Positions 1 through 64,000 of a DNA stretch of 64,000 bases are shown piece after piece. The translations under genes were made by a program, and so were the position numbers. The notes beneath the pieces are model-generated. The model worked only from the letters and a program-made list of their open reading frames with translations, did no database searches and was not told the DNA's origin. Every line of letters begins with the position of its first letter. Position 1 is the first letter of the stretch. Source of the stretch: an uncultured Fluviicola sp. (GTDB lineage Bacteria; Bacteroidota; Bacteroidia; Flavobacteriales_D; Crocinitomicaceae); NCBI RefSeq assembly GCF_902168135.1, contig NZ_CABHOL010000026.1:1-64000 (forward strand). Reading direction: 5' to 3'.

Positions 1-43
1 TTCGCCTTAGTCTCGTGGGCTCGGAGATGTGTATAAGAGACAG
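1..43 (+). other. Illumina Nextera adapter (contamination at contig end)
   Basis: Bases 25-43 read AGATGTGTATAAGAGACAG, the 19-bp Tn5 mosaic end. Bases 10-24 read GTCTCGTGGGCTCGG, the Nextera read-2/i7 adapter. Bases 2-9 read TCGCCTTA, which matches the i7 index usually called N701 as it appears in the primer. This is library-preparation DNA and not genome. Biological sequence starts at base 44, so the left edge of the window is the end of a contig. Confidence 0.98.
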
Positions 44-832
44 TTGCGGTATCGTTTTGCTGAACATCGGGTTAAGCGAATGATACGTAATCTTGAGAAG
101 ATTAACTATGACTCATCAAAGAGCAGTCAGGTATCTATTTCTCTTAAAGTGCTTTCAGATTATTTCAAACTTCATTTGAATAACAATGTAAATATTGAAG
201 ATTTTTTTTCCGAAAAAATTTACAGTAGAATTCAAGAAAACCTGATAGAAGAAGAAGAAATATACAAAGTTGTCAGCAAATCTGAATATTATAAAAACGT
301 TAATGATAATTTTTTAGATTTTTCCAATTCGAGGAAAAGTATAAGGAGTTTCTCTAAGGAATTAATTAAGATCGATATCATAAAATCAGTCGTTGATATT
401 GCCAAAAACGCACCATCTGTATGCAATCGACAGCCAGTAAAGGTTCACTTTATACAAAATAAAAAAACAATAGATGAAATCCTTGATATTCAGGGTGGTT
501 TAACAGGATTTAGAGATAATATTAATCAAATTATTGTTTTAACCTCGGATAGAAATTATTTTTTCTCGGTTGGAGAAAGAAATCAATTGTACATTGATGG
601 AGGGATTTTTCTTATGAACCTATTGTATTCGCTTCATTATCACGAAATTGCTTCATGCTGCGCAAATTGGGGAAAAGAATATCAAGAAGATTTAAAAGCA
701 GAAAAAATATTAGGTCTTAAGCCTTCTGAAAAAATAATTTGTGTAATCGCTTTGGGATATATTGAAGACACTATAAAATATACATTATCCAAACGAAGAA
801 CAGTGGATGAAATATTAACCGTCGTTAATTAA
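44..832 (+). CDS. Nitroreductase-family protein, 5'-truncated
   Basis: Partial gene of about 262 real codons. The frame is open through the adapter, so the true start lies off the contig; an apparent GTG start at 29 is adapter and must not be used. The C-terminal two thirds look like an FMN-binding nitroreductase: an RKSIRSFS segment (the usual RRSxRxF start of the fold), then APSVCNRQP, the APSxxNxQP motif that contacts FMN, and GLKPSEK / VIALGY near the end. Such proteins often sit beside polysaccharide pyruvyl transferases in surface-sugar clusters, and here that gene starts 15 bp downstream. The substrate is unknown. Base composition is AT-rich like the following genes. Confidence 0.8.
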   Translation: MRYRFAEHRVKRMIRNLEKINYDSSKSSQVSISLKVLSDYFKLHLNNNVNIEDFFSEKIYSRIQENLIEEEEIYKVVSKSEYYKNVNDNFLDFSNSRKSIRSFSKELIKIDIIKSVVDIAKNAPSVCNRQPVKVHFIQNKKTIDEILDIQGGLTGFRDNINQIIVLTSDRNYFFSVGERNQLYIDGGIFLMNLLYSLHYHEIASCCANWGKEYQEDLKAEKILGLKPSEKIICVIALGYIEDTIKYTLSKRRTVDEILTVVN

Positions 833-847
833 TCTAACTATTAACAA

Positions 848-1981
848 ATGAAAATAGGAATACTTACACAGCCCTTAATAAACAATTATGGCGGATTGCT
901 GCAAGCCTATGCTTTACAAAGCACTTTAAAAGAAATGGGGCATGAAGTATGGATAATCAACAGGCAACCTTCAAAACCAACAATTAAACGTATTGTAAAA
1001 AATCAGGTAAAAAGAATAATCTTAAAACATCTCCTGAAACGCACCACTTTTTCATTAGATCCAAATACAAAGGAAAAAGAGATTATAGGAACTTACACCA
1101 ATTATTTTAAGAGAAAACACATTCAACCAATCACGTCGGAAATCACCGATAACAAGCAATTAAATGAGATTAAAAATTTAAACTTCGACGCTATCGTTGT
1201 TGGTAGTGATCAGGTTTGGCGGCCTAAATACTCACCCAATATATTTAATTACTTCCTGGATTTTATTGAAAAGGAGGATCAAATAAAAAAAATTTCATAT
1301 GCAGCATCTTTTGGTGTAGATCAATGGGAATTTACACCGGAACAAACTAGAATTTGTTCTGAGTTAGTAAAAAAATTCAATGCTGTATCTGTTCGTGAGT
1401 CGTCAGGAGTGAAGTTATGTGAAAATTATTTGAGTATTTCAGCAAGTCATGTCCTGGATCCAACATTGCTTCTAAATGCAAGTAAATACATACAAGTAAC
1501 CCAAGAAGAAAATGAACCAACAAGTGAAGGGAAATTAATGACTTACATTCTTGATGAGAATACTGAAAAAGACAAATTAATCATAGATGTATCAAACTGG
1601 TTGAAAATTAAACCTTTCACTGTTATGCAAAAAGAAAAACTTACGGGGAGAAATACGATTGAAAATTCAATATTTCCTCCGGTGTCTAAATGGTTAAAAG
1701 GATTTATGGATGCAGATTTCGTAATTACTGATTCCTTTCATGGCTGTGTATTTTCAATCATTTTTAATAAACCCTTTTTAGCTGTTGGTAATAAAAACAG
1801 GGGAATTGCTCGTTTTACTTCACTATTAAAAACCTTTAATTTAGAAGACAGATTAATATTAGACAATTTTTCTTTTGATGAGAAAATGATTGATGCAAGC
1901 ATAAATTGGGAGAATGTAAATAAAATTCTTGAAGAGGAGCAACAGAAATCATTTTCATTTCTAGAAAACGCATTAAAATAA
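848..1981 (+). CDS. Polysaccharide pyruvyl transferase family protein
   Basis: A 377-residue protein expected to transfer pyruvate from phosphoenolpyruvate onto a sugar of a surface polysaccharide as a ketal. The N-terminus MKIGILTQPLINNYGGLLQA is the typical opening of the CsaB/PS_pyruv_trans family (N-x-GxxLQxYAL). Further family signatures are VVGSDQVWRPKY near residue 120, SYAASFG near 150, and DSFHGCVFSIIF near 295, the conserved S/DSxHG motif of the C-terminal half. It lies between the truncated nitroreductase and a GT2 gene, all on the same strand with short gaps. Family assignment is firm; the acceptor sugar cannot be told. Confidence 0.9.
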   Translation: MKIGILTQPLINNYGGLLQAYALQSTLKEMGHEVWIINRQPSKPTIKRIVKNQVKRIILKHLLKRTTFSLDPNTKEKEIIGTYTNYFKRKHIQPITSEITDNKQLNEIKNLNFDAIVVGSDQVWRPKYSPNIFNYFLDFIEKEDQIKKISYAASFGVDQWEFTPEQTRICSELVKKFNAVSVRESSGVKLCENYLSISASHVLDPTLLLNASKYIQVTQEENEPTSEGKLMTYILDENTEKDKLIIDVSNWLKIKPFTVMQKEKLTGRNTIENSIFPPVSKWLKGFMDADFVITDSFHGCVFSIIFNKPFLAVGNKNRGIARFTSLLKTFNLEDRLILDNFSFDEKMIDASINWENVNKILEEEQQKSFSFLENALK

Positions 1982-2002
1982 AAATGAATTTTCCTTAAAT
2001 GA

Positions 2003-2995
2003 ATGGTAAGTATTATTGTAATTGGGTATAACGAGGGATCGAGATTAACAAAATGTTTAAATAGTATTTCTAATATTATTAATTCATACTCCGACCTTGA
2101 TTTTGAAGTAATTTATGTCGATTCCAAATCAGAAGATAATAGTATAGAAACAGCGAAATCATTTCCATTCGTTAATAAAACATTTGTTATTACAGGTAAA
2201 AAAAATGCCGCAATTGCAAGAAATATAGGTGCCAAAGAATCATCCGGAGATATTTTATTCTTTGTTGATGGGGATATGGAATTGGATGTTGATTTTTTAT
2301 CTTATGCAATAAATGATAATAAAAAAATGAATTTCAAAGTTCTTACAGGGCATTTAGATGACTATTTCTATGATTATGAGGGAAATTTTATTGGAAAATC
2401 ACCAAGAACCTATTCAAAAGATATACCAAATGAAATCGAAAAATTAGATACAAATGGTGGAATATTTTTCATTGAAAGAAAAGTTTGGGATGAATTGAAT
2501 GGAATGAATACAAAATTCAAAATTAATGAAGATATAGATTTTTCTATACGTCTTAAAACACTGGGCATTTGTGTACATAGATTGCCCCATTTGATTACAA
2601 AACATCATACAATTGATTATCGTAATGAAAAAAGAATGTGGAAAAACCTGATACAAGGTTATGGTTTTTACCCTGGAATATTATTTCGAAAACATTTTTT
2701 TGAATTTTATTTCATTATCCAAACAATACGCGCTCAATACACTGCTATTCTGCTTTTTTTAGCTCTTATTTTCTTTTTTATAAACTATAAGTTTTTTACC
2801 ATTTTCGTTGTTCTTTATTGCTCATTTTTATTTTTGCGTGCTCTTGTTCATACGATCAAAACGAACATAAACAAATACAAATTTCAGTACTTTTTGGAAC
2901 GTTCTTTTCTACAATTTTTTTTAGATCTTTCCTTTTGGATAGGTTTCTTGTTTTTTTTTCCAAATGAAAAAACTGAAAAATATATAGAAGTTTAA
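2003..2995 (+). CDS. Glycosyltransferase family 2 with C-terminal membrane segment
   Basis: A 330-residue inverting GT-A glycosyltransferase. The N-terminus VSIIVIGYNEGSRL is the nucleotide-sugar-binding strand of GT2, followed by DFEVIYVDSKSEDNS, AAIARNIGAKESSGD and the metal-binding FFVDGDME (DxD-like). NEDIDFSIRLK, near residue 175, is the (E/D)D catalytic-base region. Two or three hydrophobic segments from about residue 245 suggest membrane anchoring. ATG at 2003 gives the conserved N-terminus. The stop codon directly abuts the ATG of the EpsG-like gene, so the two are co-transcribed. Donor and acceptor are unknown. Confidence 0.9.
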   Translation: MVSIIVIGYNEGSRLTKCLNSISNIINSYSDLDFEVIYVDSKSEDNSIETAKSFPFVNKTFVITGKKNAAIARNIGAKESSGDILFFVDGDMELDVDFLSYAINDNKKMNFKVLTGHLDDYFYDYEGNFIGKSPRTYSKDIPNEIEKLDTNGGIFFIERKVWDELNGMNTKFKINEDIDFSIRLKTLGICVHRLPHLITKHHTIDYRNEKRMWKNLIQGYGFYPGILFRKHFFEFYFIIQTIRAQYTAILLFLALIFFFINYKFFTIFVVLYCSFLFLRALVHTIKTNINKYKFQYFLERSFLQFFLDLSFWIGFLFFFPNEKTEKYIEV

Positions 2996-4147
2996 ATGGT
3001 TCAGAGTTTCTTTGTATATGGGCTTTTGGGGTTAATGTTGTTTTTATTGGGACGTATCTCCTATTTACGTGAAAAGCAATCTATTCAACTTCATAGAAAA
3101 ACCTCCTTTTGGTCTTGGGAAATATTTATTGCCCTATTCTTATTCGCTTTTGTTTCAGGAGTAAGATGGAATGTAGGCGTTGATCACTTAACTTATTTAA
3201 GTCACTATTTACGAATACAAAATGGCTTAAATCCATATTTGGATAAAGAAATTGGTTTTGAATTTATTACTAATTTATTTGCTCAATCAGGACTTCATTT
3301 TTCTTTTTACTTTGGTTTTTTCGCTTTTCTTCAGTTGTTCTTTATCTACTATGCATTTAAAGACCACCGATATTTATACCCGTTTTTAGGGATTATTATC
3401 TTATTTGGTCCCGAATATCTTAATTGGATGAATGGTATGCGACAAATGTTGTCAGCAACAATTTTTGTATTCTCTATACAATTCATTCAAAATAGACAAT
3501 TCGTAAAATATGTACTTACAATTTTATTCGCTAGTTTGTTTCATACCTCAGCATTGGGACTAATTATTTTCTATTTTATTCCACAACGAGATTATTTTAA
3601 GAGTAGAATCCTGACACTTTTTTTAGTTGTTTTTTCATTAATCCTTGGAAGTATGGATTTTTGGATTGATAGTTTAAACCAATTTAGCCAATTATTCAAT
3701 CTTCTTGGTTACGATTGGTATTCAGAAAACATAAATGTTTTAATTGAGAATAATCAAGTTAGTAATATAGGCCCTAGAAGATTAAGCTTAATGCTAATAC
3801 CTCTATTAATTATTTGGTTTTCGCCTAAATTGAAAGTTACGTATCAAAACACTTTCTTTCTCACATATTACAATTTAGCGTTATTTGGTTTTTTACTTTA
3901 TAATATAGTTGCTAATCTCAATCATGGATTAATTCGTCCAACAACTTATTTAACAATTTTCATTATTCCAGCAACCGCATATTTATTAGATTATTTAAGA
4001 ACGAATATTAATAAAATGTATCCCATTTATCTTATAACTTTCTTAATAGTATTAAGCTATCTGCCATTATCCATTTTTGCAGACGAAGGAAAGGGTAAAG
4101 CAGATTATTCCAATTATAAGTTTTATTGGGATAATTATGATAAGTAG
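2996..4147 (+). CDS. EpsG-family membrane protein, likely polysaccharide polymerase (Wzy-like)
   Basis: A 383-residue polytopic membrane protein with roughly ten hydrophobic segments. The stretch SGVRWNVGVDHLTYLSHY near residue 55 is the hallmark of the EpsG/Wzy-like family (R-x-x-G-x-D-x-x-Y), and WMNGMRQMLSATIF near 145 matches the conserved N-x-x-RQ segment. In polysaccharide clusters this family is thought to polymerise lipid-linked repeat units in the inner membrane. It starts at the base after the GT2 stop codon. No Wzx flippase is visible in the window; it may lie beyond the truncated left edge. Confidence 0.85.
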   Translation: MVQSFFVYGLLGLMLFLLGRISYLREKQSIQLHRKTSFWSWEIFIALFLFAFVSGVRWNVGVDHLTYLSHYLRIQNGLNPYLDKEIGFEFITNLFAQSGLHFSFYFGFFAFLQLFFIYYAFKDHRYLYPFLGIIILFGPEYLNWMNGMRQMLSATIFVFSIQFIQNRQFVKYVLTILFASLFHTSALGLIIFYFIPQRDYFKSRILTLFLVVFSLILGSMDFWIDSLNQFSQLFNLLGYDWYSENINVLIENNQVSNIGPRRLSLMLIPLLIIWFSPKLKVTYQNTFFLTYYNLALFGFLLYNIVANLNHGLIRPTTYLTIFIIPATAYLLDYLRTNINKMYPIYLITFLIVLSYLPLSIFADEGKGKADYSNYKFYWDNYDK

Positions 4148-4173
4148 TAAGTAAAAACACAATTATTTAAGTT

Positions 4174-5241
4174 TTGAAAATTCTAATAAATACCCCTGAT
4201 ATTTCACTTCTCGGCGGAGTTGCGAATCATTACGAGGGATTACGTCCTTATTGGAAATTGAAAGTGCATTATAATTTCATTGGAGGAAGAAAAAAAATAC
4301 CTGGACCTTTAATTTTACCTTTTGATTTGATTAAGTTTTTCTTCCTATGTCGTTTTGGAAATTATGACCTGGTCGTTTTAAATCCATCACTTGGAAGTAC
4401 AGCCATAAAACGCGACGCACTATTTTTAAAAATTGCCTCTATTACGAAAAAAGAGACGCTTGTATTTTGGCACGGTTGGTCGCCAGAGTTGGTTGAACGA
4501 ATCAACAACGACTCAAGTTGGTTTAAACGAAAATACGATTTGGCTTCCATGCACTTAGTTTTATCAGGGGCGTTCAAAAAGGATTTAATCAACTGGGGAA
4601 TTAAAAGTCCCATTAAATTAACAACCACTAAAGTTGATGACAGACTAATTGCAAACTTTGAAATTCAGAAAAAGCAAGTTCCAGATTTTACCATTCTATT
4701 TTTAACACGCGTTGAAGTTTATAAGGGAATCTTCATCGTTTTGGAAGCTTGTGAGGATTTTTTAAAGCAAGGTGGTAGCTTTCGGTTAGTAATCGCAGGG
4801 GAAGGGTCACAACTAGAAGCAGCAAAGGACTATGTGAAGAAAAAGAAATTGCAAAATGTCCATTTTTTAGGTAATGTTAGTGGAGAACAATTAATTCAAG
4901 CTTTTGAAGACGCGAGTATTTATATTCTACCATCGTACAGTGAAGGAATGCCAACTTCCGTTTTGGAAGCCATGGCTTTTGGTTTACCGGTAATTACACG
5001 GCCTGTGGGGGGAATAAATGATTTTTTTGAAGAAGGTAAAATGGGGTACCTGGTTAAAAGTCTTAATTCTACTGATTTTGCTGAGAAAATTTCTTATATG
5101 TTAGAACACCCAACAATAATTAAAGAAATAGGGGAATTTAATCATTTTTATGCTAAAAAACATTTTATGGCTTCGGAGGTAGCTCTAAAAATGGAGGGAT
5201 TTTTCAAAATGGTTTTACAAAAAGATTTTAAGGAGAAATGA
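4174..5241 (+). CDS. Glycosyltransferase family 4 (GT-B)
   Basis: A 355-residue GT-B glycosyltransferase. It opens with MKILINTPDISLLGGVANHY, the GT4 N-terminal loop carrying the GG motif. The C-terminal Rossmann half shows FLTRVEVYKGI, VIAGEGSQ, VHFLGNVS and SEGMPTSVLEAMAFGLPVI. The last contains the E-x7-E pair that binds the nucleotide sugar in retaining GT4 enzymes. The start codon is TTG at 4174, chosen because it gives the conserved N-terminus and no nearby ATG does. It overlaps the next gene by 4 bp (ATGA), with AGGAGA just upstream acting as that gene's ribosome-binding site. Confidence 0.9.
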   Translation: MKILINTPDISLLGGVANHYEGLRPYWKLKVHYNFIGGRKKIPGPLILPFDLIKFFFLCRFGNYDLVVLNPSLGSTAIKRDALFLKIASITKKETLVFWHGWSPELVERINNDSSWFKRKYDLASMHLVLSGAFKKDLINWGIKSPIKLTTTKVDDRLIANFEIQKKQVPDFTILFLTRVEVYKGIFIVLEACEDFLKQGGSFRLVIAGEGSQLEAAKDYVKKKKLQNVHFLGNVSGEQLIQAFEDASIYILPSYSEGMPTSVLEAMAFGLPVITRPVGGINDFFEEGKMGYLVKSLNSTDFAEKISYMLEHPTIIKEIGEFNHFYAKKHFMASEVALKMEGFFKMVLQKDFKEK

Positions 5242-6398
5242 ATATAGCAAGTAACATATCTATCATCGAACATTTTTGTTTGAGAGAAGATTTATCCACT
5301 TATGATCCTTACGATATATGGAAAACTAGGATTGGAGTTAAGATTAAAATGCTTTATTTTAAAAACAAACTATTGGGACTTCTTCCTGCCGGGTGTTTTT
5401 CAGTTGCTGATTTTTATCTGCTAAATAAATCCCGTATTTTTTTTAAATCGCAAGAATACCCGATAGTTAGAGCTCAGGCAGGCATTGTTCTACTCAATTT
5501 ATATCAGGTTAATTTCGACAAGAATTACTTAGACTTTGCGAAAATTCATATTGACTGGTTACTTCAAAATCATTCAAAAAACTACAGTGGACTTTGTTGG
5601 GGAACAGGTTTTAAGATTGTTATAGATGCCACCACAGTCTATAACGAAAATACACCGTTTACTACCAATACTCCTTATGTTCTTGAATTACTTGACTCCT
5701 ACTACAAAATTACTCATGATGAAAAAATTTTAAATGCGATTCTTAGCATTTATGATTTTTATGAAAAAGACATTGTAGTATTGGAAGATAGTGAAAATTT
5801 TATGATTACTTCATATGGACCTTTTAAAGACAGAGTTGTGACAAATGCCGTTTCATATACCATGTTTGCATACTCTATTTTTTACCAGTATGTTGATAAT
5901 AAAAAATACATTGAAACCAAAATAAAGAAATTATACAAATTCATTCAATCAGTCCAACAAGTAGATGGTAGTTGGGTGTACGCTCCGTATGATACAAATT
6001 CATTTATTGATTGTTTTCATTCTTGTTTCATTATTAAGAACATCATTAAAACGTCAAATTCTATTGATCTACAAGAATCTCAAGATGTTGTAAATAAAGG
6101 ATATAATCTGATTAAGGAATCGTTTTACGATTCAAAATCAGGTTTATTCAAAAGGTTCATTGCTCAAAATAAACCTACTATGGTCAAATATGATCTTTAT
6201 GATAATTCTGAAGTTTTAAATCTCGCAATATTGATGAAGGATGTAGAAATCATCAACAAATTAGAACAGACAATCCGCTTAAAATTTGTAAGAAAAAACA
6301 ACGTTTTTTCAATAATTGATCTTTTTGGTAGAAGGAAAAACAAAAATACACTAAGATGGGCTGTTATGCCTTATTTAATGTCAATCAGTAGATTATGA
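5238..6398 (+). CDS. Polysaccharide-cluster protein of unknown function, possibly VpsJ-like
   Basis: A 386-residue soluble protein without signal peptide. Repeated helical stretches with aromatic and acidic motifs ([49 protein letters not shown]) suggest an alpha/alpha-barrel like those of six-hairpin glycosidases and terpenoid-cyclase-type folds. The pattern reminds me of proteins annotated VpsJ in exopolysaccharide clusters, but this is resemblance only. It overlaps its upstream and downstream neighbours by 4 bp each (ATGA junctions), so it is translated as part of the sugar operon. A role in modifying or trimming a lipid-linked sugar is possible; no catalytic residue can be named. Confidence 0.6.
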
Positions 6399-6907
6399 GA
6401 AAGTTAAAATTAGTGATTTATTACATGTTGATAAGCAAATTGCCTCATTCACGATTTTTAAAGGCTGCAAATAAAATCAGGTGCTGGTATTTGTCTAACG
6501 TTCTTAAAATAACTGAAAAAGGTAGTTTAAATTTCTTTGAATATAACGTGTATATCGGAGATGCAAGCAGTTTAAAGATTGGCGCTAATTGTCAAATCAA
6601 TGAAAATGTCTTTATCCAAGGAGCTAAAATAGGTTCTTTTGTTATGATTGCACCAAATGTTTCTATTTTAACTAAAGGTCATTCTTTTTTGGACACTGAA
6701 ATCCCAATGGTTCAACAAGGAGATACAGAAGAATTGATTCCCGAGATTGAGAATGATGTTTGGATTGGGCGTAATGTGGTTATCATGCCAGGTGTTAAAA
6801 TAGGAAAAGGATCGATTATTGGAGCAGGTGCTGTGGTAACAAAAGACGTTGAACCATATAGCATTGTCGGTGGCATTCCCGCTAAACTTTTAAGAAAACG
6901 AAAATAA
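6395..6907 (+). CDS. Left-handed beta-helix (hexapeptide) acyltransferase
   Basis: A 170-residue protein with the hexapeptide-repeat pattern [LIV]-G-x4: [19 protein letters not shown], then [19 protein letters not shown] and [20 protein letters not shown], ending in [10 protein letters not shown], a classic ending of serine O-acetyltransferase/WbbJ/Maa-like sugar acetyltransferases. The catalytic His of this family lies in a loop after the first turns; [11 protein letters not shown] supplies a candidate (His near residue 91). It probably O-acetylates a sugar of the repeat unit. The start overlaps the upstream stop by 4 bp, and the asparagine synthase starts 2 bp after its stop. Confidence 0.88.
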
Positions 6908-6909
6908 AT

Positions 6910-8760
6910 ATGTGTGGAATTCTAGGTACTATAAATGTACAGATTGAGGAAACTGTTCTCTCTTTAATTAAACACCGGGGGCCGGATGATTTTGGGATTA
7001 ACTCCTTTTCAGTTAATAATCATACGATCCATTTTGGACAAAGACGTTTGTCGATTATTGATCTATCACCTGCAGGACATCAGCCTATGGTTTCCGATTG
7101 TGGAAACTATGTAATCATTTTCAATGGAGAAATATATAATCATTTAGAATTGCGTGATAAGCTTCCTAAAGACATCGTTTACAAAGGCCACTCTGATACC
7201 GAAACGATTCTTTATTACCTCATCCATTTTGGAATTGATCGAATTTCGGATTTTAACGGAATTTTTGCTTTTTCATTTCTCGACAAGAAAAATGAAATAA
7301 TCCATATCGGAAGGGATCCATTTGGTGTAAAGCCCCTATATTATTTTGTTGATAGAAAACAACTTGTTTTTTCGTCTGAAATCAGACCTATCAAAGTTTT
7401 ATTAGAACAGAAAACTTTAAATCGACCTGCTTTAGCTAGTTTATTGAGATTGAGATACAATGCATCCCCCGACACTCTGTATACTGAAATTCAAAAGCTC
7501 AAACCTGGACATTCTATGTCTTTTGACTTGACGAAGCAAGTATTGACACCCATTGAAAAATATTTTGCACAAAAAACTCCTCCAAAGAAAATACATGACT
7601 CAAGAAACAACTTAATTCATCGGTATGGAGTCGAATTGGAAAAAGCAGTTCAGCGACAATTATTATCTGATGTGGAAGTAGGGGTCCTATTGAGTGGCGG
7701 AATTGATTCAGCTTTAGTTGCTGCATTAGCTCAAAAACATTACAAAGGAAAACTGAAAGCATTTACAATCGGTTTTGATGGAGATTTTGAAGAAGATGAA
7801 ATTGTAGATGCTACAAATACAGCTAAATTATTAGGCTTGGAACACCATGTTAAAAAAATTACGTTTACTGATTTTTTACGCTTAATTCAAGAATGTTCTC
7901 GTATTGTAGAGGAGCCTTTGGCAACGACCTCCATGATTCCTATGTATTACTTGGCTCAAATGGCTTCTGAAAATGTAAAAGTCGTTTTAACTGGGCAAGG
8001 AGCTGATGAACCTTTGGGTGGGTATACCCGCTATCGTTCTGAAATCATTCGAGAAAAAATTCCGACTGTTTTTCGCGGAATAATTAAACCTGCCATAAAA
8101 CTTTTAAAAGTCAAAAACGAACAACTCATTCGCGGAGCTGCAGCGATTGGGATCAATGATGAAATTCAACGATTTTTATCTGTATACGAGATTTTTTCAA
8201 CTGACGAAATCCAGCAATTGATTGCAGCAAAAGATACTTTAAGCGAAAAACACATTACAGTTTTTTACAATTTGTTATCGTGTAAAGAAATAAAACATCC
8301 CGTAGAAAAAATGATGGCAATTGATACCAGAATGAATCTTGCTGATGATTTATTAAATTACACAGATAAAATTACCATGAATTTTTCCATGGAATGCCGG
8401 GTTCCGATGCTTGATATTGAACTTATCCATTTTATTGAATCTTTACCTGTTGATTTGAAACTGAATGAAAAAGGGGGGAAAATTGTTCATAAAGAATTCG
8501 CAAAAACAATTTTACCCAGCGAAATCATTAATCGTCCTAAAAAAGGTTTTCAATCACCAACTCGAAAATGGTTTCATGAAGAAATGGAAACATTAGAAAA
8601 TATCTTACTTTCTGCCAACTCTGTGTTTTCAAAAGTTTTCAGTTCGAAGGCTGTAGCAGAAATACTCAAACAGCATGCCAATGGATATAATAAAGAAAAG
8701 CAAATTTTCTTGTTGTTAAGTATCTATTATTGGATGGAATCAAATCACGATTTATTTTAA
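6910..8760 (+). CDS. asnB: Asparagine synthase (glutamine-hydrolysing), cluster-associated
   Basis: A 616-residue two-domain amidotransferase. After Met removal Cys2 (MCGILG) is the glutaminase nucleophile of the Ntn-hydrolase domain; RGPDDFG, FNGEIYNH and GRDPFGVKPLYY follow. The synthetase domain has the ATP-pyrophosphatase loop LLSGGIDSALVAALA near residue 260 and LTGQGADEPLGGY near 365. Homologues in polysaccharide clusters are thought to amidate uronic-acid or aminosugar carboxylates instead of making free asparagine; its place between an acetyltransferase and a WecG-type transferase fits that, but this is inference. Length is normal for bacterial AsnB (about 600-630). Confidence 0.92.
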   Translation: MCGILGTINVQIEETVLSLIKHRGPDDFGINSFSVNNHTIHFGQRRLSIIDLSPAGHQPMVSDCGNYVIIFNGEIYNHLELRDKLPKDIVYKGHSDTETILYYLIHFGIDRISDFNGIFAFSFLDKKNEIIHIGRDPFGVKPLYYFVDRKQLVFSSEIRPIKVLLEQKTLNRPALASLLRLRYNASPDTLYTEIQKLKPGHSMSFDLTKQVLTPIEKYFAQKTPPKKIHDSRNNLIHRYGVELEKAVQRQLLSDVEVGVLLSGGIDSALVAALAQKHYKGKLKAFTIGFDGDFEEDEIVDATNTAKLLGLEHHVKKITFTDFLRLIQECSRIVEEPLATTSMIPMYYLAQMASENVKVVLTGQGADEPLGGYTRYRSEIIREKIPTVFRGIIKPAIKLLKVKNEQLIRGAAAIGINDEIQRFLSVYEIFSTDEIQQLIAAKDTLSEKHITVFYNLLSCKEIKHPVEKMMAIDTRMNLADDLLNYTDKITMNFSMECRVPMLDIELIHFIESLPVDLKLNEKGGKIVHKEFAKTILPSEIINRPKKGFQSPTRKWFHEEMETLENILLSANSVFSKVFSSKAVAEILKQHANGYNKEKQIFLLLSIYYWMESNHDLF

Positions 8761-8783
8761 TTGGAAATAACTCATTATCCATT

Positions 8784-9482
8784 ATGGAACATAAAATATT
8801 AAATGGAATACAAACTTTCGCACCCCAATCCCGAAAGGAACTTATGCAATATGCTTTTGACCAGCAAGCTATTTTAGTGGCAGTGAACGCAGAAAAAATC
8901 CTGCATGCCACAGATGAGTCCCGTACTATTATCAATCGAAATGTTGGTTATCCGGATGGTATTGGAGCTGTTTGGGCCTTAAAGAAGAAGGGATGTACGC
9001 ATGTGGTAAAAATACCAGGTTGTGAATTGTGGTTGAATGTAATCAAAGAATATGAAACCAGTAAAACATTTTATTTAGTAGGAGGCTCTGAGGAAGTCAT
9101 TCAGGCTACCGTTAAAAAGCTAAAAAAGGAGTTTCCAAATCTCACCATTGTCAATTTCAGAAATGGGTATTTGAAATCAGAAGAAGAACGAGAAAAATTG
9201 ATTCAAGATGTTACGAAACGTAAGCCTGATGTCATTTTTGTAGCCATGGGATCACCCAAACAAGAATTACTGATGGAGGAAATGTATCGTTTTCATCCCG
9301 CTGTCTATCAAGGTTTGGGAGGAAGTTTTGATGTATATACGGGCAAAGTTAACCGCGCACCGCAATGGTGGGTAAAAAACAACCTTGAATGGGCATATCG
9401 CCTGGTTAAGCAACCTTCCCGAATCAAGAGACAAATCCACCTCATTCGCTTTTTCATTCTACTTCAATTTAATCGACTTTGA
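8784..9482 (+). CDS. WecG/TagA/CpsF-family glycosyltransferase
   Basis: A 232-residue GT26 protein. Motifs: KILNGIQTFAPQSRKELM (family N-terminus), VAVNAEKILHA, GYPDGIGAVWALKKKG (holding the catalytic Asp of the family in the PDG motif), VAMGSPKQELLM, and VYQGLGGSFDVYTGKVNRAPQWW. The frame is open from an ATG at 8730, but that would overlap asnB by 31 bp and add 18 unconserved residues, so ATG 8784 is preferred. Family members add ManNAc, or ManNAcA, to GlcNAc-PP-undecaprenol. The UDP-GlcNAc 2-epimerase that makes UDP-ManNAc follows at once, and the WecA-like enzyme making the acceptor is encoded at 11170. Confidence 0.9.
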   Translation: MEHKILNGIQTFAPQSRKELMQYAFDQQAILVAVNAEKILHATDESRTIINRNVGYPDGIGAVWALKKKGCTHVVKIPGCELWLNVIKEYETSKTFYLVGGSEEVIQATVKKLKKEFPNLTIVNFRNGYLKSEEEREKLIQDVTKRKPDVIFVAMGSPKQELLMEEMYRFHPAVYQGLGGSFDVYTGKVNRAPQWWVKNNLEWAYRLVKQPSRIKRQIHLIRFFILLQFNRL

Positions 9483-9484
9483 AT

Positions 9485-10588
9485 ATGCACATTACACTTA
9501 TCGCCGGAGCACGGCCTAACTTTATGAAAATTGCGCCGATTATTCACGCATTACAAAAAGTACAATTGGCAGGAAGCCCACTCCAATACAGTTTAGTACA
9601 TACGGGTCAGCATTATGACAAGAAAATGTCCGGACAATTTTTTGACGAATTGGGAATTCCGCAGCCAAATGCAAATCTGGAGGCAGGAGGAGGAACACAA
9701 GCCGAACAAACTGCTGCCATCATGGTCCGCTTTGAAAAACACCTTGAGACCAACCCCACAGATCTTGTTTTAGTAGTAGGAGATGTGACTTCAACTATGG
9801 CATGTGCAATAGTAGCACAAAAGTTAAAAATTAAAGTTGCTCATGTGGAGGGTGGAATCCGTTCCAATGACTGGAGTATGCCGGAAGAGATTAATCGATT
9901 GGTAACTGATGCCATTACCGATTATTTTTTCACAACCTCAGAAGTTGCAAACGAGAACCTTCGAAAATCGGGAGTTCAGGACGAAAAGATCTATTTTGTG
10001 GGGAACACAATGATCGATACATTACTCAAACAAATGCCGCGTTTCAGGAAACCCGAACTATGGAACCAGCTTAAGTTGATGGCTAAGGAATATATTGTGC
10101 TAACACTTCATCGTCCAAGTAACGTGGATGAGGAAACCAAACTGAAAGCTCTGATGAACCAAATCATTGCCAGTTCGGAAAACTGTCCGATTGTGTTCCC
10201 GGTGCATCCCAGAACTGCAAAAATGATCGAACTATTGGAAATTTCCCATCCAAGGTTACACCTGGTTGAACCAATGGGATACCTGGAATTCAATTACCTC
10301 GTGCAACATGCAAAACTTGTGATTACAGATTCCGGCGGAATTACGGAAGAAACAACAGTCATGAAAATTCCATGCATGACCTTAAGGGATACCACCGAAC
10401 GACCGGAAACAGTAACTGAAGGAACCAACGAACTTGTTGGAACCGACCCGAAAGAAGTTGAAAAAATGCTGAAAAAATGTTTTTCAGGAAATTGGAAGAC
10501 CGGATCAATCCCTCCCCTTTGGGATGGAAAAACAGCAGAACGAATCGTTGAAATACTAATGCAATTAAACGCCCGGTATTCGGTGTAA
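9485..10588 (+). CDS. wecB: UDP-N-acetylglucosamine 2-epimerase, non-hydrolysing
   Basis: A 367-residue enzyme interconverting UDP-GlcNAc and UDP-ManNAc. Signatures: AGARPNFMKIAPII at the start, VHTGQHYD near 45, VVGDVTSTMACAIVAQKL near 95, VAHVEGGIRS near 120, MPEEINRLVTD, and ITDSGGITEETTVM near 285, with TLRDTTERPET, the UDP-binding segment, after it. A TTG at 9479 lies in frame but overlaps the previous stop; ATG 9485 is the natural start. It is co-transcribed with the WecG/TagA-type gene, which would use its UDP-ManNAc product. Length is typical (360-390). This gene and those that follow look less AT-rich than the sugar genes before it. Confidence 0.95.
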   Translation: MHITLIAGARPNFMKIAPIIHALQKVQLAGSPLQYSLVHTGQHYDKKMSGQFFDELGIPQPNANLEAGGGTQAEQTAAIMVRFEKHLETNPTDLVLVVGDVTSTMACAIVAQKLKIKVAHVEGGIRSNDWSMPEEINRLVTDAITDYFFTTSEVANENLRKSGVQDEKIYFVGNTMIDTLLKQMPRFRKPELWNQLKLMAKEYIVLTLHRPSNVDEETKLKALMNQIIASSENCPIVFPVHPRTAKMIELLEISHPRLHLVEPMGYLEFNYLVQHAKLVITDSGGITEETTVMKIPCMTLRDTTERPETVTEGTNELVGTDPKEVEKMLKKCFSGNWKTGSIPPLWDGKTAERIVEILMQLNARYSV

Positions 10589-11169
10589 TAGCAACTCGAA
10601 TAAAGGAACAAATCATGCAAAGTGTAAAGTTGCAGGCAAAATACCTATCACATTATTAATTGAAATTAAATGTGTAAATTTGCACTGATGAATTTGGTGA
10701 AGACTCCGGGGAATTTTTCAAACCGGAAATTCGGAAACCAAATTCAAACCTGAAAATAACAAATCGGTTAAACAAACGAAGACTTGCCATTTTGGCCCCT
10801 TCGAATAAACACCTAAATATCAGTTCAATAGAAGTTTTCACCTATTGAAAACTACAACTTCCACTATAAAATGCGTAAAAGTGGCATAACAATTGTTAGC
10901 TCTGCATGCGAAGGAATATCCTTTTCAAGTGATATGCTGTACAAAGATTTTTACTGCATCATAGCAGATGCTAATATTAATACACATGATTGAAAAATAC
11001 TTTGAATGAAAAATGTTTTAACCAGAAATTGAGTCGCATTGATATGTTTGGTACGAAAATCAGCGATGCAATTGTTAAAATATTAAAAAATATCACTTCA
11101 CAAACAACCATAACCTGTAAAAGAATGTTTTAACCAACAGAGTGTTAAAAAATTGAATATGCATTTAAA
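10589..11169 (+). other. 581-bp intergenic gap with short direct repeats
   Basis: No credible gene on either strand. The region is AT-rich. The 13-mer AATGTTTTAACCA occurs twice, at 11012-11024 and 11124-11136, and TGTTAAAA variants lie between and after them. Two sequences match the Bacteroidota -7 element TAnnTTTG (10675-10682 and 11043-11050), but neither has a TTTG about 19 bp upstream. The gap separates the variable sugar genes from the conserved wecA-wza-wzc unit, so it probably holds that unit's promoter and regulatory region. Confidence 0.5.
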
Positions 11170-12387
11170 ATGAATTACCTTTCGCACATGAGTTACCCAT
11201 TTATTCACGGAATAATTGCGTTTGTATTATCAGTATTGGTAACGGCATATCTGGTCCCCAAGATTATTAAAATTGTCCGTTTCAAAAAATTGATGGACTC
11301 CCCCAATGAACGCAGCTCACATTCGGTGGCTACTCCAAGTCTCGGAGGAATGGCTTTCTTCATTGTGCTCATGCTTTCCTTGTATTTCAACCATACCTAT
11401 GATACCTATGGTGTCTCAACCAGTATTTATCCGGCTTTAACAATCCTTTTCTTTCTGGGACTAAAAGATGATTTGGTCATACTTTCACCATTGACAAAGC
11501 TTATCGGGCAATCTGCCGCATCTCTTTTTATACTCATGAACCCCAAATTTGCCATTCATTCGCTTCATGGTTTTTTGAATATTGATCATTTAAATCATTG
11601 GGCCGGGATCGGCGTAGGTTTTCTGATTATGCTGGCAGTTATTAACGCCTTCAATTTGATTGATGGGATTGACGGACTTGCCGCTTCCATTGGAATCATT
11701 GCGTTTTCAGGTTTTTCAGTGGTATTCTTCTTTGCAGAAAGGTATTTCTTCGGACTTACATCACTGGTAATGGTTGGCATACTGACCGGTTTTTTATTTT
11801 TTAATCTTTCAACCAGGAACAGGATATTTATGGGAGACACCGGTTCGATGCTGATCGGTTTCATGGTTGGCCTCATGTCAGTCCGTTTTCTGGCACTTGA
11901 CACCGAATCATTGAACAAACTTCCTTTTAATGCCGTAGATATACCTATTGTTCTCATTTCGTTTATCATTATTCCGTTATTTGATACTGCGCGTGTCTTT
12001 ACAATTAGGCTGCTGAACGGAAGGAGTCCGTTTTCAGCAGACAGGAACCATGTGCATCACATATTGATTGATGCCTTTAAAATATCCCATCGTAAAGCGA
12101 GTTTCCTTATTGCTTCGGTAAATATCTGTTGTGTTCTGATATTCTCTCTGCTATTGAAACTCACCAATACCTACTTAGCCTCTACAGTCATATTAATGTT
12201 TGCAGGACTGGCGGTTCTTTTCCTCTACAAGATTAAGCCGGTTGTTATCAAGGGACGAGTGATCTCCAGAGCTACATTAAAAAAAAAACGCAGAAAATTA
12301 AAACCTTACAGGAAATTGAAATATCAAAAAAATTCTCACAGTCAAATTAAACGTATTTACTCTTCGAAAGAGCATTTACTGAAGTAA
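11170..12387 (+). CDS. WecA/TagO/MraY-family undecaprenyl-phosphate sugar-1-phosphate transferase
   Basis: A 405-residue polytopic membrane enzyme that should transfer GlcNAc-1-P (or a related sugar phosphate) from UDP-sugar to undecaprenyl phosphate, the first step of polymer assembly. Motifs: SPNERSSHSVATPSLGGMAF near residue 40, LGLKDDLVIL (the Mg-binding DD) near 100, AFNLIDGIDGLAA near 162 (NxxNxxDGIDGL-type motif), FMGDTGSMLIG near 220, and the cytoplasmic HHILID (His-rich HxxH-like) near 297. About ten hydrophobic segments. The basic C-terminal tail (KKKRRKLK) is cytoplasmic. An alternative start is ATG 11188. It would supply the lipid-linked GlcNAc acceptor for the WecG-type enzyme at 8784. 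Confidence 0.92.
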   Translation: MNYLSHMSYPFIHGIIAFVLSVLVTAYLVPKIIKIVRFKKLMDSPNERSSHSVATPSLGGMAFFIVLMLSLYFNHTYDTYGVSTSIYPALTILFFLGLKDDLVILSPLTKLIGQSAASLFILMNPKFAIHSLHGFLNIDHLNHWAGIGVGFLIMLAVINAFNLIDGIDGLAASIGIIAFSGFSVVFFFAERYFFGLTSLVMVGILTGFLFFNLSTRNRIFMGDTGSMLIGFMVGLMSVRFLALDTESLNKLPFNAVDIPIVLISFIIIPLFDTARVFTIRLLNGRSPFSADRNHVHHILIDAFKISHRKASFLIASVNICCVLIFSLLLKLTNTYLASTVILMFAGLAVLFLYKIKPVVIKGRVISRATLKKKRRKLKPYRKLKYQKNSHSQIKRIYSSKEHLLK

Positions 12388-12391
12388 TTTG

Positions 12392-12399
12392 TATATTTG
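12392..12399 (+). promoter_or_regulatory. Possible -7 element (TATATTTG) before the wza-like gene
   Basis: TATATTTG matches the Bacteroidota -7 consensus TAnnTTTG. No clear TTTG lies at the -33 spacing. If used, transcription would begin around 12404, which would make the second ATG (12426) the start of the export lipoprotein instead of 12402. The match alone is weak in AT-rich DNA. Confidence 0.3.
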
Positions 12400-12401
12400 C
12401 T

Positions 12402-13205
12402 ATGAATTTCTTTAATCTTACAAGGATGCCTAAAATTAGGATTCCCCTAATAATTCCCACCCTTTTTCTTATCATGCTGAGTTTTTCATGCAGGACCGTC
12501 AAAAAAGTGGTATACTTCCAGAATTTAGAAAACGACAGCTTGGTTGTTTCTATGCCCAGTTTCACCCCGGTCTTTAAACAGGATGACTTTTTATCAATCA
12601 TTGTAACCGGTGAAGATCTGGAAACGGCTAAAATATATAACCTTCCTGCAACCGTTGCAACAAACCAGGGATATACAATCGGAAACCCCGCTTTATATGG
12701 GTATTTGGTAAATTCCAAAGGAGAAATTTCCTTACCTGTTTTGGGGAAAATTAAGGCCGAAGGTAAAAGCAGAGTTGAGCTGGAAGAAGAAATTGTAGCT
12801 CTGTTAGAAGGCCATCTGAAAAATCCTACCGTACAGATCCAAATTTTGAACTTTAAAGTAACGGTCCTTGGTGATGTAAAATCACCTGGAACATTCAAAA
12901 TTCCTAATGAAAGAATCACAGTTCTTGAGGCTATTGGACTTGCCGGTGACTTAAGAATGTCCGGAGAAAGAGAAAATATTAAAGTCATTCGTGATTCCAG
13001 CGGTGTTAAAAAAGAATACATGATCAATCTCACCACAAAAGATGTTTTCCGATCACCGGCGTATTACCTTCAACAGAATGATGTCGTTTATGTTCAGCCG
13101 AATGTTGCAGCCAGGTCAGAGGGTACATTTTGGAAAACAACAGGACCAATCTTTATTTCAATTACTTCTCTAGTAATAACCACAATTTCAATTATTGCCA
13201 GATAA
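12402..13205 (+). CDS. Wza-like polysaccharide export outer-membrane lipoprotein
   Basis: A 267-residue protein with a lipoprotein signal peptide: a hydrophobic stretch up to MLSFSC, Cys30 being the likely lipidated residue. The Poly_export domain follows (QDDFLSIIVTG, GYLVNSKGEISLPVLGKI) and then SLBB-type segments (NFKVTVLGDVKSPGTFKIPNE split over about residues 148-168; ERITVLEAIGLAGDL). A hydrophobic C-terminal segment (ISITSLVITTISIIAR) resembles the transmembrane helix that closes Wza-type export channels. An alternative start is ATG 12426, which still leaves a full signal peptide. The stop overlaps the start of the Wzc-like gene by one base (TAATG), typical of wza-wzc pairs. Confidence 0.93.
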   Translation: MNFFNLTRMPKIRIPLIIPTLFLIMLSFSCRTVKKVVYFQNLENDSLVVSMPSFTPVFKQDDFLSIIVTGEDLETAKIYNLPATVATNQGYTIGNPALYGYLVNSKGEISLPVLGKIKAEGKSRVELEEEIVALLEGHLKNPTVQIQILNFKVTVLGDVKSPGTFKIPNERITVLEAIGLAGDLRMSGERENIKVIRDSSGVKKEYMINLTTKDVFRSPAYYLQQNDVVYVQPNVAARSEGTFWKTTGPIFISITSLVITTISIIAR

Positions 13206-15595
13206 TGAACCAGGAAGAATCCGTTTATAAAGTTCGTGGAAACGAAGAAAATTCTGTATCCTTGAGAGAATTACTGGATAAATACTTCATTTATTGGAGG
13301 TGGCTGGTTTGCTCTGTGATAGTTTTCCTGTTTTTGGGCTGGATATATGCCCGTTACCAAACACCGAGTTACGAAAGTATTGCAACTGTTTTAATTGAAC
13401 AGGAAAAAAATTCCGGAATGGCTTCCGAAGAAATCGGCATGCTAAAAGATCTTGGCTTAACAAGTGGTGGTGGTGTGTTGGAGGATGAAATTGAACTCTA
13501 CAAATCACGTTCGTTGATGGAACGCGTAGTCCGCGATCTTCACCTGCACTGGAAATACCAGATCGTAGGTACTAAAACGGGCTTGGTGCGCTCTGAGTTG
13601 TATGAAACCAATCCTATCAGGATTCGCTCGGTTGAAGCCGACAGCCTATACTATGATAAGCATTATGAATTTGAAATCACACTGACTTCGAGGAGTGAAT
13701 ATACCATTACTGAAGGAAACGCATTGGTTGGCCAGAGTTATAAATATGGGGCCGTTCTTCAATTACCAACTGGAAATATAATATTGGAAAAAACCAATGA
13801 TTTTAAATCCTTTTGGGTTGGACGTAGAATCCTCATCAATGTTTCTCCTGTTTCTGAGGTTGCAACAGAAATCCGTAAGAACCTGTTGGTAGAAGCTGCA
13901 AGTAAGGATGCCAATATTCTTGTCCTTAAAGTAAAAGGACATAACGTTGAAAAGAACAATGCTATTTTAAATAAGATCATTGCAGTCCACCAGGAAAATG
14001 CTATTAACAACAAGAACGAGGTCGTAAAGAATACCACAGCATTCATCAATGATCGCATGAAATTCATTGCAGCTGAACTTACGGATGTTGAAAAGAAAGG
14101 GGAAGATTATAAATCCGAGCACCATTTAGTAGATGTAACAACCGATGCCGCTACCTATCTTACGAAAGAGAGTGAAATAGAGAAAAAAGTGGTTGAGGCA
14201 AGTATCGAAATGAGCCTTGCAGATTTCATGAATGAAGTCATTTCCAGGCAAAATGGGTATGAACAACTCTTGCCGGCTAACCTGGGGTTCAAGGACCCGG
14301 CGGTAGTTGAAATGACCAATCAATACAATACCTTGGTTTTAGAGCGAAATCGTTTACGTGAAACCAGCGGAAATAAACATCCGGGGGTTGCCCGTATTGA
14401 GTCACAATTGTCGAGTTTACGTTCATCCTTGGAAAACAGTTTAAGGAACATGCGGAATTCTTCACAAATGGAACTCAAGAAACTGAAAAGTGAAGAGCAG
14501 ATCTATCAATCTAAAATTTCGTCTATTCCTCAGTTTGAAAGGGAGTATCGGGATATATTTCGCCAACAGCAGATAAAGGAGAGTTTGTACCTGTTCCTTT
14601 TGCAGAAAAGAGAACAAAATGAGATTTCGTTGGCGGCAACCGTAGCGAATTCACGTGTCATTGATACGGCTTACAGCACCGGTATTCCCGTTGCCCCTAA
14701 AAAACCTTTGATCTACCTGATCTCCTTACTGCTTGGCCTCCTCATTCCTATCGGGATCATCTATTTGCGAACGTTATTGAATAACAAAATTGTTTCTCGT
14801 ACCGACCTGGAAAATTCGGGATTGACCGTTGTAGGTGTAATTCCTGAAGAAAAGGATAAGGATAAGTTAATGGTCCTGAGCCATCCACAGTCCAGCATCT
14901 CGGAAGCTTTCAGAGTATTGAGGACCAATCTTTCTTTTGTAAGTTCCTCCGAAAATAAAGGATGCAAAGTTATCGGTATTACATCAAGTGTAAGTGGTGA
15001 AGGAAAATCTTTAACTTCAGTAAACATGGCATTTATGTTTGCCGCCGCCGGTAAAAAAGTGCTCTTAATGGGACTGGACTTAAGAAAGCCGCGGATCCAT
15101 GAAATTCTGGAACTGAAAAAAATACCCGGCTTGTCAAATTATCTGGCGAATCAGGAGTTGAGAGCAGAAGAAATTGTCCTTACTCATGAATTTCAGGGTC
15201 AAACTATCAGTATTGTGCAGGCTGGAGATATTCCACCGAATCCAAGTGAGTTATTGATGAGCCACCGATTGGATGAACTCATTGAGAATTTACGTAAAGA
15301 ATTTGATTATATTATTTTGGATAACGCTCCGGTTGGTCTGGTGATCGATGCAGTTAATACTAATCGTCTTACGGATGTGACACTTTATATCATTCGTTCG
15401 GGGATGATAGATAAGCGTTATCAGAGCCATATCGTAGAACTCAAAACCCAGGGAAAACTAAAGAATCTTTATGTCATGATGAATGCCGTGAAGAACAATT
15501 TAGGCGGAGGCTATTCCTATTCTTATTCTTATGGTTACGGAGAAAATACGGGCAAAAAAGTCTGGTGGAAACGCTTGTTTGGTATCGGTAAATAA
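13205..15595 (+). CDS. Wzc-like polysaccharide co-polymerase / BY-kinase
   Basis: A 796-residue inner-membrane protein that controls chain length and export. The Wzz domain has a first transmembrane helix near residue 35 (WLVCSVIVFLFLGWIYA), a long periplasmic coiled-coil-rich section, and a second helix near 500 (LIYLISLLLGLLIPIGIIYL). The cytoplasmic BY-kinase has Walker A SSVSGEGKS near 597, Walker A' LLMGLDLRKPRIH near 620 and Walker B DYIILDNAP near 702. The C-terminus carries a tyrosine cluster (YSYSYSYGYG near 768), the usual autophosphorylation tail. ATG 13205 is chosen because it overlaps the wza stop; a longer frame to 13130 lies inside wza. Confidence 0.95.
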   Translation: MNQEESVYKVRGNEENSVSLRELLDKYFIYWRWLVCSVIVFLFLGWIYARYQTPSYESIATVLIEQEKNSGMASEEIGMLKDLGLTSGGGVLEDEIELYKSRSLMERVVRDLHLHWKYQIVGTKTGLVRSELYETNPIRIRSVEADSLYYDKHYEFEITLTSRSEYTITEGNALVGQSYKYGAVLQLPTGNIILEKTNDFKSFWVGRRILINVSPVSEVATEIRKNLLVEAASKDANILVLKVKGHNVEKNNAILNKIIAVHQENAINNKNEVVKNTTAFINDRMKFIAAELTDVEKKGEDYKSEHHLVDVTTDAATYLTKESEIEKKVVEASIEMSLADFMNEVISRQNGYEQLLPANLGFKDPAVVEMTNQYNTLVLERNRLRETSGNKHPGVARIESQLSSLRSSLENSLRNMRNSSQMELKKLKSEEQIYQSKISSIPQFEREYRDIFRQQQIKESLYLFLLQKREQNEISLAATVANSRVIDTAYSTGIPVAPKKPLIYLISLLLGLLIPIGIIYLRTLLNNKIVSRTDLENSGLTVVGVIPEEKDKDKLMVLSHPQSSISEAFRVLRTNLSFVSSSENKGCKVIGITSSVSGEGKSLTSVNMAFMFAAAGKKVLLMGLDLRKPRIHEILELKKIPGLSNYLANQELRAEEIVLTHEFQGQTISIVQAGDIPPNPSELLMSHRLDELIENLRKEFDYIILDNAPVGLVIDAVNTNRLTDVTLYIIRSGMIDKRYQSHIVELKTQGKLKNLYVMMNAVKNNLGGGYSYSYSYGYGENTGKKVWWKRLFGIGK

Positions 15596-15615
15596 GAGAG
15601 CACTGAAGATCGATC

Positions 15616-15645
15616 AATAATCCCCTAGTGCCAAAGGGGATTATT
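15616..15645. terminator. Bidirectional terminator between wzc-like and mazG-like genes
   Basis: Arms AATAATCCCCT (15616-15626) and AGGGGATTATT (15635-15645) pair perfectly around an 8-base loop. T-rich sequence follows on the plus strand, and A/T-rich sequence lies on the other side. It sits between two convergent genes and overlaps the last codons of the mazG-like gene. Confidence 0.85.
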
Positions 15646-15967
15646 TTAATTTTTCATTATTCTTGTGCCGTAAAGCATCTCTGCCTGTTTTCTTTGCCAG
15701 GTTCTTTTCTAAAGCTTCTTCCAAATCCACCCCGGTTTGATTTGCCAGGCAAATCAATACAAAAAGCACGTCGGCTAATTCGTCTCCCAAATCCTTGCCT
15801 TTGTCACTCTCCTTTTCGCTTTGTTCACCATACCTTCGGGCAATGATACGGGCAACCTCCCCCACTTCCTCGGTAAGCATAGCCATATTTGTTAATTCGT
15901 TGAAATAACGAACTCCGACTTCTTTGATCCATTGATCTACTTTTCGCTGTGCTTCTGAAATTTCCAT
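15641..15967 (-). CDS. MazG-like nucleotide pyrophosphohydrolase
   Basis: A 108-residue all-alpha NTP-PPase. The metal-binding pattern is visible: LTEEVGEVARIIA (E-E-x-x-E) near residue 32 and LGDELADVLFVLICLA (E-x-x-D) near 61. Members hydrolyse nucleoside triphosphates to monophosphate and pyrophosphate, often as house-cleaning enzymes; the precise substrate is not predictable. Single-domain, short form. Its ATG overlaps the dtd stop by one base (TAATG), so both are translated from one message. The gene ends inside the terminator hairpin shared with the convergent wzc-like gene. Confidence 0.9.
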   Translation of the reverse strand: MEISEAQRKVDQWIKEVGVRYFNELTNMAMLTEEVGEVARIIARRYGEQSEKESDKGKDLGDELADVLFVLICLANQTGVDLEEALEKNLAKKTGRDALRHKNNEKLK

Positions 15968-16419
15968 TATTCCCTGTTCTTTGAATCAATTAGTATAGTA
16001 ACCGGTCCGTCATTTAACAATTCTACCTTCATATCTGCCCCGAAAGATCCGCATTGTACTGTTTTGCCCAGGGCGATTTCTGATTTCCGGATAAACATCT
16101 CATACAATGGAATTGCCTCTTCGGGCCGGGCTGCTGCAATAAAACCGGGTCTATTTCCTTTTTTTGTCGATGCATGCAAAGTAAATTGGCTAACCACAAG
16201 CAGATCGCCCTGAATATCCTGCAGAGAACAATTCATTTTCCCTTCTTCGTCGGAAAATATACGCATTTGCAATGTTTTCGGTACCAACCAATCCACATCT
16301 TCTTCCGAATCCGATTGTTCAATCCCCAGAAGAACCAATAAACCCTTTCCTATTCGGCCGATGATTTGATTTTCTACCGTAACACTTGCATTTGAAACCC
16401 GTTGAATGACTAGTCGCAT
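15967..16419 (-). CDS. dtd: D-aminoacyl-tRNA deacylase
   Basis: A 150-residue enzyme that removes D-amino acids (and glycine from tRNA-Ala) from mischarged tRNA. It has the Dtd start MRLVIQRVSNASVTVE, the active-site segment SQFTLHASTKKGNRPGF near residue 77, and the cross-subunit NDGPVTI near the C-terminus (Gly-Pro motif). The frame could start at a TTG two codons upstream, but ATG 16419 gives the conserved N-terminus. A TATATTTG match to the -7 promoter element lies only a few bases upstream of this ATG on the minus strand, so the message may be nearly leaderless; no -33 box is obvious. Confidence 0.95.
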   Translation of the reverse strand: MRLVIQRVSNASVTVENQIIGRIGKGLLVLLGIEQSDSEEDVDWLVPKTLQMRIFSDEEGKMNCSLQDIQGDLLVVSQFTLHASTKKGNRPGFIAAARPEEAIPLYEMFIRKSEIALGKTVQCGSFGADMKVELLNDGPVTILIDSKNRE

Positions 16420-16546
16420 GATCAAATATAGGGATTGTCGGATAATTTGTATTTAGCATATGAGGAAAGTTTTAACAACCCTATTTTTCAATATCTGAAC
16501 ATCGCTATATAGCGATATTCAAATTTTTCTATTTCCGGATGTTTTC

Positions 16547-17509
16547 CTATTCCAATCCCCGCTTATTCCTACGATGCACATCTTCGTCATCACCATTCAT
16601 CAACTGCAGATAGGTAAAATAACGGCTTTCATAGATTTCACCGTTTTTAACAGCTTCCTTAACAGCACAAGCCGGTTCATTCAAATGCTGACAGTTGTGG
16701 AACTTACATTGGCCTATCAATTCACGCATTTCGGGAAAGTAATGTGAAATAACCTCTTTATCCAAATCTACAATTCCAAAAGCACGGATTCCGGGTGTAT
16801 CAATAATAAACCCACCTGATTGCAGCGGGTGCATTTCTGCGAAGGTGGTGGTATGCTGCCCTTGATGATGAGCGGATGAAATCTCTCCTACCCGAAGATC
16901 CAGGTTAGGATCCAGTGCATTTACCAAAGTACTTTTCCCGGTTCCCGAATGTCCGGCGATCATGACCTGGTGGTCCTTAATCTCTTCTCTCAGGAAGTCG
17001 ATGTCTTTTTCATTGGTTGCTGAGATTGCATGACAGGGATAACCGACCGATTCGTACATAAACATAATCGCTTTCAGATCAAGTAAACCTTCATCATCCA
17101 GCAAATCCACTTTATTAAATATCAGGGTTGTTGGTATACGGAAAGATTCAGCGGCAACCAGGAAGCGGTCAATAAACACAAAATGCGTTTCAGGATATTT
17201 CAATGTAACCATCAGGTAAGCACGGTCAATGTTGGCTGCCAGGATGTGCATCTGCTTACTCAAATTCGTGCTCTTACGAACAATATAGTTTTCACGAAGT
17301 TCGTAATCCACAATTACCCGCTTTCCTTCCTCATCGCTTTTCGGATCTAAAATCACGATATCTCCGACTGCAATCGGGTTGGTTGTTTTTAATCCTTCCA
17401 GTTTCAGCCTTCCGCGGACTCTGCATTCCACAACTTCACCGGCAGGCATTAATACCTGGTACCACTTTCCTGTTGACTTTAAAACCCTTCCACGAAGATT
17501 ATCACTCAT
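16547..17509 (-). CDS. rsgA: Ribosome small-subunit-dependent GTPase A
   Basis: A 320-residue circularly permuted GTPase that helps late 30S maturation. It has an N-terminal OB-fold (GRVLKSTGKWYQVLM). The G motifs come in the permuted order G4-G1-G3: FNKVDLLDDEG near 138 (NKxD), GHSGTGKSTLVNAL near 190, DTPGIRAFGI near 243. The C-terminal zinc site uses CKFHNCQHLNEPACAV (Cys, Cys/His, Cys) near 270. Length is normal. The gene is a single unit, divergent from gldA, with a 252-bp gap between them. Confidence 0.96.
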   Translation of the reverse strand: MSDNLRGRVLKSTGKWYQVLMPAGEVVECRVRGRLKLEGLKTTNPIAVGDIVILDPKSDEEGKRVIVDYELRENYIVRKSTNLSKQMHILAANIDRAYLMVTLKYPETHFVFIDRFLVAAESFRIPTTLIFNKVDLLDDEGLLDLKAIMFMYESVGYPCHAISATNEKDIDFLREEIKDHQVMIAGHSGTGKSTLVNALDPNLDLRVGEISSAHHQGQHTTTFAEMHPLQSGGFIIDTPGIRAFGIVDLDKEVISHYFPEMRELIGQCKFHNCQHLNEPACAVKEAVKNGEIYESRYFTYLQLMNGDDEDVHRRNKRGLE

Positions 17510-17536
17510 ACCACAAAATTACCGAAAGGTATTGTA

Positions 17537-17664
17537 ACCGCAAAGAGTGACAAAGAGTGAAAAGGTTCTGCAAAATGAAACATTCCCTCTTTCATTACCT
17601 CAAAGAGAAGGAGAACGTATAATTAACGATTCAAAAATCTTTGCGCTCTTGCATTCTTTGCGGT
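17537..17664. repeat. Inverted repeat in the rsgA-gldA gap
   Basis: ACCGCAAAGA at 17537-17546 and its exact complement TCTTTGCGGT at 17655-17664 flank about 108 bp that also holds CAAAGAGTGA-type direct repeats and CTTTGCG variants. Such CTTTGCG-rich spacers recur in Bacteroidota intergenic DNA. No coding role is seen. It could be a decayed mobile or REP-like repeat, or a regulatory element for the divergent genes. Confidence 0.45.
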
Positions 17665-17761
17665 GAAATTTTATACTATAACCCTTCTCTTTATACTTTG
17701 CGTTACTCAAAACCAACGTTATTCCATTCCCATTCGTTATCTTCGCAGCAAAGTTTTTAGT

Positions 17762-18664
17762 ATGTCGATTGAAGTAAAAAACCTTTCCAAATATTACGGG
17801 GAACAAGCAGCGGTGAATGATATTACTTTTTCAGTTGGGAAAGGTGAGATCATTGGTTTCTTAGGGCCTAACGGAGCAGGTAAATCAACGACCATGAAAA
17901 TGATTACCGGTTTCATTCCTGCAACCCAGGGAGAAATCAGTGTTTGCGGTATTCCCGTTTCTGTAGATTCTATTGAAACCAGAAAGCGCATCGGTTATCT
18001 TCCGGAAAACAACCCTTTGTACCTGGATATGTATGTAAAGGAATACCTTGAATTTGTCGGGAAGATTTACAAAGTGAAAAACCTGAAAGAACGGGTAAAG
18101 GAAATGATCAAATTGGTAGGTTTGGAAGTAGAGCAGAACAAAAAGATCGGCATGCTTTCCAAAGGTTACCGTCAGCGTGTGGGACTTGCACAGGCAATCA
18201 TCCACAATCCGGATGTATTGATCCTGGATGAACCTACTTCCGGTTTGGACCCGAACCAATTGGTGGAGATCCGTGAGTTGATCAGACGTATCGGGAAGGA
18301 AAAAACCGTTATGCTTTCTACCCACATTTTGCAGGAAGTAGAAGCGATTTGTGACCGCGTTGTCATTATTCGTCAGGGTAAACTGGTTGCTGACAACTTA
18401 GCTTCAAACTTACAAGTTGAAACTGATACACAAGTTGTTTACGCAGAATTCGACGGCACAGTTTCAAAGAACCTGCTTCAAAAAATCCCGGGGGTTTCCA
18501 AAATCGAACGCATCTCCGATTCCAGGTACCTCATCGAGAGCCAGTCTGTGGATGATCTGCGAAAAACGGTTGCTCAATTCGCTCAGAAAAACAACCTGCT
18601 TGTTCTGACATTGAGAACCGAAGAGAAATCACTCGAAGAAGTCTTCAAGTCATTGACGAAATAA
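17762..18664 (+). CDS. gldA: Gliding-motility ABC transporter ATPase GldA
   Basis: A 300-residue ABC ATPase. Walker A GPNGAGKST near residue 38, Q-loop region GYLPENNPLY near 84, signature SKGYRQRVGLAQA near 131, Walker B VLILDEPTSGLDPNQ near 151, switch His STHILQEVEAICDR near 186. The ABC-2 subfamily sequence and the roughly 85-residue C-terminal domain match GldA, which works with GldF and GldG in gliding bacteria; gldF and gldG are not in this window. ATG 17762 gives the family start MSIEVKNLSKYYG; the frame is open to 17663 but that extension is unconserved. A general ABC-2 ATPase is the alternative. Confidence 0.85.
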   Translation: MSIEVKNLSKYYGEQAAVNDITFSVGKGEIIGFLGPNGAGKSTTMKMITGFIPATQGEISVCGIPVSVDSIETRKRIGYLPENNPLYLDMYVKEYLEFVGKIYKVKNLKERVKEMIKLVGLEVEQNKKIGMLSKGYRQRVGLAQAIIHNPDVLILDEPTSGLDPNQLVEIRELIRRIGKEKTVMLSTHILQEVEAICDRVVIIRQGKLVADNLASNLQVETDTQVVYAEFDGTVSKNLLQKIPGVSKIERISDSRYLIESQSVDDLRKTVAQFAQKNNLLVLTLRTEEKSLEEVFKSLTK

Positions 18665-18732
18665 AGTTTATTCAATCTTTTAATAGCTAAAGAGCCTCAA
18701 TTGAAGCCCTTTTCCATTTCCTATATTCTAAT

Positions 18733-19419
18733 CTACTCGTTATCCGGAGCCAAAAACCTATAAAGAAGTCCGGCCATAATTGCCCCGGCTATCGGAGCAA
18801 CCCAAAACAACCACAGCTGTTCAAAAGCCCAGCCTTGTACAAATAGTGCCTGACTAGTGCTTCTTGCAGGATTTACGGAAGTATTTGTAACCGGAATACT
18901 GATCAAATGGATTAATGTTAATCCCAAACCAATTGCAATTCCGGCAAAACCGGCTGATGCTCTTTTGTGTGTTGCTCCTAAAATAATAATCAAAAAAATG
19001 AAGGTCATTACCACTTCGGTAATCAATGCCGATTGCATGTTATAACCGTCAGGAGAATGTTCACCATAGCCATTTGCTGCAAATCCCCCCAATTCAAACC
19101 CCGATTTTCCGCTTGCAATCAGATACAGGATTCCCGCTCCGGCAATTCCTCCCAGCACTTGTGAAGCAATGTATGGAAATACATCTTTGGTCTCAAACCT
19201 TCCACCGACCCACAATCCAATTGTAACCGCCGGATTCAGATGACAGCCAGAAATATGACCAATTGCATAAGCCATTGTCAATACAGTTAAACCAAAAGCA
19301 ATGGAAACTCCTACAAATCCAATTCCAAGTTCAGGATACCCGGCTGCTAAAACAGCACTTCCGCAACCTCCCAGCACCAACCAAAAGGTTCCGATAAATT
19401 CAGCAATTAATTTTTTCAT
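18733..19419 (-). CDS. aqpZ: Aquaporin Z-like water channel
   Basis: A 228-residue MIP-family channel with six membrane helices and two half-helices. The first NPA motif is in [11 protein letters not shown] near residue 62, the second in [12 protein letters not shown] near 182. The selectivity filter Arg is the one after the second NPA (NPARS). HISGCHLNP and the short loops match the water-selective AqpZ branch and not glycerol facilitators, which have longer loops. A monocistronic gene convergent with gldA; an imperfect hairpin around 18689-18712 between them may end the message. Confidence 0.95.
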
Positions 19420-19591
19420 AAATAGCGTTTATAGTTAAAAACCTTATCTCACCATAAGATAAATCAAACTAAATATAACCTTATTATCCAGAAAAACAAC
19501 TAATTCAGATGATTACCGGTTTCTCTCCGCGTATCTTACAAACAGCAATGACCTGTTCATAGTGTCAAAAGAAATATTACTCGTGTTCTTT

Positions 19592-19623
19592 GTGCTAAAG
19601 TGGTTATTTTCACCACGAAGCAC
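19592..19623. repeat. Imperfect inverted repeat upstream of the aquaporin gene
   Basis: GTGCT..GTGG (19592-19603) faces CCAC..AGCAC (19613-19623) in the 252-bp gap between the aquaporin and queuosine-transporter genes. The sequence resembles the CACCACGAAGCACA-type intergenic repeats of many environmental bacteria. It may help end the upstream transporter transcript; no T-run follows, so a terminator is uncertain. Confidence 0.35.
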
Positions 19624-19671
19624 ATAGATTATAGAGTTCATTCATCCAATTAATTGAAAAGAGTTGTTCTC

Positions 19672-20349
19672 TTAGTCCGTATCAGGAATAACATGCTCCT
19701 GTTTTTCGCCCAAAATGCGTTTTGCCAGGTAATGCATCACATAGATCAATGGTGTAAGGCAAACTGCTATCAGTAATTTGGTCAGATAACCGGTGATCGC
19801 TAAAACCAAGACCATTTTCAACGGGTAAGCTCCGGAAAGATATAAACCGATGATTGCAACGATAAATGAATCGACCAATTGAGAAACAACCGTTGAACCC
19901 GTACTGCGCAGCCAGATCATTTTTCCTTTGGTAAGTTTATTGAAAAAATGGAAGAGCTGAACATCCAGCAATTGCGAAACAATAAATGCCGTTATACTTC
20001 CAACCATGATCCATAATGAACCACCGAATGCTTTAGCAAATTCCTTGTCTGAAAGCCAGGAACCTTCGGCGGTAGGAAGTTGAACCGCACAATAAACGAC
20101 AATGAAACAAAAAGCAATTAATGCAGTTGTAATCCAGCTCAACCTGCGAACGGCTTGTTTACCGAAATATTCGTTCATGACATCGGTCAACAAGAAAACT
20201 ACCGGCCACGGAACAATCCCGGCAATCATTGGAGCCAGGTAAGGCCCCATGTAAACCAGCTTTGCAGAAATCAATTCAGCAACGATGGCACTGGTGATGA
20301 AAACTCCGGCCATCACCATAAATGCTATTTCTTTTCGTGTTTGAAGCAT
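19672..20349 (-). CDS. Queuosine precursor transporter (YhhQ/VUT family)
   Basis: A 225-residue integral membrane protein with six hydrophobic segments. Conserved features of the vitamin-uptake-like YhhQ family are visible: ELISAKLVYMGP near residue 25, FLLTDVMNEYFGKQAVRR near 52, SQLLDVQLFHFFNKLT near 124, and RSTGSTVVSQLVDSFI near 147. The family imports queuine/preQ precursors for tRNA modification. It is divergent from tyrS with about 116 bp between them. I saw no preQ1 riboswitch in the short leader. Confidence 0.9.
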   Translation of the reverse strand: MLQTRKEIAFMVMAGVFITSAIVAELISAKLVYMGPYLAPMIAGIVPWPVVFLLTDVMNEYFGKQAVRRLSWITTALIAFCFIVVYCAVQLPTAEGSWLSDKEFAKAFGGSLWIMVGSITAFIVSQLLDVQLFHFFNKLTKGKMIWLRSTGSTVVSQLVDSFIVAIIGLYLSGAYPLKMVLVLAITGYLTKLLIAVCLTPLIYVMHYLAKRILGEKQEHVIPDTD

Positions 20350-20423
20350 GGTCGAAGATACTATATTTTAGGGCTTTCACGATCCCAATCATGGAAACTT
20401 CGATCGAAAAGAGGAATAATCCC

Positions 20424-20431
20424 TATTTTTG
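20424..20431 (+). promoter_or_regulatory. Possible -7 element for tyrS (TATTTTTG)
   Basis: TATTTTTG matches TAnnTTTG and lies 35 bp before the tyrS ATG, a reasonable leader length. No TTTG is found at the expected -33 spacing, so this is a weak call. Confidence 0.35.
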
Positions 20432-20465
20432 CGCCAATAAATAACAACCCCGAAAAAAAAGACGC

Positions 20466-21746
20466 ATGAAAAAGAATGTCATTGAAGAGTTAAGATGGAG
20501 AGGGATGATCCAGGATATCATGCCCGGTTTGGAAGAACAACTGCTTAAAGAAATGACATCCGGGTATGTGGGCTTTGATCCTACTTCAGATTCTTTGCAC
20601 GTTGGGAACCTGCTTCCTATCATGTTATTGAAACACTTCCAATTGGCCGGTCACAAACCATACGCATTAGTGGGTGGGGCCACTGGAATGGTAGGAGATC
20701 CATCGGGGAAATCTGCAGAGCGCAATTTGCTGGACGAAAAAACGCTGAATCACAATGTTGCTTCTGTTCAAAATCAATTACGTAAATTCCTCGATTTTGA
20801 AGAAGGGGAAAACAAAGCAGAACTGGTCAATAATTACGATTGGATGAGGCATTTCTCCTTCCTGGAATTTATCCGGGACGTTGGAAAACACATTACCGTA
20901 AATTATATGAGCGCGAAGGATTCGGTAAAAAAACGCATCGAAACAGGGATTTCATTTACGGAATTCTCATACCAGTTGATCCAGGGTTATGACTTTCTGC
21001 ATTTGTACCGGACAAACAACGTAAAAGTACAGTTCGGGGGATCGGACCAGTGGGGAAATATCACAACAGGAACAGAATTAGTACGGAGAATTGCAGGCGG
21101 GGAAGCTTATGCATTTACTTGTCCGCTATTGACAAAGGCTGATGGTGGAAAATTCGGGAAAACAGAATCCGGAACAGTTTGGCTGGACCCGGAAAAAACA
21201 AGTCCTTATGCGTTCTATCAGTTCTGGCTGAATGCAACAGACGCTGATGCTGTTAAACTGATCCGCTTCTACACTCTGAAGTCAAAGGAGGAAATAGAAG
21301 CTATTGAAAAAGAACACAACGAAGCACCTCACCTGCGTGCGTTACAAAAAGCAATTGCAGAAGAAGTGACTATTCGCGTCCATGGAAAAGAAGCTCTGGA
21401 AATGGCGATCGCTGCTTCCAATATATTATTCGGTAAATCAACTTCGGAAGATTTAAAAAAATTATCTAACGATACGTTCCTAAGCATTTTTGATGGTGTT
21501 CCAATGGCAACAATTAAACGCTCAGAATTGAATGAAGGAATTAGTATTGTTGACCTATTATCAGCAAAAACGGGATTCCTGGCATCCAACGGCGAAGCAA
21601 AACGCGAATTAAAAGCCAATGCTATTTCTTTGAACAAGGACAAGGTTAGCGAAGGAACACTGGTTGGCCCAAGTGATCTGATTAACGAAAAATTCATCCT
21701 TTTAGGAAAAGGAAAGAAGAATAATTACATCGTAATTGTAGAATAA
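20466..21746 (+). CDS. tyrS: Tyrosyl-tRNA synthetase
   Basis: A 426-residue class I aminoacyl-tRNA synthetase that charges tRNA-Tyr. [18 protein letters not shown] contains the HIGH signature as HVGN (residues 45-48); KFGKTESG near 230 is the bacterial form of KMSKS; GSDQWGN near 193 and [13 protein letters not shown] near 170 shape the tyrosine pocket. The C-terminal S4 RNA-binding domain covers about residues 355-426. Length is typical of TyrS type 1. It is followed by a hairpin shared with the convergent sensor-kinase gene. Confidence 0.97.
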
Positions 21747-21762
21747 AGAACCGATTTGAAAA

Positions 21763-21790
21763 ATGGGCACGTAAGTAAGGGCGTGCCCAT
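21763..21790. terminator. Hairpin terminator between tyrS and the sensor kinase
   Basis: Arms ATGGGCACG (21763-21771) and CGTGCCCAT (21782-21790) around a 10-base loop. Read on the minus strand it is followed by a T-run (ATTTTTC), so it serves the sensor-kinase message best; the plus strand continues with AAAAATG, less favourable for tyrS. Confidence 0.75.
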
Positions 21791-21797
21791 AAAAATG

Positions 21798-24749
21798 TTA
21801 TTCCTTATTGAAAATCGGAATCGAAATAACCACTTTGGTCCCTTTGGGATTTCCGGCCTCATCTGTAAGATGTTCAACTACAAAATCAAACTCGGTATTG
21901 TATTTTTCTTTGAATAGACTTAAACGTTCCGACGTAATCTGCATACCATACGATTTATGCTCTGAATGGAGTCTGCCTGGTTCATTAGAATCGTAGCCTG
22001 TTCCATTATCCGTCACCTCAACTACCAGTCTATTCTCTGCCAGCTCTTTAAAATTCACTTCCAGTTTTCCGGCAATCTCCAAGCCTTTAAATCCATGAAT
22101 AATTGCGTTTTCCACAAATGGCTGTATCAACATCGGAGGAATAAATTTTTGGAGCTCGGTATGCGTCAGTGAAACGATAATCTCAAAATCAAAGCGGTCT
22201 TTGAAACGCATTTTTTCAAGTGCTATATACTTGGTTAAAACATCTATTTCCTGGCGGATTGTTACCTCGCTTTCGCGTGAGTTATTCAAAGTCATACGAA
22301 TCAACTGTGAAAGCATCTGCAGGTATTTCTCAGCCAGGTCATTTTCATTGTAAACCAAAAAACTTTGAATCGAATTCAGGGAATTAAATATAAAATGCGG
22401 ATTCATTTGTGCCAAAAGGGCTTTTTGTTCCAGTTTTTCAATTTGACGCTTATACTTTCGCTGGCGGTTAATCTGAACTGCCCTGATTCTGAAAAGTACA
22501 AACGCCAGTAAAAAACTGCTCAATACCAGGAACAGGTAAAACCAGAATGTCTCGACAAATTTGGGCTGCTTATTCAGCGTTAAAATTCCATATGGTTTTT
22601 GCCAAATACCATTATCACTCAAGTATGACAATTCCAAATGATACTCTCCGGAGGTCAAATCATAAAAATCAATGCTTCCGGAATTACCGTATGTCCATTT
22701 ATCCGCTTCAGAAAGCCTATACTTGTATTTTTGGCTTCCCAAACTCTTATAATTCGTTGAACGCAATTCGATATGGATCATTTTAGAGCCACTGGAAACT
22801 TCTACGTAAGTCGTTTTCGGATAAAAAATATTTCCATCTATATTCAACTCCTTTACGGAAACCTGTTTTCTCAAAGGATTCAACAGAAAACCCAAATCTT
22901 CCGGAAACTTTGAAATCCCTTTTTTTGTGGCCAGGTAAACGACTTCTCCATCCAGGCAAATGTAATTCACTTCATTGGTTGCCAAACCATTAACACTTAA
23001 TATATTGTGGATTCTGACGTATTTATTTCCCAGAAAAAACAGCTTCGACACACCGCTGTTTGTGGCAACCCAGCATGTATTCCCGTTTTTATCGATCTGT
23101 ATCTTGTTGATCTGATCACTCAACAAACCATTTGCGACGGTAATATGATGAATAATTTTTCCATTTTTAAAAACGTATATCCCTTCACCTCTCGTACCAA
23201 TGACCAAACCAAGCTCTTTGGAATACCTGACACAGGAAACGCGGTTACCTCTAATTTCCATTGGAAACATGGAATTATCGACAATGTTATTTTTTTTCAA
23301 ACAAAACAACCCTTTGGCATTGCCCACAAAGATTTCCCCTTTATCGGAAGAACAAACCGTTTCAAAAAAATGATGCAGGTTCTTGTTGTATTTTATGGAG
23401 GCAAAATAATCATAGAGTGTATCAAGTCGGCGTGTTCTTTTATTAATACGCACTACAAACGATGAACAAATAAGCACACTAGTATCATTCTCATTGAAAC
23501 TGTCGTAATAATTCGGAACAAACCAATACTTTTCACCGCTCAAATCAACCGGGACATTTTTTTTGATTTTTGACACCAATAACACTTTACCAAGGCGCGA
23601 AATAACATTCCTTGAAATATGGTTAGACCTTAAAAGCGGATAATGATCTCTCAAACGGAAAACTCCCATATGGTTCGAGTAAAAAATATCCTTATCAGCA
23701 TCCACTTCAATATGGGTAACATCCACTTCTCTGGAATTCTCAAAAACAGACAGGTTCTTCACAATGGAGTTCGGCATATAAACAATTCCCTTGTCAAGTG
23801 TTGAAAACCACATCCCTTTTTCCCTGTCCTTTAGTACCGCTGAAACCCTGAAGCCCTGAAGAAGATGCTTCCTGGGCGCACGTGCAAGTCCGTATTTCGG
23901 TACGTTCTTCAATTTGTATGTTCCGTTTACCGTCGTAATCCACAAATCGTTTTTTACAGGAAAAAAACCGGTAGTTCCCGGAAAGTGAAGCGTTGTTCCC
24001 GGATGGTCCACATCGTAAAAACAGTCTTGTACGCGCATAACCCTTACCCCGTTTACGGTTTTTAGCTCCGTGAGGTAATTCTGCATGGTAGTAGTATAGG
24101 CTTTTTTGTTCTGCGTCCGAAGATCCAATTTCCCATTTTTCCGGATGGTCGCTTTAAATATATCTCCCCGAAGTTTGGTCATTAGAATATCGAAAGTAGA
24201 GAGATAAGTTCCATTAATGAGATTAAATGTTAAAGGTTCTCCTCTATAAGTTGAGGAATGTGCTCTTCCCTTCGAATCGATCTTTAAAATGCCGTTATTC
24301 CCGGAACTGAAATACACATTGTCTTTTTCATCGACACAAAACGTTTTATGCGGGTATAAATTATTGCCAATGTAGTCAGCTATTAAATGATTGTATTTGT
24401 ACTTGATTACTTTATGTCGTTCGATATCATAATAACTCAGTAAACCGTTATAACTAACAAACCAGATTCTTCCTTTATAGTCTTCGTAAATCCAGAAAAT
24501 AACATTGTCAGGAAGTCCGTTCCTGGTGGTCAACACTTCCATGTGAAAGCCGTCATATTTTACCACCCCGCGGTCCGTACAGAACCAAATATATCCCTCA
24601 CGACTTTGATGTACAAAATAGGTTTCCGAACTGGGTAACCCTTCTTTAATGGAAAATAATCTGTAAGCTGGTTCCCAGTTTGTTTGAGCACCTAAAACAC
24701 TTACACTAAAGAATGTCAGCAAGATTGTGATATATCGCTTCAATCTCAT
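21798..24749 (-). CDS. Two-component-type sensor with Reg_prop beta-propeller, Y_Y_Y domain and LytS-like histidine kinase
   Basis: A 983-residue protein. A signal peptide (ILLTFFSVSVLGAQ) is followed by about 600 residues of Reg_prop repeats (GLPSSETYFVHQSREGYIWF, GLPDNVIFWIYEDYKGRIWF, with more degenerate copies later), a Y_Y_Y-like beta-sandwich near 640-725, one transmembrane helix near 740-760, a short coiled coil, and a His_kinase/HATPase module. The H-box NPHFIFNSLNSIQ near 783 and FVENAIIHGFKG and DNGTGYD place it in the LytS/YehU kinase family. Periplasmic sensing of a sugar or envelope signal is likely. No LytTR response regulator is adjacent. It starts 2 bp after truA, so they share a message. 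Confidence 0.9.
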   Translation of the reverse strand: MRLKRYITILLTFFSVSVLGAQTNWEPAYRLFSIKEGLPSSETYFVHQSREGYIWFCTDRGVVKYDGFHMEVLTTRNGLPDNVIFWIYEDYKGRIWFVSYNGLLSYYDIERHKVIKYKYNHLIADYIGNNLYPHKTFCVDEKDNVYFSSGNNGILKIDSKGRAHSSTYRGEPLTFNLINGTYLSTFDILMTKLRGDIFKATIRKNGKLDLRTQNKKAYTTTMQNYLTELKTVNGVRVMRVQDCFYDVDHPGTTLHFPGTTGFFPVKNDLWITTVNGTYKLKNVPKYGLARAPRKHLLQGFRVSAVLKDREKGMWFSTLDKGIVYMPNSIVKNLSVFENSREVDVTHIEVDADKDIFYSNHMGVFRLRDHYPLLRSNHISRNVISRLGKVLLVSKIKKNVPVDLSGEKYWFVPNYYDSFNENDTSVLICSSFVVRINKRTRRLDTLYDYFASIKYNKNLHHFFETVCSSDKGEIFVGNAKGLFCLKKNNIVDNSMFPMEIRGNRVSCVRYSKELGLVIGTRGEGIYVFKNGKIIHHITVANGLLSDQINKIQIDKNGNTCWVATNSGVSKLFFLGNKYVRIHNILSVNGLATNEVNYICLDGEVVYLATKKGISKFPEDLGFLLNPLRKQVSVKELNIDGNIFYPKTTYVEVSSGSKMIHIELRSTNYKSLGSQKYKYRLSEADKWTYGNSGSIDFYDLTSGEYHLELSYLSDNGIWQKPYGILTLNKQPKFVETFWFYLFLVLSSFLLAFVLFRIRAVQINRQRKYKRQIEKLEQKALLAQMNPHFIFNSLNSIQSFLVYNENDLAEKYLQMLSQLIRMTLNNSRESEVTIRQEIDVLTKYIALEKMRFKDRFDFEIIVSLTHTELQKFIPPMLIQPFVENAIIHGFKGLEIAGKLEVNFKELAENRLVVEVTDNGTGYDSNEPGRLHSEHKSYGMQITSERLSLFKEKYNTEFDFVVEHLTDEAGNPKGTKVVISIPIFNKE

Positions 24750-24751
24750 GC

Positions 24752-25516
24752 TTATCCCCCTATTTTTACAAACAATTCCTCCGGATATCGGATATCAACC
24801 AAAAACAACCCTTTTGCCGGAACAGATAACTTTGCTTCTCCTCTGTCCTTAGAAGCAATGATTTGCGAGAGGCCCGCTTTATCCAGGTTACCATAACCGA
24901 CTTCCAGCAAGGTCCCGACCACAGCTCGAACCATGTTTCTTAGAAAACGATCTGCACTTATTTCCAGATACCAGGAAGTTTCCGATACCTGGTTCCATTT
25001 CACCTGTGAAACTGTGCAAATATTCGTTTTTACATCCGTATGCAATTTAGAAAATGAGGTAAAGTCCTGCTTGCCCAACAGCAGTTGGGCAGCCTGGTTC
25101 ATGGCATCAAAATCAATAGTTGGTCCCAGGTGATAACTATCCTGCAGAAAGGCATTTTTTTGCTGATGAATAAAGTAATGATAGGTTCGCAAAGAAGCCG
25201 AAAAACGAGCGTGAAATTCATCGGAAACCTTTTGAGCTGAAAAAATTGCTATATCATCCGGAAGCATCTTGTTTAGCTTATAGACTAATTGATTCGTATC
25301 CAGTTCCCTGTCTGCATCAAAATGCAAGACATAATAAGATGCATGAACCCCGGTATCGGTTCTCCCGCAGCCAACTACAGAAACGGGCTTATTTCCCATT
25401 AATTGGGATAAGCGCCTTTCAATTTCTTCCTGAACAGAAGAGGCATTTGGCTGGACCTGCCAGCCGTGATAGTTCGTTCCGCGATAAGCGAGTTCCAGAG
25501 CATATCGAAATGTCAT
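24752..25516 (-). CDS. truA: tRNA pseudouridine synthase A
   Basis: A 254-residue enzyme making pseudouridine at positions 38-40 of the tRNA anticodon stem. The N-terminus RYALELAYRGTNYHGWQVQPN is typical. The catalytic Asp lies in GCGRTDTGVHASYY near residue 52. SADRFLRNMVRAVVGTLLEVG near 190 is the conserved C-terminal RFLxxMVR segment. Normal length. It is the first gene of a two-gene unit with the propeller sensor kinase and is divergent from the PhoB-like regulator. Confidence 0.96.
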   Translation of the reverse strand: MTFRYALELAYRGTNYHGWQVQPNASSVQEEIERRLSQLMGNKPVSVVGCGRTDTGVHASYYVLHFDADRELDTNQLVYKLNKMLPDDIAIFSAQKVSDEFHARFSASLRTYHYFIHQQKNAFLQDSYHLGPTIDFDAMNQAAQLLLGKQDFTSFSKLHTDVKTNICTVSQVKWNQVSETSWYLEISADRFLRNMVRAVVGTLLEVGYGNLDKAGLSQIIASKDRGEAKLSVPAKGLFLVDIRYPEELFVKIGG

Positions 25517-25652
25517 CCGACAAAGTTAATCAATTCGTTTGCTTCACAGTGAGTCTGCCCTACCTACACAATTCTTAACATTAAAATAATCCGGCTGGTA
25601 TTAATTAATTATTTCGTAACACAGCAGTAATTATAAAGGAAAGTTACAAGGA

Positions 25653-25660
25653 TACTTTTG
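25653..25660 (+). promoter_or_regulatory. Possible -7 element for the response-regulator gene (TACTTTTG)
   Basis: TACTTTTG fits TAnnTTTG and lies 25 bp before ATG 25685. It includes the TTG at 25658 that could otherwise be taken as a start codon, which argues for the downstream ATG. No -33 TTTG at the right spacing is seen. Confidence 0.35.
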
Positions 25661-25684
25661 CCTCGAACATTAACAACGAGCACA

Positions 25685-26374
25685 ATGCAAGCGAGTAAGG
25701 GACAAACCATACTTTTAGTGGATGACGAAAAAGATATCCTGGAATTTTTGCAGTATAATCTGGAGCGGGAGGGGTATAAAGTATTTGTTGCCAACGATGG
25801 GCTCGAAGGAGTCGAAATGGCTCAAAAAGTTTCTCCGGACCTGATCCTGATGGATGTCATGATGCCGAGAATGGATGGAATTGAAGCCTGCCAGACAATT
25901 CGCCAGGATCTTCAGCTAAATTCACCTTTAATTGCCTTCCTGACTTCAAGAGCAGAAGACTATTCACAAGTTGCGGGGTTTGAAGCCGGAGCGGATGATT
26001 ATATCACCAAACCGATCAGACCGCGTTTATTGGTTTCCAAAGTAGAAGCTTTACTCAGAAGAGCCGGACGAATCACCGGAACTGAAGCTGAAATCAAAAC
26101 TTCCTCAATAACGGTTAATCGCGAGAAATTCCTGGTATTCATGAATGATGAAGAAATTCAGCTTCCGAAAAAGGAGTTTGAACTGATCGAATTATTGGCT
26201 TCAAGACCGGGAAAAGTATTTACACGTGAACAAATCCTGACAACTGTTTGGGGTGACGAAACAATCGTCGGTGAAAGGACCATCGATGTTCATATCAGAA
26301 AATTGAGAGAGAAACTAGGAGAATCGTATATTCGTACCATTAAAGGTGTTGGTTATACATTTTCTGAAAAGTGA
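25685..26374 (+). CDS. OmpR/PhoB-family response regulator
   Basis: A 229-residue regulator. The receiver domain has LLVDDEKD (acidic pocket), the phospho-acceptor Asp in LILMDVMMPRMDG near residue 56, LTSRAEDY, and KPIRPRLLVSKVEALLRR. The C-terminal winged-helix DNA-binding domain has KEFELIELLASRPGKVFTR split around residues 158-175 and TIDVHIRKLREKLG near 200. It overlaps the downstream kinase by 4 bp (GTGA), so they form a cognate pair. The layout resembles PhoB-PhoR, but without a pho box or pst genes the signal is not proven. The TTG at 25658 is rejected as start. Confidence 0.93.
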   Translation: MQASKGQTILLVDDEKDILEFLQYNLEREGYKVFVANDGLEGVEMAQKVSPDLILMDVMMPRMDGIEACQTIRQDLQLNSPLIAFLTSRAEDYSQVAGFEAGADDYITKPIRPRLLVSKVEALLRRAGRITGTEAEIKTSSITVNREKFLVFMNDEEIQLPKKEFELIELLASRPGKVFTREQILTTVWGDETIVGERTIDVHIRKLREKLGESYIRTIKGVGYTFSEK

Positions 26375-27456
26375 AAAAATTAAATCCGTTTACCATTGTT
26401 CTTTTAGGAAGCAGTATTGTAGCAGCAGCTTTAGTACTCATACTTCTGATTGTCCATTTCTTTCATCCAATTCCGGCAATAGCCTTTATTTCCATCGTTC
26501 TTTTTGGTTCACTGGCAACATTTGCCGCGTTTTATTACCTGTTCAGGGAATTCATCTATAATCGGCTGCGTATTCTGTACCGCTCTATCCGCAAAGGAAA
26601 ACTGGTTCCCGACGAAAAGCTTTACATAAACATGTCCAAAGATATTATCGGTAAAGCAGAAACGGATTCTAAGCAATGGAGTGACCAGCGAAAATCAGAA
26701 ATCACTCAACTGCAGGAACAGGACAAATTCAGGCGTGAATTTATCGGGAACCTGGCACACGAATTAAAAACTCCCGTATTTTCCATTCAGGGTTACGTAT
26801 TAACCTTGCTGGAAGGTGGATTGGAAGACGAGAAAGTGAACCGGATGTTTTTGGAACGCGCTTCGAAAGCTATCGACCGGATGACGAATATCCTGAATGA
26901 CCTGGACGAATTGACCAAATTGGAAGTAAACGATCTTAAAATGGACCTTCGTCCCTTTGATCTGAAAGAATTGGCCAAAGAAGTGATGGACGGTCTCGAA
27001 CTACGCTCGCAGGAAAAACACATCAAACTACGCTTCGCAAAAGAGTACAACAAAGAGATCATGGTACGCGCTGACCGCGGAAAAATTGCCCAGGTTTTGA
27101 CAAATCTGATCAGCAACTCTATTTCTTACGGAAATGAGAACGGGGAAACACAAATCCGTTTTTACGAAGTCGACGATTTGGTTTCAGTAGAAATCTCGGA
27201 TAACGGTCCGGGAATCGAACCGCATGAATTGCCGCGCTTATTCGAACGATTTTACCGTGTTGAAAAAAGCCGTAACCGAAATGAAGGCGGATCCGGACTA
27301 GGTCTTTCCATCGTAAAGCATATCCTTGACTCACACAACCAAACGATTTCTGTACGAAGCACCATTGGTGTTGGGAGTACTTTTACTTTCTCTCTGGATA
27401 AATTTGAAGGGACTTCTTCTACGCTGGTAACTTCGCGGGGGATTACGATCAAATAA
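26371..27456 (+). CDS. PhoR-like sensor histidine kinase
   Basis: A 361-residue membrane kinase starting at GTG inside the regulator's stop (GTGA). Two membrane helices (residues about 8-30 and 38-56) leave almost no periplasmic loop, so it probably senses within the membrane or through a partner. The HisKA H-box is NLAHELKTPVFSIQGY near residue 127. HATPase motifs: N-box LTNLISNSISYG near 245, G1 DNGPGIEP near 275, F-box LFERFYRV and G2 GGSGLGLSIVKHI near 307. Cognate partner: the PhoB-like regulator upstream. Class assignment (PhoR-like HK) is from overall layout. Confidence 0.92.
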   Translation: MKKLNPFTIVLLGSSIVAAALVLILLIVHFFHPIPAIAFISIVLFGSLATFAAFYYLFREFIYNRLRILYRSIRKGKLVPDEKLYINMSKDIIGKAETDSKQWSDQRKSEITQLQEQDKFRREFIGNLAHELKTPVFSIQGYVLTLLEGGLEDEKVNRMFLERASKAIDRMTNILNDLDELTKLEVNDLKMDLRPFDLKELAKEVMDGLELRSQEKHIKLRFAKEYNKEIMVRADRGKIAQVLTNLISNSISYGNENGETQIRFYEVDDLVSVEISDNGPGIEPHELPRLFERFYRVEKSRNRNEGGSGLGLSIVKHILDSHNQTISVRSTIGVGSTFTFSLDKFEGTSSTLVTSRGITIK

Positions 27457-27514
27457 TTGACGCTTCGGCATTTCTACTCCGCTCAATGACCAAAGTGAAA
27501 TATATCTTATTATC

Positions 27515-28450
27515 TTATAAATTGACTTGAAAAGGCGACTGAGTAGAGTCGAAGTCCATCTTCAATTCAGCAAGGTATTCCTGCTCCAGCTGCCCCGGGG
27601 TAGGTATCAGTACCGCTTTCTTTTTCAAAACCTGTAAATCCATGAGGGTCGAATAACCATTCCGGGAAATAAGCGTTTCTGCTGAAGCTATTTCCGCATC
27701 AGCGCGCGTCCAATCGGTAATGACAGTTACATGCTGAGGAATCTCAGAATAGATTCTCGGGGTAATCAGCGTTAAATGCTCTTCTCCATACTGTTCCAGT
27801 ATCCAATGAAAGAACTGCTCCGAATAAGGCTCCGGACCGCTGACAATTCCCACCATTTTTCCGGGAACAAGGGAAATCTCCCGGTTCTGAAAGCGCGAAT
27901 AAAATCCGATATAACTTGATTTTGGAACAGTCTCACTCAATACTCCCGCAAGGCGTTTGTGTTCCTCATCCATGATCCAGATCTCCGAAAACCGCTTCAT
28001 CCACTTGCGGTGAATCCATTGCGCTATCCAGCCGGCTTTCGGCGGTAAAAAAACCTGGTGTGTAATGAAAACAGATTTAATCGTTGTAGCACGGAAACCG
28101 TAACAATGGTCCGACAGAACCAATGAAATATGAAACTCATCGACCAGTTTATCTACTTGTTTTTGTTCTTGTTTGACTGCACGGGAAAAACGCCATGCAT
28201 TGCGCCGCATTTCCGAAGTAAAATTGCCATTCCCTTTAAAGCGGAACTGAAATCCCTCAATCACGATATATGTTGCAGTAATTCCGTAGTTGGAAAAAAT
28301 TGCTTTTTGAGCTGAATTACAACAAATAAACAATTCGTTTTCCTGACCGGACAACTGCTTTAATAAAGAAATCGATCTGGCCGTATGTCCGTATCCCCAA
28401 TTGAGGCAGGCAAATAATATGCGCTCTTGTGACAATCTGACCGGATGCAT
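27515..28450 (-). CDS. Glycosyltransferase-like protein (GT-B, MurG/GT28-like)
   Basis: A 311-residue protein that opens with RILFACLNWGYGHTARSISLL; the GxGHxxR-type loop is seen in GT28/MurG-like and related undecorated GT-B proteins. The second half has GIVSGPEPYSEQFFHWILEQ, VTVITDWTRADAEIASAETLISRNGYSTLMDL (the SRxGYST segment resembles the donor-binding motif) and LIPTPGQLEQEYLA (P-G-Q-x-E-Q). It lies 5 bp after kup on the same strand and is probably co-transcribed. Donor and acceptor are unknown. Confidence 0.75.
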   Translation of the reverse strand: MHPVRLSQERILFACLNWGYGHTARSISLLKQLSGQENELFICCNSAQKAIFSNYGITATYIVIEGFQFRFKGNGNFTSEMRRNAWRFSRAVKQEQKQVDKLVDEFHISLVLSDHCYGFRATTIKSVFITHQVFLPPKAGWIAQWIHRKWMKRFSEIWIMDEEHKRLAGVLSETVPKSSYIGFYSRFQNREISLVPGKMVGIVSGPEPYSEQFFHWILEQYGEEHLTLITPRIYSEIPQHVTVITDWTRADAEIASAETLISRNGYSTLMDLQVLKKKAVLIPTPGQLEQEYLAELKMDFDSTQSPFQVNL

Positions 28451-28455
28451 ACTCT

Positions 28456-30444
28456 CTATTGACTTCGTTTCAGATTGATCGGAGCAGCTTTAGAAAGCAC
28501 GTAAGGGAAATTTTCCTCCACGTAGGAACTCGGATCCAATCCGAATTCGTTCTTTTCTGATAAAGCACGTCCTTTGATGAAGAAATACATATTCATAATC
28601 AGCTTATGGAACCAAGGCAATTCATTGTCATTCGATAAAAACTTACGAATTACGATAAATTTAAAATCCCCGATATGATCACTATGATGATACTCACAAG
28701 CATACCGCGACTTGATTTCAATCTCTCCGTTCTGCACCAATTCTTCCACAACCTGCTTGAACATCATGTCCAGTTTCGGCTGAATGCGGAATCCTAATTT
28801 GAAATCGATACGGATCAAATCATTTTCATCATGCTTCGTTACTTTGTATTCCTTCGTGTATGGTTCATCCGATGTAATCACATGCACAAACCAATAACGC
28901 TCCGCACGCTTGGGCTGCTGCTCAAGGATCGAATAAAACACTTTTGACTCCACTTCATCAACACGTTCTGCACTCGTCAGGTAAACCAGGTGCGTTGCGT
29001 ATGTCGGGATCTGGTCATCCACAGATAATTTTCGAAGAATGGGCAGATAGCTTTTGATCTTTACAAAATCAATGATGCTGTTACGAATGATCTTACTTTT
29101 GAAAATAACATACATCACGGCAATCAACAAAGATGCAATCATCAAAGTAATGTAACCTCCTTCCGGAAATTTCTCGATTTGTGCAACAGCAAATCCTCCT
29201 TCAATAACCAGGAAAACAGCAATCATTGAATACCTAAAAATCGGGTTCCAGTGCTTTCTGGCCATATAGAAGATCAGCAACACAGAGGTACTGATCATCG
29301 CCAGCACAATGGACAATCCATAAGCGGCCTCCATATTCTCAGATTTTCGGAAAATCCATACGACTCCCAAACATCCGAACATCAGGAACCAGTTGATTGA
29401 AGGGATGTATAATTGACCTTTGATATCTGAAGGGAAATTCACTTTTACACGCGGCCAGAGATTTAATCGAATTGCCTCATTGATCAGCGTAAATGAACCA
29501 GAGATAAGTGCTTGAGAAGCCACAATTGCAGCTGCGGTTGCAATAATAATTGCCGGCAGTTTGAATCCTTCCGGAATAATCATGTAAAAGGGGTTTTCTT
29601 CGTTGATGAACTCGTTGGAGTGCTTGCTTAGCAAGTATGCACCTTGCCCAAAATAATTCAAAATCAACATGCTTTTTACAAAAATCCAACTTACACGGAT
29701 ATTTTCCTTTCCACAATGTCCCAAATCGGAATACAAAGCCTCTGCTCCTGTTGTACAAAGGAATACTGCCCCCAACAACCAGAATCCATTCGGATAATGA
29801 GTCAATAAATCATACGCATAATAGGGATTCAAGGCTTTCAAAATTGAAAAATCATTGCACAATGAGTAAACACCTACGGTTCCGAGCATGAGGAACCAAA
29901 TCATCATGACCGGCCCGAAAGCACGACCGATAAATTTTGTTCCGAACTGTTGGATCACAAAAATCAATACAATCACTGCCACTACAATCGGTGTAATGGG
30001 AATATCCTTCATAGAAGGAATATAAGATAGCCCTTCAATTGCAGAAGAAACGGAAATTGGCGGTGTAATGATCCCATCGGCTAATAGAGCTGCTCCCCCT
30101 ATCATTGCAGGAATCACCAACCATTTACGTTGTCTTCGAACCAATGTATACAAGGAAAAAATCCCTCCTTCCCCTTTGTTGTCAGCACGAAGTGTAATGA
30201 TAACGTATTTGATGGTTGTTTGTAAGGTCAGTGTCCAGAATATACAGGACAATGCTCCCAGGATCAGCTGATCAGTAATTAATTTTCCTTGCTCGATCAA
30301 GTGCCCTTGTGCGTCGCGAACCGGTTCTGCATTGGTGATTGCTTTTAATACATAAAGTGGCGAAGTTCCGATATCCCCGAAAATAATTCCCACTGTGATG
30401 ATCAATCCCGCGAATGAAAGCGCGTGATGATGGCTTTTTGACAT
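28456..30444 (-). CDS. kup: KUP-family potassium transporter
   Basis: A 662-residue K+/H+ symporter. The conserved start is SFAGLIITVGIIFGDIGTSPLYVLKAI (about residues 9-35; the GDIGTSPLY motif is diagnostic), followed by about twelve membrane helices to residue 465 and a cytoplasmic C-terminal domain. Also seen: DNKGEGGIFSLYTLVRR near 92 and GAEALYSDLGHCGKENIR near 225. The frame is open to 30669, but ATG 30444 (MSKSHHH) gives the family N-terminus and avoids overlap with trmB on the other strand. The length matches the family. Confidence 0.96.
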   Translation of the reverse strand: MSKSHHHALSFAGLIITVGIIFGDIGTSPLYVLKAITNAEPVRDAQGHLIEQGKLITDQLILGALSCIFWTLTLQTTIKYVIITLRADNKGEGGIFSLYTLVRRQRKWLVIPAMIGGAALLADGIITPPISVSSAIEGLSYIPSMKDIPITPIVVAVIVLIFVIQQFGTKFIGRAFGPVMMIWFLMLGTVGVYSLCNDFSILKALNPYYAYDLLTHYPNGFWLLGAVFLCTTGAEALYSDLGHCGKENIRVSWIFVKSMLILNYFGQGAYLLSKHSNEFINEENPFYMIIPEGFKLPAIIIATAAAIVASQALISGSFTLINEAIRLNLWPRVKVNFPSDIKGQLYIPSINWFLMFGCLGVVWIFRKSENMEAAYGLSIVLAMISTSVLLIFYMARKHWNPIFRYSMIAVFLVIEGGFAVAQIEKFPEGGYITLMIASLLIAVMYVIFKSKIIRNSIIDFVKIKSYLPILRKLSVDDQIPTYATHLVYLTSAERVDEVESKVFYSILEQQPKRAERYWFVHVITSDEPYTKEYKVTKHDENDLIRIDFKLGFRIQPKLDMMFKQVVEELVQNGEIEIKSRYACEYHHSDHIGDFKFIVIRKFLSNDNELPWFHKLIMNMYFFIKGRALSEKNEFGLDPSSYVEENFPYVLSKAAPINLKRSQ

Positions 30445-30535
30445 AAGGCGTAAAATTAAACCATAAAGGTACATATTGATAAAATGACTTGCTACGATTT
30501 GATGAAAAATCCGCAAAAAACTTTTAGAGATTGTG

Positions 30536-30543
30536 TACTTTTG
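30536..30543 (+). promoter_or_regulatory. Possible -7 element for trmB (TACTTTTG)
   Basis: TACTTTTG lies 9 bp upstream of the trmB ATG at 30553, fitting TAnnTTTG with a very short leader. No TTTG lies 19-21 bp upstream of it. Weak evidence. Confidence 0.3.
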
Positions 30544-30552
30544 CACTGATTT

Positions 30553-31233
30553 ATGGGAAAGAATAAACTGAGACGCTTTGCGGAAATGAAATTGTGGGAT
30601 AATGTGTTTGAACCGACGTTGGAACCCAATCCGCAGGACGCCTTTCCGCTGAAGGGAAAATGGCACCAAGATTACTTTAAGAACTCCAATCCTATTGTGT
30701 TGGAATTAGGCTGTGGAAAAGGAGAATATTCCGTCGGGCTGGCGAGACATTATCCAAACAAGAATTTCATCGGTGTCGACATCAAAGGTTCCCGCATGTT
30801 CGTAGGAGCTAAAGAAGCTTTGGATGAAAAGCTCGAAAATGTTGCTTTCCTTAGAACCAAAATTGATTTCATCGATTCGTATTTCGAGCCGAATGAAGTA
30901 GACGAAATTTGGTTGACCTTCTCAGATCCTCAGCCTTTGAAACCCAGAAAAAGATTGACTTCGGAACAATTCATCGCGCGCTACAGACGCATTTTGAAAC
31001 CGGGCGGGATTGTTCATCTCAAAACAGATTCCACCCTCTTATTCCAATCTACAGAAGAGCAAATCCAGGAACACAATTATGACCTGATCGAGTCCACATG
31101 GGATTTGTACCAGTCCATGCCGGAAGATTTAGATCCGACCATTCGTGAAATCCTGCATATTAAAACACATTATGAACAGTTGTTTACCGCAAAAGGTTCG
31201 GTGATCAAGTATTGCTCGTTTAAAATCAATTAA
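30553..31233 (+). CDS. trmB: tRNA (guanine-N7-)-methyltransferase
   Basis: A 226-residue SAM-dependent methyltransferase making m7G46 in tRNA. The SAM-binding motif I is VLELGCGKGEYSVGLAR near residue 50, then NFIGVDIKGSRMFVGA near 73 (the R-x-x-GAK segment is TrmB-specific), EIWLTFSDPQPLKPRKRL near 120 (PDPWPKxRH equivalent, here SDPQPLKPRKR) and LKPGGIVHLKTDS near 150. Normal length. Divergent from kup and convergent with clpX, with a palindromic terminator between. Confidence 0.95.
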   Translation: MGKNKLRRFAEMKLWDNVFEPTLEPNPQDAFPLKGKWHQDYFKNSNPIVLELGCGKGEYSVGLARHYPNKNFIGVDIKGSRMFVGAKEALDEKLENVAFLRTKIDFIDSYFEPNEVDEIWLTFSDPQPLKPRKRLTSEQFIARYRRILKPGGIVHLKTDSTLLFQSTEEQIQEHNYDLIESTWDLYQSMPEDLDPTIREILHIKTHYEQLFTAKGSVIKYCSFKIN

Positions 31234-31246
31234 AATAAACCTGATA

Positions 31247-31286
31247 AAATACGTAGGGGCGAAAAATTTTTCGCCCCTACGTATTT
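31247..31286. terminator. 40-bp perfect palindrome (GTAGGGGCG family) between trmB and clpX
   Basis: Left arm from 31247 (AAATACGTAGGGGCGAAAAA) and right arm to 31286 are exact complements with no loop bases left over. It lies between two convergent genes and is T-rich on both sides, so it should stop transcription both ways. Related palindromes with the same GTAGGGG/CCCCTAC core occur at 36412-36449 and 57219-57246. Confidence 0.85.
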
Positions 31287-31303
31287 ATATAATTGATAAT
31301 TCT

Positions 31304-32524
31304 CTATGCAACTTTCAATCGTGCAACTTTGCTTTTCGAGAATTGCTCTTTTGCATATTCCAGGTCAACGCGAAACTCTTTCTCATCTTTCGATGGTAGT
31401 TCGTACATCGCATCTGTCAGGATAGCTTCACAAATAGATCTCAATCCGCGGGCACCCAGTTTAAATTCGATTGCTTTCTCTACAATGAAATCCAGTACGT
31501 TTGCATCAAAAGTCAGACGGATTCCATCGATTTCAAATAATCGTATATATTGTTTGATAATTGCGTTTTTAGGCTCTGTAATGATTCGTTTCAGGCTTTT
31601 TGCATCCAAAGGCTCCAGGTAAGTCAGTACCGGGAAACGCCCGATTAACTCCGGGATCAAACCGTAAGATTTTACATCGGTCGGAGTAATGTATTTCAGG
31701 AAATTGTCTTCGTCTACTTTTTCAGTTACCTGTGAACCAAACCCGATTGTCTGTCTGTTCACACGACTTGCAATAATTCGTTCGATTCCGTCAAAAGCAC
31801 CCCCGCAGATAAACAGGATATTCTTCGTGTCGATTGCGATCATTTTCTGCTCCGGGTGTTTTCTTCCTCCCTGCGGCGGAACATTCACCGTAGATCCTTC
31901 CAGCAGTTTCAATAAAGCCTGCTGAACTCCTTCTCCGGAAACATCTCGTGTAATAGAAGGATTATCACTCTTGCGTGCAATTTTATCGATCTCATCAATG
32001 AATACGATTCCGTGCTGAGCTGCCTGTACATTGTAATCAGCAGCCTGGAGCAGCCTGGAAAGGATACTTTCGACATCTTCCCCTACATAACCTGCTTCCG
32101 TAAGCACCGTTGCATCTGCAATACAGAACGGAACGTTCAGCATTTTTGCAATGGTTTTTGCAAGTAAGGTCTTTCCTGTTCCGGTACGCCCAACCAGGAT
32201 CACGTTTGATTTTTCAATCTCTACCTCTTCGATCTTTGTCTGGTGCAAACGTTTATAATGATTGTAAACGGCAACAGAAAGTGTTTTCTTAGCATCGTCC
32301 TGCCCGATTACATATTCATCCAATCGTTCCTTGATATCCTGTGGTTTCAACACATTTACCGGAGCACCCTGAGAAGCTGTTTTGGTTGACTGATCTTCGT
32401 CAACAATCATTCGTGCCTGGGCAATACAATGATCACAAATGTGACCTGATAAACCAGCTATAAGTAACCCTACTTGACTTCGTGGTCTTCCACAAAACGA
32501 GCAGGAAGTTTCCTTTTTTGACAT
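31304..32524 (-). CDS. clpX: ATP-dependent Clp protease ATP-binding subunit ClpX
   Basis: A 406-residue AAA+ unfoldase. The N-terminal zinc domain shows CSFCGRP...HICDHC (four Cys). Walker A is [14 protein letters not shown] near residue 113, pore loop GYVGEDVES near 147, Walker [13 protein letters not shown] near 175, sensor/RKH-type segment [12 protein letters not shown] near 290, and the arginine-finger GARGLR near 375. It unfolds tagged substrates and feeds them to ClpP, encoded just upstream. A strong hairpin terminator lies between clpP and clpX, so clpX may also have its own promoter. Confidence 0.97.
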
Positions 32525-32540
32525 AGTATAATTTTAATCG

Positions 32541-32575
32541 ACAAAAAAGTCACCTCGATTAAACCGAGATGACTT
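32541..32575 (-). terminator. Intrinsic terminator between clpP and clpX
   Basis: On the minus strand the arms AAGTCATCTCG and CGAGGTGACTT (plus coordinates 32565-32575 and 32547-32557) form an 11-bp stem with one G-U pair, followed by a run of six T. It lies just after the clpP stop and before the clpX start. Confidence 0.85.
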
Positions 32576-32598
32576 AGTTAGTATTGTGCAAAGTTAGA

Positions 32599-33267
32599 CT
32601 ATTTCGGGTTGCGAAGCAAGATTTCGTCTACCATTCCGTATTCTTTTGCTTCTTCAGCCGTCATCCAGTAATCACGGTCAGAATCAGCCCATACTTTTTC
32701 GTAAGATTGCTTGGAGTGTGTAGCGATGATATCATACAACTCTTTTTTCAACTTTTGAATTTCGCGTGCTGTGATTTCGATATCGGAAGCCTGCCCCTGA
32801 GCACCCCCAAGCGGTTGGTGGATCATTACACGTGCGTGTTTCAAAGCAGAACGTTTTCCTTCAGCTCCTGCACACATCAGAACTGCTCCCATAGAAGCTG
32901 CCATTCCGGTACAGATTGTTGCAACATCCGGCTTGATATACTGCATCGTGTCATAAATTCCCAAACCTGCGTAAACAGATCCTCCCGGGGAATTCAGGTA
33001 AATTTGGATATCTTTCTTCGCATCAACTGACTCTAAGAATAACAATTGAGCATTGATGATATTTGCAACCTGGTCATTGATCCCTGTTCCCAGGAAAATA
33101 ATGCGGTCCATCATTAAACGTGAGAACACGTCCATTTGTGTCATATTCAAATGACGTTCTTCGATAATATAAGGTGTTAAAGAAGATTCGATGTAGCTTT
33201 CTAAGTGCATGCTTGAAATTCCGACATGCTTTGTTGCGTACTTATTAAATTCGTTTTTGTCGAACAT
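32599..33267 (-). CDS. clpP: ATP-dependent Clp protease proteolytic subunit ClpP
   Basis: A 222-residue serine protease forming the tetradecameric chamber used by ClpX. Catalytic Ser in TGMAASMGAVLMCAG near residue 120, His in RVMIHQPLGGAQGQASDIEI near 146 and Asp in DRDYWMTAEEAKEYG near 195. DRIIFLGTGINDQVANIINAQ near 52 and YLNSPGGSVYAGL near 88 are also standard. The first ~25 residues (DKNEFNKYATKHVGIS) form the propeptide, which is longer than in E. coli, as usual in Bacteroidota. A 315-bp non-coding leader region precedes it. Confidence 0.97.
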   Translation of the reverse strand: MFDKNEFNKYATKHVGISSMHLESYIESSLTPYIIEERHLNMTQMDVFSRLMMDRIIFLGTGINDQVANIINAQLLFLESVDAKKDIQIYLNSPGGSVYAGLGIYDTMQYIKPDVATICTGMAASMGAVLMCAGAEGKRSALKHARVMIHQPLGGAQGQASDIEITAREIQKLKKELYDIIATHSKQSYEKVWADSDRDYWMTAEEAKEYGMVDEILLRNPK

Positions 33268-33582
33268 GTTGATAGATTTTTTTTACAAGTATTAAATTAA
33301 GTGTTATTTCCGAATTGAGCCGATTTCTTTTGGAAGAGTTTCAGGTTCAAATTCCGATAGCTATCGGAATCAAAATGTTCACTGGTTCAAACGGGATCTA
33401 TTGTTTTATTCTGTCCCGGTGTTATCGGATATTATTCTTGAACACATGAATCTTTTGAACAAACGCCTACTGAGAGATCGACTGGTTTCTGACAAAATAT
33501 AAAATTAATACGAATCAGAACAATTGGTTCTTTTTTTGGCAGAAATTAACTAGAATAATTACAACATCAAAAAGTTCAAAAC
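33268..33582. other. 315-bp intergenic region upstream of clpP with a 20-bp palindrome
   Basis: No gene seen. It contains a perfect palindrome at 33351-33370 and several GGTTCAAA/TTTGAAC words (for example near 33345, 33382 and 33436-33460), the same words that form a tandem array before groEL. The part next to clpP is T-rich and must hold the clpP promoter, but no clean TTTG-N19-TAnnTTTG match is visible. Confidence 0.5.
33351..33370. repeat. Perfect palindrome, TCCGnnAGCTnnCGGA family (copy 1)
   Basis: ATTCCGATAGCTATCGGAAT is a perfect 20-bp palindrome. It shares the core TCCGnnAGCTnnCGGA with the palindrome at 47329-47348. Confidence 0.85.
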
Positions 33583-34380
33583 TTATTCGTGTAAAAATTC
33601 GATTTCATAGCTCGTATGCTTGCGGATATTCAGTACGCGTTCGTCATCAAAAATCAAGTACTGACCTTTTATACCGACCAACTTCCCTCGAATAACCGGC
33701 GATTTGTCAAAGCCGACACTTTTCACTTTTACAGGGTACTTTTCCACCGGGTAATTCAGAGAAATGATATCATCATTCATACTCACAAAATCACGCATGT
33801 CGAATGGCAGTAAATCTTCCACTCTTCCTTTTTCATCCAGTAAGTCCAATTCATGATTGATCTCGTTCTTAAGCATCCGCTGCCAGTTCGTTTTATCGGT
33901 CATGTAAGATTTTAAAGCTACTTCGATAATCCCGGCTTCGTACCTGTTGCTGGTTTCAGCCAAAATAATTGCATGGGATGCTCCCTGATCGATCCAGCGT
34001 GTAAATGTTTGCTCTGCGCGTGTTACTCCCACCTTAATACTGTCGGAAGCTGCCAGGTAAACCACGTGCGGCTGGTTGTGATGCTTGTGTTCCCACTCAA
34101 TGTCCCGGCCTTCTCCCAAATGGGCTTTACACAATTCCGGGTTGATTATACAGGGTGCCGCCTGGGGAGCAGATTGAAAACAGTTAAAACAGAAACCTTG
34201 TCCGAAAGAATTTTTAGTCTGCTTTCCGCAATTCGAACAAATAATCTTTCCGGTCCAGTTTAATTCGATCTCTTTTCCGATCAAAGCATTCATACCGATT
34301 TGAGGCTCGTTATTTAAAACAAGCTGGTATTGAATCGGTTCCCCGAAAGAAACACGCATTTTATCTAATAATCCTTTCAT
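33583..34380 (-). CDS. DUF2797 domain-containing protein
   Basis: A 265-residue protein of unknown function. It has a CSNCGKQTK...GFCFNCFQ zinc-ribbon-like Cys pattern near residues 47-72, a further PCIINPELCKAHLGEGRDIEWE segment near 78-100, then VVYLAASDSIKVGVTR and RWIDQGASHAIILAE, which look like the GIY-YIG-type region of the DUF2797 family. ATG 34380 (MKGLLDKMRV) is preferred to the upstream ATG at 34407 because the extra nine residues are not conserved-looking. It lies downstream of an ABC-F gene, with a weak hairpin between. Confidence 0.8.
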   Translation of the reverse strand: MKGLLDKMRVSFGEPIQYQLVLNNEPQIGMNALIGKEIELNWTGKIICSNCGKQTKNSFGQGFCFNCFQSAPQAAPCIINPELCKAHLGEGRDIEWEHKHHNQPHVVYLAASDSIKVGVTRAEQTFTRWIDQGASHAIILAETSNRYEAGIIEVALKSYMTDKTNWQRMLKNEINHELDLLDEKGRVEDLLPFDMRDFVSMNDDIISLNYPVEKYPVKVKSVGFDKSPVIRGKLVGIKGQYLIFDDERVLNIRKHTSYEIEFLHE

Positions 34381-34409
34381 TTTCTTAGATTTTAAGACTG
34401 ATAACAAAA

Positions 34410-34435
34410 GACTATAGACAGAATTGTCTTTAGTC
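34410..34435 (-). terminator. Hairpin between the ABC-F gene and the DUF2797 gene
   Basis: GACTATAGAC (34410-34419) and GTCTTTAGTC (34426-34435) form a 10-bp stem with one mismatch around a 6-base loop. On the minus strand it is followed by TTTTG. A modest terminator for the ABC-F message. Confidence 0.55.
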
Positions 34436-34464
34436 CTTCATCTTTTGTCTAATGTCTCAAAATA

Positions 34465-36399
34465 TTAATCTTGTATACTTTCCAATTCTTCCGCTGCTTC
34501 CATCCACAAATCCGAATAGTAATCCAGTTTGGACTTGACTTCTTCAAACGCTTTCAAAACCGGAGTTGTTTTTGCAGAATCCGAAAAATCCATGGTTGCC
34601 AGCTGATCTTCCAGTACTTTTACTTCCTTTTCCAGTTCCTGAACGCGTTCCTCATGTTGTTTTACCTTATTCTGAAGCTGGTTTTTTTTGCGCTTTAATT
34701 CCTTGCGCTCTTCATTCGAATGTGTTTTTGCCACAGGTTCTTCTACCGTTTTCTGTACCGGTTTAATTTCCGTTTTAGCTGAAGCCGGTTCCATGGACAA
34801 TTTGCGCTGCAGGTATTCATACACTCCAAAGTGATGGATTTTCAGGGTTTGGTTCTCAATGTCCCAAATCCGGTTTGTCAGTCCATCGAGGAATTCCCGG
34901 TCGTGAGAAACGATTAAGAAGGTTCCTTCGTATTGAAGCAGTGCTTTTTTCAAGACCTGCTTACTTTGAATATCCAAATGGTTCGTCGGCTCATCCAGGA
35001 TCAAAACATTTGAAGGACTTAACAGCAATTGGCATAAAGCCAAACGTGTTCTTTCACCTCCCGACAAAACTCCCACTTTTTTATCGATATCTTCTCCGGA
35101 AAACAAAAATGCTCCCAAAATAGAACGCAGATCTTTTCGAACATCACCGGATGCAACCAGATCTACCGTTTCGTAAACGCTTAAATTCTTGTTCAACCGT
35201 TCTGCCTGGTCCTGCGCGAAATAAGTAATCTTCACATTGTGCCCGTACTCTACTTTTCCTTCAAAATCAATTTCTTTTGTCAGGCATTTGAACAAGGTCG
35301 ATTTACCGACTCCGTTCGGACCGAGAAGCGCAATTTTCTCTCCCCTTCCGACTGTAATTGAAATATCCTTAAACAAGGTTCTGGAACCATAGCTTTTCCC
35401 TAAATGTTCCATTTCAAGGACCCATTTTCCGGGCTGTACATTCAACGGAAAGAAAATATTCATTTTTGCGACTATATCACTTTCCAATTCAATGCGTTCG
35501 GTGCGGTCCAGTTTCTTGATCAAAGACTGCGCAAATGCAGCTTTATTCTTCTTTGCACGGAATTTATCAATTAGCTCCTGTGTATGTTTAATTTCTTTGT
35601 CCTGCTGTTTCTTAGCTTCGGCAAGGCGTTCCAATTCTTCAGAGCGTAATTCCTTGTACTTTGAATAAGCATAGGGGAAGTCCAGGATTTTCCCGAAGGA
35701 AATTTCCCAGGTCCTGTTGGTCACATTATCCAGGAATAAACGATCGTGAGAAATAACGACAACCGCTCCTTCAAACTTTGTCAGGTAATTCTCCAACCAT
35801 TGGATCGAAACGATATCCAGGTGGTTGGTTGGCTCATCCAATAAAAGCAGGTTGGGTCTGTTCACCAAGATCTTCGCAAGTTCTGCACGCATTTTCCATC
35901 CTCCCGAGAAGGAATTCAGCGGTTTCTCGAAGTCATCTTTTCGGAACCCCAATCCATCCAGTACGGAAGCAATTTTCTCCTCCCATTGAAAACCATCGTG
36001 AATATTAAACAGGTCGTTGGTCGCATTCAGATCATTCAATAACTCCAAATAGGATTCTGATTCATAATCTTCACGTGTGGTTAGCTGTTTATTGATCTCA
36101 TCGATATGTTTTCTCAAATGGTTCAGCTGCTCATTGGAAAAAAACAGGTAATCAAATACGCTTTGTGTGGTATCGATAACGATATCCTGGGTCAGGAAGC
36201 CGACCTCCAATCCCTTTTGACGATGGATCTGACCGTCTGTTGGCTTTTCTGTCTGGGCAATCAACCGCAATAAGGTGGATTTTCCGGCCCCGTTCTTACC
36301 AACCAAACCAATGCGGTCACCCTGGTTCACCTGGGCAGAACATTCTTCAAATAAATAACCTTGCGGGAAATGCACTCCCAATTTTTCCAAAACAAGCAT
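34465..36399 (-). CDS. ABC-F family ATPase (Uup/EttA-like ribosome-associated)
   Basis: A 644-residue protein with two ABC cassettes and no membrane domain. Cassette 1: Walker A GKNGAGKST near 36, signature NSFSGGWKMRAELA, Walker B LLLLDEPTNHLD. Cassette 2: Walker A GPNGVGKST near 350, LSGGERTRLALC, VLILDEPTNHLD. The linker between them is basic and helical (about residues 235-300). A C-terminal coiled coil (residues about 555-640, rich in K/E) resembles the DNA/RNA-binding tail of Uup/YdiF. ATG 36399 (MLVLEKLGVHFPQG) is chosen; the open frame to 36468 runs through the palindrome that ends the gldM-like gene. Confidence 0.93.
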   Translation of the reverse strand: MLVLEKLGVHFPQGYLFEECSAQVNQGDRIGLVGKNGAGKSTLLRLIAQTEKPTDGQIHRQKGLEVGFLTQDIVIDTTQSVFDYLFFSNEQLNHLRKHIDEINKQLTTREDYESESYLELLNDLNATNDLFNIHDGFQWEEKIASVLDGLGFRKDDFEKPLNSFSGGWKMRAELAKILVNRPNLLLLDEPTNHLDIVSIQWLENYLTKFEGAVVVISHDRLFLDNVTNRTWEISFGKILDFPYAYSKYKELRSEELERLAEAKKQQDKEIKHTQELIDKFRAKKNKAAFAQSLIKKLDRTERIELESDIVAKMNIFFPLNVQPGKWVLEMEHLGKSYGSRTLFKDISITVGRGEKIALLGPNGVGKSTLFKCLTKEIDFEGKVEYGHNVKITYFAQDQAERLNKNLSVYETVDLVASGDVRKDLRSILGAFLFSGEDIDKKVGVLSGGERTRLALCQLLLSPSNVLILDEPTNHLDIQSKQVLKKALLQYEGTFLIVSHDREFLDGLTNRIWDIENQTLKIHHFGVYEYLQRKLSMEPASAKTEIKPVQKTVEEPVAKTHSNEERKELKRKKNQLQNKVKQHEERVQELEKEVKVLEDQLATMDFSDSAKTTPVLKAFEEVKSKLDYYSDLWMEAAEELESIQD

Positions 36400-36411
36400 G
36401 TACAAAGGTAT

Positions 36412-36449
36412 AAAATGTAGGGGCGTAAAATTTTGCACCCCTACATTTT
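36412..36449 (-). terminator. Near-perfect palindrome (GTAGGGGCG family) after the second gldM
   Basis: Left arm from 36412 and right arm to 36449 are complementary except for two positions near the centre; the core GTAGGGG/CCCCTAC is intact. It follows the gldM-like stop by 8 bp and precedes the ABC-F start, so it probably ends the gldM' message. It belongs to the same family as 31247-31286 and 57219-57246. Confidence 0.75.
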
Positions 36450-36457
36450 TTTTGAAA

Positions 36458-38194
36458 TTAAAGCACAAACGACGCTATTTTTTTTCGCACTAACTGGTCA
36501 GGCCCCACGTAATCCATTTTAACGTTTACAATCGTTCCCGGTCTGCCCTGCCTCAATAATTTAGTTGCTTCATCAGAAATTCGATTTCCTTTTCCTTTTT
36601 CCGGTCTTGGCGCTGTGTTCAAACTCAACTCCCAATTTAAAATAGTGAATTTTGCATCCAGCGGACTATTTTTATATCGTGAGAACAAATTCTTTTCTGC
36701 CGGCGAAATTTTCCCTCCTTCTTCCACAGCTCCAAAGAAAAACTCCGGATTTGGGAGCGTCATAATTCGGAAAGGGAAAGACCCCAGTTTTACACGCTTT
36801 TTTGACACGGAATTTACACCATAAATATCAATATTTGCAGTTCTTCCGCTGGTAGTAACTTTTGCGATGTGCTGGCTTCCGGATTTAGATAATGAAACAC
36901 CATTCCCGATTAAGGACGTTTGATCGTAACCGGACGCAACCCCTTCTATCAGGTTATCATATCCTTTGTACAGGACATTCATCTTTGGCAGCGAAACTGT
37001 CCCCTGCGGTCTCATGATCTTAATGGTATGTGACCAATTCTCCGTCTTCGTCTGTCCGGATTTGTTCTTGATGGAAACCGTTCCGCTCAAAGTCATTTCT
37101 GTTCCTGAGCCCACTTTGGTTTTGATCAGGCCTTTTCCCTGTGTTCCACGGAAAGAATTTCCATTATAGGTAACAGTTGGCTGATTATCGGAATCAAAGG
37201 CCGCCATCATCACGTTCAACTCAACTTCGTCTCCTGCATTGGCTATTTCAGGTCCGTAAACCAATCCAACGATGCTGTTAAATGAATATTCTCCTACGGA
37301 GACTTTCGATTTTAAATGTGATAATGCCAATGAACGGGCAGAAAGTATATCTTGCTGCATCGAAGAGAGGGAAGCTAAAGCAGCCACAAGCGGAGCATGA
37401 TCAAATGTTTGCCCGATCCAGTGAACTTCTTCAATATCATTTTGAGTAACTCGTTCGGGTTTGGTCAGATTCATGTAAATGGTTGAAATAATTTCTTCAT
37501 CGTCCCGCAAATTCGCTTTGGATGATCGGATCATTTGTTCCACCTGTTTTTTCAAATCCTGGTTGCTTTTATAGGAATTAATCGCTTTAGGATTGATGGA
37601 ATACGCTTTTTTTCCTTCCCGGTACGTTCCGATTGTTTGGATCAATTTCGACCGGAATCCGTTGTAATCATTCCAGATCTTCTTTCCCTTTCCGGTAGGA
37701 TTCCTGATGTCATCACCAATCAGAATGTACATGGGGATATCGTACTCGTCCTGGGCCTCTACGGCTTTCAGATTCATCCGGATCGGCTTACAGCCTTCGC
37801 CCTTTTCCCAAATAATCGTATTGTTATCCTGCGGTTTGATGGTTGTAACTTCCTCCCCCGATTCTCTCAACAATTCCATTTTCACCTGGTCAATTTCTTG
37901 TATCAGGTTTGCGGAGAGTTGATCAACCTGTTTCATCTGCTTCATTACTTTTTTCAATTTCCGAAGCTTTTCCGCGTTCTCCTTTCCGTCAGTCGAACTA
38001 ATTTCACTGGACACATCAGCAATAAATTCCGAGCCGCGGTCTACCTGCATGCCGTTCGATTTCTGTGTATTTTCTTCAATTGCAACGAAAGCATCCAAAA
38101 TTGTTTTGGATACATTCAATGCCAAAAGTGCGGTCAGTACCAGGTACATCATTCCGATCATCTTTTGTCTTGGGGTTTCTTTTCCTCCTGCCAT
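36458..38194 (-). CDS. Second GldM-like T9SS inner-membrane protein (GldM')
   Basis: A 578-residue paralogue of the GldM encoded at 40464-42203. The first 30 residues are nearly identical, including MAGGKETPRQKMIGMMYLV, the transmembrane helix that packs with GldL. The periplasmic part keeps the same plan (helical D1, then beta domains: LVYGPEIANAGDEVELNVM, KNKSGQTKTENWSHTIKIM, GTVSLPKMNVLYKGYDNLIEG). Differences are spread through the length, so it is an old duplication. It sits after gldN' with a strong terminator between, and has its own terminator downstream. It could form an alternative trans-envelope stalk of the secretion motor; inference. Confidence 0.9.
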   Translation of the reverse strand: MAGGKETPRQKMIGMMYLVLTALLALNVSKTILDAFVAIEENTQKSNGMQVDRGSEFIADVSSEISSTDGKENAEKLRKLKKVMKQMKQVDQLSANLIQEIDQVKMELLRESGEEVTTIKPQDNNTIIWEKGEGCKPIRMNLKAVEAQDEYDIPMYILIGDDIRNPTGKGKKIWNDYNGFRSKLIQTIGTYREGKKAYSINPKAINSYKSNQDLKKQVEQMIRSSKANLRDDEEIISTIYMNLTKPERVTQNDIEEVHWIGQTFDHAPLVAALASLSSMQQDILSARSLALSHLKSKVSVGEYSFNSIVGLVYGPEIANAGDEVELNVMMAAFDSDNQPTVTYNGNSFRGTQGKGLIKTKVGSGTEMTLSGTVSIKNKSGQTKTENWSHTIKIMRPQGTVSLPKMNVLYKGYDNLIEGVASGYDQTSLIGNGVSLSKSGSQHIAKVTTSGRTANIDIYGVNSVSKKRVKLGSFPFRIMTLPNPEFFFGAVEEGGKISPAEKNLFSRYKNSPLDAKFTILNWELSLNTAPRPEKGKGNRISDEATKLLRQGRPGTIVNVKMDYVGPDQLVRKKIASFVL

Positions 38195-38259
38195 GACTTA
38201 AATTTTAAGGTTATACCAATCGAATGTCATTTTTCCGATTAGTAACAGGGAGGCAAAAA

Positions 38260-38290
38260 AATCCCGATGTCGGAAGTGATCATCGGGATT
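38260..38290 (-). terminator. Strong intrinsic terminator between gldN' and gldM'
   Basis: AATCCCGATG (38260-38269) and CATCGGGATT (38281-38290) form a perfect 10-bp stem with an 11-base loop; on the minus strand a run of seven T follows. It lies after the gldN' stop and before the gldM' start. Confidence 0.9.
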
Positions 38291-38301
38291 GAAATCTTCA
38301 T

Positions 38302-39300
38302 TTAGAAATTCCAGACATCCTGTTCAAAAGTCCGGATACCTTCAATGATATCTGCAGACTCCTGTAATGCATCCACTCCCGTCCGATAGCTGTCAATAGA
38401 TCTGTCGAAAACATTACTTTCCTTGTAAACGGTACTTGAAAATCGCCGTTTCCAGAACAAATCATCGAAACTCATCCATTGGGCGTCGTTCTTTTCATTA
38501 TACACGTAATAATTGGTCAATAGATATCTCAAATGCGGGAAGTAGACCCAGAATTTGGTTTCCAAACCGGCAATCATTTTTTGTCCGTTCGGGGCTGTTT
38601 CTTCTTTCAGTACCACCGGAGCAATTCCCATGATGCGTACATCCATCACCGAGCGTTCCTTATCGAAAAACCAATCTTCCTTGAGCAGGTATTTAACGAT
38701 GTGCTCGGAATCGATCCAGAAAGTATCTCTGTCCGCGTAAACAAATTCTTCTACACCATTTACCCATCGGGTAGAATCTCTCCCATCCCAGGTAGATAAA
38801 ATAACATCTGATTCAGGTCCAAGTTTACCTAAGTAATAAAACACTTCATTCCTGAATACAGAATCATTGCAGTAATTCCCTCCGGGTCCGGGGGCAATCG
38901 GGTATTTGAACTGGTCTCCGTCCACAATATCGAATTGATAGGGATTGTAAGACGAGAAGATCTTTAATTCACCGTTCATAATGTGATGCCTCATAATCGT
39001 CCATAAAGACCAGCAATTCGTGTTTCTTACATACTGCCCCGATGGAGTATGATGATCAAGCGGATAATAAAGCGGATGATTGATTTTCTGTCTCAGATCG
39101 ATTTCCCTCCAGACACGTTTACTCCACACAACATCGGCTTCACGCACGTATTCATAAGGAACCGTTTTCTTGGTAAGAATGTGTTCTTTGACATAGGGAT
39201 AATCCAGGGTTGGCGTCATCGAAATGAAATCCGTGGATTCACATTGGGCAGTTACATCATAAGCTGCCGCAAGAAATAAGATTAAGGTAACTCTCTTCAT
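38302..39300 (-). CDS. Second GldN-like T9SS protein (GldN', GldO-like)
   Basis: A 332-residue paralogue of the GldN at 39424-40434, with a signal peptide ending near TAQ (residue 19). Shared blocks include READVVWSKRVWREIDLR, HTPSGQYVRNT, WSLWTIMRHHIMNG, FSSYNPYQFD and the Met-rich C-terminal half. F. johnsoniae also has a GldN paralogue, GldO, next to gldN; this gene is the positional counterpart. ATG 39300 (MKRVTLILFLAAAYDVTAQ) is preferred to the upstream in-frame ATG at 39327 because it starts the signal peptide properly. A terminator between gldN and this gene suggests separate expression. Confidence 0.9.
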   Translation of the reverse strand: MKRVTLILFLAAAYDVTAQCESTDFISMTPTLDYPYVKEHILTKKTVPYEYVREADVVWSKRVWREIDLRQKINHPLYYPLDHHTPSGQYVRNTNCWSLWTIMRHHIMNGELKIFSSYNPYQFDIVDGDQFKYPIAPGPGGNYCNDSVFRNEVFYYLGKLGPESDVILSTWDGRDSTRWVNGVEEFVYADRDTFWIDSEHIVKYLLKEDWFFDKERSVMDVRIMGIAPVVLKEETAPNGQKMIAGLETKFWVYFPHLRYLLTNYYVYNEKNDAQWMSFDDLFWKRRFSSTVYKESNVFDRSIDSYRTGVDALQESADIIEGIRTFEQDVWNF

Positions 39301-39370
39301 GGCTTTGGGTTTTTCAGATAGCGCCAAAAACAGCCATTGGTTACACTTGTAAGTCAGGTAGTTATAAACA

Positions 39371-39406
39371 AAAACCCCGACGATTGCTTGGCAATGTCGG
39401 GGTTTT
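39371..39406. terminator. Strong terminator between gldN and gldN'
   Basis: AAAACCCCGAC (39371-39381) and GTCGGGGTTTT (39396-39406) pair perfectly, with inner ATTGC/GCAAT pairs and one bulged base. T-runs follow on both strands. It lies directly after the gldN stop and should end the gldK-L-M-N message. Confidence 0.9.
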
Positions 39407-39423
39407 CTATTTTTTTGATTCGA

Positions 39424-40434
39424 TTAGAAATTCCAAACGTCGTGTTCGAAGTTTCTAATTTCTTCTGTTATCTTCTCAGATTCCATCAATGCATCTACAC
39501 CTGTTTTGTAGCTGTCGATCTCGCGATCGAAAACATTACTTTCACGGTAGATGGTACTTGTAAATCGACGTTGCCAGAACAAATCGTCAAAACTTTGCCA
39601 TTGAGCGTCGTTCTTTTCGTTGTACACAAAGTAATTTGCAAGAATGTAACGACAGTGAGGGAAATACAACCAGAATTTCTCATCCATTCCGGTAATTGTT
39701 TTTCCACCTGTTGGAGATTCTTCCTCTCTGTAAGTTACAGGAGCAATTCCCAAAATACGCACATCCAATACAGATCTTTCTTTGTCAAAGAACCAATCTT
39801 CTTTGATACGGTACTGTACAATGTTCTCAGAATCGATCCACATGGTATCAGCAGGAGGATATTTGAAAGTAATTGTTCCGTCAGGAAGTGTAATTTCAAT
39901 CGGATCCCCGAACTCATTTGTCAATGGAACATCACTTTGAGCACCTAATTTTCCTAAATAATAGAAGACCTTATCGCGGAATAAAGAATCGGTATAATAA
40001 TTCTTACCTGCTTCAGGTACTACCGGATATTTGAATTGATCTCCATCCAACATATCAAACTGATATGGGTTATACGGTGAAAACACTTTCAAATCTCCGT
40101 TGATGATATGGTGACGCATGATTGTCCACAAAGACCAACGGCTCGTATTTCTTACATACTGTCCGGATGGAGTGTGTTTATCAAACGGCAAATAAATCGG
40201 ATGATTCATTTTCTCACGCATATCGATCATACGCCAAACACGATGACTCCAGACTACATCAGCTTCACGAACAAACTCATAAGGGATCATTCTTTTGGTA
40301 GGTATATGTTCTGTCATATACACCCCGTCGATTACATCCGCCTGAGGAACATTCACTGGTCCACCATTGATCTCCTGCGCGTTCGTTAATAACGAACCGG
40401 CAAACAAGGTACTTAATAGAACTAAACGTTTCAT
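39424..40434 (-). CDS. gldN: T9SS/gliding protein GldN
   Basis: A 336-residue secreted periplasmic protein (PorN homologue) that binds the GldK ring and the GldM stalk in the type IX secretion system. Signal peptide MKRLVLLSTLFAGSLLTNAQ (cleavage near residue 20). Conserved blocks: PYEFVREADVVWSHRVWR, HTPSGQYVRNT, WSLWTIMRHHIING, KVFSPYNPYQFD, DEKFWLYFPHCRYILANYF, DDLFWQRRFTSTIYRESN. ATG 40434 starts the signal peptide; an in-frame ATG at 40464 overlaps the gldM stop. It follows gldM by 29 bp in the gldK-L-M-N operon and ends just before a strong terminator. Confidence 0.95.
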   Translation of the reverse strand: MKRLVLLSTLFAGSLLTNAQEINGGPVNVPQADVIDGVYMTEHIPTKRMIPYEFVREADVVWSHRVWRMIDMREKMNHPIYLPFDKHTPSGQYVRNTSRWSLWTIMRHHIINGDLKVFSPYNPYQFDMLDGDQFKYPVVPEAGKNYYTDSLFRDKVFYYLGKLGAQSDVPLTNEFGDPIEITLPDGTITFKYPPADTMWIDSENIVQYRIKEDWFFDKERSVLDVRILGIAPVTYREEESPTGGKTITGMDEKFWLYFPHCRYILANYFVYNEKNDAQWQSFDDLFWQRRFTSTIYRESNVFDREIDSYKTGVDALMESEKITEEIRNFEHDVWNF

Positions 40435-40463
40435 GATTGACACTCTATTATTTATTTTATTCA

Positions 40464-42203
40464 TTAAATGGTAAATACACCACTTTTCTTACGTAGGATT
40501 CCATCCGGCCCCTTAACTTGCGTCATGAAGCTGATAGTTGATCCTGGTTTTGCTTGTTTCATTAAGCTGATACCGTCCGCGTTCAAAGTATTTCCAGATC
40601 CTTTAGCAGGACGAGGAGCACCCGCAACGTTCAGTTCCCATGTTTGAACAGAGAATTCAGCTTTCAACGGACTATCTGCATAACGTGCAAACAAGCGAGT
40701 TTCTGCTTTAGAAGCTTTACCACCATCTTCAACTGCTCCGAAGAACAATGTTGGAGGCGGAAGGTTCATTACACGGAAAGTGAATGTTCCCAAAGAAACT
40801 GTTTTATTTGTTACAGAGTTTTTACCGGAGATTGAGATTGTAGCTGTTCTTCCGGCACCACTCACACGTCCGATATACTGATTTCCGGATTTAGACAAAG
40901 TAACTCCGTTACCGTTCAAGATTGTCTGATCGTAACCAGAAGCAACTCCTTCAACAATATTGTTATATCCTTTGTATAATACATTCAATTCAGGAAGAGA
41001 AACCGTTCCTTGTGGTTTCATAATCTTGATTGTATGCGTCCAGTTACCTGGTTTCTTAACTCCTGATTTGTTCTTAATGGAAACAGTTCCACTCAATACC
41101 ATTTCAGCACCTCCGGAAACTTTAGTTTTAATAGTACCCTGACCACCAGCGATCTCAATTGTACCGCTATTTGAAGTTACTTCCGGTTGGTTATCCGAGT
41201 CAAATGCTGCCATCATTACTTTCAATTCAACCTCATCACCTGTGTTAGCGATCACCGGACCGTATGCCAAAGGCATAATTTTGTTGAACGAGAATTCACC
41301 TGTAGAAACTTTAGATTTCAAGTGTGCAAGTGCATAAGCACGTGCAGCCAATACATCCTGCTGCATAGAAGTCAAAGATGCAACAGCAGCTACCAATGGA
41401 GAATGGTCAAATGTAGCACCAATCCAGTGGATACCTTCCATGTCGTGAACTTTTACTCGCTCCGGTTTTGTCAGGTTAATATACAAGTCACTTAAAGCCT
41501 GGTCATCCTCCATGTGATTCACATTGCTTTTCTTAACCATATCAGTTACCTGCTTTACCAAATCAGCATTGCTTTTGTAGGTATTGATTGCTTTCGGAGT
41601 GATAGTATACGTCTTTCCTCCTTCTTTGTAAGAACCTACTGTACTTACAAGGTCTGCACGGAACTTATTAAAATCAGCCCACAACTGCTTTCCTTTACCG
41701 GTTGGAGTTTTGATATCTTCTCCTACGATCTCATGCATTGGGATATCGTACTGATCTTTCGCCTGAACAGCCATCAAGTTCATACGGATAGGCTTACAAA
41801 CAGAAGCTTTTTCCCAAAGAATGGTATTCTCATCATCCTTTTTGTATTCTTTTACAGCTTCACCGGACTTCTCTAAGATTTCCAATTTAATTGCATCGAT
41901 GCTTTTAAGCAGTTTGTCAGACATCTTATTAACTTCTTCCATCTGACCTAAAATCTTCTGCAATTTTTCTCTCTTAGCAGCATTTTCGGCATTCTTAGGA
42001 GTTGTTGTCAACTCTTCATCAACATCCGATTTAAATTTATCACCTCTTTCAATTTGGGCGATATTTGCTTTTTGTATGTTTTCTTCAATTGCGACAAAAG
42101 CATCGAGAATCTGCTTTGATACGTTCAACGCAAGTAGCGCTGTCAATACCAAATACATCATACCGATCATCTTCTGTCTTGGGGTTTCTTTTCCACCTGC
42201 CAT
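40464..42203 (-). CDS. gldM: T9SS/gliding motor protein GldM
   Basis: A 579-residue inner-membrane protein with one N-terminal helix (MIGMMYLVLTALLALNVS) that pairs with GldL to form the proton-driven motor, and a long periplasmic stalk reaching GldK/N at the outer membrane. Periplasmic blocks: MPLAYGPVIANTGDEVEL, KNKSGVKKPGNWTHTIKIM, GTVSLPELNVLYKGYNNIVEG, GTFTFRVMNLPPPTLFFG. Length is close to F. johnsoniae GldM (about 510-520) but some 60 residues longer. It lies between gldL (63-bp gap) and gldN (29-bp gap). The close paralogue at 36458 is probably not in the same operon. Confidence 0.96.
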   Translation of the reverse strand: MAGGKETPRQKMIGMMYLVLTALLALNVSKQILDAFVAIEENIQKANIAQIERGDKFKSDVDEELTTTPKNAENAAKREKLQKILGQMEEVNKMSDKLLKSIDAIKLEILEKSGEAVKEYKKDDENTILWEKASVCKPIRMNLMAVQAKDQYDIPMHEIVGEDIKTPTGKGKQLWADFNKFRADLVSTVGSYKEGGKTYTITPKAINTYKSNADLVKQVTDMVKKSNVNHMEDDQALSDLYINLTKPERVKVHDMEGIHWIGATFDHSPLVAAVASLTSMQQDVLAARAYALAHLKSKVSTGEFSFNKIMPLAYGPVIANTGDEVELKVMMAAFDSDNQPEVTSNSGTIEIAGGQGTIKTKVSGGAEMVLSGTVSIKNKSGVKKPGNWTHTIKIMKPQGTVSLPELNVLYKGYNNIVEGVASGYDQTILNGNGVTLSKSGNQYIGRVSGAGRTATISISGKNSVTNKTVSLGTFTFRVMNLPPPTLFFGAVEDGGKASKAETRLFARYADSPLKAEFSVQTWELNVAGAPRPAKGSGNTLNADGISLMKQAKPGSTISFMTQVKGPDGILRKKSGVFTI

Positions 42204-42266
42204 GACTTCTAAATTTTGTTATTTACTGTTAGTAATAAATATTCTAATAAAGTTCCCAGTGACAAA

Positions 42267-43091
42267 TTAGTCTCTGGAGATTGTCATAGCTTTCAACATG
42301 TTGCCGTAAACTGCGTTCAAATCAGTTAAGTTTTTAGACAACATTGCCATATTCTCTTTGTAACGTCTTGTATCTTCAGCTGAATCAGACAAGTTTTTCA
42401 TCATTTCAGTTACCTGACCCTGGAATTTCTCAGTAGCTTCCAGGTGAGCGGAAGAACCTTTCAATTGTAATTCGTATACGTTGTTCAAAGCCGCCAAGTT
42501 TTTAGAAACTTTTTGCATTTGCTCACCGAATGATTCACCTTCCTGAGTATTTGAAGTCATACCTGAAATAGATACAGATGCTCTTTCGTATGCTTCAGAC
42601 AAAGAAGATACTTTATCAGATGCCGCTTGTAATGAAGAAACATAAGAGTCAGTTGCCGCTGCTGCAGATGTTACACCTTTCAATTGAGAAGCATTTTCAC
42701 CTAACTGACGCATTCCGTCTCCTAAACGCTCTAACAATTGACCGTCAATTTTAGCTTCCTCCAACATTTTATCCAAGTGCTCAGTAATTCCAGTTCCCCC
42801 GGAATTTCTTCCTCCTCTTCCACCTGCTGCAGGCAATGCATCGTGATCTAAATCATCACTGTGTGCGAAAGCTAATTCAGGATAAACAAGCTCCCAGTTT
42901 GGATCTTCATGAATCGGTTCGAATGCCGAGAAGATGAAGATAATAGCTTCTGTAGACAGACCGATTACAAGCATCGGACCAGCTCCAGGCCAGTGCATAA
43001 TTTTAAATAAGGCTCCAACGATTACGACTGCCGCACCGAAACCGTATAATTTCGCCATAAACTTTTTCCATCCTTTACTTCCTGGTTTCAT
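42267..43091 (-). CDS. gldL: T9SS/gliding motor protein GldL
   Basis: A 274-residue inner-membrane protein with two transmembrane helices: FGAAVVIVGALFKIMHWPG (about residues 13-31) and MLVIGLSTEAIIFIFSAFEP (about 36-55). It has the typical conserved KIMHWPG segment and a Glu in the second helix that belongs to the proton path of the GldL-GldM motor (established for this family). The rest is a cytoplasmic, mostly helical domain with coiled-coil-like heptads. Order gldK-gldL-gldM-gldN is the normal one. Only one gldL is present although gldM and gldN are duplicated. Confidence 0.96.
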   Translation of the reverse strand: MKPGSKGWKKFMAKLYGFGAAVVIVGALFKIMHWPGAGPMLVIGLSTEAIIFIFSAFEPIHEDPNWELVYPELAFAHSDDLDHDALPAAGGRGGRNSGGTGITEHLDKMLEEAKIDGQLLERLGDGMRQLGENASQLKGVTSAAAATDSYVSSLQAASDKVSSLSEAYERASVSISGMTSNTQEGESFGEQMQKVSKNLAALNNVYELQLKGSSAHLEATEKFQGQVTEMMKNLSDSAEDTRRYKENMAMLSKNLTDLNAVYGNMLKAMTISRD

Positions 43092-43149
43092 AGTTTTCTT
43101 TGTTTTTTAGGTTTAACCAAATTTATTGTTTTGTAATTGTTTGTTATTC

Positions 43150-44694
43150 TTAGCGAAGTTGGATATCGCTACGAATTTCCTCGCCACCCTCTTTAGAGAA
43201 TTCTCGTCCACCGCGACCTAAGTGTGTTGCCACATTTCGGAATCCGACGTACGATTTGGCAGTATCCTGATACTCGTATGTACGAGTTGATGTTTGCAAA
43301 TAATAACCTACATCTTTCCAGGAACCACCGCGGATAACTTTACGTTTCATTGCAGGCGGATCCCAGTCCATTGCGTCATATCTGTACTCAGTGTTTAGGT
43401 CATGAGAGAATTCGTACATCGCTTCGTCATAAGCTGTCTCACACCATTCTGACACGTTACCTGCCATACAGTAAAGACCCCATCCGTTCGGGTTGTAAGA
43501 ATATGCTTTCACTGTGTGGAAACCACCGTCTTCAAAATAACGACCTCTCATCGGTTTAAAGTTCCCAAGGAAACATCCACTCTGGTTACGGATATACGGA
43601 CCTCCCCATGGATATGGTGAGTTGTTCAAATCTCCACGAGCAGCTCTTTCCCACTCAGCTTCAGTCGGCAAACGGAAATCATTCACGAACAAATCTCCCA
43701 TCGCCGAAAGCCAGTTGTTCAACAACTGCGTTCTCCAGATTGAAAATGCTTTAGCCTGTACCCAAGTAATCCCGATAACCGGATAGTTATCGTAAGCCGG
43801 ATGCCAGAAGTACATATTTGTCATCGGATCGTGGAACGAGTAAGTAAAGTCACGAACCCAAACCAATGTATCCGGATAAACGTTAATTTCTTCATCGATG
43901 ATGAATCGCTGACGGTTCTCGTGACCACGAAGACCTGTACTTTGTCCTTTTTTGTTGAAGTAGCTCAAATCCTTATCCAAACCTTGAGGCTCTTCTGTAA
44001 AAGGATGCGGAGGCGTATTCAAATCACGGTGTTCTGGTGCGATCTCATTACCATCTTTATCAACTCCATTGTGGACAATTTCGATGCGTCCTCTTTGAGC
44101 TGCCTCTCTTAAGTCGATCCAATAGTACTTGAAGTTCAATTTTCTGGTATCAAATTCACGACGCTTGTAGAAACGCTCCGGCTGAGGATAATACATGTCC
44201 GCCAGCAAAGGCATCAAATCCGGATCATCATAAGCGAACTTACGATCCCAATTCAACGCAAATTGCGCACGATTCACATCACGGTCAGAGGGTTCGAATT
44301 CAACCATCTCCAAAGCGCCTTCATCGAAGTACATATCTTTGTAGTTGATGTAGCGGGATGCCTCTTCATCTTCTTCCAATCCGGAATAGATACGTTCACG
44401 CGCCATTGAATCTCTTACCCAATCCACGAATTGACGATACTCGTTATTCGTGATCTCAGTTTGATCAATATAAAATGCCTGAACAGACACAGTCTTTGCA
44501 CGAGTTTGGTGCAAGAAAGGTACATCCTGATCGTTTTCCCCCATAATGTAGGAACCCGAAGGAACATACACCATCCCAAGAGGAATCTCAGGCTGGTAAA
44601 CTCTACGACCTAATGTCCCTGTCAAGTGGCCACTACGTGAGCTACAAGAGGCAATAAAGGCCCCAATTAAACCGATAAACAACAGTTTTTTCAT
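43150..44694 (-). CDS. gldK: T9SS/gliding lipoprotein GldK
   Basis: A 514-residue outer-membrane lipoprotein (PorK homologue). The lipobox is IASC, with Cys17 the likely acylation site. The body is a formylglycine-generating-enzyme-like (SUMF1) domain: PSGSYIMGENDQDVPFLHQ, FYIDQTEITNNEYRQFVDW, FRLPTEAEWERAARG, NPYPWGG-like SPYPWGGPY, WGLYCMAGNVSEWCETAY, RKVIRGGSWKD. The SUMF fold is structural here, not known to be catalytic. It forms the periplasmic ring with GldN. It is the first gene of gldKLMN and follows the PorP/SprF-like gene by about 114 bp. Confidence 0.96.
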   Translation of the reverse strand: MKKLLFIGLIGAFIASCSSRSGHLTGTLGRRVYQPEIPLGMVYVPSGSYIMGENDQDVPFLHQTRAKTVSVQAFYIDQTEITNNEYRQFVDWVRDSMARERIYSGLEEDEEASRYINYKDMYFDEGALEMVEFEPSDRDVNRAQFALNWDRKFAYDDPDLMPLLADMYYPQPERFYKRREFDTRKLNFKYYWIDLREAAQRGRIEIVHNGVDKDGNEIAPEHRDLNTPPHPFTEEPQGLDKDLSYFNKKGQSTGLRGHENRQRFIIDEEINVYPDTLVWVRDFTYSFHDPMTNMYFWHPAYDNYPVIGITWVQAKAFSIWRTQLLNNWLSAMGDLFVNDFRLPTEAEWERAARGDLNNSPYPWGGPYIRNQSGCFLGNFKPMRGRYFEDGGFHTVKAYSYNPNGWGLYCMAGNVSEWCETAYDEAMYEFSHDLNTEYRYDAMDWDPPAMKRKVIRGGSWKDVGYYLQTSTRTYEYQDTAKSYVGFRNVATHLGRGGREFSKEGGEEIRSDIQLR

Positions 44695-44808
44695 TCTAGT
44701 TCAATTTTACAGTTCCGGATTTATCGTTAACATTCTACAGGATCAATTTTGCGATATAACGGAATCGAATAAAAAATGGTTACAAAGATTCGTAATTTTT
44801 TTTTGATT

Positions 44809-45780
44809 TTACAACCATTTAGGGTGATGTGCTTTCGTAATTGGTATCACAGGGATATAACAGAACTTAAGCGCGATCTCATGTGTACCGTTGGAAATCT
44901 TTGATAATCTACCGATTGTGATATCGTAAGAATAACCAACCCACATAAACATTCTATTTTTTGGTGTTGTAATATTAAATGCTCTCCATCCTAACAATAC
45001 TGAAACCGCATCGCTGTTTCTGAACCCAAGACCTCCGTAAAGGAATCCTTTAAAGATATAGCGCGCATTCAGATTCCCGGAATATTTACGCAAATCTGTT
45101 TGCAAAGTTCCCTGGATATCCAGATCACCAGGTCCTAACGCTTTGAAAGTATACCCTCCCATTGCATAGTAGTGACGAGCTAAGTCATAAGGAACAGTAC
45201 CTGTACCGCTGGTAGAAGGAAGCTGGGTTGTCAGGTTCAAAGCAGAAGCCTGCAAGTGAGTAGAAGACAATCCCGCATACCAATTCTCAGCTCGGTAGTA
45301 CAAACCAAAGTTTAAGTCAAAAGTAATTGCTGAACTTGCTCCCGGGAACGTAGGGTCAATCTGTGTCTGAGGACCAATCCACGTAGGGCTCATACCGAAA
45401 TTCACCATTCCGACACCCAATCCAAGGCCTAGTCGACCGTTACCCAACTGGATATGATGCGAATAATTCAACATCACGTTGTTTTGTCTTTGGAAACCAA
45501 TTGCATCATGCGTGAAGTTCAACCCAAAACCTCCGGTCCACTTACCAAAGCTCTCCATGTTCACTTCAGCATTAAAGACTACAGAATTCGGTGCTCCGTT
45601 TACTTTATCCCACTGGTTGCGATAAATTAAATTTCCACACAACCCTTCTTCAATACCAGTAGCGCCCGGGTTGATGGCGAACTTATTGTAAATAAAATGT
45701 GTTAATGCAATATCTTGCTGAGCAGAAGCTCCAAAAGAACACAACACAAACGCTGATAAAATACGTAACGTTTTATTCAT
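44809..45780 (-). CDS. PorP/SprF-family type IX secretion outer-membrane protein
   Basis: A 323-residue outer-membrane beta-barrel protein with signal peptide LSAFVLCSFGASAQ. It opens with QDIALTHFIYNKFAINPGATG, the family signature (Q-x-x-x-x-x-Y-x-N...NPAxxG), followed by alternating beta strands (GFGLNFTHDAIGF, MLNYSHHIQLGNGRLGLG), ending in an aromatic-rich strand. PorP anchors the T9SS core in Porphyromonas; SprF-like paralogues handle specific substrates. Its place immediately before gldK matches porP-porK-L-M-N order in Porphyromonas. The dyad sequence at 45826-45850 lies in its promoter region. Confidence 0.93.
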   Translation of the reverse strand: MNKTLRILSAFVLCSFGASAQQDIALTHFIYNKFAINPGATGIEEGLCGNLIYRNQWDKVNGAPNSVVFNAEVNMESFGKWTGGFGLNFTHDAIGFQRQNNVMLNYSHHIQLGNGRLGLGLGVGMVNFGMSPTWIGPQTQIDPTFPGASSAITFDLNFGLYYRAENWYAGLSSTHLQASALNLTTQLPSTSGTGTVPYDLARHYYAMGGYTFKALGPGDLDIQGTLQTDLRKYSGNLNARYIFKGFLYGGLGFRNSDAVSVLLGWRAFNITTPKNRMFMWVGYSYDITIGRLSKISNGTHEIALKFCYIPVIPITKAHHPKWL

Positions 45781-45825
45781 ATTAAAGGGTCCTAATTATG
45801 GTTTTAACGTGCTTGACTTTAACAA

Positions 45826-45850
45826 ATTTTAGCCAATTGGCGACTAAAAT
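45826..45850. promoter_or_regulatory. Dyad symmetry upstream of the porP-gldK unit
   Basis: ATTTTAG (45826-45832) and CTAAAAT (45844-45850) flank GCCAATTGGC, itself a perfect 10-bp palindrome. It lies 46 bp upstream of the PorP/SprF-like ATG, a sensible place for an operator or promoter-linked site of the secretion genes. No clean TAnnTTTG -7 box is visible nearby (the best is TAAAATTTG, with one base too many). Confidence 0.4.
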
Positions 45851-45968
45851 AAGTATTTTTTAGAACAAACAAAATTTTTTAGTGCAATCAATCCATCTTT
45901 TCCACAATGAAATGTTGAAGAGATAAATATTTAACACAAACTCTTATTACGGAACAAAGGAGAAAAGG

Positions 45969-47126
45969 TTACCCCAGCTTTTGATATGTTTTCCACCACA
46001 AGTTAGGTATGTCGCCGTTTAAAGCGTTGTTATACTGAGATTTATCACACGGAACCATGTGATGTCTTTCGTATTTAATTCCTTCCTTCGGAGGATAAGG
46101 AACTTCCATCCACCAGCGTTCGGAGCGATTACTGCGGTAGAAAATAATGTCGTGATTTATTTCATCCAGGAAAACGGTAAACTTCGTGTAATCCTTTTTG
46201 GAACCAATCGGGAAGTCGCCGACACGTTGTGAATAACCATCTATAAAATACCAGATTATCTGTGCAATTTCCGAATGGGCACTTTCTGCGATATCACCCG
46301 GAAGCAGGTTAAACAACCCAACGGATGTCAGTTTATCGGAGATACCTGCATACTTGGCGATCTGACAGATGTCCATATTATCAAACCCATTTGGCTGTGA
46401 AAAGTATTTTCCTTTGAAATCAGAAGCTTTGATTGACTGAAGATCAATACTTAGTAAATCTGTATTTCGAAGCAAAGGTTCTGCTACCCGGAAATCTCCC
46501 TTAAATTCCCCCAAACGAATGGCATCGAAGAATAGTTTTTCAAAAAGATCGATCTCCGAAGCTTTTACCAATGGAGTCTGGTATCCGATCACCGAGAGGT
46601 TGAAAAGGTAACAAGGCCGGTGCATCAATAACTTGCTAACGTAAGCATCTTTCCCGACAGGAAGTTCAGGATCTCCCAAATCCAGCCTGGAATCCACATT
46701 CAGCACGTTGATCAATTGCTCCAATTCTTCGTAGCCCTGATACATGGCGTATGTCAAATCCTGTGAACCACCTACTACAACCGGAATGACTGATTTCTTG
46801 ACCAATTCTGCAACAACCTGTCTCAAAGCAAAGTAAGTATCTTCTACCCGTTCGCCAGGCATAAGATTACCAAGGTCATAAATCTTAAAATTCCAGTTGG
46901 CGGTAGGAAAGTAAGTATGGAGATGGTTACGGAAACGATCATCCGTTTGACCGTGTAAGGACATTTCACCATTTCTGAATTCGGGAACATAGATTAAAGC
47001 AATACCCGCACGATCTATTTCAGGAAAACCGGACCCGTCGTGGCGCACAATAAACTCTCCCAACGATTCGGAAGCGGGGTTTTCAATGGTTTCAAGTGAA
47101 CTGAAATAAATAGATATGTCCTTCAT
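45969..47126 (-). CDS. Arginase-fold protein with degraded metal site (probable pseudoenzyme)
   Basis: A 385-residue ureohydrolase-family protein. The fold is recognisable by VIPVVVGGSQDLTYAMYQGY, NVDSRLDLGDP and LLSIDLQSIKASDF, which correspond to the three metal-binding motifs GGxH, DAHxD and SxDxDxxDP of arginase/formimidoylglutamase. In these the His of motif 1 is Gln, the His of motif 2 is Arg, and the second Asp of motif 3 is Gln, so at least three metal ligands are missing and hydrolase activity is unlikely. It lies between topA and the porP-gldK genes, and I believe such a gene near gldK is common in this phylum, which would suggest a T9SS-related or structural role. Unproven. Confidence 0.8.
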   Translation of the reverse strand: MKDISIYFSSLETIENPASESLGEFIVRHDGSGFPEIDRAGIALIYVPEFRNGEMSLHGQTDDRFRNHLHTYFPTANWNFKIYDLGNLMPGERVEDTYFALRQVVAELVKKSVIPVVVGGSQDLTYAMYQGYEELEQLINVLNVDSRLDLGDPELPVGKDAYVSKLLMHRPCYLFNLSVIGYQTPLVKASEIDLFEKLFFDAIRLGEFKGDFRVAEPLLRNTDLLSIDLQSIKASDFKGKYFSQPNGFDNMDICQIAKYAGISDKLTSVGLFNLLPGDIAESAHSEIAQIIWYFIDGYSQRVGDFPIGSKKDYTKFTVFLDEINHDIIFYRSNRSERWWMEVPYPPKEGIKYERHHMVPCDKSQYNNALNGDIPNLWWKTYQKLG

Positions 47127-47237
47127 TCGAGATGTCTTTCGACAAAAATAAGTGAATGAAACTTCAAAGAACCGACCTTTTCAATTAAGAATAAAGAGTC
47201 GAAAGTTAATAACTCAATAGTATGGAGAATGGAGAAT

Positions 47238-47283
47238 GGTAAAATTGAAAAGAAAAGCTGTCTTTAAAACCTTTTCAATTACC
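47238..47283. repeat. Imperfect inverted repeat in the topA-arginase-like gap
   Basis: GGTAAAATTGAAAAG (47238-47252) faces CTTTTCAATTACC (47271-47283), complementary except for two extra A residues. Before it, GGAGAAT is repeated (about 47224-47237). It may form a weak hairpin after topA. Confidence 0.4.
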
Positions 47284-47328
47284 CCTTTAAATTTTTCAAT
47301 TAGGGCTATCCCCAATTACTTTCGCACT

Positions 47329-47348
47329 GATCCGTCAGCTGACGGATC
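47329..47348. repeat. Perfect palindrome, TCCGnnAGCTnnCGGA family (copy 2)
   Basis: GATCCGTCAGCTGACGGATC is a perfect 20-bp palindrome 25 bp after the topA stop. It shares its core with the palindrome at 33351-33370. It may also act in ending the topA message. Confidence 0.85.
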
Positions 47349-47372
47349 GTAATTAGGTCTTTAGTAGCTTCA

Positions 47373-49877
47373 CTACTTCTTCTTAGGAGCTGCTTTCTTT
47401 TTTGCCGGTGCTTTCTTAGCAGGTGCTTTTTTCTCGATCATTTCTTTCACTTTGTCAAGAGTCAATGCAACCGCATCTACCGTACTCGGAAGTTCAATCT
47501 TTAATTTGCCCTTCAGGATCACAGATTTCCCCCAACGTGCTTTTTCAACACGAATACCTTCTTCTTTCCAGTCATGAACTACTTTATCAATGTCCTTCTG
47601 GATTTTTTCGGCAACCAGCGTATCTATATCATTTTGGGTAAGATTGTCGAAATCGTATTTCTTGCTGACGTTGATGAAAATCCCGTTCCATTTGATAAAC
47701 GGACCGAAGCGGCCAACACCTTTTTGAACCGGTTTTCCTTCATAAGTTCCGATCGGTGCATCTGCCTGTAGTTTCGAGTCTATCAAAACAATTGCCTGAT
47801 CCATCGTAAAATCCATCGGATCATCGCCTTTTGCAAGAGAAATAAACTGATCTCCGAATTTCACATACGGACCAAAACGACCTACATTCACCTCTACAGC
47901 CTGGCCTTTGTACTCTCCCAAACTTTTTGGTAATTGGAACAAGTCCAGTGCTTCCTGCAGGGTAATGGTATGGATACTTTGAGAACTTAGTAAAGAGGCA
48001 AATTTCGGTTTATCTCCGTCTTCCTTTTCGTCACCAATTTGGATCATTGGTCCGAAACGACCGATTCGTGCAATAACTTTTTTACCGGAATCCGGATCTG
48101 TTCCCAATTCACGCTCACCGGTAGCACGATCAGAATGTTCCAGCGTATCCTCCACATTTTCGTGGAAAGGCTTGTAGAACGAATTCAACATTTCCGTCCA
48201 TTCCATTTTACCACGCGCAATTTCATCAAACTGCTCTTCCACTTCCGCTGTGAAATGGTAATCCATAATTCCGCCGAAATGATCGATCAGGAAATCCGTC
48301 ACAACCATTCCTATGTCCGTCGGGAACAACTTATTCTTTTCCTTACCGGTGATTTCTTTCTTCGTTTGCTTATTGATCTCCGAACCTTTCAATTCCAACA
48401 CCTGGTACGCGCGCTCTTCTCCTTCTCTTTCCTGCTTTTCCACGTATCCGCGTTTCTGGATGGTTGAAATGGTCGGTGCATAAGTTGATGGGCGTCCGAT
48501 TCCCAATTCTTCCAGTTTCTTTACCAAAGAAGCTTCCACGTAACGTGCAGAAGGTCTTGTAAATCGCTGCGTAGCACGGATAAAATCACGATTCAACGTT
48601 TCCCCGACCTGAACTGCAGGAAGCAATCCTTCTGTTTCGCTGTCGTTCTCTTCTTCGTCCAGATTTGTCTCAAGGTATACTTTCAGGAAACCGTCAAATT
48701 TGATCACCTCTCCTTTTGCCTGGAAGACTTCCGGAAGTTTCTGATCTCCGATAGAAATCGTTGTTCTTTCCAATTCCGCATGGCTCATCTGAGAAGCTAT
48801 GGCCCGTTTCCAGATCAAATCGTACAAACGCACTTCATCTCTTTCTCCATAACTCAAAGCATGCATGGCAAAGTTCGTCGGACGAATGGCTTCGTGAGCC
48901 TCCTGTGCATTGGAACTTTTATTCGTGTATTTTGTCGGATGGGAATATTGCGCCCCATAAGCCGAAAGAATTTCATTTTTTGCTCCCTGCATAGCCGTTT
49001 CCGATAAATTCACGGAATCGGTACGCATGTAAGTAATGTGTCCTGCTTCGTATAATTTTTGTGCAACCTGCATGGTTCTTGAAACGGAGAATCCCAATTT
49101 CAAAGAAGCCTCTTGCTGCAAGGTAGAAGTCGTGAACGGAGATGCCGGAGTTTTCTTTGCCGGTTTCTGCTGAACGTCCAGAACTTTAAACTCTGTTTTC
49201 GCACAGTTTTCCAGGAAGGAATTCACTTCCGTATCGGTCCCGAAATGTTTCGAAACTTCTGCCTTGATGCGCTCCTTTCCTTTTAGGAATTCGCCTGTTA
49301 CACGGAAATAGCTCTCAGCATGAAAATTCTGGATTTCCTTTTCACGCTCAACAATCAAACGCACAGCAACAGATTGTACACGTCCGGCAGACAAGCTGGG
49401 CCTAACTTTTTTCCACAATACAGGGGAAAGCTCAAAACCTACCAAACGGTCTAAAACGCGTCTCGCCTGCTGTGCATCTACCAAAGGTTTATTGATTTGG
49501 CGCGGGTTTTCAATTGCTTTTAGAATCGCGCCTTTTGTAATCTCGTTGAAAGTAATCCGCTTCGTATCTTTTTTAGCAAGGCCGAGTGTTTCATACAAGT
49601 GCCAGGAAATAGCTTCTCCTTCGCGGTCCTCATCGGTAGCGAGCCATACCACATCGGATTCTTTCGCTAATTTCTTCAATTCGGCAACCAGTGCTTTCTT
49701 GTCCGAACTGACCTCATATTCGGGGGTGAAATTATTTTCCACATCGATGGCTAACCCTTTCGAAGCCAAATCACGCACGTGTCCGAAACTTGATTTTACA
49801 GTAAAGTCCTTTCCTAAATATCCTTCAATGGTTTTTGCCTTTGCAGGTGACTCAACTATTACTAAATTCTTACTCAT
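47373..49877 (-). CDS. topA: DNA topoisomerase I
   Basis: An 834-residue type IA topoisomerase that relaxes negative supercoils. TOPRIM domain at the start (MSKNLVIVESPAKAKTIEGYL over residues 1-21; the acidic DEDREGEAISWHL near 85). The active-site Tyr is in GHITYMRTDSVNLS near 300. Instead of classical C4 zinc fingers, the C-terminal part has repeated GRFGPxIK-type modules (ARIGRFGPMIQIG, VNVGRFGPYVKFG, KGVGRFGPFIKWN), and the last ~20 residues are a Lys/Ala/Pro tail (KKAPAKKAPAKKKAAPKKK). ATG 49877 is chosen; the open frame to 49943 adds unconserved residues. Confidence 0.96.
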   Translation of the reverse strand: MSKNLVIVESPAKAKTIEGYLGKDFTVKSSFGHVRDLASKGLAIDVENNFTPEYEVSSDKKALVAELKKLAKESDVVWLATDEDREGEAISWHLYETLGLAKKDTKRITFNEITKGAILKAIENPRQINKPLVDAQQARRVLDRLVGFELSPVLWKKVRPSLSAGRVQSVAVRLIVEREKEIQNFHAESYFRVTGEFLKGKERIKAEVSKHFGTDTEVNSFLENCAKTEFKVLDVQQKPAKKTPASPFTTSTLQQEASLKLGFSVSRTMQVAQKLYEAGHITYMRTDSVNLSETAMQGAKNEILSAYGAQYSHPTKYTNKSSNAQEAHEAIRPTNFAMHALSYGERDEVRLYDLIWKRAIASQMSHAELERTTISIGDQKLPEVFQAKGEVIKFDGFLKVYLETNLDEEENDSETEGLLPAVQVGETLNRDFIRATQRFTRPSARYVEASLVKKLEELGIGRPSTYAPTISTIQKRGYVEKQEREGEERAYQVLELKGSEINKQTKKEITGKEKNKLFPTDIGMVVTDFLIDHFGGIMDYHFTAEVEEQFDEIARGKMEWTEMLNSFYKPFHENVEDTLEHSDRATGERELGTDPDSGKKVIARIGRFGPMIQIGDEKEDGDKPKFASLLSSQSIHTITLQEALDLFQLPKSLGEYKGQAVEVNVGRFGPYVKFGDQFISLAKGDDPMDFTMDQAIVLIDSKLQADAPIGTYEGKPVQKGVGRFGPFIKWNGIFINVSKKYDFDNLTQNDIDTLVAEKIQKDIDKVVHDWKEEGIRVEKARWGKSVILKGKLKIELPSTVDAVALTLDKVKEMIEKKAPAKKAPAKKKAAPKKK

Positions 49878-50063
49878 GCTAACTAAATTTTCGGCCCGAA
49901 ACGATTCGAAGCGGTGCACAAATATAAATGGATTTAAAAACAAAAAACAAACGATTGCCCCTCGAAATAAATGGCAGTCCTTATTTAAACGATAGTTTAG
50001 ATTTTTTTGAAAACCAAAATTTCATTCTAAAATCAACTGGCTTTTCTAAAAAATTAACATCCA

Positions 50064-50085
50064 TGACATTTTGACATGTCTGTCA
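50064..50085. promoter_or_regulatory. TGACA/TGTCA dyad overlapping the miaB -33 box
   Basis: TGACA occurs at 50064-50068 and 50072-50076 and its complement TGTCA at 50081-50085; GACATGTC at 50073-50080 is itself a perfect palindrome. The cluster overlaps the -33 TTTG at 50070-50073, so a bound regulator would block transcription. The regulator is unknown. Confidence 0.4.
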
Positions 50086-50100
50086 TAAAACCTATTTTTG
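50070..50100 (+). promoter_or_regulatory. Bacteroidota-type promoter for miaB
   Basis: TTTG (50070-50073), 19 bp, then TATTTTTG (50093-50100): a full match to the phylum's primary-sigma consensus TTTG-N19-TAnnTTTG, the best in the window. Transcription would start near 50105, giving a leader of about 75 nt before ATG 50182. It probably drives the whole miaB-to-secG operon. Confidence 0.75.
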
Positions 50101-50110
50101 TGCCTTCGCT

Positions 50111-50149
50111 GACCGCATGTCGCCAAAGCTTTAGCGGCGGCACAAGCTT
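50111..50149 (+). repeat. Dispersed ~40-bp repeat, non-coding copy
   Basis: The sequence starting CGCATGTCGCC and ending GGCACAAGCT is matched, with one-base indel and a few substitutions, at 54263-54302 inside a coding region. Here it forms most of the miaB leader. Confidence 0.7.
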
Positions 50150-50181
50150 CAGCATAAGCGTTGCACACTAAAAATTCAAGC

Positions 50182-51621
50182 ATGTTAGAGAATCACGGTT
50201 TAAATAAGGTTATTGACGAAAGCAGACAAGGAGAAGCAATTATCCTGGAAGGAGGAACAGGCGCCAAAAAATTGTATGTAGAAAGTTACGGTTGCCAAAT
50301 GAACTTCAGTGATAGCGAGGTTGTTGCTTCCATCATGACCAAAGAAGGATACACCACTACTCGAAACATCGATGAGGCAGATGTTGTCCTTATTAATACC
50401 TGCTCCATTCGTGAGAATGCCGAAACACGTGTTCGTAACCGCCTGACTGAATTTAAGAAACGTAAAGCCGACCAGCCGAATCTCGTTGTTGGTATTCTGG
50501 GATGTATGGCCGAGCGTCTGAAGCAATCCTTACTGGAGGAAGAACAATTGGTCGATTTGGTTGCAGGACCGGATGCTTACCGCGACCTTCCGAATTTGAT
50601 CGATGAAGTAGGAACAGGCCAGCGTGCGGTGAACGTATTGCTTTCCCGTGAGGAAACGTATGCCGACATTTCTCCGGTGAGAATGGACCAGGGCGGCGTG
50701 AGTGCTTTCGTAACAATCACCCGTGGATGCGACAACATGTGTTCTTTCTGCGTGGTTCCTTTCACTCGCGGAAGAGAACGTTCCAGGGATCCGCAAACCA
50801 TTGTACAGGAATGTAAAGATTTATTCGCTAACGGCTACCGTGAAGTAACCCTTTTGGGACAGAACGTAGATAGTTACCGTTGGAATATGAGCAGCAAAGG
50901 TGTTATTAAGGATGAATCCATCCCGACAACCAACTTTGCGCAGTTGATGGAAATGGTGGCTTTGATCAACCCGGACCTAAGAATCCGTTTCTCAACTTCC
51001 CACCCGAAAGACATGACGGATGACGTGTTGGAAGTTATGGCTAAATATGAAAATATTTGTCCGTACATCCACCTACCGGTACAATCCGGAAATTCAAATG
51101 TATTGGAACGCATGAACCGTGGTTATTCGCGGGAATGGTATTTGGACCGCATTGCGGCTATCAAGCGTATCATTCCGGATTGTGCAATCTCAACAGATAT
51201 TATTACCGGTTTCTGCGGAGAAACTGACGAAGAGCATAACGAAACGGTTTCTTTGATGAAAGAAGTCGGTTACGATTTTGCCTACATGTTCAAATACTCC
51301 GAAAGACCGAAAACATTGGCTGAACGTAAGTTCAAAGACGATGTTCCGGACGACGTAAAAGGAAAACGTTTGGAGGAAATCATCGCTTTGCAGTTGGAAA
51401 GTTCAGCTGCTTCCCATAAAAACCAGGTAGGAAAAATTGCCAAAGTATTGGTGGAAGGACCATCCAAGCGTTCGGAAGAACATTTCTGCGGAAGAGACGG
51501 AAGAAACTCCATGGTTGTATTCCCGAAAGGAAATGCCAAGAAAGGGGAATACGTACTGGTTAAAATCACCGATTGCACTTCTGCAACATTGATCGGAGAA
51601 TTAGTAAACCACGCTAACTAA
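50182..51621 (+). CDS. miaB: tRNA-2-methylthio-N6-dimethylallyladenosine synthase MiaB
   Basis: A 479-residue radical-SAM methylthiotransferase acting on i6A37 of tRNA. N-terminal UPF0004 domain with cluster Cys at about 38 ([10 protein letters not shown]), 74 (NTCSIRENA) and 108 ([11 protein letters not shown]). The radical-SAM CxxxCxxC is [21 protein letters not shown] near 183-203. The C-terminal TRAM domain begins near residue 415. [13 protein letters not shown] and FKYSERPKT are also family-typical. ATG 50182 is preferred to the TTG at 50161. It is the first gene of a tightly spaced operon (6 bp to the next gene). Confidence 0.97.
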
Positions 51622-51627
51622 TACAAG

Positions 51628-52890
51628 ATGAGCAGCCTATCACTTCAACAAATCAAGCAGCGGTTCGGGATCATCGGAAATGCTCCGCAACTGAATCGTG
51701 CCCTAGAAGTTGCAATGCAAGTGGCGCCAACAGATATTTCGGTTTTGGTGACCGGGGAAAGCGGAACCGGTAAAGAAATCATTCCGCAAGTCATTCACCA
51801 GTTGAGTGCGCGCAAACACAACGAATACATTGCTGTGAACTGCGGGGCAATCCCGGAAGGAACCATCGATTCGGAATTATTCGGGCACGAAAAGGGATCT
51901 TTTACCGGAGCAACAGGAAGCCGCCAGGGTTATTTTGAAGTAGCAGACGGCGGGACTATTTTCCTGGATGAAGTTGCCGAATTGCCGATGCAGACTCAAG
52001 TTCGTTTGCTTCGTGTATTGGAAACCGGTGAATTTATCCGCGTAGGCTCCTCCAAAGTCATCAAAACAAATGTCCGTGTAGTTGCGGCTACCAATGAAAA
52101 TATGCAGCGGGCCATTCAATCCGGCAAGTTCCGTGAAGACTTATTATACCGATTGAGTACCGTTCCTATCCCGCTTCCGCCTTTGCGCCAGCGCCAGGAA
52201 GATATTTACCTGCTTTTCCGAAAATTTGCCAGTGATTTTGCAGAAAAGTACCGCATGCCTGCGGTGAAATTGACAGGAGATGCCGTTGAATTACTAAACG
52301 CTTACCATTGGCCGGGAAATATCCGCCAGTTGAAAAACCTGGTAGAACAAATCTCGGTTATTGAACAGGAGCGTGATATCGATGGGCCTCGCTTGCAATC
52401 TTACTTGCCGCAGGCCGAAGAGTTTTTCCCCGCTGTTGTCGGAGCACCCGAAACCAAGATCGATGAGCGCGAACTGATGTACAAGTTCCTCTTCGACATG
52501 AAAAACGATTTGAACGAATTGAAAAAACTGGTAGTTGAATTGTTGAACCACCAGGGAGATTTCAGTTTGTCGAATGACCAGGCAGCAGTTGTGAACCGCC
52601 TGTACCACGATCTCAATCACGGAGAACAACGCATTTTACCTTCGGCTCCTATCAAGACCGAAACAGCCAAACCGGTTGTTTACGATGCCGACAACTACCG
52701 GGATGAAACCGAAGATATTGAGATCCATGAGGAAGTGCAGGAATCCCTTTCACTGGAAGATCGTGAAAAGGAATTGATCCAAAAAGCACTGGACAAACAC
52801 CGCGGACGAAGAAAATACGCAGCCGAAGAACTGGGAATTTCGGAACGAACTTTGTACCGTAAGATCAAAGAATACGATATCCAGGGATGA
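51628..52890 (+). CDS. Sigma-54-interacting transcriptional activator without receiver domain
   Basis: A 420-residue NtrC-type activator reduced to AAA+ and DNA-binding parts. Walker [13 protein letters not shown] near residue 48, GAFTGA loop present as [15 protein letters not shown] near 88 (Ala replaced by Ser, a known variant), Walker [13 protein letters not shown] near 108, [26 protein letters not shown] with the R-fingers, and [16 protein letters not shown] near 230. A ~90-residue linker rich in acidic residues follows, and a Fis-type HTH ends the protein ([20 protein letters not shown]). With no N-terminal sensor domain it may be controlled by level or by a partner. Same operon as lptE and miaB. 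Confidence 0.93.
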
Positions 52891-53399
52891 AAAGACTAGC
52901 AATTGCACTTGTTTTATTAGCAGGCTTAACAAGCTGCTGGCCGAAATCATTTATGAGTCCGATCGATACTTCTATGCCGGAAAACTGGAGGAAATTCTAC
53001 ATTACTCCATTGGAACTAAGTGCAGCAACTGCTCCGTCGAATTACCCGGCAAATTTATCTGAGGCACTTCGAAGCGGGATCCAGAACAATACACGTTTAA
53101 AATTAGCTTCCACCATAGATGAAGCAGAAGTAAAGATCAGCGGAACTATCTCAGGTTATAATACTTCTCCCATTGCCATCCAGCAGGGAGATCTTGCAGC
53201 AAAGAACCGTTTAACGGTTTCAGTTAATTTCACTATTATTACACCTAATAAAGGTTTGGAAAAAATGGAATTTACAAGCTCGCGTTTCGCCGACTACGAA
53301 TCAAACGAACAATTGGTAGACGTTGAGACCCGCTTATTGGAATCCATTAACCAGCAGGTGGTACAAGACGTAGTAAATAAACTGTTATCCAATTGGTAA
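52887..53399 (+). CDS. LptE-like LPS-assembly lipoprotein
   Basis: A 170-residue lipoprotein. Signal peptide [17 protein letters not shown] with Cys17 in the lipobox (LTSC). The mature part has an alpha/beta layout ([36 protein letters not shown], then [15 protein letters not shown] and [12 protein letters not shown]) as in LptE, the plug and partner of the LptD outer-membrane LPS translocon. LptE sequences diverge strongly, so the call leans on fold pattern and on the position in the miaB / sigma-54 activator / secG neighbourhood, which I recall as common in Flavobacteriia. It overlaps the upstream stop by 4 bp (ATGA). Confidence 0.75.
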
Positions 53400-54592
53400 T
53401 GCTGAATACAGAACAAATAGCCGAATTCATCCTGCGACCGGAGCTCATGCGTTCCGAGGACGTAGATGTGTTGCGTGAATTGTCTGAAAAACATCCCTAT
53501 TCTTCAGTCTATTCTTTATTGTATTTGCAGGGAGTTTCCCGTTTCCAATCCATTCATTTGGACGAAGCACTGCCAAAACAGGCTTACAAGTTATCCGATC
53601 GTGCACGTTTATTCCATTTGCTTCATTCCGCTTTTGAAGGTGAAGCTTTGATTCAGCATGAGAATGAGAGGGAGAATGAGGAACAGAAGCAAAATGAGAA
53701 TGAACCGGTAGTAAACTTAGACTTATCAGTCACTGCAGATCAGGACGAAGAAATCACTCCGGTTTTGGAGGTTGTTCCGGAACCCGCGATTGAAGAAGTG
53801 GAAGAACAGGAAGAGCCCATCATAGAATTATCAGTTGATTTGGATCTGAAAGAAGAAATTATTTCCGAGACAGCTACTGAACCAGAGATCAAAGACATTT
53901 TTGATTTTGAAATGGTCGCGTCTACTCTTTCGCAAGACTACCTGACCCAAAGTGAGAAGGAGAAGCAGAATGAGAATGAGGAGCAGTATGAGGGAGAGAA
54001 ACAGAATGAGAATGAGCCTGCAGCAGATTCATTGATCGCTTCAGTACAGGAGGAAGCAACGGAAGAGCCTTATATCGAACCATACTTACAGAACCCGAAT
54101 GAGAGCGATAAGGAAGAATCTGAGACAAAAACAGCATCTGTTTCTCCATCAAATTCGTCAGAATCCAGGCGATCATTCACAAGCTGGCTGAAAGCCGGGG
54201 ATCATTCAGAAGAAGAGAAAGCTCCGCTTCCGAAAGATTCCAGGATTGTTCCACCAGTGGTTGATCGCATGTCGCCGACAGCTTCAGCGATGGCACAAGC
54301 TCCAAAAACAGAGGCGAAAAATACCCAACAGGAAATTATTGATAAATTCATCGAGACTAATCCGACTATGCCGAAACCAAAGGCTGAATTTTATTCTCCT
54401 TCGAAAAAAGCAAAAGAAAGTTTGGATGATGAGCGTATCCCGGTTTCGGAAACTTTGGCAAAAATATATGCGGCGCAGGGGAATTTTCCAAAAGCAATTC
54501 ATGTTTATCATCAATTAAGTTTGGCATTTCCAGAAAAAAAGAGTTTATTTGCACTCCAAATTGAAGAATTAAAGAAAAAAATTACCTCATAA
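53399..54592 (+). CDS. Acidic low-complexity protein with C-terminal TPR-like segment, unknown function
   Basis: A 397-residue cytoplasmic protein without signal peptide. The first ~80 residues ([33 protein letters not shown]) are helical, the middle ~270 are very acidic and contain Glu/Asn/Gln repeats such as [15 protein letters not shown] and [18 protein letters not shown], and the last ~60 ([28 protein letters not shown]) resemble a tetratricopeptide unit. Residues about 288-303 ([14 protein letters not shown]) come from a dispersed DNA repeat also found upstream of miaB. ATG 53399 overlaps the lptE-like stop (TAATG). Function not recognised; the helical ends suggest a scaffold or adaptor. 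Confidence 0.75.
54263..54302 (+). repeat. Dispersed ~40-bp repeat, copy inside a coding region
   Basis: Counterpart of 50111-50149. It is in frame in the acidic low-complexity protein and encodes [14 protein letters not shown] or so, with no frame disruption. Confidence 0.7.
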
Positions 54593-54593
54593 A

Positions 54594-54917
54594 ATGATAG
54601 CATTAATTTCAATTTTACTAGTATTAGCAAGTGTTTTATTAATCGTAGTGGTGTTTGTACAGAACCCAAAAGGAGGAGGTTTATCTTCTGATTTCGGTGC
54701 TGCTCAACAGCTTGGTGGTGTGCAACGTACGAATGATTTTATCGAAAAAGCAACATGGACACTTGCAGCTGTAATTTTAGTAGCAAGTATCGGTTTGACA
54801 AGTTTGATGAAACCTGCAAAAGTAAAACAACCTGAGAAGCAAGAGCAAACTGGTGGACAACAAGGTCCTGCCGGAGGTCAGCAAGGTGGAGCTCAGGGTG
54901 GTCAGCAGCAGCAATAA
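54594..54917 (+). CDS. secG: Protein translocase subunit SecG
   Basis: A 107-residue inner-membrane protein of the SecYEG channel. Two helices: [21 protein letters not shown] (about residues 3-22) and [18 protein letters not shown] (about 54-71), joined by the conserved [15 protein letters not shown] loop. The C-terminal tail is Gln/Gly-rich ([20 protein letters not shown]), long and low-complexity as in many Bacteroidota SecG proteins. It starts 1 bp after the previous stop and ends the operon just before a strong terminator. Confidence 0.95.
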
Positions 54918-54940
54918 TCAATCGATTATAAACGTTTTTG

Positions 54941-54972
54941 AAATGTCAGTATGTCACAACATACTGACATTT
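54941..54972 (+). terminator. Strong intrinsic terminator after secG
   Basis: AAATGTCAGTATGT-type left arm (54941-54954) and its complement (54959-54972) form a 14-bp perfect stem with the 4-base loop CACA, followed by T-rich DNA. It ends the miaB-to-secG operon and isolates groES-groEL. Confidence 0.92.
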
Positions 54973-55076
54973 TTTATTTATAAACTTGTGTAAAATGAAA
55001 AATTGACATAATTCGTACATTGGCACAATCTTAGTCAAAATAAATCCGTCAAATTTTATCTAAAACGAATAACAAT

Positions 55077-55355
55077 ATGTCAACAACATTCAAACCTTTA
55101 GCAGACAGAGTGCTAATTGAGCCTGCAGCGGCAGAGCAAGTAACAGCAAGTGGTATTATTATTCCTGACACTGCAAAAGAGAAACCGTTGAAAGGAACGG
55201 TAATCGCGGTTGGACCTGGTAAAAAAGACGAACCGATGGAAGTAAAAGTGGACAACGTCGTTATTTACGGTCAATATTCCGGTACTGAGATTAAGATCGA
55301 CGGGAAAGATTACCTGATCATGAAACAAGGAGATATCTACGGAATCATAGGATAG
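55077..55355 (+). CDS. groES: Co-chaperonin GroES
   Basis: A 92-residue cap of the GroEL folding chamber. FKPLADRVLIEP at the start, the mobile loop region AAEQVTASGIIIPDTAKEKP (residues about 18-37), GTVIAVGPGKK, and the C-terminal DYLIMKQGDIYGIIG. Normal length. No CIRCE operator (TTAGCACTC-N9-GAGTGCTAA) was found upstream; a half match lies inside the coding region and comes from the conserved DRVLI codons. A 207-bp spacer with a tandem repeat separates it from groEL. Confidence 0.97.
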   Translation: MSTTFKPLADRVLIEPAAAEQVTASGIIIPDTAKEKPLKGTVIAVGPGKKDEPMEVKVDNVVIYGQYSGTEIKIDGKDYLIMKQGDIYGIIG

Positions 55356-55398
55356 TTCAAAACAAGGTTTAAAAAGTTCAAATCTTCTTTCACTGACG

Positions 55399-55443
55399 AC
55401 CTTCGGTGTCAGGATTTGAAAACGCTCTTAGAGCTCCGAAGGT
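55399..55443. repeat. Inverted repeat in the groES-groEL spacer
   Basis: ACCTTCGG (55399-55406) and CCGAAGGT (55436-55443) are exact complements 29 bp apart. CTGAC (55393-55397) and GTCAG (55408-55412) form a smaller hairpin around the left arm. Could be an attenuator or processing site between groES and groEL. Confidence 0.5.
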
Positions 55444-55465
55444 TCAAAAGAGTTTAATCGGTTCA

Positions 55466-55521
55466 ATTTGAACATTTGAACATTTGAACATTTGAACATT
55501 TGAACATTTGAACATTTGAAC
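55466..55521. repeat. Tandem repeat, 7 copies of ATTTGAAC
   Basis: Seven perfect 8-bp copies of ATTTGAAC (56 bp) followed by a partial variant. It lies 41 bp before the groEL ATG, in the groES-groEL spacer. GGTTCAAA/TTTGAAC words occur elsewhere in this spacer and in the clpP upstream region. Confidence 0.95.
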
Positions 55522-55538
55522 ATTCAAGTAACAATTAA

Positions 55539-57194
<1,656 letters not shown>

Positions 57195-57218
57195 TATTTC
57201 ATTCATAACCAAAATATT

Positions 57219-57246
57219 GTAGGGGTGCGATTAATCGCACCCCTAC
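57219..57246. terminator. Perfect palindrome (GTAGGGG family) after groEL
   Basis: GTAGGGGTGCGATTA and its exact complement, 28 bp in all, 24 bp after the groEL stop, followed by TTGTTTTA. Likely terminator. It is the third copy of the palindrome family also at 31247-31286 and 36412-36449. Confidence 0.8.
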
Positions 57247-57274
57247 TTGTTTTATATTTGCAGCAATTACAGTT

Positions 57275-57391
57275 CTCTCCGCCACGGTGGAGAGGGCTTT
57301 CCGATCCTCCTTCCCTCGGCTTAGCCGAGGATAGACAGGAACGACTATATATACAGGGAACGTGGTTCACTACAAGATGGATCACGTTCCC
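57275..57391. repeat. Three successive hairpins downstream of groEL
   Basis: CTCTCCGCC/GGTGGAGAG (57275-57294, one G-U pair), CCTCGGCT/AGCCGAGG (57314-57330, one-base centre), and GGGAACGTG/CACGTTCCC (57356-57391, 18-base loop). No coding function. Confidence 0.6.
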
Positions 57392-57497
57392 GCTTATAAT
57401 TGGATTTGTAAGGTTTTTAGGAACAACTTTTCAATTTTATCCGGGTTTCTTGCTTCCAGATTTTAGCTTTCCCTTCTATTTATAAGAAAAAAATTCG

Positions 57498-58892
57498 TTA
57501 TAGCGGTAATCTAATAATTTCAAAAATACAATCAGGTTTCGCAAGCGTTGCCCTCCAATCACAATGCACAATTATTAATTCATCATTTACACCACGAAGT
57601 GTATAATAATTCCCCTTATATAAATAATTCATAGCAGATTTCTTCAATAAAGGGGCTTCTAACGAAGCAATGAAATCAGGAGAAATATTATGGCTTTCCG
57701 AATAATTAATCTCTTTCCCATTTTTCCAATATTTCAATTCAGCTCCACTTTTGACATCAGTAATTGTCACCTCATCGTTTTCGCCAAATAAGAAAACTCT
57801 TTGTGTAGGATTATTATCTAAGGGACCCTTGCCAACATTACCAACTATTCTATAAGAATATTCGCCATTTTTTGCTTTGTCATACTCAATGTCAATTGGA
57901 TTACCTGGAAAACGTAAGGCTAAAACATCCGTTGGGAATTTCTTGACCGACTCCTTTAATTCACCCTTTTCATATAATACATACTTCGTACACAGACCGA
58001 AATAATTTTCTTTTTCAACAGATTCGGTCCAATTCATCAAATAACCGGATTCGTTACAAGACAACAAACAAGATCTTGTATTAACCGGGGTTTTAATTGG
58101 AATTGATTGTATCATCTTCTCTTCATCGGAATCCAGATCTACTTCCCATAATTCATAACTACCGTCAATCTTTCTATAATACGGATTATACTCATCGGCT
58201 TTAACACTATTACATATTAAAACACCAACGACAATCTTCCCGTTCACTACATTTACTGATCGAACATCTATTGTGTTGAAATCCTTTTTACCAACATTTA
58301 ATTTATTGATGAATTTGAAAGATTCTATAACTTCCTTCGTTTCTGTATTGATTTTTACAGCGCGAAGAAAATAATCCACTTTATTTTTATCCATAGCTAT
58401 TGCGCTATGAGTCACATTTGATCTACCATTATAAGCTTCCAGAATTATTATCTCCTTCTCATTAATCATTTTAACGGATGAGTAAGCCGGGGAACCAGCG
58501 TCTGAAACATCCTTCAATTTAGGAAAAGGAATTGTACTATATTCATTAGGTCTATCACCATGAAATTTTGTAATCGTCAATTGATCCTTTCCATTGAAAT
58601 ATAATAACAAATCATTCTCTGTATCTAAAATAGAAGATGCTTCCGGATTATATTTTACATTACCGCTACCATTTTTTTCAGGTGAACCAATTAGTTTTCC
58701 ATTTAAATCGAATTTATAATAATGTTCTTTTGCTTTAAACAGAATAGTCCCATCATTTAGAACATTTATGTAATTAGGTGATATTTCGTCTCTGCGTTCT
58801 AACAAGATATCTTTTAAATCTACTTTTACATTTTGCGCACATAGATTAAATGATGTAAAGGCAATGAGGGGGATGATTTTTAATTTATTCAT
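57498..58892 (-). CDS. Secreted protein of unknown function (paralogue of the next gene)
   Basis: A 464-residue protein with a signal peptide (KLKIIPLIAFTSFNLCAQN, cleavage near residue 20). The mature part is made of repeated beta-strand blocks with aromatic-rich turns (ILFKAKEHYYKFDLNGKL, GSYELWEVDLDSDEEKM, LSCNESGYLMNWTESVEK), which suggests a beta-propeller. No catalytic motif is seen and there is no T9SS C-terminal domain. It shows the same order of blocks as the 478-residue protein at 59049, at low identity, so the two look like divergent tandem duplicates. AT-rich compared with its neighbours. Function not recognised. Confidence 0.7.
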   Translation of the reverse strand: MNKLKIIPLIAFTSFNLCAQNVKVDLKDILLERRDEISPNYINVLNDGTILFKAKEHYYKFDLNGKLIGSPEKNGSGNVKYNPEASSILDTENDLLLYFNGKDQLTITKFHGDRPNEYSTIPFPKLKDVSDAGSPAYSSVKMINEKEIIILEAYNGRSNVTHSAIAMDKNKVDYFLRAVKINTETKEVIESFKFINKLNVGKKDFNTIDVRSVNVVNGKIVVGVLICNSVKADEYNPYYRKIDGSYELWEVDLDSDEEKMIQSIPIKTPVNTRSCLLSCNESGYLMNWTESVEKENYFGLCTKYVLYEKGELKESVKKFPTDVLALRFPGNPIDIEYDKAKNGEYSYRIVGNVGKGPLDNNPTQRVFLFGENDEVTITDVKSGAELKYWKNGKEINYSESHNISPDFIASLEAPLLKKSAMNYLYKGNYYTLRGVNDELIIVHCDWRATLAKPDCIFEIIRLPL

Positions 58893-58909
58893 TTTTGTTA
58901 ACGTTTGTG

Positions 58910-58942
58910 TAAAAGTAATATTCTCAATAAGAATTAATCAAA
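58910..58942 (-). promoter_or_regulatory. Possible promoter for the secreted-protein gene at 57498-58892
   Basis: On the minus strand TTTG (58939-58942), 21 bp, then TACTTTTA (58910-58917), one base off TAnnTTTG. It sits 18 bp upstream of the start codon. Confidence 0.4.
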
Positions 58943-59048
58943 TTCAGATTAACTATAGTTTCTGTAATGTCGAAAGCTTTCCGTTGCTGTCTATCCTCGA
59001 CTATATATAGGTTCGGCAGTACATCTTTTTGGATGACTGCCGGATCAC

Positions 59049-60485
59049 TTATAATGCTATTTTCCCCGTTTTCAGGAACAGTTGTTTCATTTTCAAATTC
59101 TTCGGTTCATCCAAACTTTCCAGGTGTAAAACAAGGATCGAATTCCCGATCTTTCTCAGTTTCAAGATACGGGTATGCGGCGCTGTTGACGAAATGGCTT
59201 CCGGCAGATCACTCAGCATTCGGATCTCCTGTGAAGAAAGATCTTTCAAGCAGGGAAGGCACAACAAATCAGCATCCGATAATACAAAGTTCTTGTTCAG
59301 ATCCCATTTCAATAAGTCGTTGTTCCATACTTTCAGTTTGGAATTTTCATCCATCATAAAGATCTTCGGATCATTCGGGATAGCTGTACAATACCATTCC
59401 CTTCCCATCAAATCTTTGTAAACGCGGATATTGGGTGTGTGGGATTTTTCCAGCTTAAATTCCTGCGACGGAAAATGAACTGTTGTTTCCAGTACATCGT
59501 AGTCTCTGTCAAGTTTAAATCGGCGTGCATGAAAGGTGTAAAACTCTTCTCTTGGCTCTGTCCAGCTCAATAACCAGCCTTCATTACCAAAATTCAAACT
59601 CACGGATGAAGCGTTCTTTGGAGATTCAATCACGGTCGAATAGACTTTCTTTTGGGAATAATCTCTTAAGTTAACCGTCCAAACATCTATTCCGGATTTA
59701 CAATAATCGACTCCTTTATAGTCGCTCAATGTAAGCAGCGGAGCATCCCTGTCCTTAAAGGAAGTTTTACTGATACTGAAGAGCAATTCCTGTTTCGCAT
59801 TCAATCCAATACACTTGAAATCGAACAAATCCAACACTTCTTTCTTTTTTCCGTAATCCGGATTGTATACATCGATCAGCACGTATTCGTATGAAACAGA
59901 GTAATCTTCCAGGTTTACGATACTCAGCCTCATATACGTATTGATCCCTTTCGGCTTGAACATTCCTGGATGTGTATTTGCAGAAATGGCGAAATAGGTT
60001 TGATACAGGATTACTTTTCCGTCAATGGCAGTAATAATGCCGGCATCCACATGGTTTGAATTATTGGAATACTCGTCCCAGACGCTTTTCACCAGGTGTT
60101 CCTGTTTTTCGAGTGGAATAGCCTTATACTCGTTGTTCCGATCCGGAAACATGCGTTCTATATGAATGATATTGTCAGCCAGGGTATAACGAACGTTCTT
60201 TTTTAGATCGAAAGCAGTACAGCCACTTGTTTTCTGATCAGAAGTCCCTTCCATTTCTACAATTTCCTGGATTAAACTACGATCCAGCATTCCCTGGTTA
60301 TTGAACTTAAAGCGGTAATTTCCTTCGCTCAACTGAAAAGATCCGTCTTCAAAAAGGTAGCTGCCAACCTGGTAAGGCGATTTATCCTTAAAAAACTCGG
60401 AGTTCTCTGTCCAGGTATTGGATTGCGCCAGACAGAGTGAGAAACAGAATGAAAATGAAAGAAAAAATGAGATCAGGAGCCGCAT
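59049..60485 (-). CDS. Secreted protein of unknown function (paralogue of the previous gene)
   Basis: A 478-residue protein with a Phe/Ser-rich signal peptide (FFLSFSFCFSLCLAQ, cleavage near residue 20). Strand-rich, with blocks matching the 57498 protein in order: a propeller-like KVILYQTYFAISANTHPG region, GIDVWTVNLRDYSQKKVYS, then SLNFGNEGWLLSWTEPRE (compare SCNESGYLMNWTESVE). Cys residues are few. No known domain recognised. Part of the signal-peptide coding DNA matches, on the other strand, a repeat in the acidic protein gene at 53996-54016. Confidence 0.7.
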   Translation of the reverse strand: MRLLISFFLSFSFCFSLCLAQSNTWTENSEFFKDKSPYQVGSYLFEDGSFQLSEGNYRFKFNNQGMLDRSLIQEIVEMEGTSDQKTSGCTAFDLKKNVRYTLADNIIHIERMFPDRNNEYKAIPLEKQEHLVKSVWDEYSNNSNHVDAGIITAIDGKVILYQTYFAISANTHPGMFKPKGINTYMRLSIVNLEDYSVSYEYVLIDVYNPDYGKKKEVLDLFDFKCIGLNAKQELLFSISKTSFKDRDAPLLTLSDYKGVDYCKSGIDVWTVNLRDYSQKKVYSTVIESPKNASSVSLNFGNEGWLLSWTEPREEFYTFHARRFKLDRDYDVLETTVHFPSQEFKLEKSHTPNIRVYKDLMGREWYCTAIPNDPKIFMMDENSKLKVWNNDLLKWDLNKNFVLSDADLLCLPCLKDLSSQEIRMLSDLPEAISSTAPHTRILKLRKIGNSILVLHLESLDEPKNLKMKQLFLKTGKIAL

Positions 60486-60600
60486 GAAGGGAATTTTAGT
60501 TTCTTAAAAATAGTATTTTTAGGATCAGAGTTTAAAAAGAGTTAACGAAAGTAAGACACCATCAGTTTGTTTACTCCTGAAATTTCAGAAGAATTCTATG

Positions 60601-60627
60601 TTGAAATCGGGTTAGTTAGTACCTTTG
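60601..60627 (+). promoter_or_regulatory. Probable promoter for the ferredoxin gene
   Basis: TTG (60601-60603), 16 bp, then TACCTTTG (60620-60627), a full TAnnTTTG match, 16 bp before the ATG at 60644. The spacing is a little short of the usual 17-21. Confidence 0.5.
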
Positions 60628-60643
60628 CAGCAAATTCTATGCA

Positions 60644-60967
60644 ATGGCAGACATTAAGGTAACAATTATCGACCGCGAAGGAGTTGAACACGTATTGGAC
60701 GCTCCTACAGACATGAACATGAATATCATGGAACTTTGTAAAGCTTACGAACTTCCGGTAAAGGGTGAATGCGGTGGAATGGCAATGTGTGCTACTTGTC
60801 AGTGTTACCTGGAATCCGACACACCTTTGGAGGAGCAAAGTGATGCTGAGCTGGATATGCTGGATCAGGCATTTTTCGTGAAGCCAAACAGCCGGTTGGG
60901 ATGCCAGATTCCTATTTCGGAGGAAATTGACGGGATTGTACTAAGATTGGCACCCGAAGCGGAATAA
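60644..60967 (+). CDS. 2Fe-2S ferredoxin (adrenodoxin/putidaredoxin type)
   Basis: A 107-residue electron-transfer protein. Cluster ligands fit C-x5-C-x2-C...C: Cys43, Cys49, Cys52 in GECGGMAMCATCQCYL and Cys87 in SRLGCQIP. An acidic C-terminal half (PLEEQSDAELDMLDQ) is the usual partner-binding face of this family. ISC-type ferredoxins of this kind serve Fe-S cluster assembly or P450-like oxygenases; no isc or suf genes are in the window, so the partner is unknown. A monocistronic gene with its own promoter. Confidence 0.93.
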   Translation: MADIKVTIIDREGVEHVLDAPTDMNMNIMELCKAYELPVKGECGGMAMCATCQCYLESDTPLEEQSDAELDMLDQAFFVKPNSRLGCQIPISEEIDGIVLRLAPEAE

Positions 60968-60981
60968 TTCGTGGTAATTCC

Positions 60982-61086
60982 TAATTACGAATGCCGAATT
61001 ACGAATTAAAAATTCGAGTTAATGGATTTAATTTGTTTTCCAGCTTAGCATTCGTGCGTTGATTCCAAATCAGGAATTCGTAATTA
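60982..61086. repeat. Nested inverted repeats between the ferredoxin and outer-membrane-protein genes
   Basis: TAATTACGAAT (60982-60992) pairs with ATTCGTAATTA (61076-61086), and inside it CGAATGC (60989-60995) pairs with GCATTCG (61048-61054). ATTACGAATT variants repeat near 61000. AT-rich, between convergent genes; may act as a transcription barrier. Confidence 0.45.
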
Positions 61087-61908
61087 CAAGGTAAATGTAA
61101 GCCCGGTGCCGAAACTAAAGATCCCGAGTTGTCTTCTCAGATTGACTTTCGACCATATTTCTCTTCCGGAGAACCAATATTCAGACTCATCCATGCGGCG
61201 GAATTTCTTTTTATTGAACTGCATGGCGTACTGATAACGGAAACCGATGTGGAACAACACTCTTTTTGTAAGTGGGTAATTCATACGGAAGCCATACATA
61301 AAGACCAATCCGCGGAACTCTTCAGCACGTGAATCCAGTAGTTTGTCTTTGACTTGTGCAGTCTGATCCGGTTGCTGCTGGTCCAGCAATTCAACTTCCA
61401 GGTCCCGTTGCGGGAATTGGATCAACGAGTACCCGATCCCGATTTCACTGGCAAAACCACAAGGTACGCGGCTATCATTGAGAGCAACAAATAGTTTCGG
61501 CATAAATACGGTTTCCCTGATTGGAAGGTAAGCAACTTTTGCAGGCAGGTATTCCGTAATCATTACTCCGCTTGAATCTTTGTAATTGCGTGTAATTTCA
61601 TCGATCGACTGCAGGTTCACTTTGTAGAACCGCTGAGAGAATTCTATCCCGAAACCTACCGGCTCGGTAATTGCCACGTTCAAACTCGCTCTGTATGCTA
61701 CATCCAGTAAGTTGTAAGAGCTATTCAGGGTTCCGCCCTTCGAAACATAACCTTTTCGTTCGCCGAAGATATTTTGAAGCAGCGGAATCTGCCCCTGTCC
61801 GTCCAATTCCAAAAAAATGCGGTGTCCGTAATACCCGACTTCCTGGGCTCCGGAGAATGAAGCGCATACCAACAATAACCAACAAAGGAGTGTTTTTCTA
61901 ATAATCAT
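61084..61908 (-). CDS. Predicted outer-membrane beta-barrel protein, unknown function
   Basis: A 274-residue protein with signal peptide KTLLCWLLLVCASFSGAQ (cleavage near residue 21). Alternating beta strands with aromatic residues (VGFGIEFSQRFYKVNL, VFMYGFRMNYPLTKRVLFHIGFRYQY) and a last strand ending in Leu (FGTGLTFTL) suggest a small barrel inserted in the outer membrane. No family recognised. Its start overlaps the end of the M48 peptidase gene by 11 bp in another frame, which makes it part of the same operon. Confidence 0.7.
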   Translation of the reverse strand: MIIRKTLLCWLLLVCASFSGAQEVGYYGHRIFLELDGQGQIPLLQNIFGERKGYVSKGGTLNSSYNLLDVAYRASLNVAITEPVGFGIEFSQRFYKVNLQSIDEITRNYKDSSGVMITEYLPAKVAYLPIRETVFMPKLFVALNDSRVPCGFASEIGIGYSLIQFPQRDLEVELLDQQQPDQTAQVKDKLLDSRAEEFRGLVFMYGFRMNYPLTKRVLFHIGFRYQYAMQFNKKKFRRMDESEYWFSGREIWSKVNLRRQLGIFSFGTGLTFTL

Positions 61909-64000
61909 TCTTTGTTTGTTTTAATTGATGAAACATTCCATTTAAACGGGAACCAATATTGTGTTTTGATGCGGGTTCATTAACGTAGTAAGATCTGTCC
62001 AATACCAATTCCCCGGTTTTAAGGTCCAGCACATAAAACTGCCAATCGGAGTAATGTCCTGAAAGGATTGCTATCGGAAAGTAAACCAATCCCACCGGAA
62101 GCAATACTGTAAACAATGCTACATTTCCGAAGTTCAGATCAGGAGAATACATGTGGTGGTATTCCATGAACAGCAATTTCCCGGTTTTGAATTTTGAATG
62201 GATTCCGTTCAGGTTCGGTACATCCAGGACAAAATAATCATTTTCATGATCTGTGATTGCGCGAGTTAAGCTTCGTTGAAGAATCGAATAGTCGTTCCAA
62301 TCATCTGCACTTAATGTTTCCAGCTGATTCAGGCTCAGACTTTTTACCTGAATATCCAGATCTTCAGCATTGGAATAGATCTCCCGAAAGACCAAATCCC
62401 GTGTCCGGAATGTTTTAAAAACATCAATTTCAGTTCTGTTGGTTTCGAAAATAGCTGGCTGAAACACCAGCATGGAATCCATATTCAGATGGACTTCGTT
62501 ATCATATTTGAAATATTCCGCCTCTTCCTGCTCGGCATCTGTCATTAGATTAAAATCATCATTGTCCTTATCCAAAAGGTTCTTTTTGAGGGCTGAATGC
62601 TTAAACTCTTTCACAAAATTGCTGTCCCGGATAATATCTGAAATCCCGTACATGTAAAACTTCGTGGAATCAATTCCGAAATCCTCGGTTACACCTTTCG
62701 ACTGATTTTCAATAACCGCGTATTTATCCCATTCTGCAGCATGCAGCTGGGATTTGGATGAAGTATCCTGTTTCAGACTTCTCAGGTAAGCCAGCGTTTC
62801 CGTGAAATTTCTTGACGAGAACTTTTCGGTCTCAAAATCATCGCTTTTAACCAGCAGTTGAATGGCCGTTTCGTAACACTTCCTGGCTATACTATTCGTG
62901 GTATCCGATTGATAAACGTCATAAATATTGCGCAGTCCCATGACCAGTTTACCTGTTTTAGGAAGTACCATAATGAACTGGTTCAGGATAGAAATCTGTC
63001 CTTCATAATAGCGCTGCTTTTTCCGGTTCAATGAATAGGAATATGGGGAATAGGAAGTATTTTCTTTTTTTACCGTCAACTTCATAACATCCAGCCATGC
63101 CTGCGATTTATAATTTTTCAGGAAGGTTGATTCCGGGTATTTTTTCTCCAGGATGTAAATGGCGTATAATGCTTCGACAGGCTCATCTTCGTATACTTTA
63201 TTTAAAACATACTCGAACCTGGCTACATCACGGATATAAAAAAACTGCAGGCTGTCTTCATAAAGGATCTGCTTTTCCCAGTCCTTGAATTTGCCCACCT
63301 GATCGGTCACCTGTTCTTTGCGTTTTGCTAAGTTCGGGTGGGACATTAAATAATCGTTGTACTTAAACTTTGCAGAGATCTCATTTCTTTTGAAGTCGAA
63401 ATACATCTCCGGAACGTACATTTCAGCGGTATTGAAATAGGTTTTATCCAGCTTCATTTCCTCAAACGGCAGGTAGGAATACAGCAGTACATCAAATGTT
63501 TTGTTGATCTCACTTGATCTGTACCCCGCATCATGGACCATCTTAACTGCCAGTCGGTCCGCTTCAAGCTCATTCTCGCGAGAATAATTACTTAAAAATC
63601 GTGCTTTCTCGTTGTAGGAATAGAACTTTTCCCTGGTTGCATATTCGAACAGATCTAACACGTGATGTTCCTGGTAATGGATAATCTCATGTGACAACAC
63701 AAATGCAAGCTGTGCTTCGGAGGTCAATTGAGCAATTAATCCGGTGGTTACAAATACGATTCCCTGCCTGGTCGAAAAAGCATTTGCCTCAGTGGAATTG
63801 TATACATAAAAACGCAGTTTCCCTTTCAGGTCTGTTTCTCCGGCAATCAGCCTATCTCCCAACTGCTGGATATATTTACTGATTGTATCTCCGAAAGTAA
63901 CATTTCCGGAACGCAGGATTTCATCTATCGAATAATTGATCTGCTCAACAAAGAAATCCTCCTTATTTCCGTTCAGGGATTTCAGGTCCTCCCGGTTATC
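61898..64000 (-). CDS. M48-family metallopeptidase with long C-terminal region, 5'-truncated by window end
   Basis: Seven hundred codons visible, open to the window edge, so the N-terminus (probably with a signal peptide) is outside. The zinc site is HEIIH (visible residues about 104-108) in AQLAFVLSHEIIHYQEHH, with the third ligand Glu in ENELEADRLAVKM about 40 residues on, as in M48 peptidases. FYVYNSTEANAFSTRQGIVFVTTGL is the conserved strand before it. The ~500 residues after the catalytic core show no recognised domain. The TTG at 63862 that could be taken as a start is internal. Family members degrade misfolded envelope proteins (BepA-like) or process lipoproteins. It is translationally coupled to the downstream outer-membrane protein. 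Confidence 0.88.
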   Translation of the reverse strand, partial: DNREDLKSLNGNKEDFFVEQINYSIDEILRSGNVTFGDTISKYIQQLGDRLIAGETDLKGKLRFYVYNSTEANAFSTRQGIVFVTTGLIAQLTSEAQLAFVLSHEIIHYQEHHVLDLFEYATREKFYSYNEKARFLSNYSRENELEADRLAVKMVHDAGYRSSEINKTFDVLLYSYLPFEEMKLDKTYFNTAEMYVPEMYFDFKRNEISAKFKYNDYLMSHPNLAKRKEQVTDQVGKFKDWEKQILYEDSLQFFYIRDVARFEYVLNKVYEDEPVEALYAIYILEKKYPESTFLKNYKSQAWLDVMKLTVKKENTSYSPYSYSLNRKKQRYYEGQISILNQFIMVLPKTGKLVMGLRNIYDVYQSDTTNSIARKCYETAIQLLVKSDDFETEKFSSRNFTETLAYLRSLKQDTSSKSQLHAAEWDKYAVIENQSKGVTEDFGIDSTKFYMYGISDIIRDSNFVKEFKHSALKKNLLDKDNDDFNLMTDAEQEEAEYFKYDNEVHLNMDSMLVFQPAIFETNRTEIDVFKTFRTRDLVFREIYSNAEDLDIQVKSLSLNQLETLSADDWNDYSILQRSLTRAITDHENDYFVLDVPNLNGIHSKFKTGKLLFMEYHHMYSPDLNFGNVALFTVLLPVGLVYFPIAILSGHYSDWQFYVLDLKTGELVLDRSYYVNEPASKHNIGSRLNGMFHQLKQTKNDY

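Follow-up and report, generated by a model that had tools for sequence, protein, structure and literature searches.

The T9SS/gliding locus of an uncultured Fluviicola sp., contained in the 64,000-nucleotide stretch analyzed here (the window), encodes two stalk proteins, GldM and GldM', and two ring/track subunits, GldN and GldN', together with one GldK and one motor ring protein, GldL. We favor, with moderate confidence, an interpretation of GldM' and GldN' as accessory subunits of the stalk and of the ring/track, expressed weakly or conditionally and serving one motor. The GldM/PorM family is characterized by a dimer inside a GldL pentamer, with its tip bound to GldN/GldK.

Locus organization and copy number

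The six genes, all intact in the window, follow one another on the minus strand as gldK-gldL-gldM-gldN-gldN'-gldM' (Table 1). The coordinates confirm the one-strand order gldM-gldN-gldN'-gldM' described in the initial annotation, and NCBIfam equivalog profiles applied over their curated cut-offs gave, as it had stated, two copies each of gldM and gldN and one each of gldK and gldL in the locus. The mechanical open reading frame of gldN' begins at a TTG (39327); the ATG was used instead, and the resulting start is signal-peptide-like. The first gldN is the final gene ahead of the hairpin that closes the KLMN block. The gene following gldM' encodes an ABC-F-like ATPase with an ATG at 36399, and the gldM' hairpin lies upstream of that ATG. 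No Rfam match was found in the 64,000-nt window.

Table 1. Genes and terminator-like hairpins of the gld locus (positions in the window; scores are in bits against the NCBIfam profile)
Feature	Position	Strand	Assignment	Evidence
gldK	43150..44694	-	outer-membrane ring/track lipoprotein; one in locus	TIGR03525 563 (cut-off 350); CAI 0.66
gldL	42267..43091	-	motor ring; sole over-cut-off copy genome-wide	TIGR03513 250.7 (cut-off 68.3); CAI 0.75
gldM	40464..42203	-	slot-1 stalk, 579 aa	TIGR03517 210.4 (cut-off 180); CAI 0.71
gldN	39424..40464	-	slot-1 ring/track subunit, 346 aa	TIGR03523 177.4 (cut-off 85.9); CAI 0.65
hairpin 3' of gldN	39371..39406	-	terminator-like	-21.7 kcal/mol, then T-rich tail
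gldN'	38302..39300	-	second GldN, 332 aa from ATG	TIGR03523 180.5 (cut-off 85.9); CAI 0.48
hairpin 3' of gldN'	38260..38290	-	terminator-like	-15.4 kcal/mol
gldM'	36458..38194	-	slot-2 stalk, 578 aa, full length	TIGR03517 208.8 (cut-off 180); CAI 0.49
hairpin 3' of gldM'	36416..36445	-	terminator-like	-15.6 kcal/mol

In genome-wide profile searches the over-cut-off matches for GldM, GldN and GldL were the locus genes only; the single-copy count of gldK covers the locus. The same holds for the motor in the relatives, as one GldL over the TIGR03513 cut-off was present in each of the 40 genomes examined, 36 of which have two full-length GldMs. In L187 and L190, two inspected genomes of another family, the second GldM has no recognizable K, L or N alongside. 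Several of the 40 (e.g. G017, G038 and G069) have partial GldL-like matches below the cut-off (20-32 bits) and may thus possess a very diverged second GldL ring; no such below-cut-off match was found in G000. A second complete T9SS motor, or a duplicated KLMN block, was rejected in view of the single over-cut-off GldL in 40/40 genomes, the occurrence of M' and N' apart from each other, and their separate trees.

Among 296 phylum genomes at least 95% complete, 74 had a GldM over the cut-off, and this genome alone had two full-length copies; further two-GldM genomes were found within the same taxonomic order. The extra matches in sampled genomes with a strong GldM (G176, G345, G376, G406) are short frames of 218-258 aa that, unlike M', match only the C-terminal part of GldM, below the cut-off. 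Across 98 genomes, those that carry an extra GldM have the larger median size (4.2 Mb, compared with 3.1 Mb for the others), genome size being a weak stand-in for T9SS cargo load that is confounded by genus; the trend is opposite in one of the five genera having both states.

Putative transcription signals, codon usage and origins of the second copies

In a purpose-made scan of the locus gene ends, 103 of 106 distinct loci had a terminator-like hairpin after the first gldN, compared with 0/109, 2/115 and 4/106 after gldK, gldL and gldM, respectively; transcription may continue past such hairpins. The hairpins that follow gldN' (13/35 distinct loci) and gldM' (19/35) are not general. A simpler terminator scan returned 13 sites against 9.4 expected, and its list lacks the minus-strand gldN hairpin. 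Codon adaptation, computed with the weights of one genome applied to all, was higher in slot 1 than in slot 2 in every pair compared (30/30 for M/M' and 27/27 for N/N'). In G002 and G009, N and N' are separated by an opposite-strand gene (in G009, a class V aminotransferase). Judged by these sequence features, the conserved gldN hairpin and the drop in codon adaptation, gldN' and gldM' lie outside the gldKLMN operon; they would be weakly or conditionally expressed, and the two sets are unlikely to be equal, since M' and N' stand behind a conserved terminator-like hairpin and are more poorly adapted. A promoter scan using a consensus for the phylum found no match upstream of N' (0/27) or M' (0/29), a weak test given that the same scan succeeded only twice in 48 cases before gldK. 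Sigma-70-type matches showed no excess over shuffled sequence (28 vs 25.2).

Counting the window, 9 of 14 members of the genus have the M-N-N'-M' order, which also turned up in further genera of the family and in a single genome outside it; this recurrence across genera and in a second family places it beyond chance. The phylogenies of GldM and GldN, proposed earlier as a check, argue against joint inheritance of the second copies: a single clade of all slot-2 sequences was rejected in both the GldM tree (p-AU 0.0003) and the GldN tree (p-AU 1.3e-38). Since the gene trees require many separate origins, gldN' and gldM', each of which also occurs without the other, are of separate and repeated origin as far as can be judged from sequence. 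The reversed order of the second pair, which the initial annotation had pointed out, is therefore real but does not represent a reversed block. In the GldN tree, most N' sequences cluster with GldN from the same lineage. The gldN' copies could have arisen through tandem duplication of gldN on several occasions, or through homogenization with it, and gldM' through separate duplications or replacements downstream, in which case the M-N-N'-M' order would be the product of separate events.

The two stalks

The second GldM had been described as full length, with an almost identical motor helix and a divergent periplasmic stalk, and all of this held up on closer comparison. M' comprises the motor helix and all four periplasmic domains (Pfam GldM_1st to 4th, each over its own cut-off; in M, three of the four pass, and GldM_3rd reaches 24.4 vs a cut-off of 25.2). 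The helices differ once across residues 1-38, and identity by domain is 56% in D1, 69% in D2, 68% in D3 and 46% in D4. The low D4 value does not make a strong case for a specially diverged tip, as slot-1 orthologues of similar overall distance (G000 vs G003) are 47% identical there. Within the first 40 codons, M and M' differ by 0.66 at silent sites (0.78 gene-wide) and by only 0.04 at protein-changing sites (0.26 gene-wide), which argues for selection on the helix rather than recent copying; recent gene conversion was rejected on this ground. Over 31 aligned copies from both slots, 21 of GldM residues 1-28, including R9, are invariant. The structure model of M' (pLDDT 84.9) had PorM 7cmg and GldM 6ey4 as its best Foldseek matches, with GldLM 6ys8 and 7sax lower down, although whole-chain TM-scores by query length were low (≤0.35).

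For M', the four orthologous pairs with computable dS gave dN/dS values of 0.024, 0.047, 0.057 and 0.055, which are rough estimates (dS approaches saturation for both M' and N', and two further pairs had no computable value) but indicate that M' is under purifying selection. The low dN/dS and the recurrence over genera led us to reject M' as a pseudogene or random duplicate; lineage-random pseudogenes, the case that would have undermined the initial annotation, do not fit an M' that is intact and selected and an order that recurs over genera. The second copies broken in G004 and G005 are read as sequence errors because the assemblies are incomplete (83-84%) and other locus genes are split as well (ABC in both; gldK, gldN and DUF2797 in G005).

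The slot-1 stalks of three relatives look mosaic, with the motor-side half derived from another type and the tip native. In G004, descent of the slot-1 shaft from its own slot 2 found no support (54.8% over 241 aa, compared with 58-96% in 45-residue windows for the G045 copy there). A tentative reading, which we consider possible though less likely than not, is that one GldL ring drives two stalk types per cell and that the stalk is modular: the motor-side half (the helix, D1 and part or most of D2) would be exchanged between lineages, the D3-D4 tip would stay with the operon slot, and the weakly expressed second slot would act as a gearbox-like alternative or mixed drive shaft.

Alternative readings and the proposed role

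The initial annotation interpreted the locus as two interchangeable stalk/ring sets on one GldL, perhaps handling different cargo or dividing gliding from secretion. Its single motor stood (one GldL over the cut-off in 40/40 genomes) and would be common to both copies, but a dedicated M'/N' set appears unlikely. Within the genus the two do co-occur, both being found in 11 genomes and both missing from the other 3, an observation in favor of a matched set; N' and M' also adjoin in 16 of the 49 ABC-anchored loci of the family, and in two g18 genomes a gene with a T9SS sorting tail (one over, one under the cut-off) lies between them. Against it, 7 of the 49 loci have M' without any N' frame, a further 3 combine M' with a broken N' (some broken frames may be assembly errors), 1 has N' without M', and G018 has N' with one GldM. 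Divergence of the M' tip was not significantly coupled to the presence of N' (D4 identity, p 0.11; D4 minus D1, p 0.52) among 24 M/M' pairs with N' and 16 without, six outside-group pairs being excluded, and N' as its driver found no support. Six of these genomes (G021, G022, G053, G079, G110, G115) have M and M' on separate stretches and were scored as lacking N' from those stretches only (across the whole genome, G053 and G079 each have two GldN matches), and the further pairs L059, L067 and L084 have a broken N'. Finally, the gliding-track protein GldJ is over the cut-off in all three genus members devoid of M' and N', which gives no support for a simple gliding link.

Plain redundancy or dosage, which we rate as quite improbable, would make M' and N' substitutes for M and N, much as GldO can partly stand in for GldN in Flavobacterium johnsoniae; PMC9127263 describes GldO as adjoining GldN, the two being partially redundant, and the second gldN here likewise lies beside gldN. 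The full domain sets and the repeated origin of gldN' next to gldN agree with such a role, but the low codon adaptation would allow little added dose, and the ~39% protein divergence under selection, along with changed N' cysteines, points to altered function. Very doubtful, in our judgment, is a heterodimeric axle, in which one M and one M' per GldL pentamer would form an asymmetric stalk. It is suggested by the single difference in 38 motor-helix residues and by the better conservation between paralogues of D2-D3 compared with D1 and D4, D2-D3 being the strand-swapped region of the GldM dimer according to PMC5790014; Myxococcus AglR, which has AglQ and AglS as two MotB-like partners (PMC9389320), may offer a precedent. 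The lower codon adaptation of M' disfavors a 1∶1 partner, and M stands alone in 20 of the 49 anchored loci, at least two of which have M' on another contig.

Under the favored interpretation of accessory subunits, gldKLMN would be strongly expressed and supply the principal motor and ring/track components of the T9SS/gliding machine, ending at the terminator after gldN. Past that terminator and ahead of the ABC-F-like gene, gldN' and gldM' would form a weakly or conditionally expressed "second slot". Because one GldL was found, M', with its intact motor helix and four-domain stalk, would have to fit into the pentamer of that same GldL, so that a minority of the motors would be of an alternative kind (GldL5M'2 or mixed GldL5MM'). 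As a variant subunit, N' would join the GldK/GldN ring or track, and the second slot may retune the motor to certain conditions or to heavy loads of cargo.

The T9SS of F. johnsoniae and P. gingivalis share with the window the same four families at equivalog level, the K-L-M-N order and the GldM domain plan; the window adds a gldN and a gldM behind a terminator-like hairpin. We know of no second GldM neighboring GldO. N' is probably not the same duplication as GldO, as it mostly groups with own-lineage GldN in a tree from which GldO was absent. Flagellar stators can be swapped on one rotor. Multiple flagellar stators and AglR-AglQ-AglS (5:2 motor family; PMC9389320) likewise provide alternative partners on one rotary machine; in those systems it is a component of the ion-driven stator that is exchanged, whereas here different stalks would turn on an unchanging motor ring, and homology of GldLM to those motors is a hypothesis. 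Other extra orthologues of porM are mentioned for F. johnsoniae in PMC5790014, a similar case of additional GldM/PorM copies. No paper on a second GldM in Crocinitomicaceae was among the matches listed in the open-access literature.

Overall, extra stalk and ring copies occur in many relatives, and a single motor appears to serve more than one stalk. Genomes in which two diverged stalks accompany one GldL provide natural material for asking if a single ion-driven ring is able to turn drive shafts of different kinds, and the natural chimeras, with a foreign-type shaft and a native tip, bear on what region of the stalk determines the choice of partner. Both touch on how GldLM transfers force to the ring/track and on whether the motors of secretion and of gliding are the same ones.

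Arrangement and distribution of the second gldM and gldN

The minus-strand reading of the window (topA, a 385-aa protein, a porP/sprF-like gene, gldK, gldL, gldM, gldN, gldN', gldM', an ABC-F-like ATPase, a DUF2797-like gene and clpP) agrees with the order M-N-N'-M' claimed in the initial annotation, which was correct; the names topA, ABC-F, DUF2797 and clpP are our assumption from sequence likeness. Both GldMs and both GldNs passed the NCBIfam equivalog cut-offs, and all four Pfam GldM domains were found in M'. The best solved structures matching the AlphaFold model of M' (mean pLDDT 84.9, pTM 0.52) were PorM and GldM, with low whole-chain TM-scores (≤0.35 by query length), as can happen with a long multi-domain chain. 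The window's genome lies close to Fluviicola: the nearest named GldLs found come from assemblies titled Flavobacteriales UBA7666 and, for the next two, Fluviicola sp. (98, 97 and 91% identical), and those of other records titled Fluviicola are farther (70-86%). From these titles, and as NCBI places Fluviicola in Crocinitomicaceae, we infer that this is the family sampled here (f1).

Among 14 genomes of the genus, nine have two intact GldMs, two (both incomplete assemblies) have the second copy as broken frames and three have a single GldM; a second GldN shows the identical split, occurring in those 11 and missing from those three. In the family sample, 41 of 120 genomes have at least four GldM-matching stretches, a proxy for two copies with at least one false case (G058, where one gldM is split in two). 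Loci counted as family-like when their GldL shared 66% identity or more with that of the window, and as anchored when the ABC-F gene also marked their far end. With identical GldL proteins counted once (thereby dropping G012, for example), 49 anchored loci comprised 20 M-N, 7 M-N-M', 1 M-N-N', 16 M-N-N'-M' and 5 with split frames, three of the last showing an intact M' beside a broken N'. For two of the 20 M-N loci (L161, L172) M' lies on another contig, and three of 30 more family-like loci, excluded from the count as having no ABC-F anchor, are M-N-N'-M'.

Genome G499, of another family, also has K-L-M-N-N'-M', and in a further Flavobacteriales group M' lies beyond the ABC-F gene (loci L122, L125, L126, L129, L130, L135 and the truncated L127). 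A second full-length GldM occurs in other families of the order sample too (245 genomes; G418, G499, G523 and G530 are examples among the matches listed). In the phylum sample (296 genomes at least 95% complete) GldM passed the cut-off in 74, and only the window's own genome had two full-length copies. A metagenome assembly carries a row of four gldN-like genes (see table). An open-access literature search found no paper on this T9SS variant. Overall, we regard M-N-N'-M' as a genuine variant, conserved among relatives, of a machine already known.

Positions of the genes discussed
Feature	Locus	Coordinates
gldN' of the window	window (genome G000)	38302-39300
Opposite-strand gene between gldN and gldN', two frames	L035 (G002)	10032-11540
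Opposite-strand gene between gldN and gldN', class V aminotransferase	L042 (G009)	9015-10514
Sorting-tail gene between gldN' and gldM', product about 808 aa	L065 (g18)	10631-13084
Sorting-tail gene between gldN' and gldM', product about 808 aa	L066 (g18)	7897-10353
Pair of small exported-looking proteins of about 140 aa, located between gldN' and gldM'	L068 (G035)	8996-9843
Row of four gldN-like genes	L153 (Bacteroidetes metagenome assembly)	12512-16357
206-aa protein resembling GldM D3-D4	L005 (G000 contig C43, outside the window)	1423-2043

Motor ring, selection and expression

Exactly one GldL passed the cut-off in each of the 40 genomes searched, 36 of which have two full-length GldMs; partial matches (20-32 bits) occurred in several of them, none in G000. 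M' therefore uses either this single ring or no known ring, and the proposal of one motor with more than one stalk is strengthened. Within residues 1-38 a single substitution separates M from M', and 31 copies drawn from both slots show no variation at residues 3-4, 6, 9-12, 14-22 and 24-28; R9 is presumably important for the motor. The dN/dS of M' (Nei-Gojobori) against G012, G002, G006 and G001 was 0.024, 0.047, 0.057 and 0.055, with silent sites near saturation (not computable against G009 and G013), and that of M in the same pairs was 0.046, 0.049, 0.080 and 0.105. The M' value was 0.160 for G003, which carries a different type of copy in slot 2.

Of 106 distinct loci, 103 have a T-rich-tailed hairpin behind gldN, as compared with 0/109 for gldK, 2/115 for gldL, 4/106 for gldM and 16/318 for gldN segments shuffled in two-base blocks. 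In the window it reaches -21.7 kcal/mol, those 3' of gldN' and gldM' being weaker; a simpler terminator scan did not list it on the minus strand. An opposite-strand gene parts gldN from gldN' in G002 and G009 (see table), that of G002 resembling by eye the aminotransferase of G009. Codon adaptation, with 28 genes of the genome's ribosomal-protein cluster as reference, was 0.66, 0.75, 0.71 and 0.65 for K, L, M and N versus 0.48 and 0.49 for N' and M' (window median 0.52, 45 ORFs), and slot 1 exceeded slot 2 in 30/30 GldM and 27/27 GldN pairs; between-species silent divergence of M' and N' is correspondingly higher. The drop tracks the slot rather than the protein type, because in G013 a mosaic slot-1 GldM (see below) scores 0.70 and the slot-2 GldM 0.56. 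The hairpin together with this drop suggests that expression of M' and N' may be low or conditional, the locus thereby falling into two putative transcription classes.

Origin of the order and mosaic stalks

The simplest history would place gldM' behind the operon, with tandem gldN copies arising separately and repeatedly. The GldN tree (102 rows, long row L070_N2 omitted) shows 17 slot-label changes, of which starred branches force at least 16, and N' mostly adjoins its own lineage's N; grouping 17 N' rows of a 57-row set (L070_N2 included, outside the tested group) as one clade was rejected (p-AU 1.3e-38). For GldM (134 rows) there were 13 changes, at least 11 forced, and one clade of the 23 slot-2 copies of a 62-row set was rejected (p-AU 0.0003). 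Single nodes are uncertain, since the trees are quick and the branches long. No reversed block duplication has to be invoked; homogenisation of N and N' through gene conversion, in place of repeated duplication, is a possible alternative.

In the slot-1 GldMs of G004, G008 and G013 the D1 part (motor-side) is closest to that of G045, a genome of another genus, and the tip is closest to slot-1 tips from within their genus. Maximum chi-square breakpoints, for parents picked after inspection of identity windows, fell at window-M' residues 382, 382 and 303-309 (chi-square 73 to 124; 0/2000 permutations as high). Slot-1 controls gave 313/2000 (G007) and 79/2000 (G003, not a clean null); the slot-2 case G006 gave 1/2000, and two slot-2 controls 268 and 323 of 2000. 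The neighbouring K, L and N of the G013 mosaic are still 95, 96 and 88% identical to the window's. We read these patterns as a putative exchange of the shaft with the tip retained; the PorM tip is described as sufficient for PorN interaction (PMC5790014). Slot 2 of G004 itself is an unlikely source of the shaft in that genome's mosaic.

Possible role of the extra copies

The initial annotation envisaged two interchangeable stalk/ring sets on one motor. Its observation stands, the one-motor-more-stalks part is strengthened, and the paired set is weakened by the separate occurrence of M' and N' in the anchored loci. As the two do not behave as an inseparable set, we consider accessory paralogues with independent expression more likely than two matched sets. 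Genomes with an extra GldM have a median size of 4.2 Mb (n=35) versus 3.1 Mb (n=63) without. In two g18 genomes the gene lying between N' and M' carries a T9SS type A sorting tail (32.8 and 20.5 bits, cut-off 23), and we take its product to be FG-GAP-like; a Pfam scan of one of the two small G035 proteins gave no match.

The L005 protein has a signal-peptide-like start and no motor helix (GldM_3rd 20.8 bits, cut-off 25.2), and could possibly be a free tip competing for GldN. Other genus members and some phylum-sample genomes also have partial GldM matches below the cut-off, most of them to the C-terminal half. A full gldJ was not found in the G000 assembly, nor, in a search with no positive control, was a match to a fragment of the gldJ neighbour from G012, taken for porU; 12 of the 14 genomes of the genus have gldJ above the cut-off, and the absence here is probably an assembly gap.

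In the eight N' rows from the lineage of the window, a cysteine kept by 54 of 55 slot-1 GldNs has been lost and three others (20, 96 and 144) have been gained, changes of interest given that partners are described as attaching to GldK via disulfide (PMC12635249). F. taffensis is stated to encode at least 230 potential T9SS effectors (PMC10202324). In a published model, motors are proposed to push GldN subunits, the gliding track consists of GldK, GldN and GldJ, the ring of PorKN, and the PorM tip is predicted between PorN copies (PMC12635249). Building on this model, M' would give the machine another type of arm, and N' may provide a variant contact surface.
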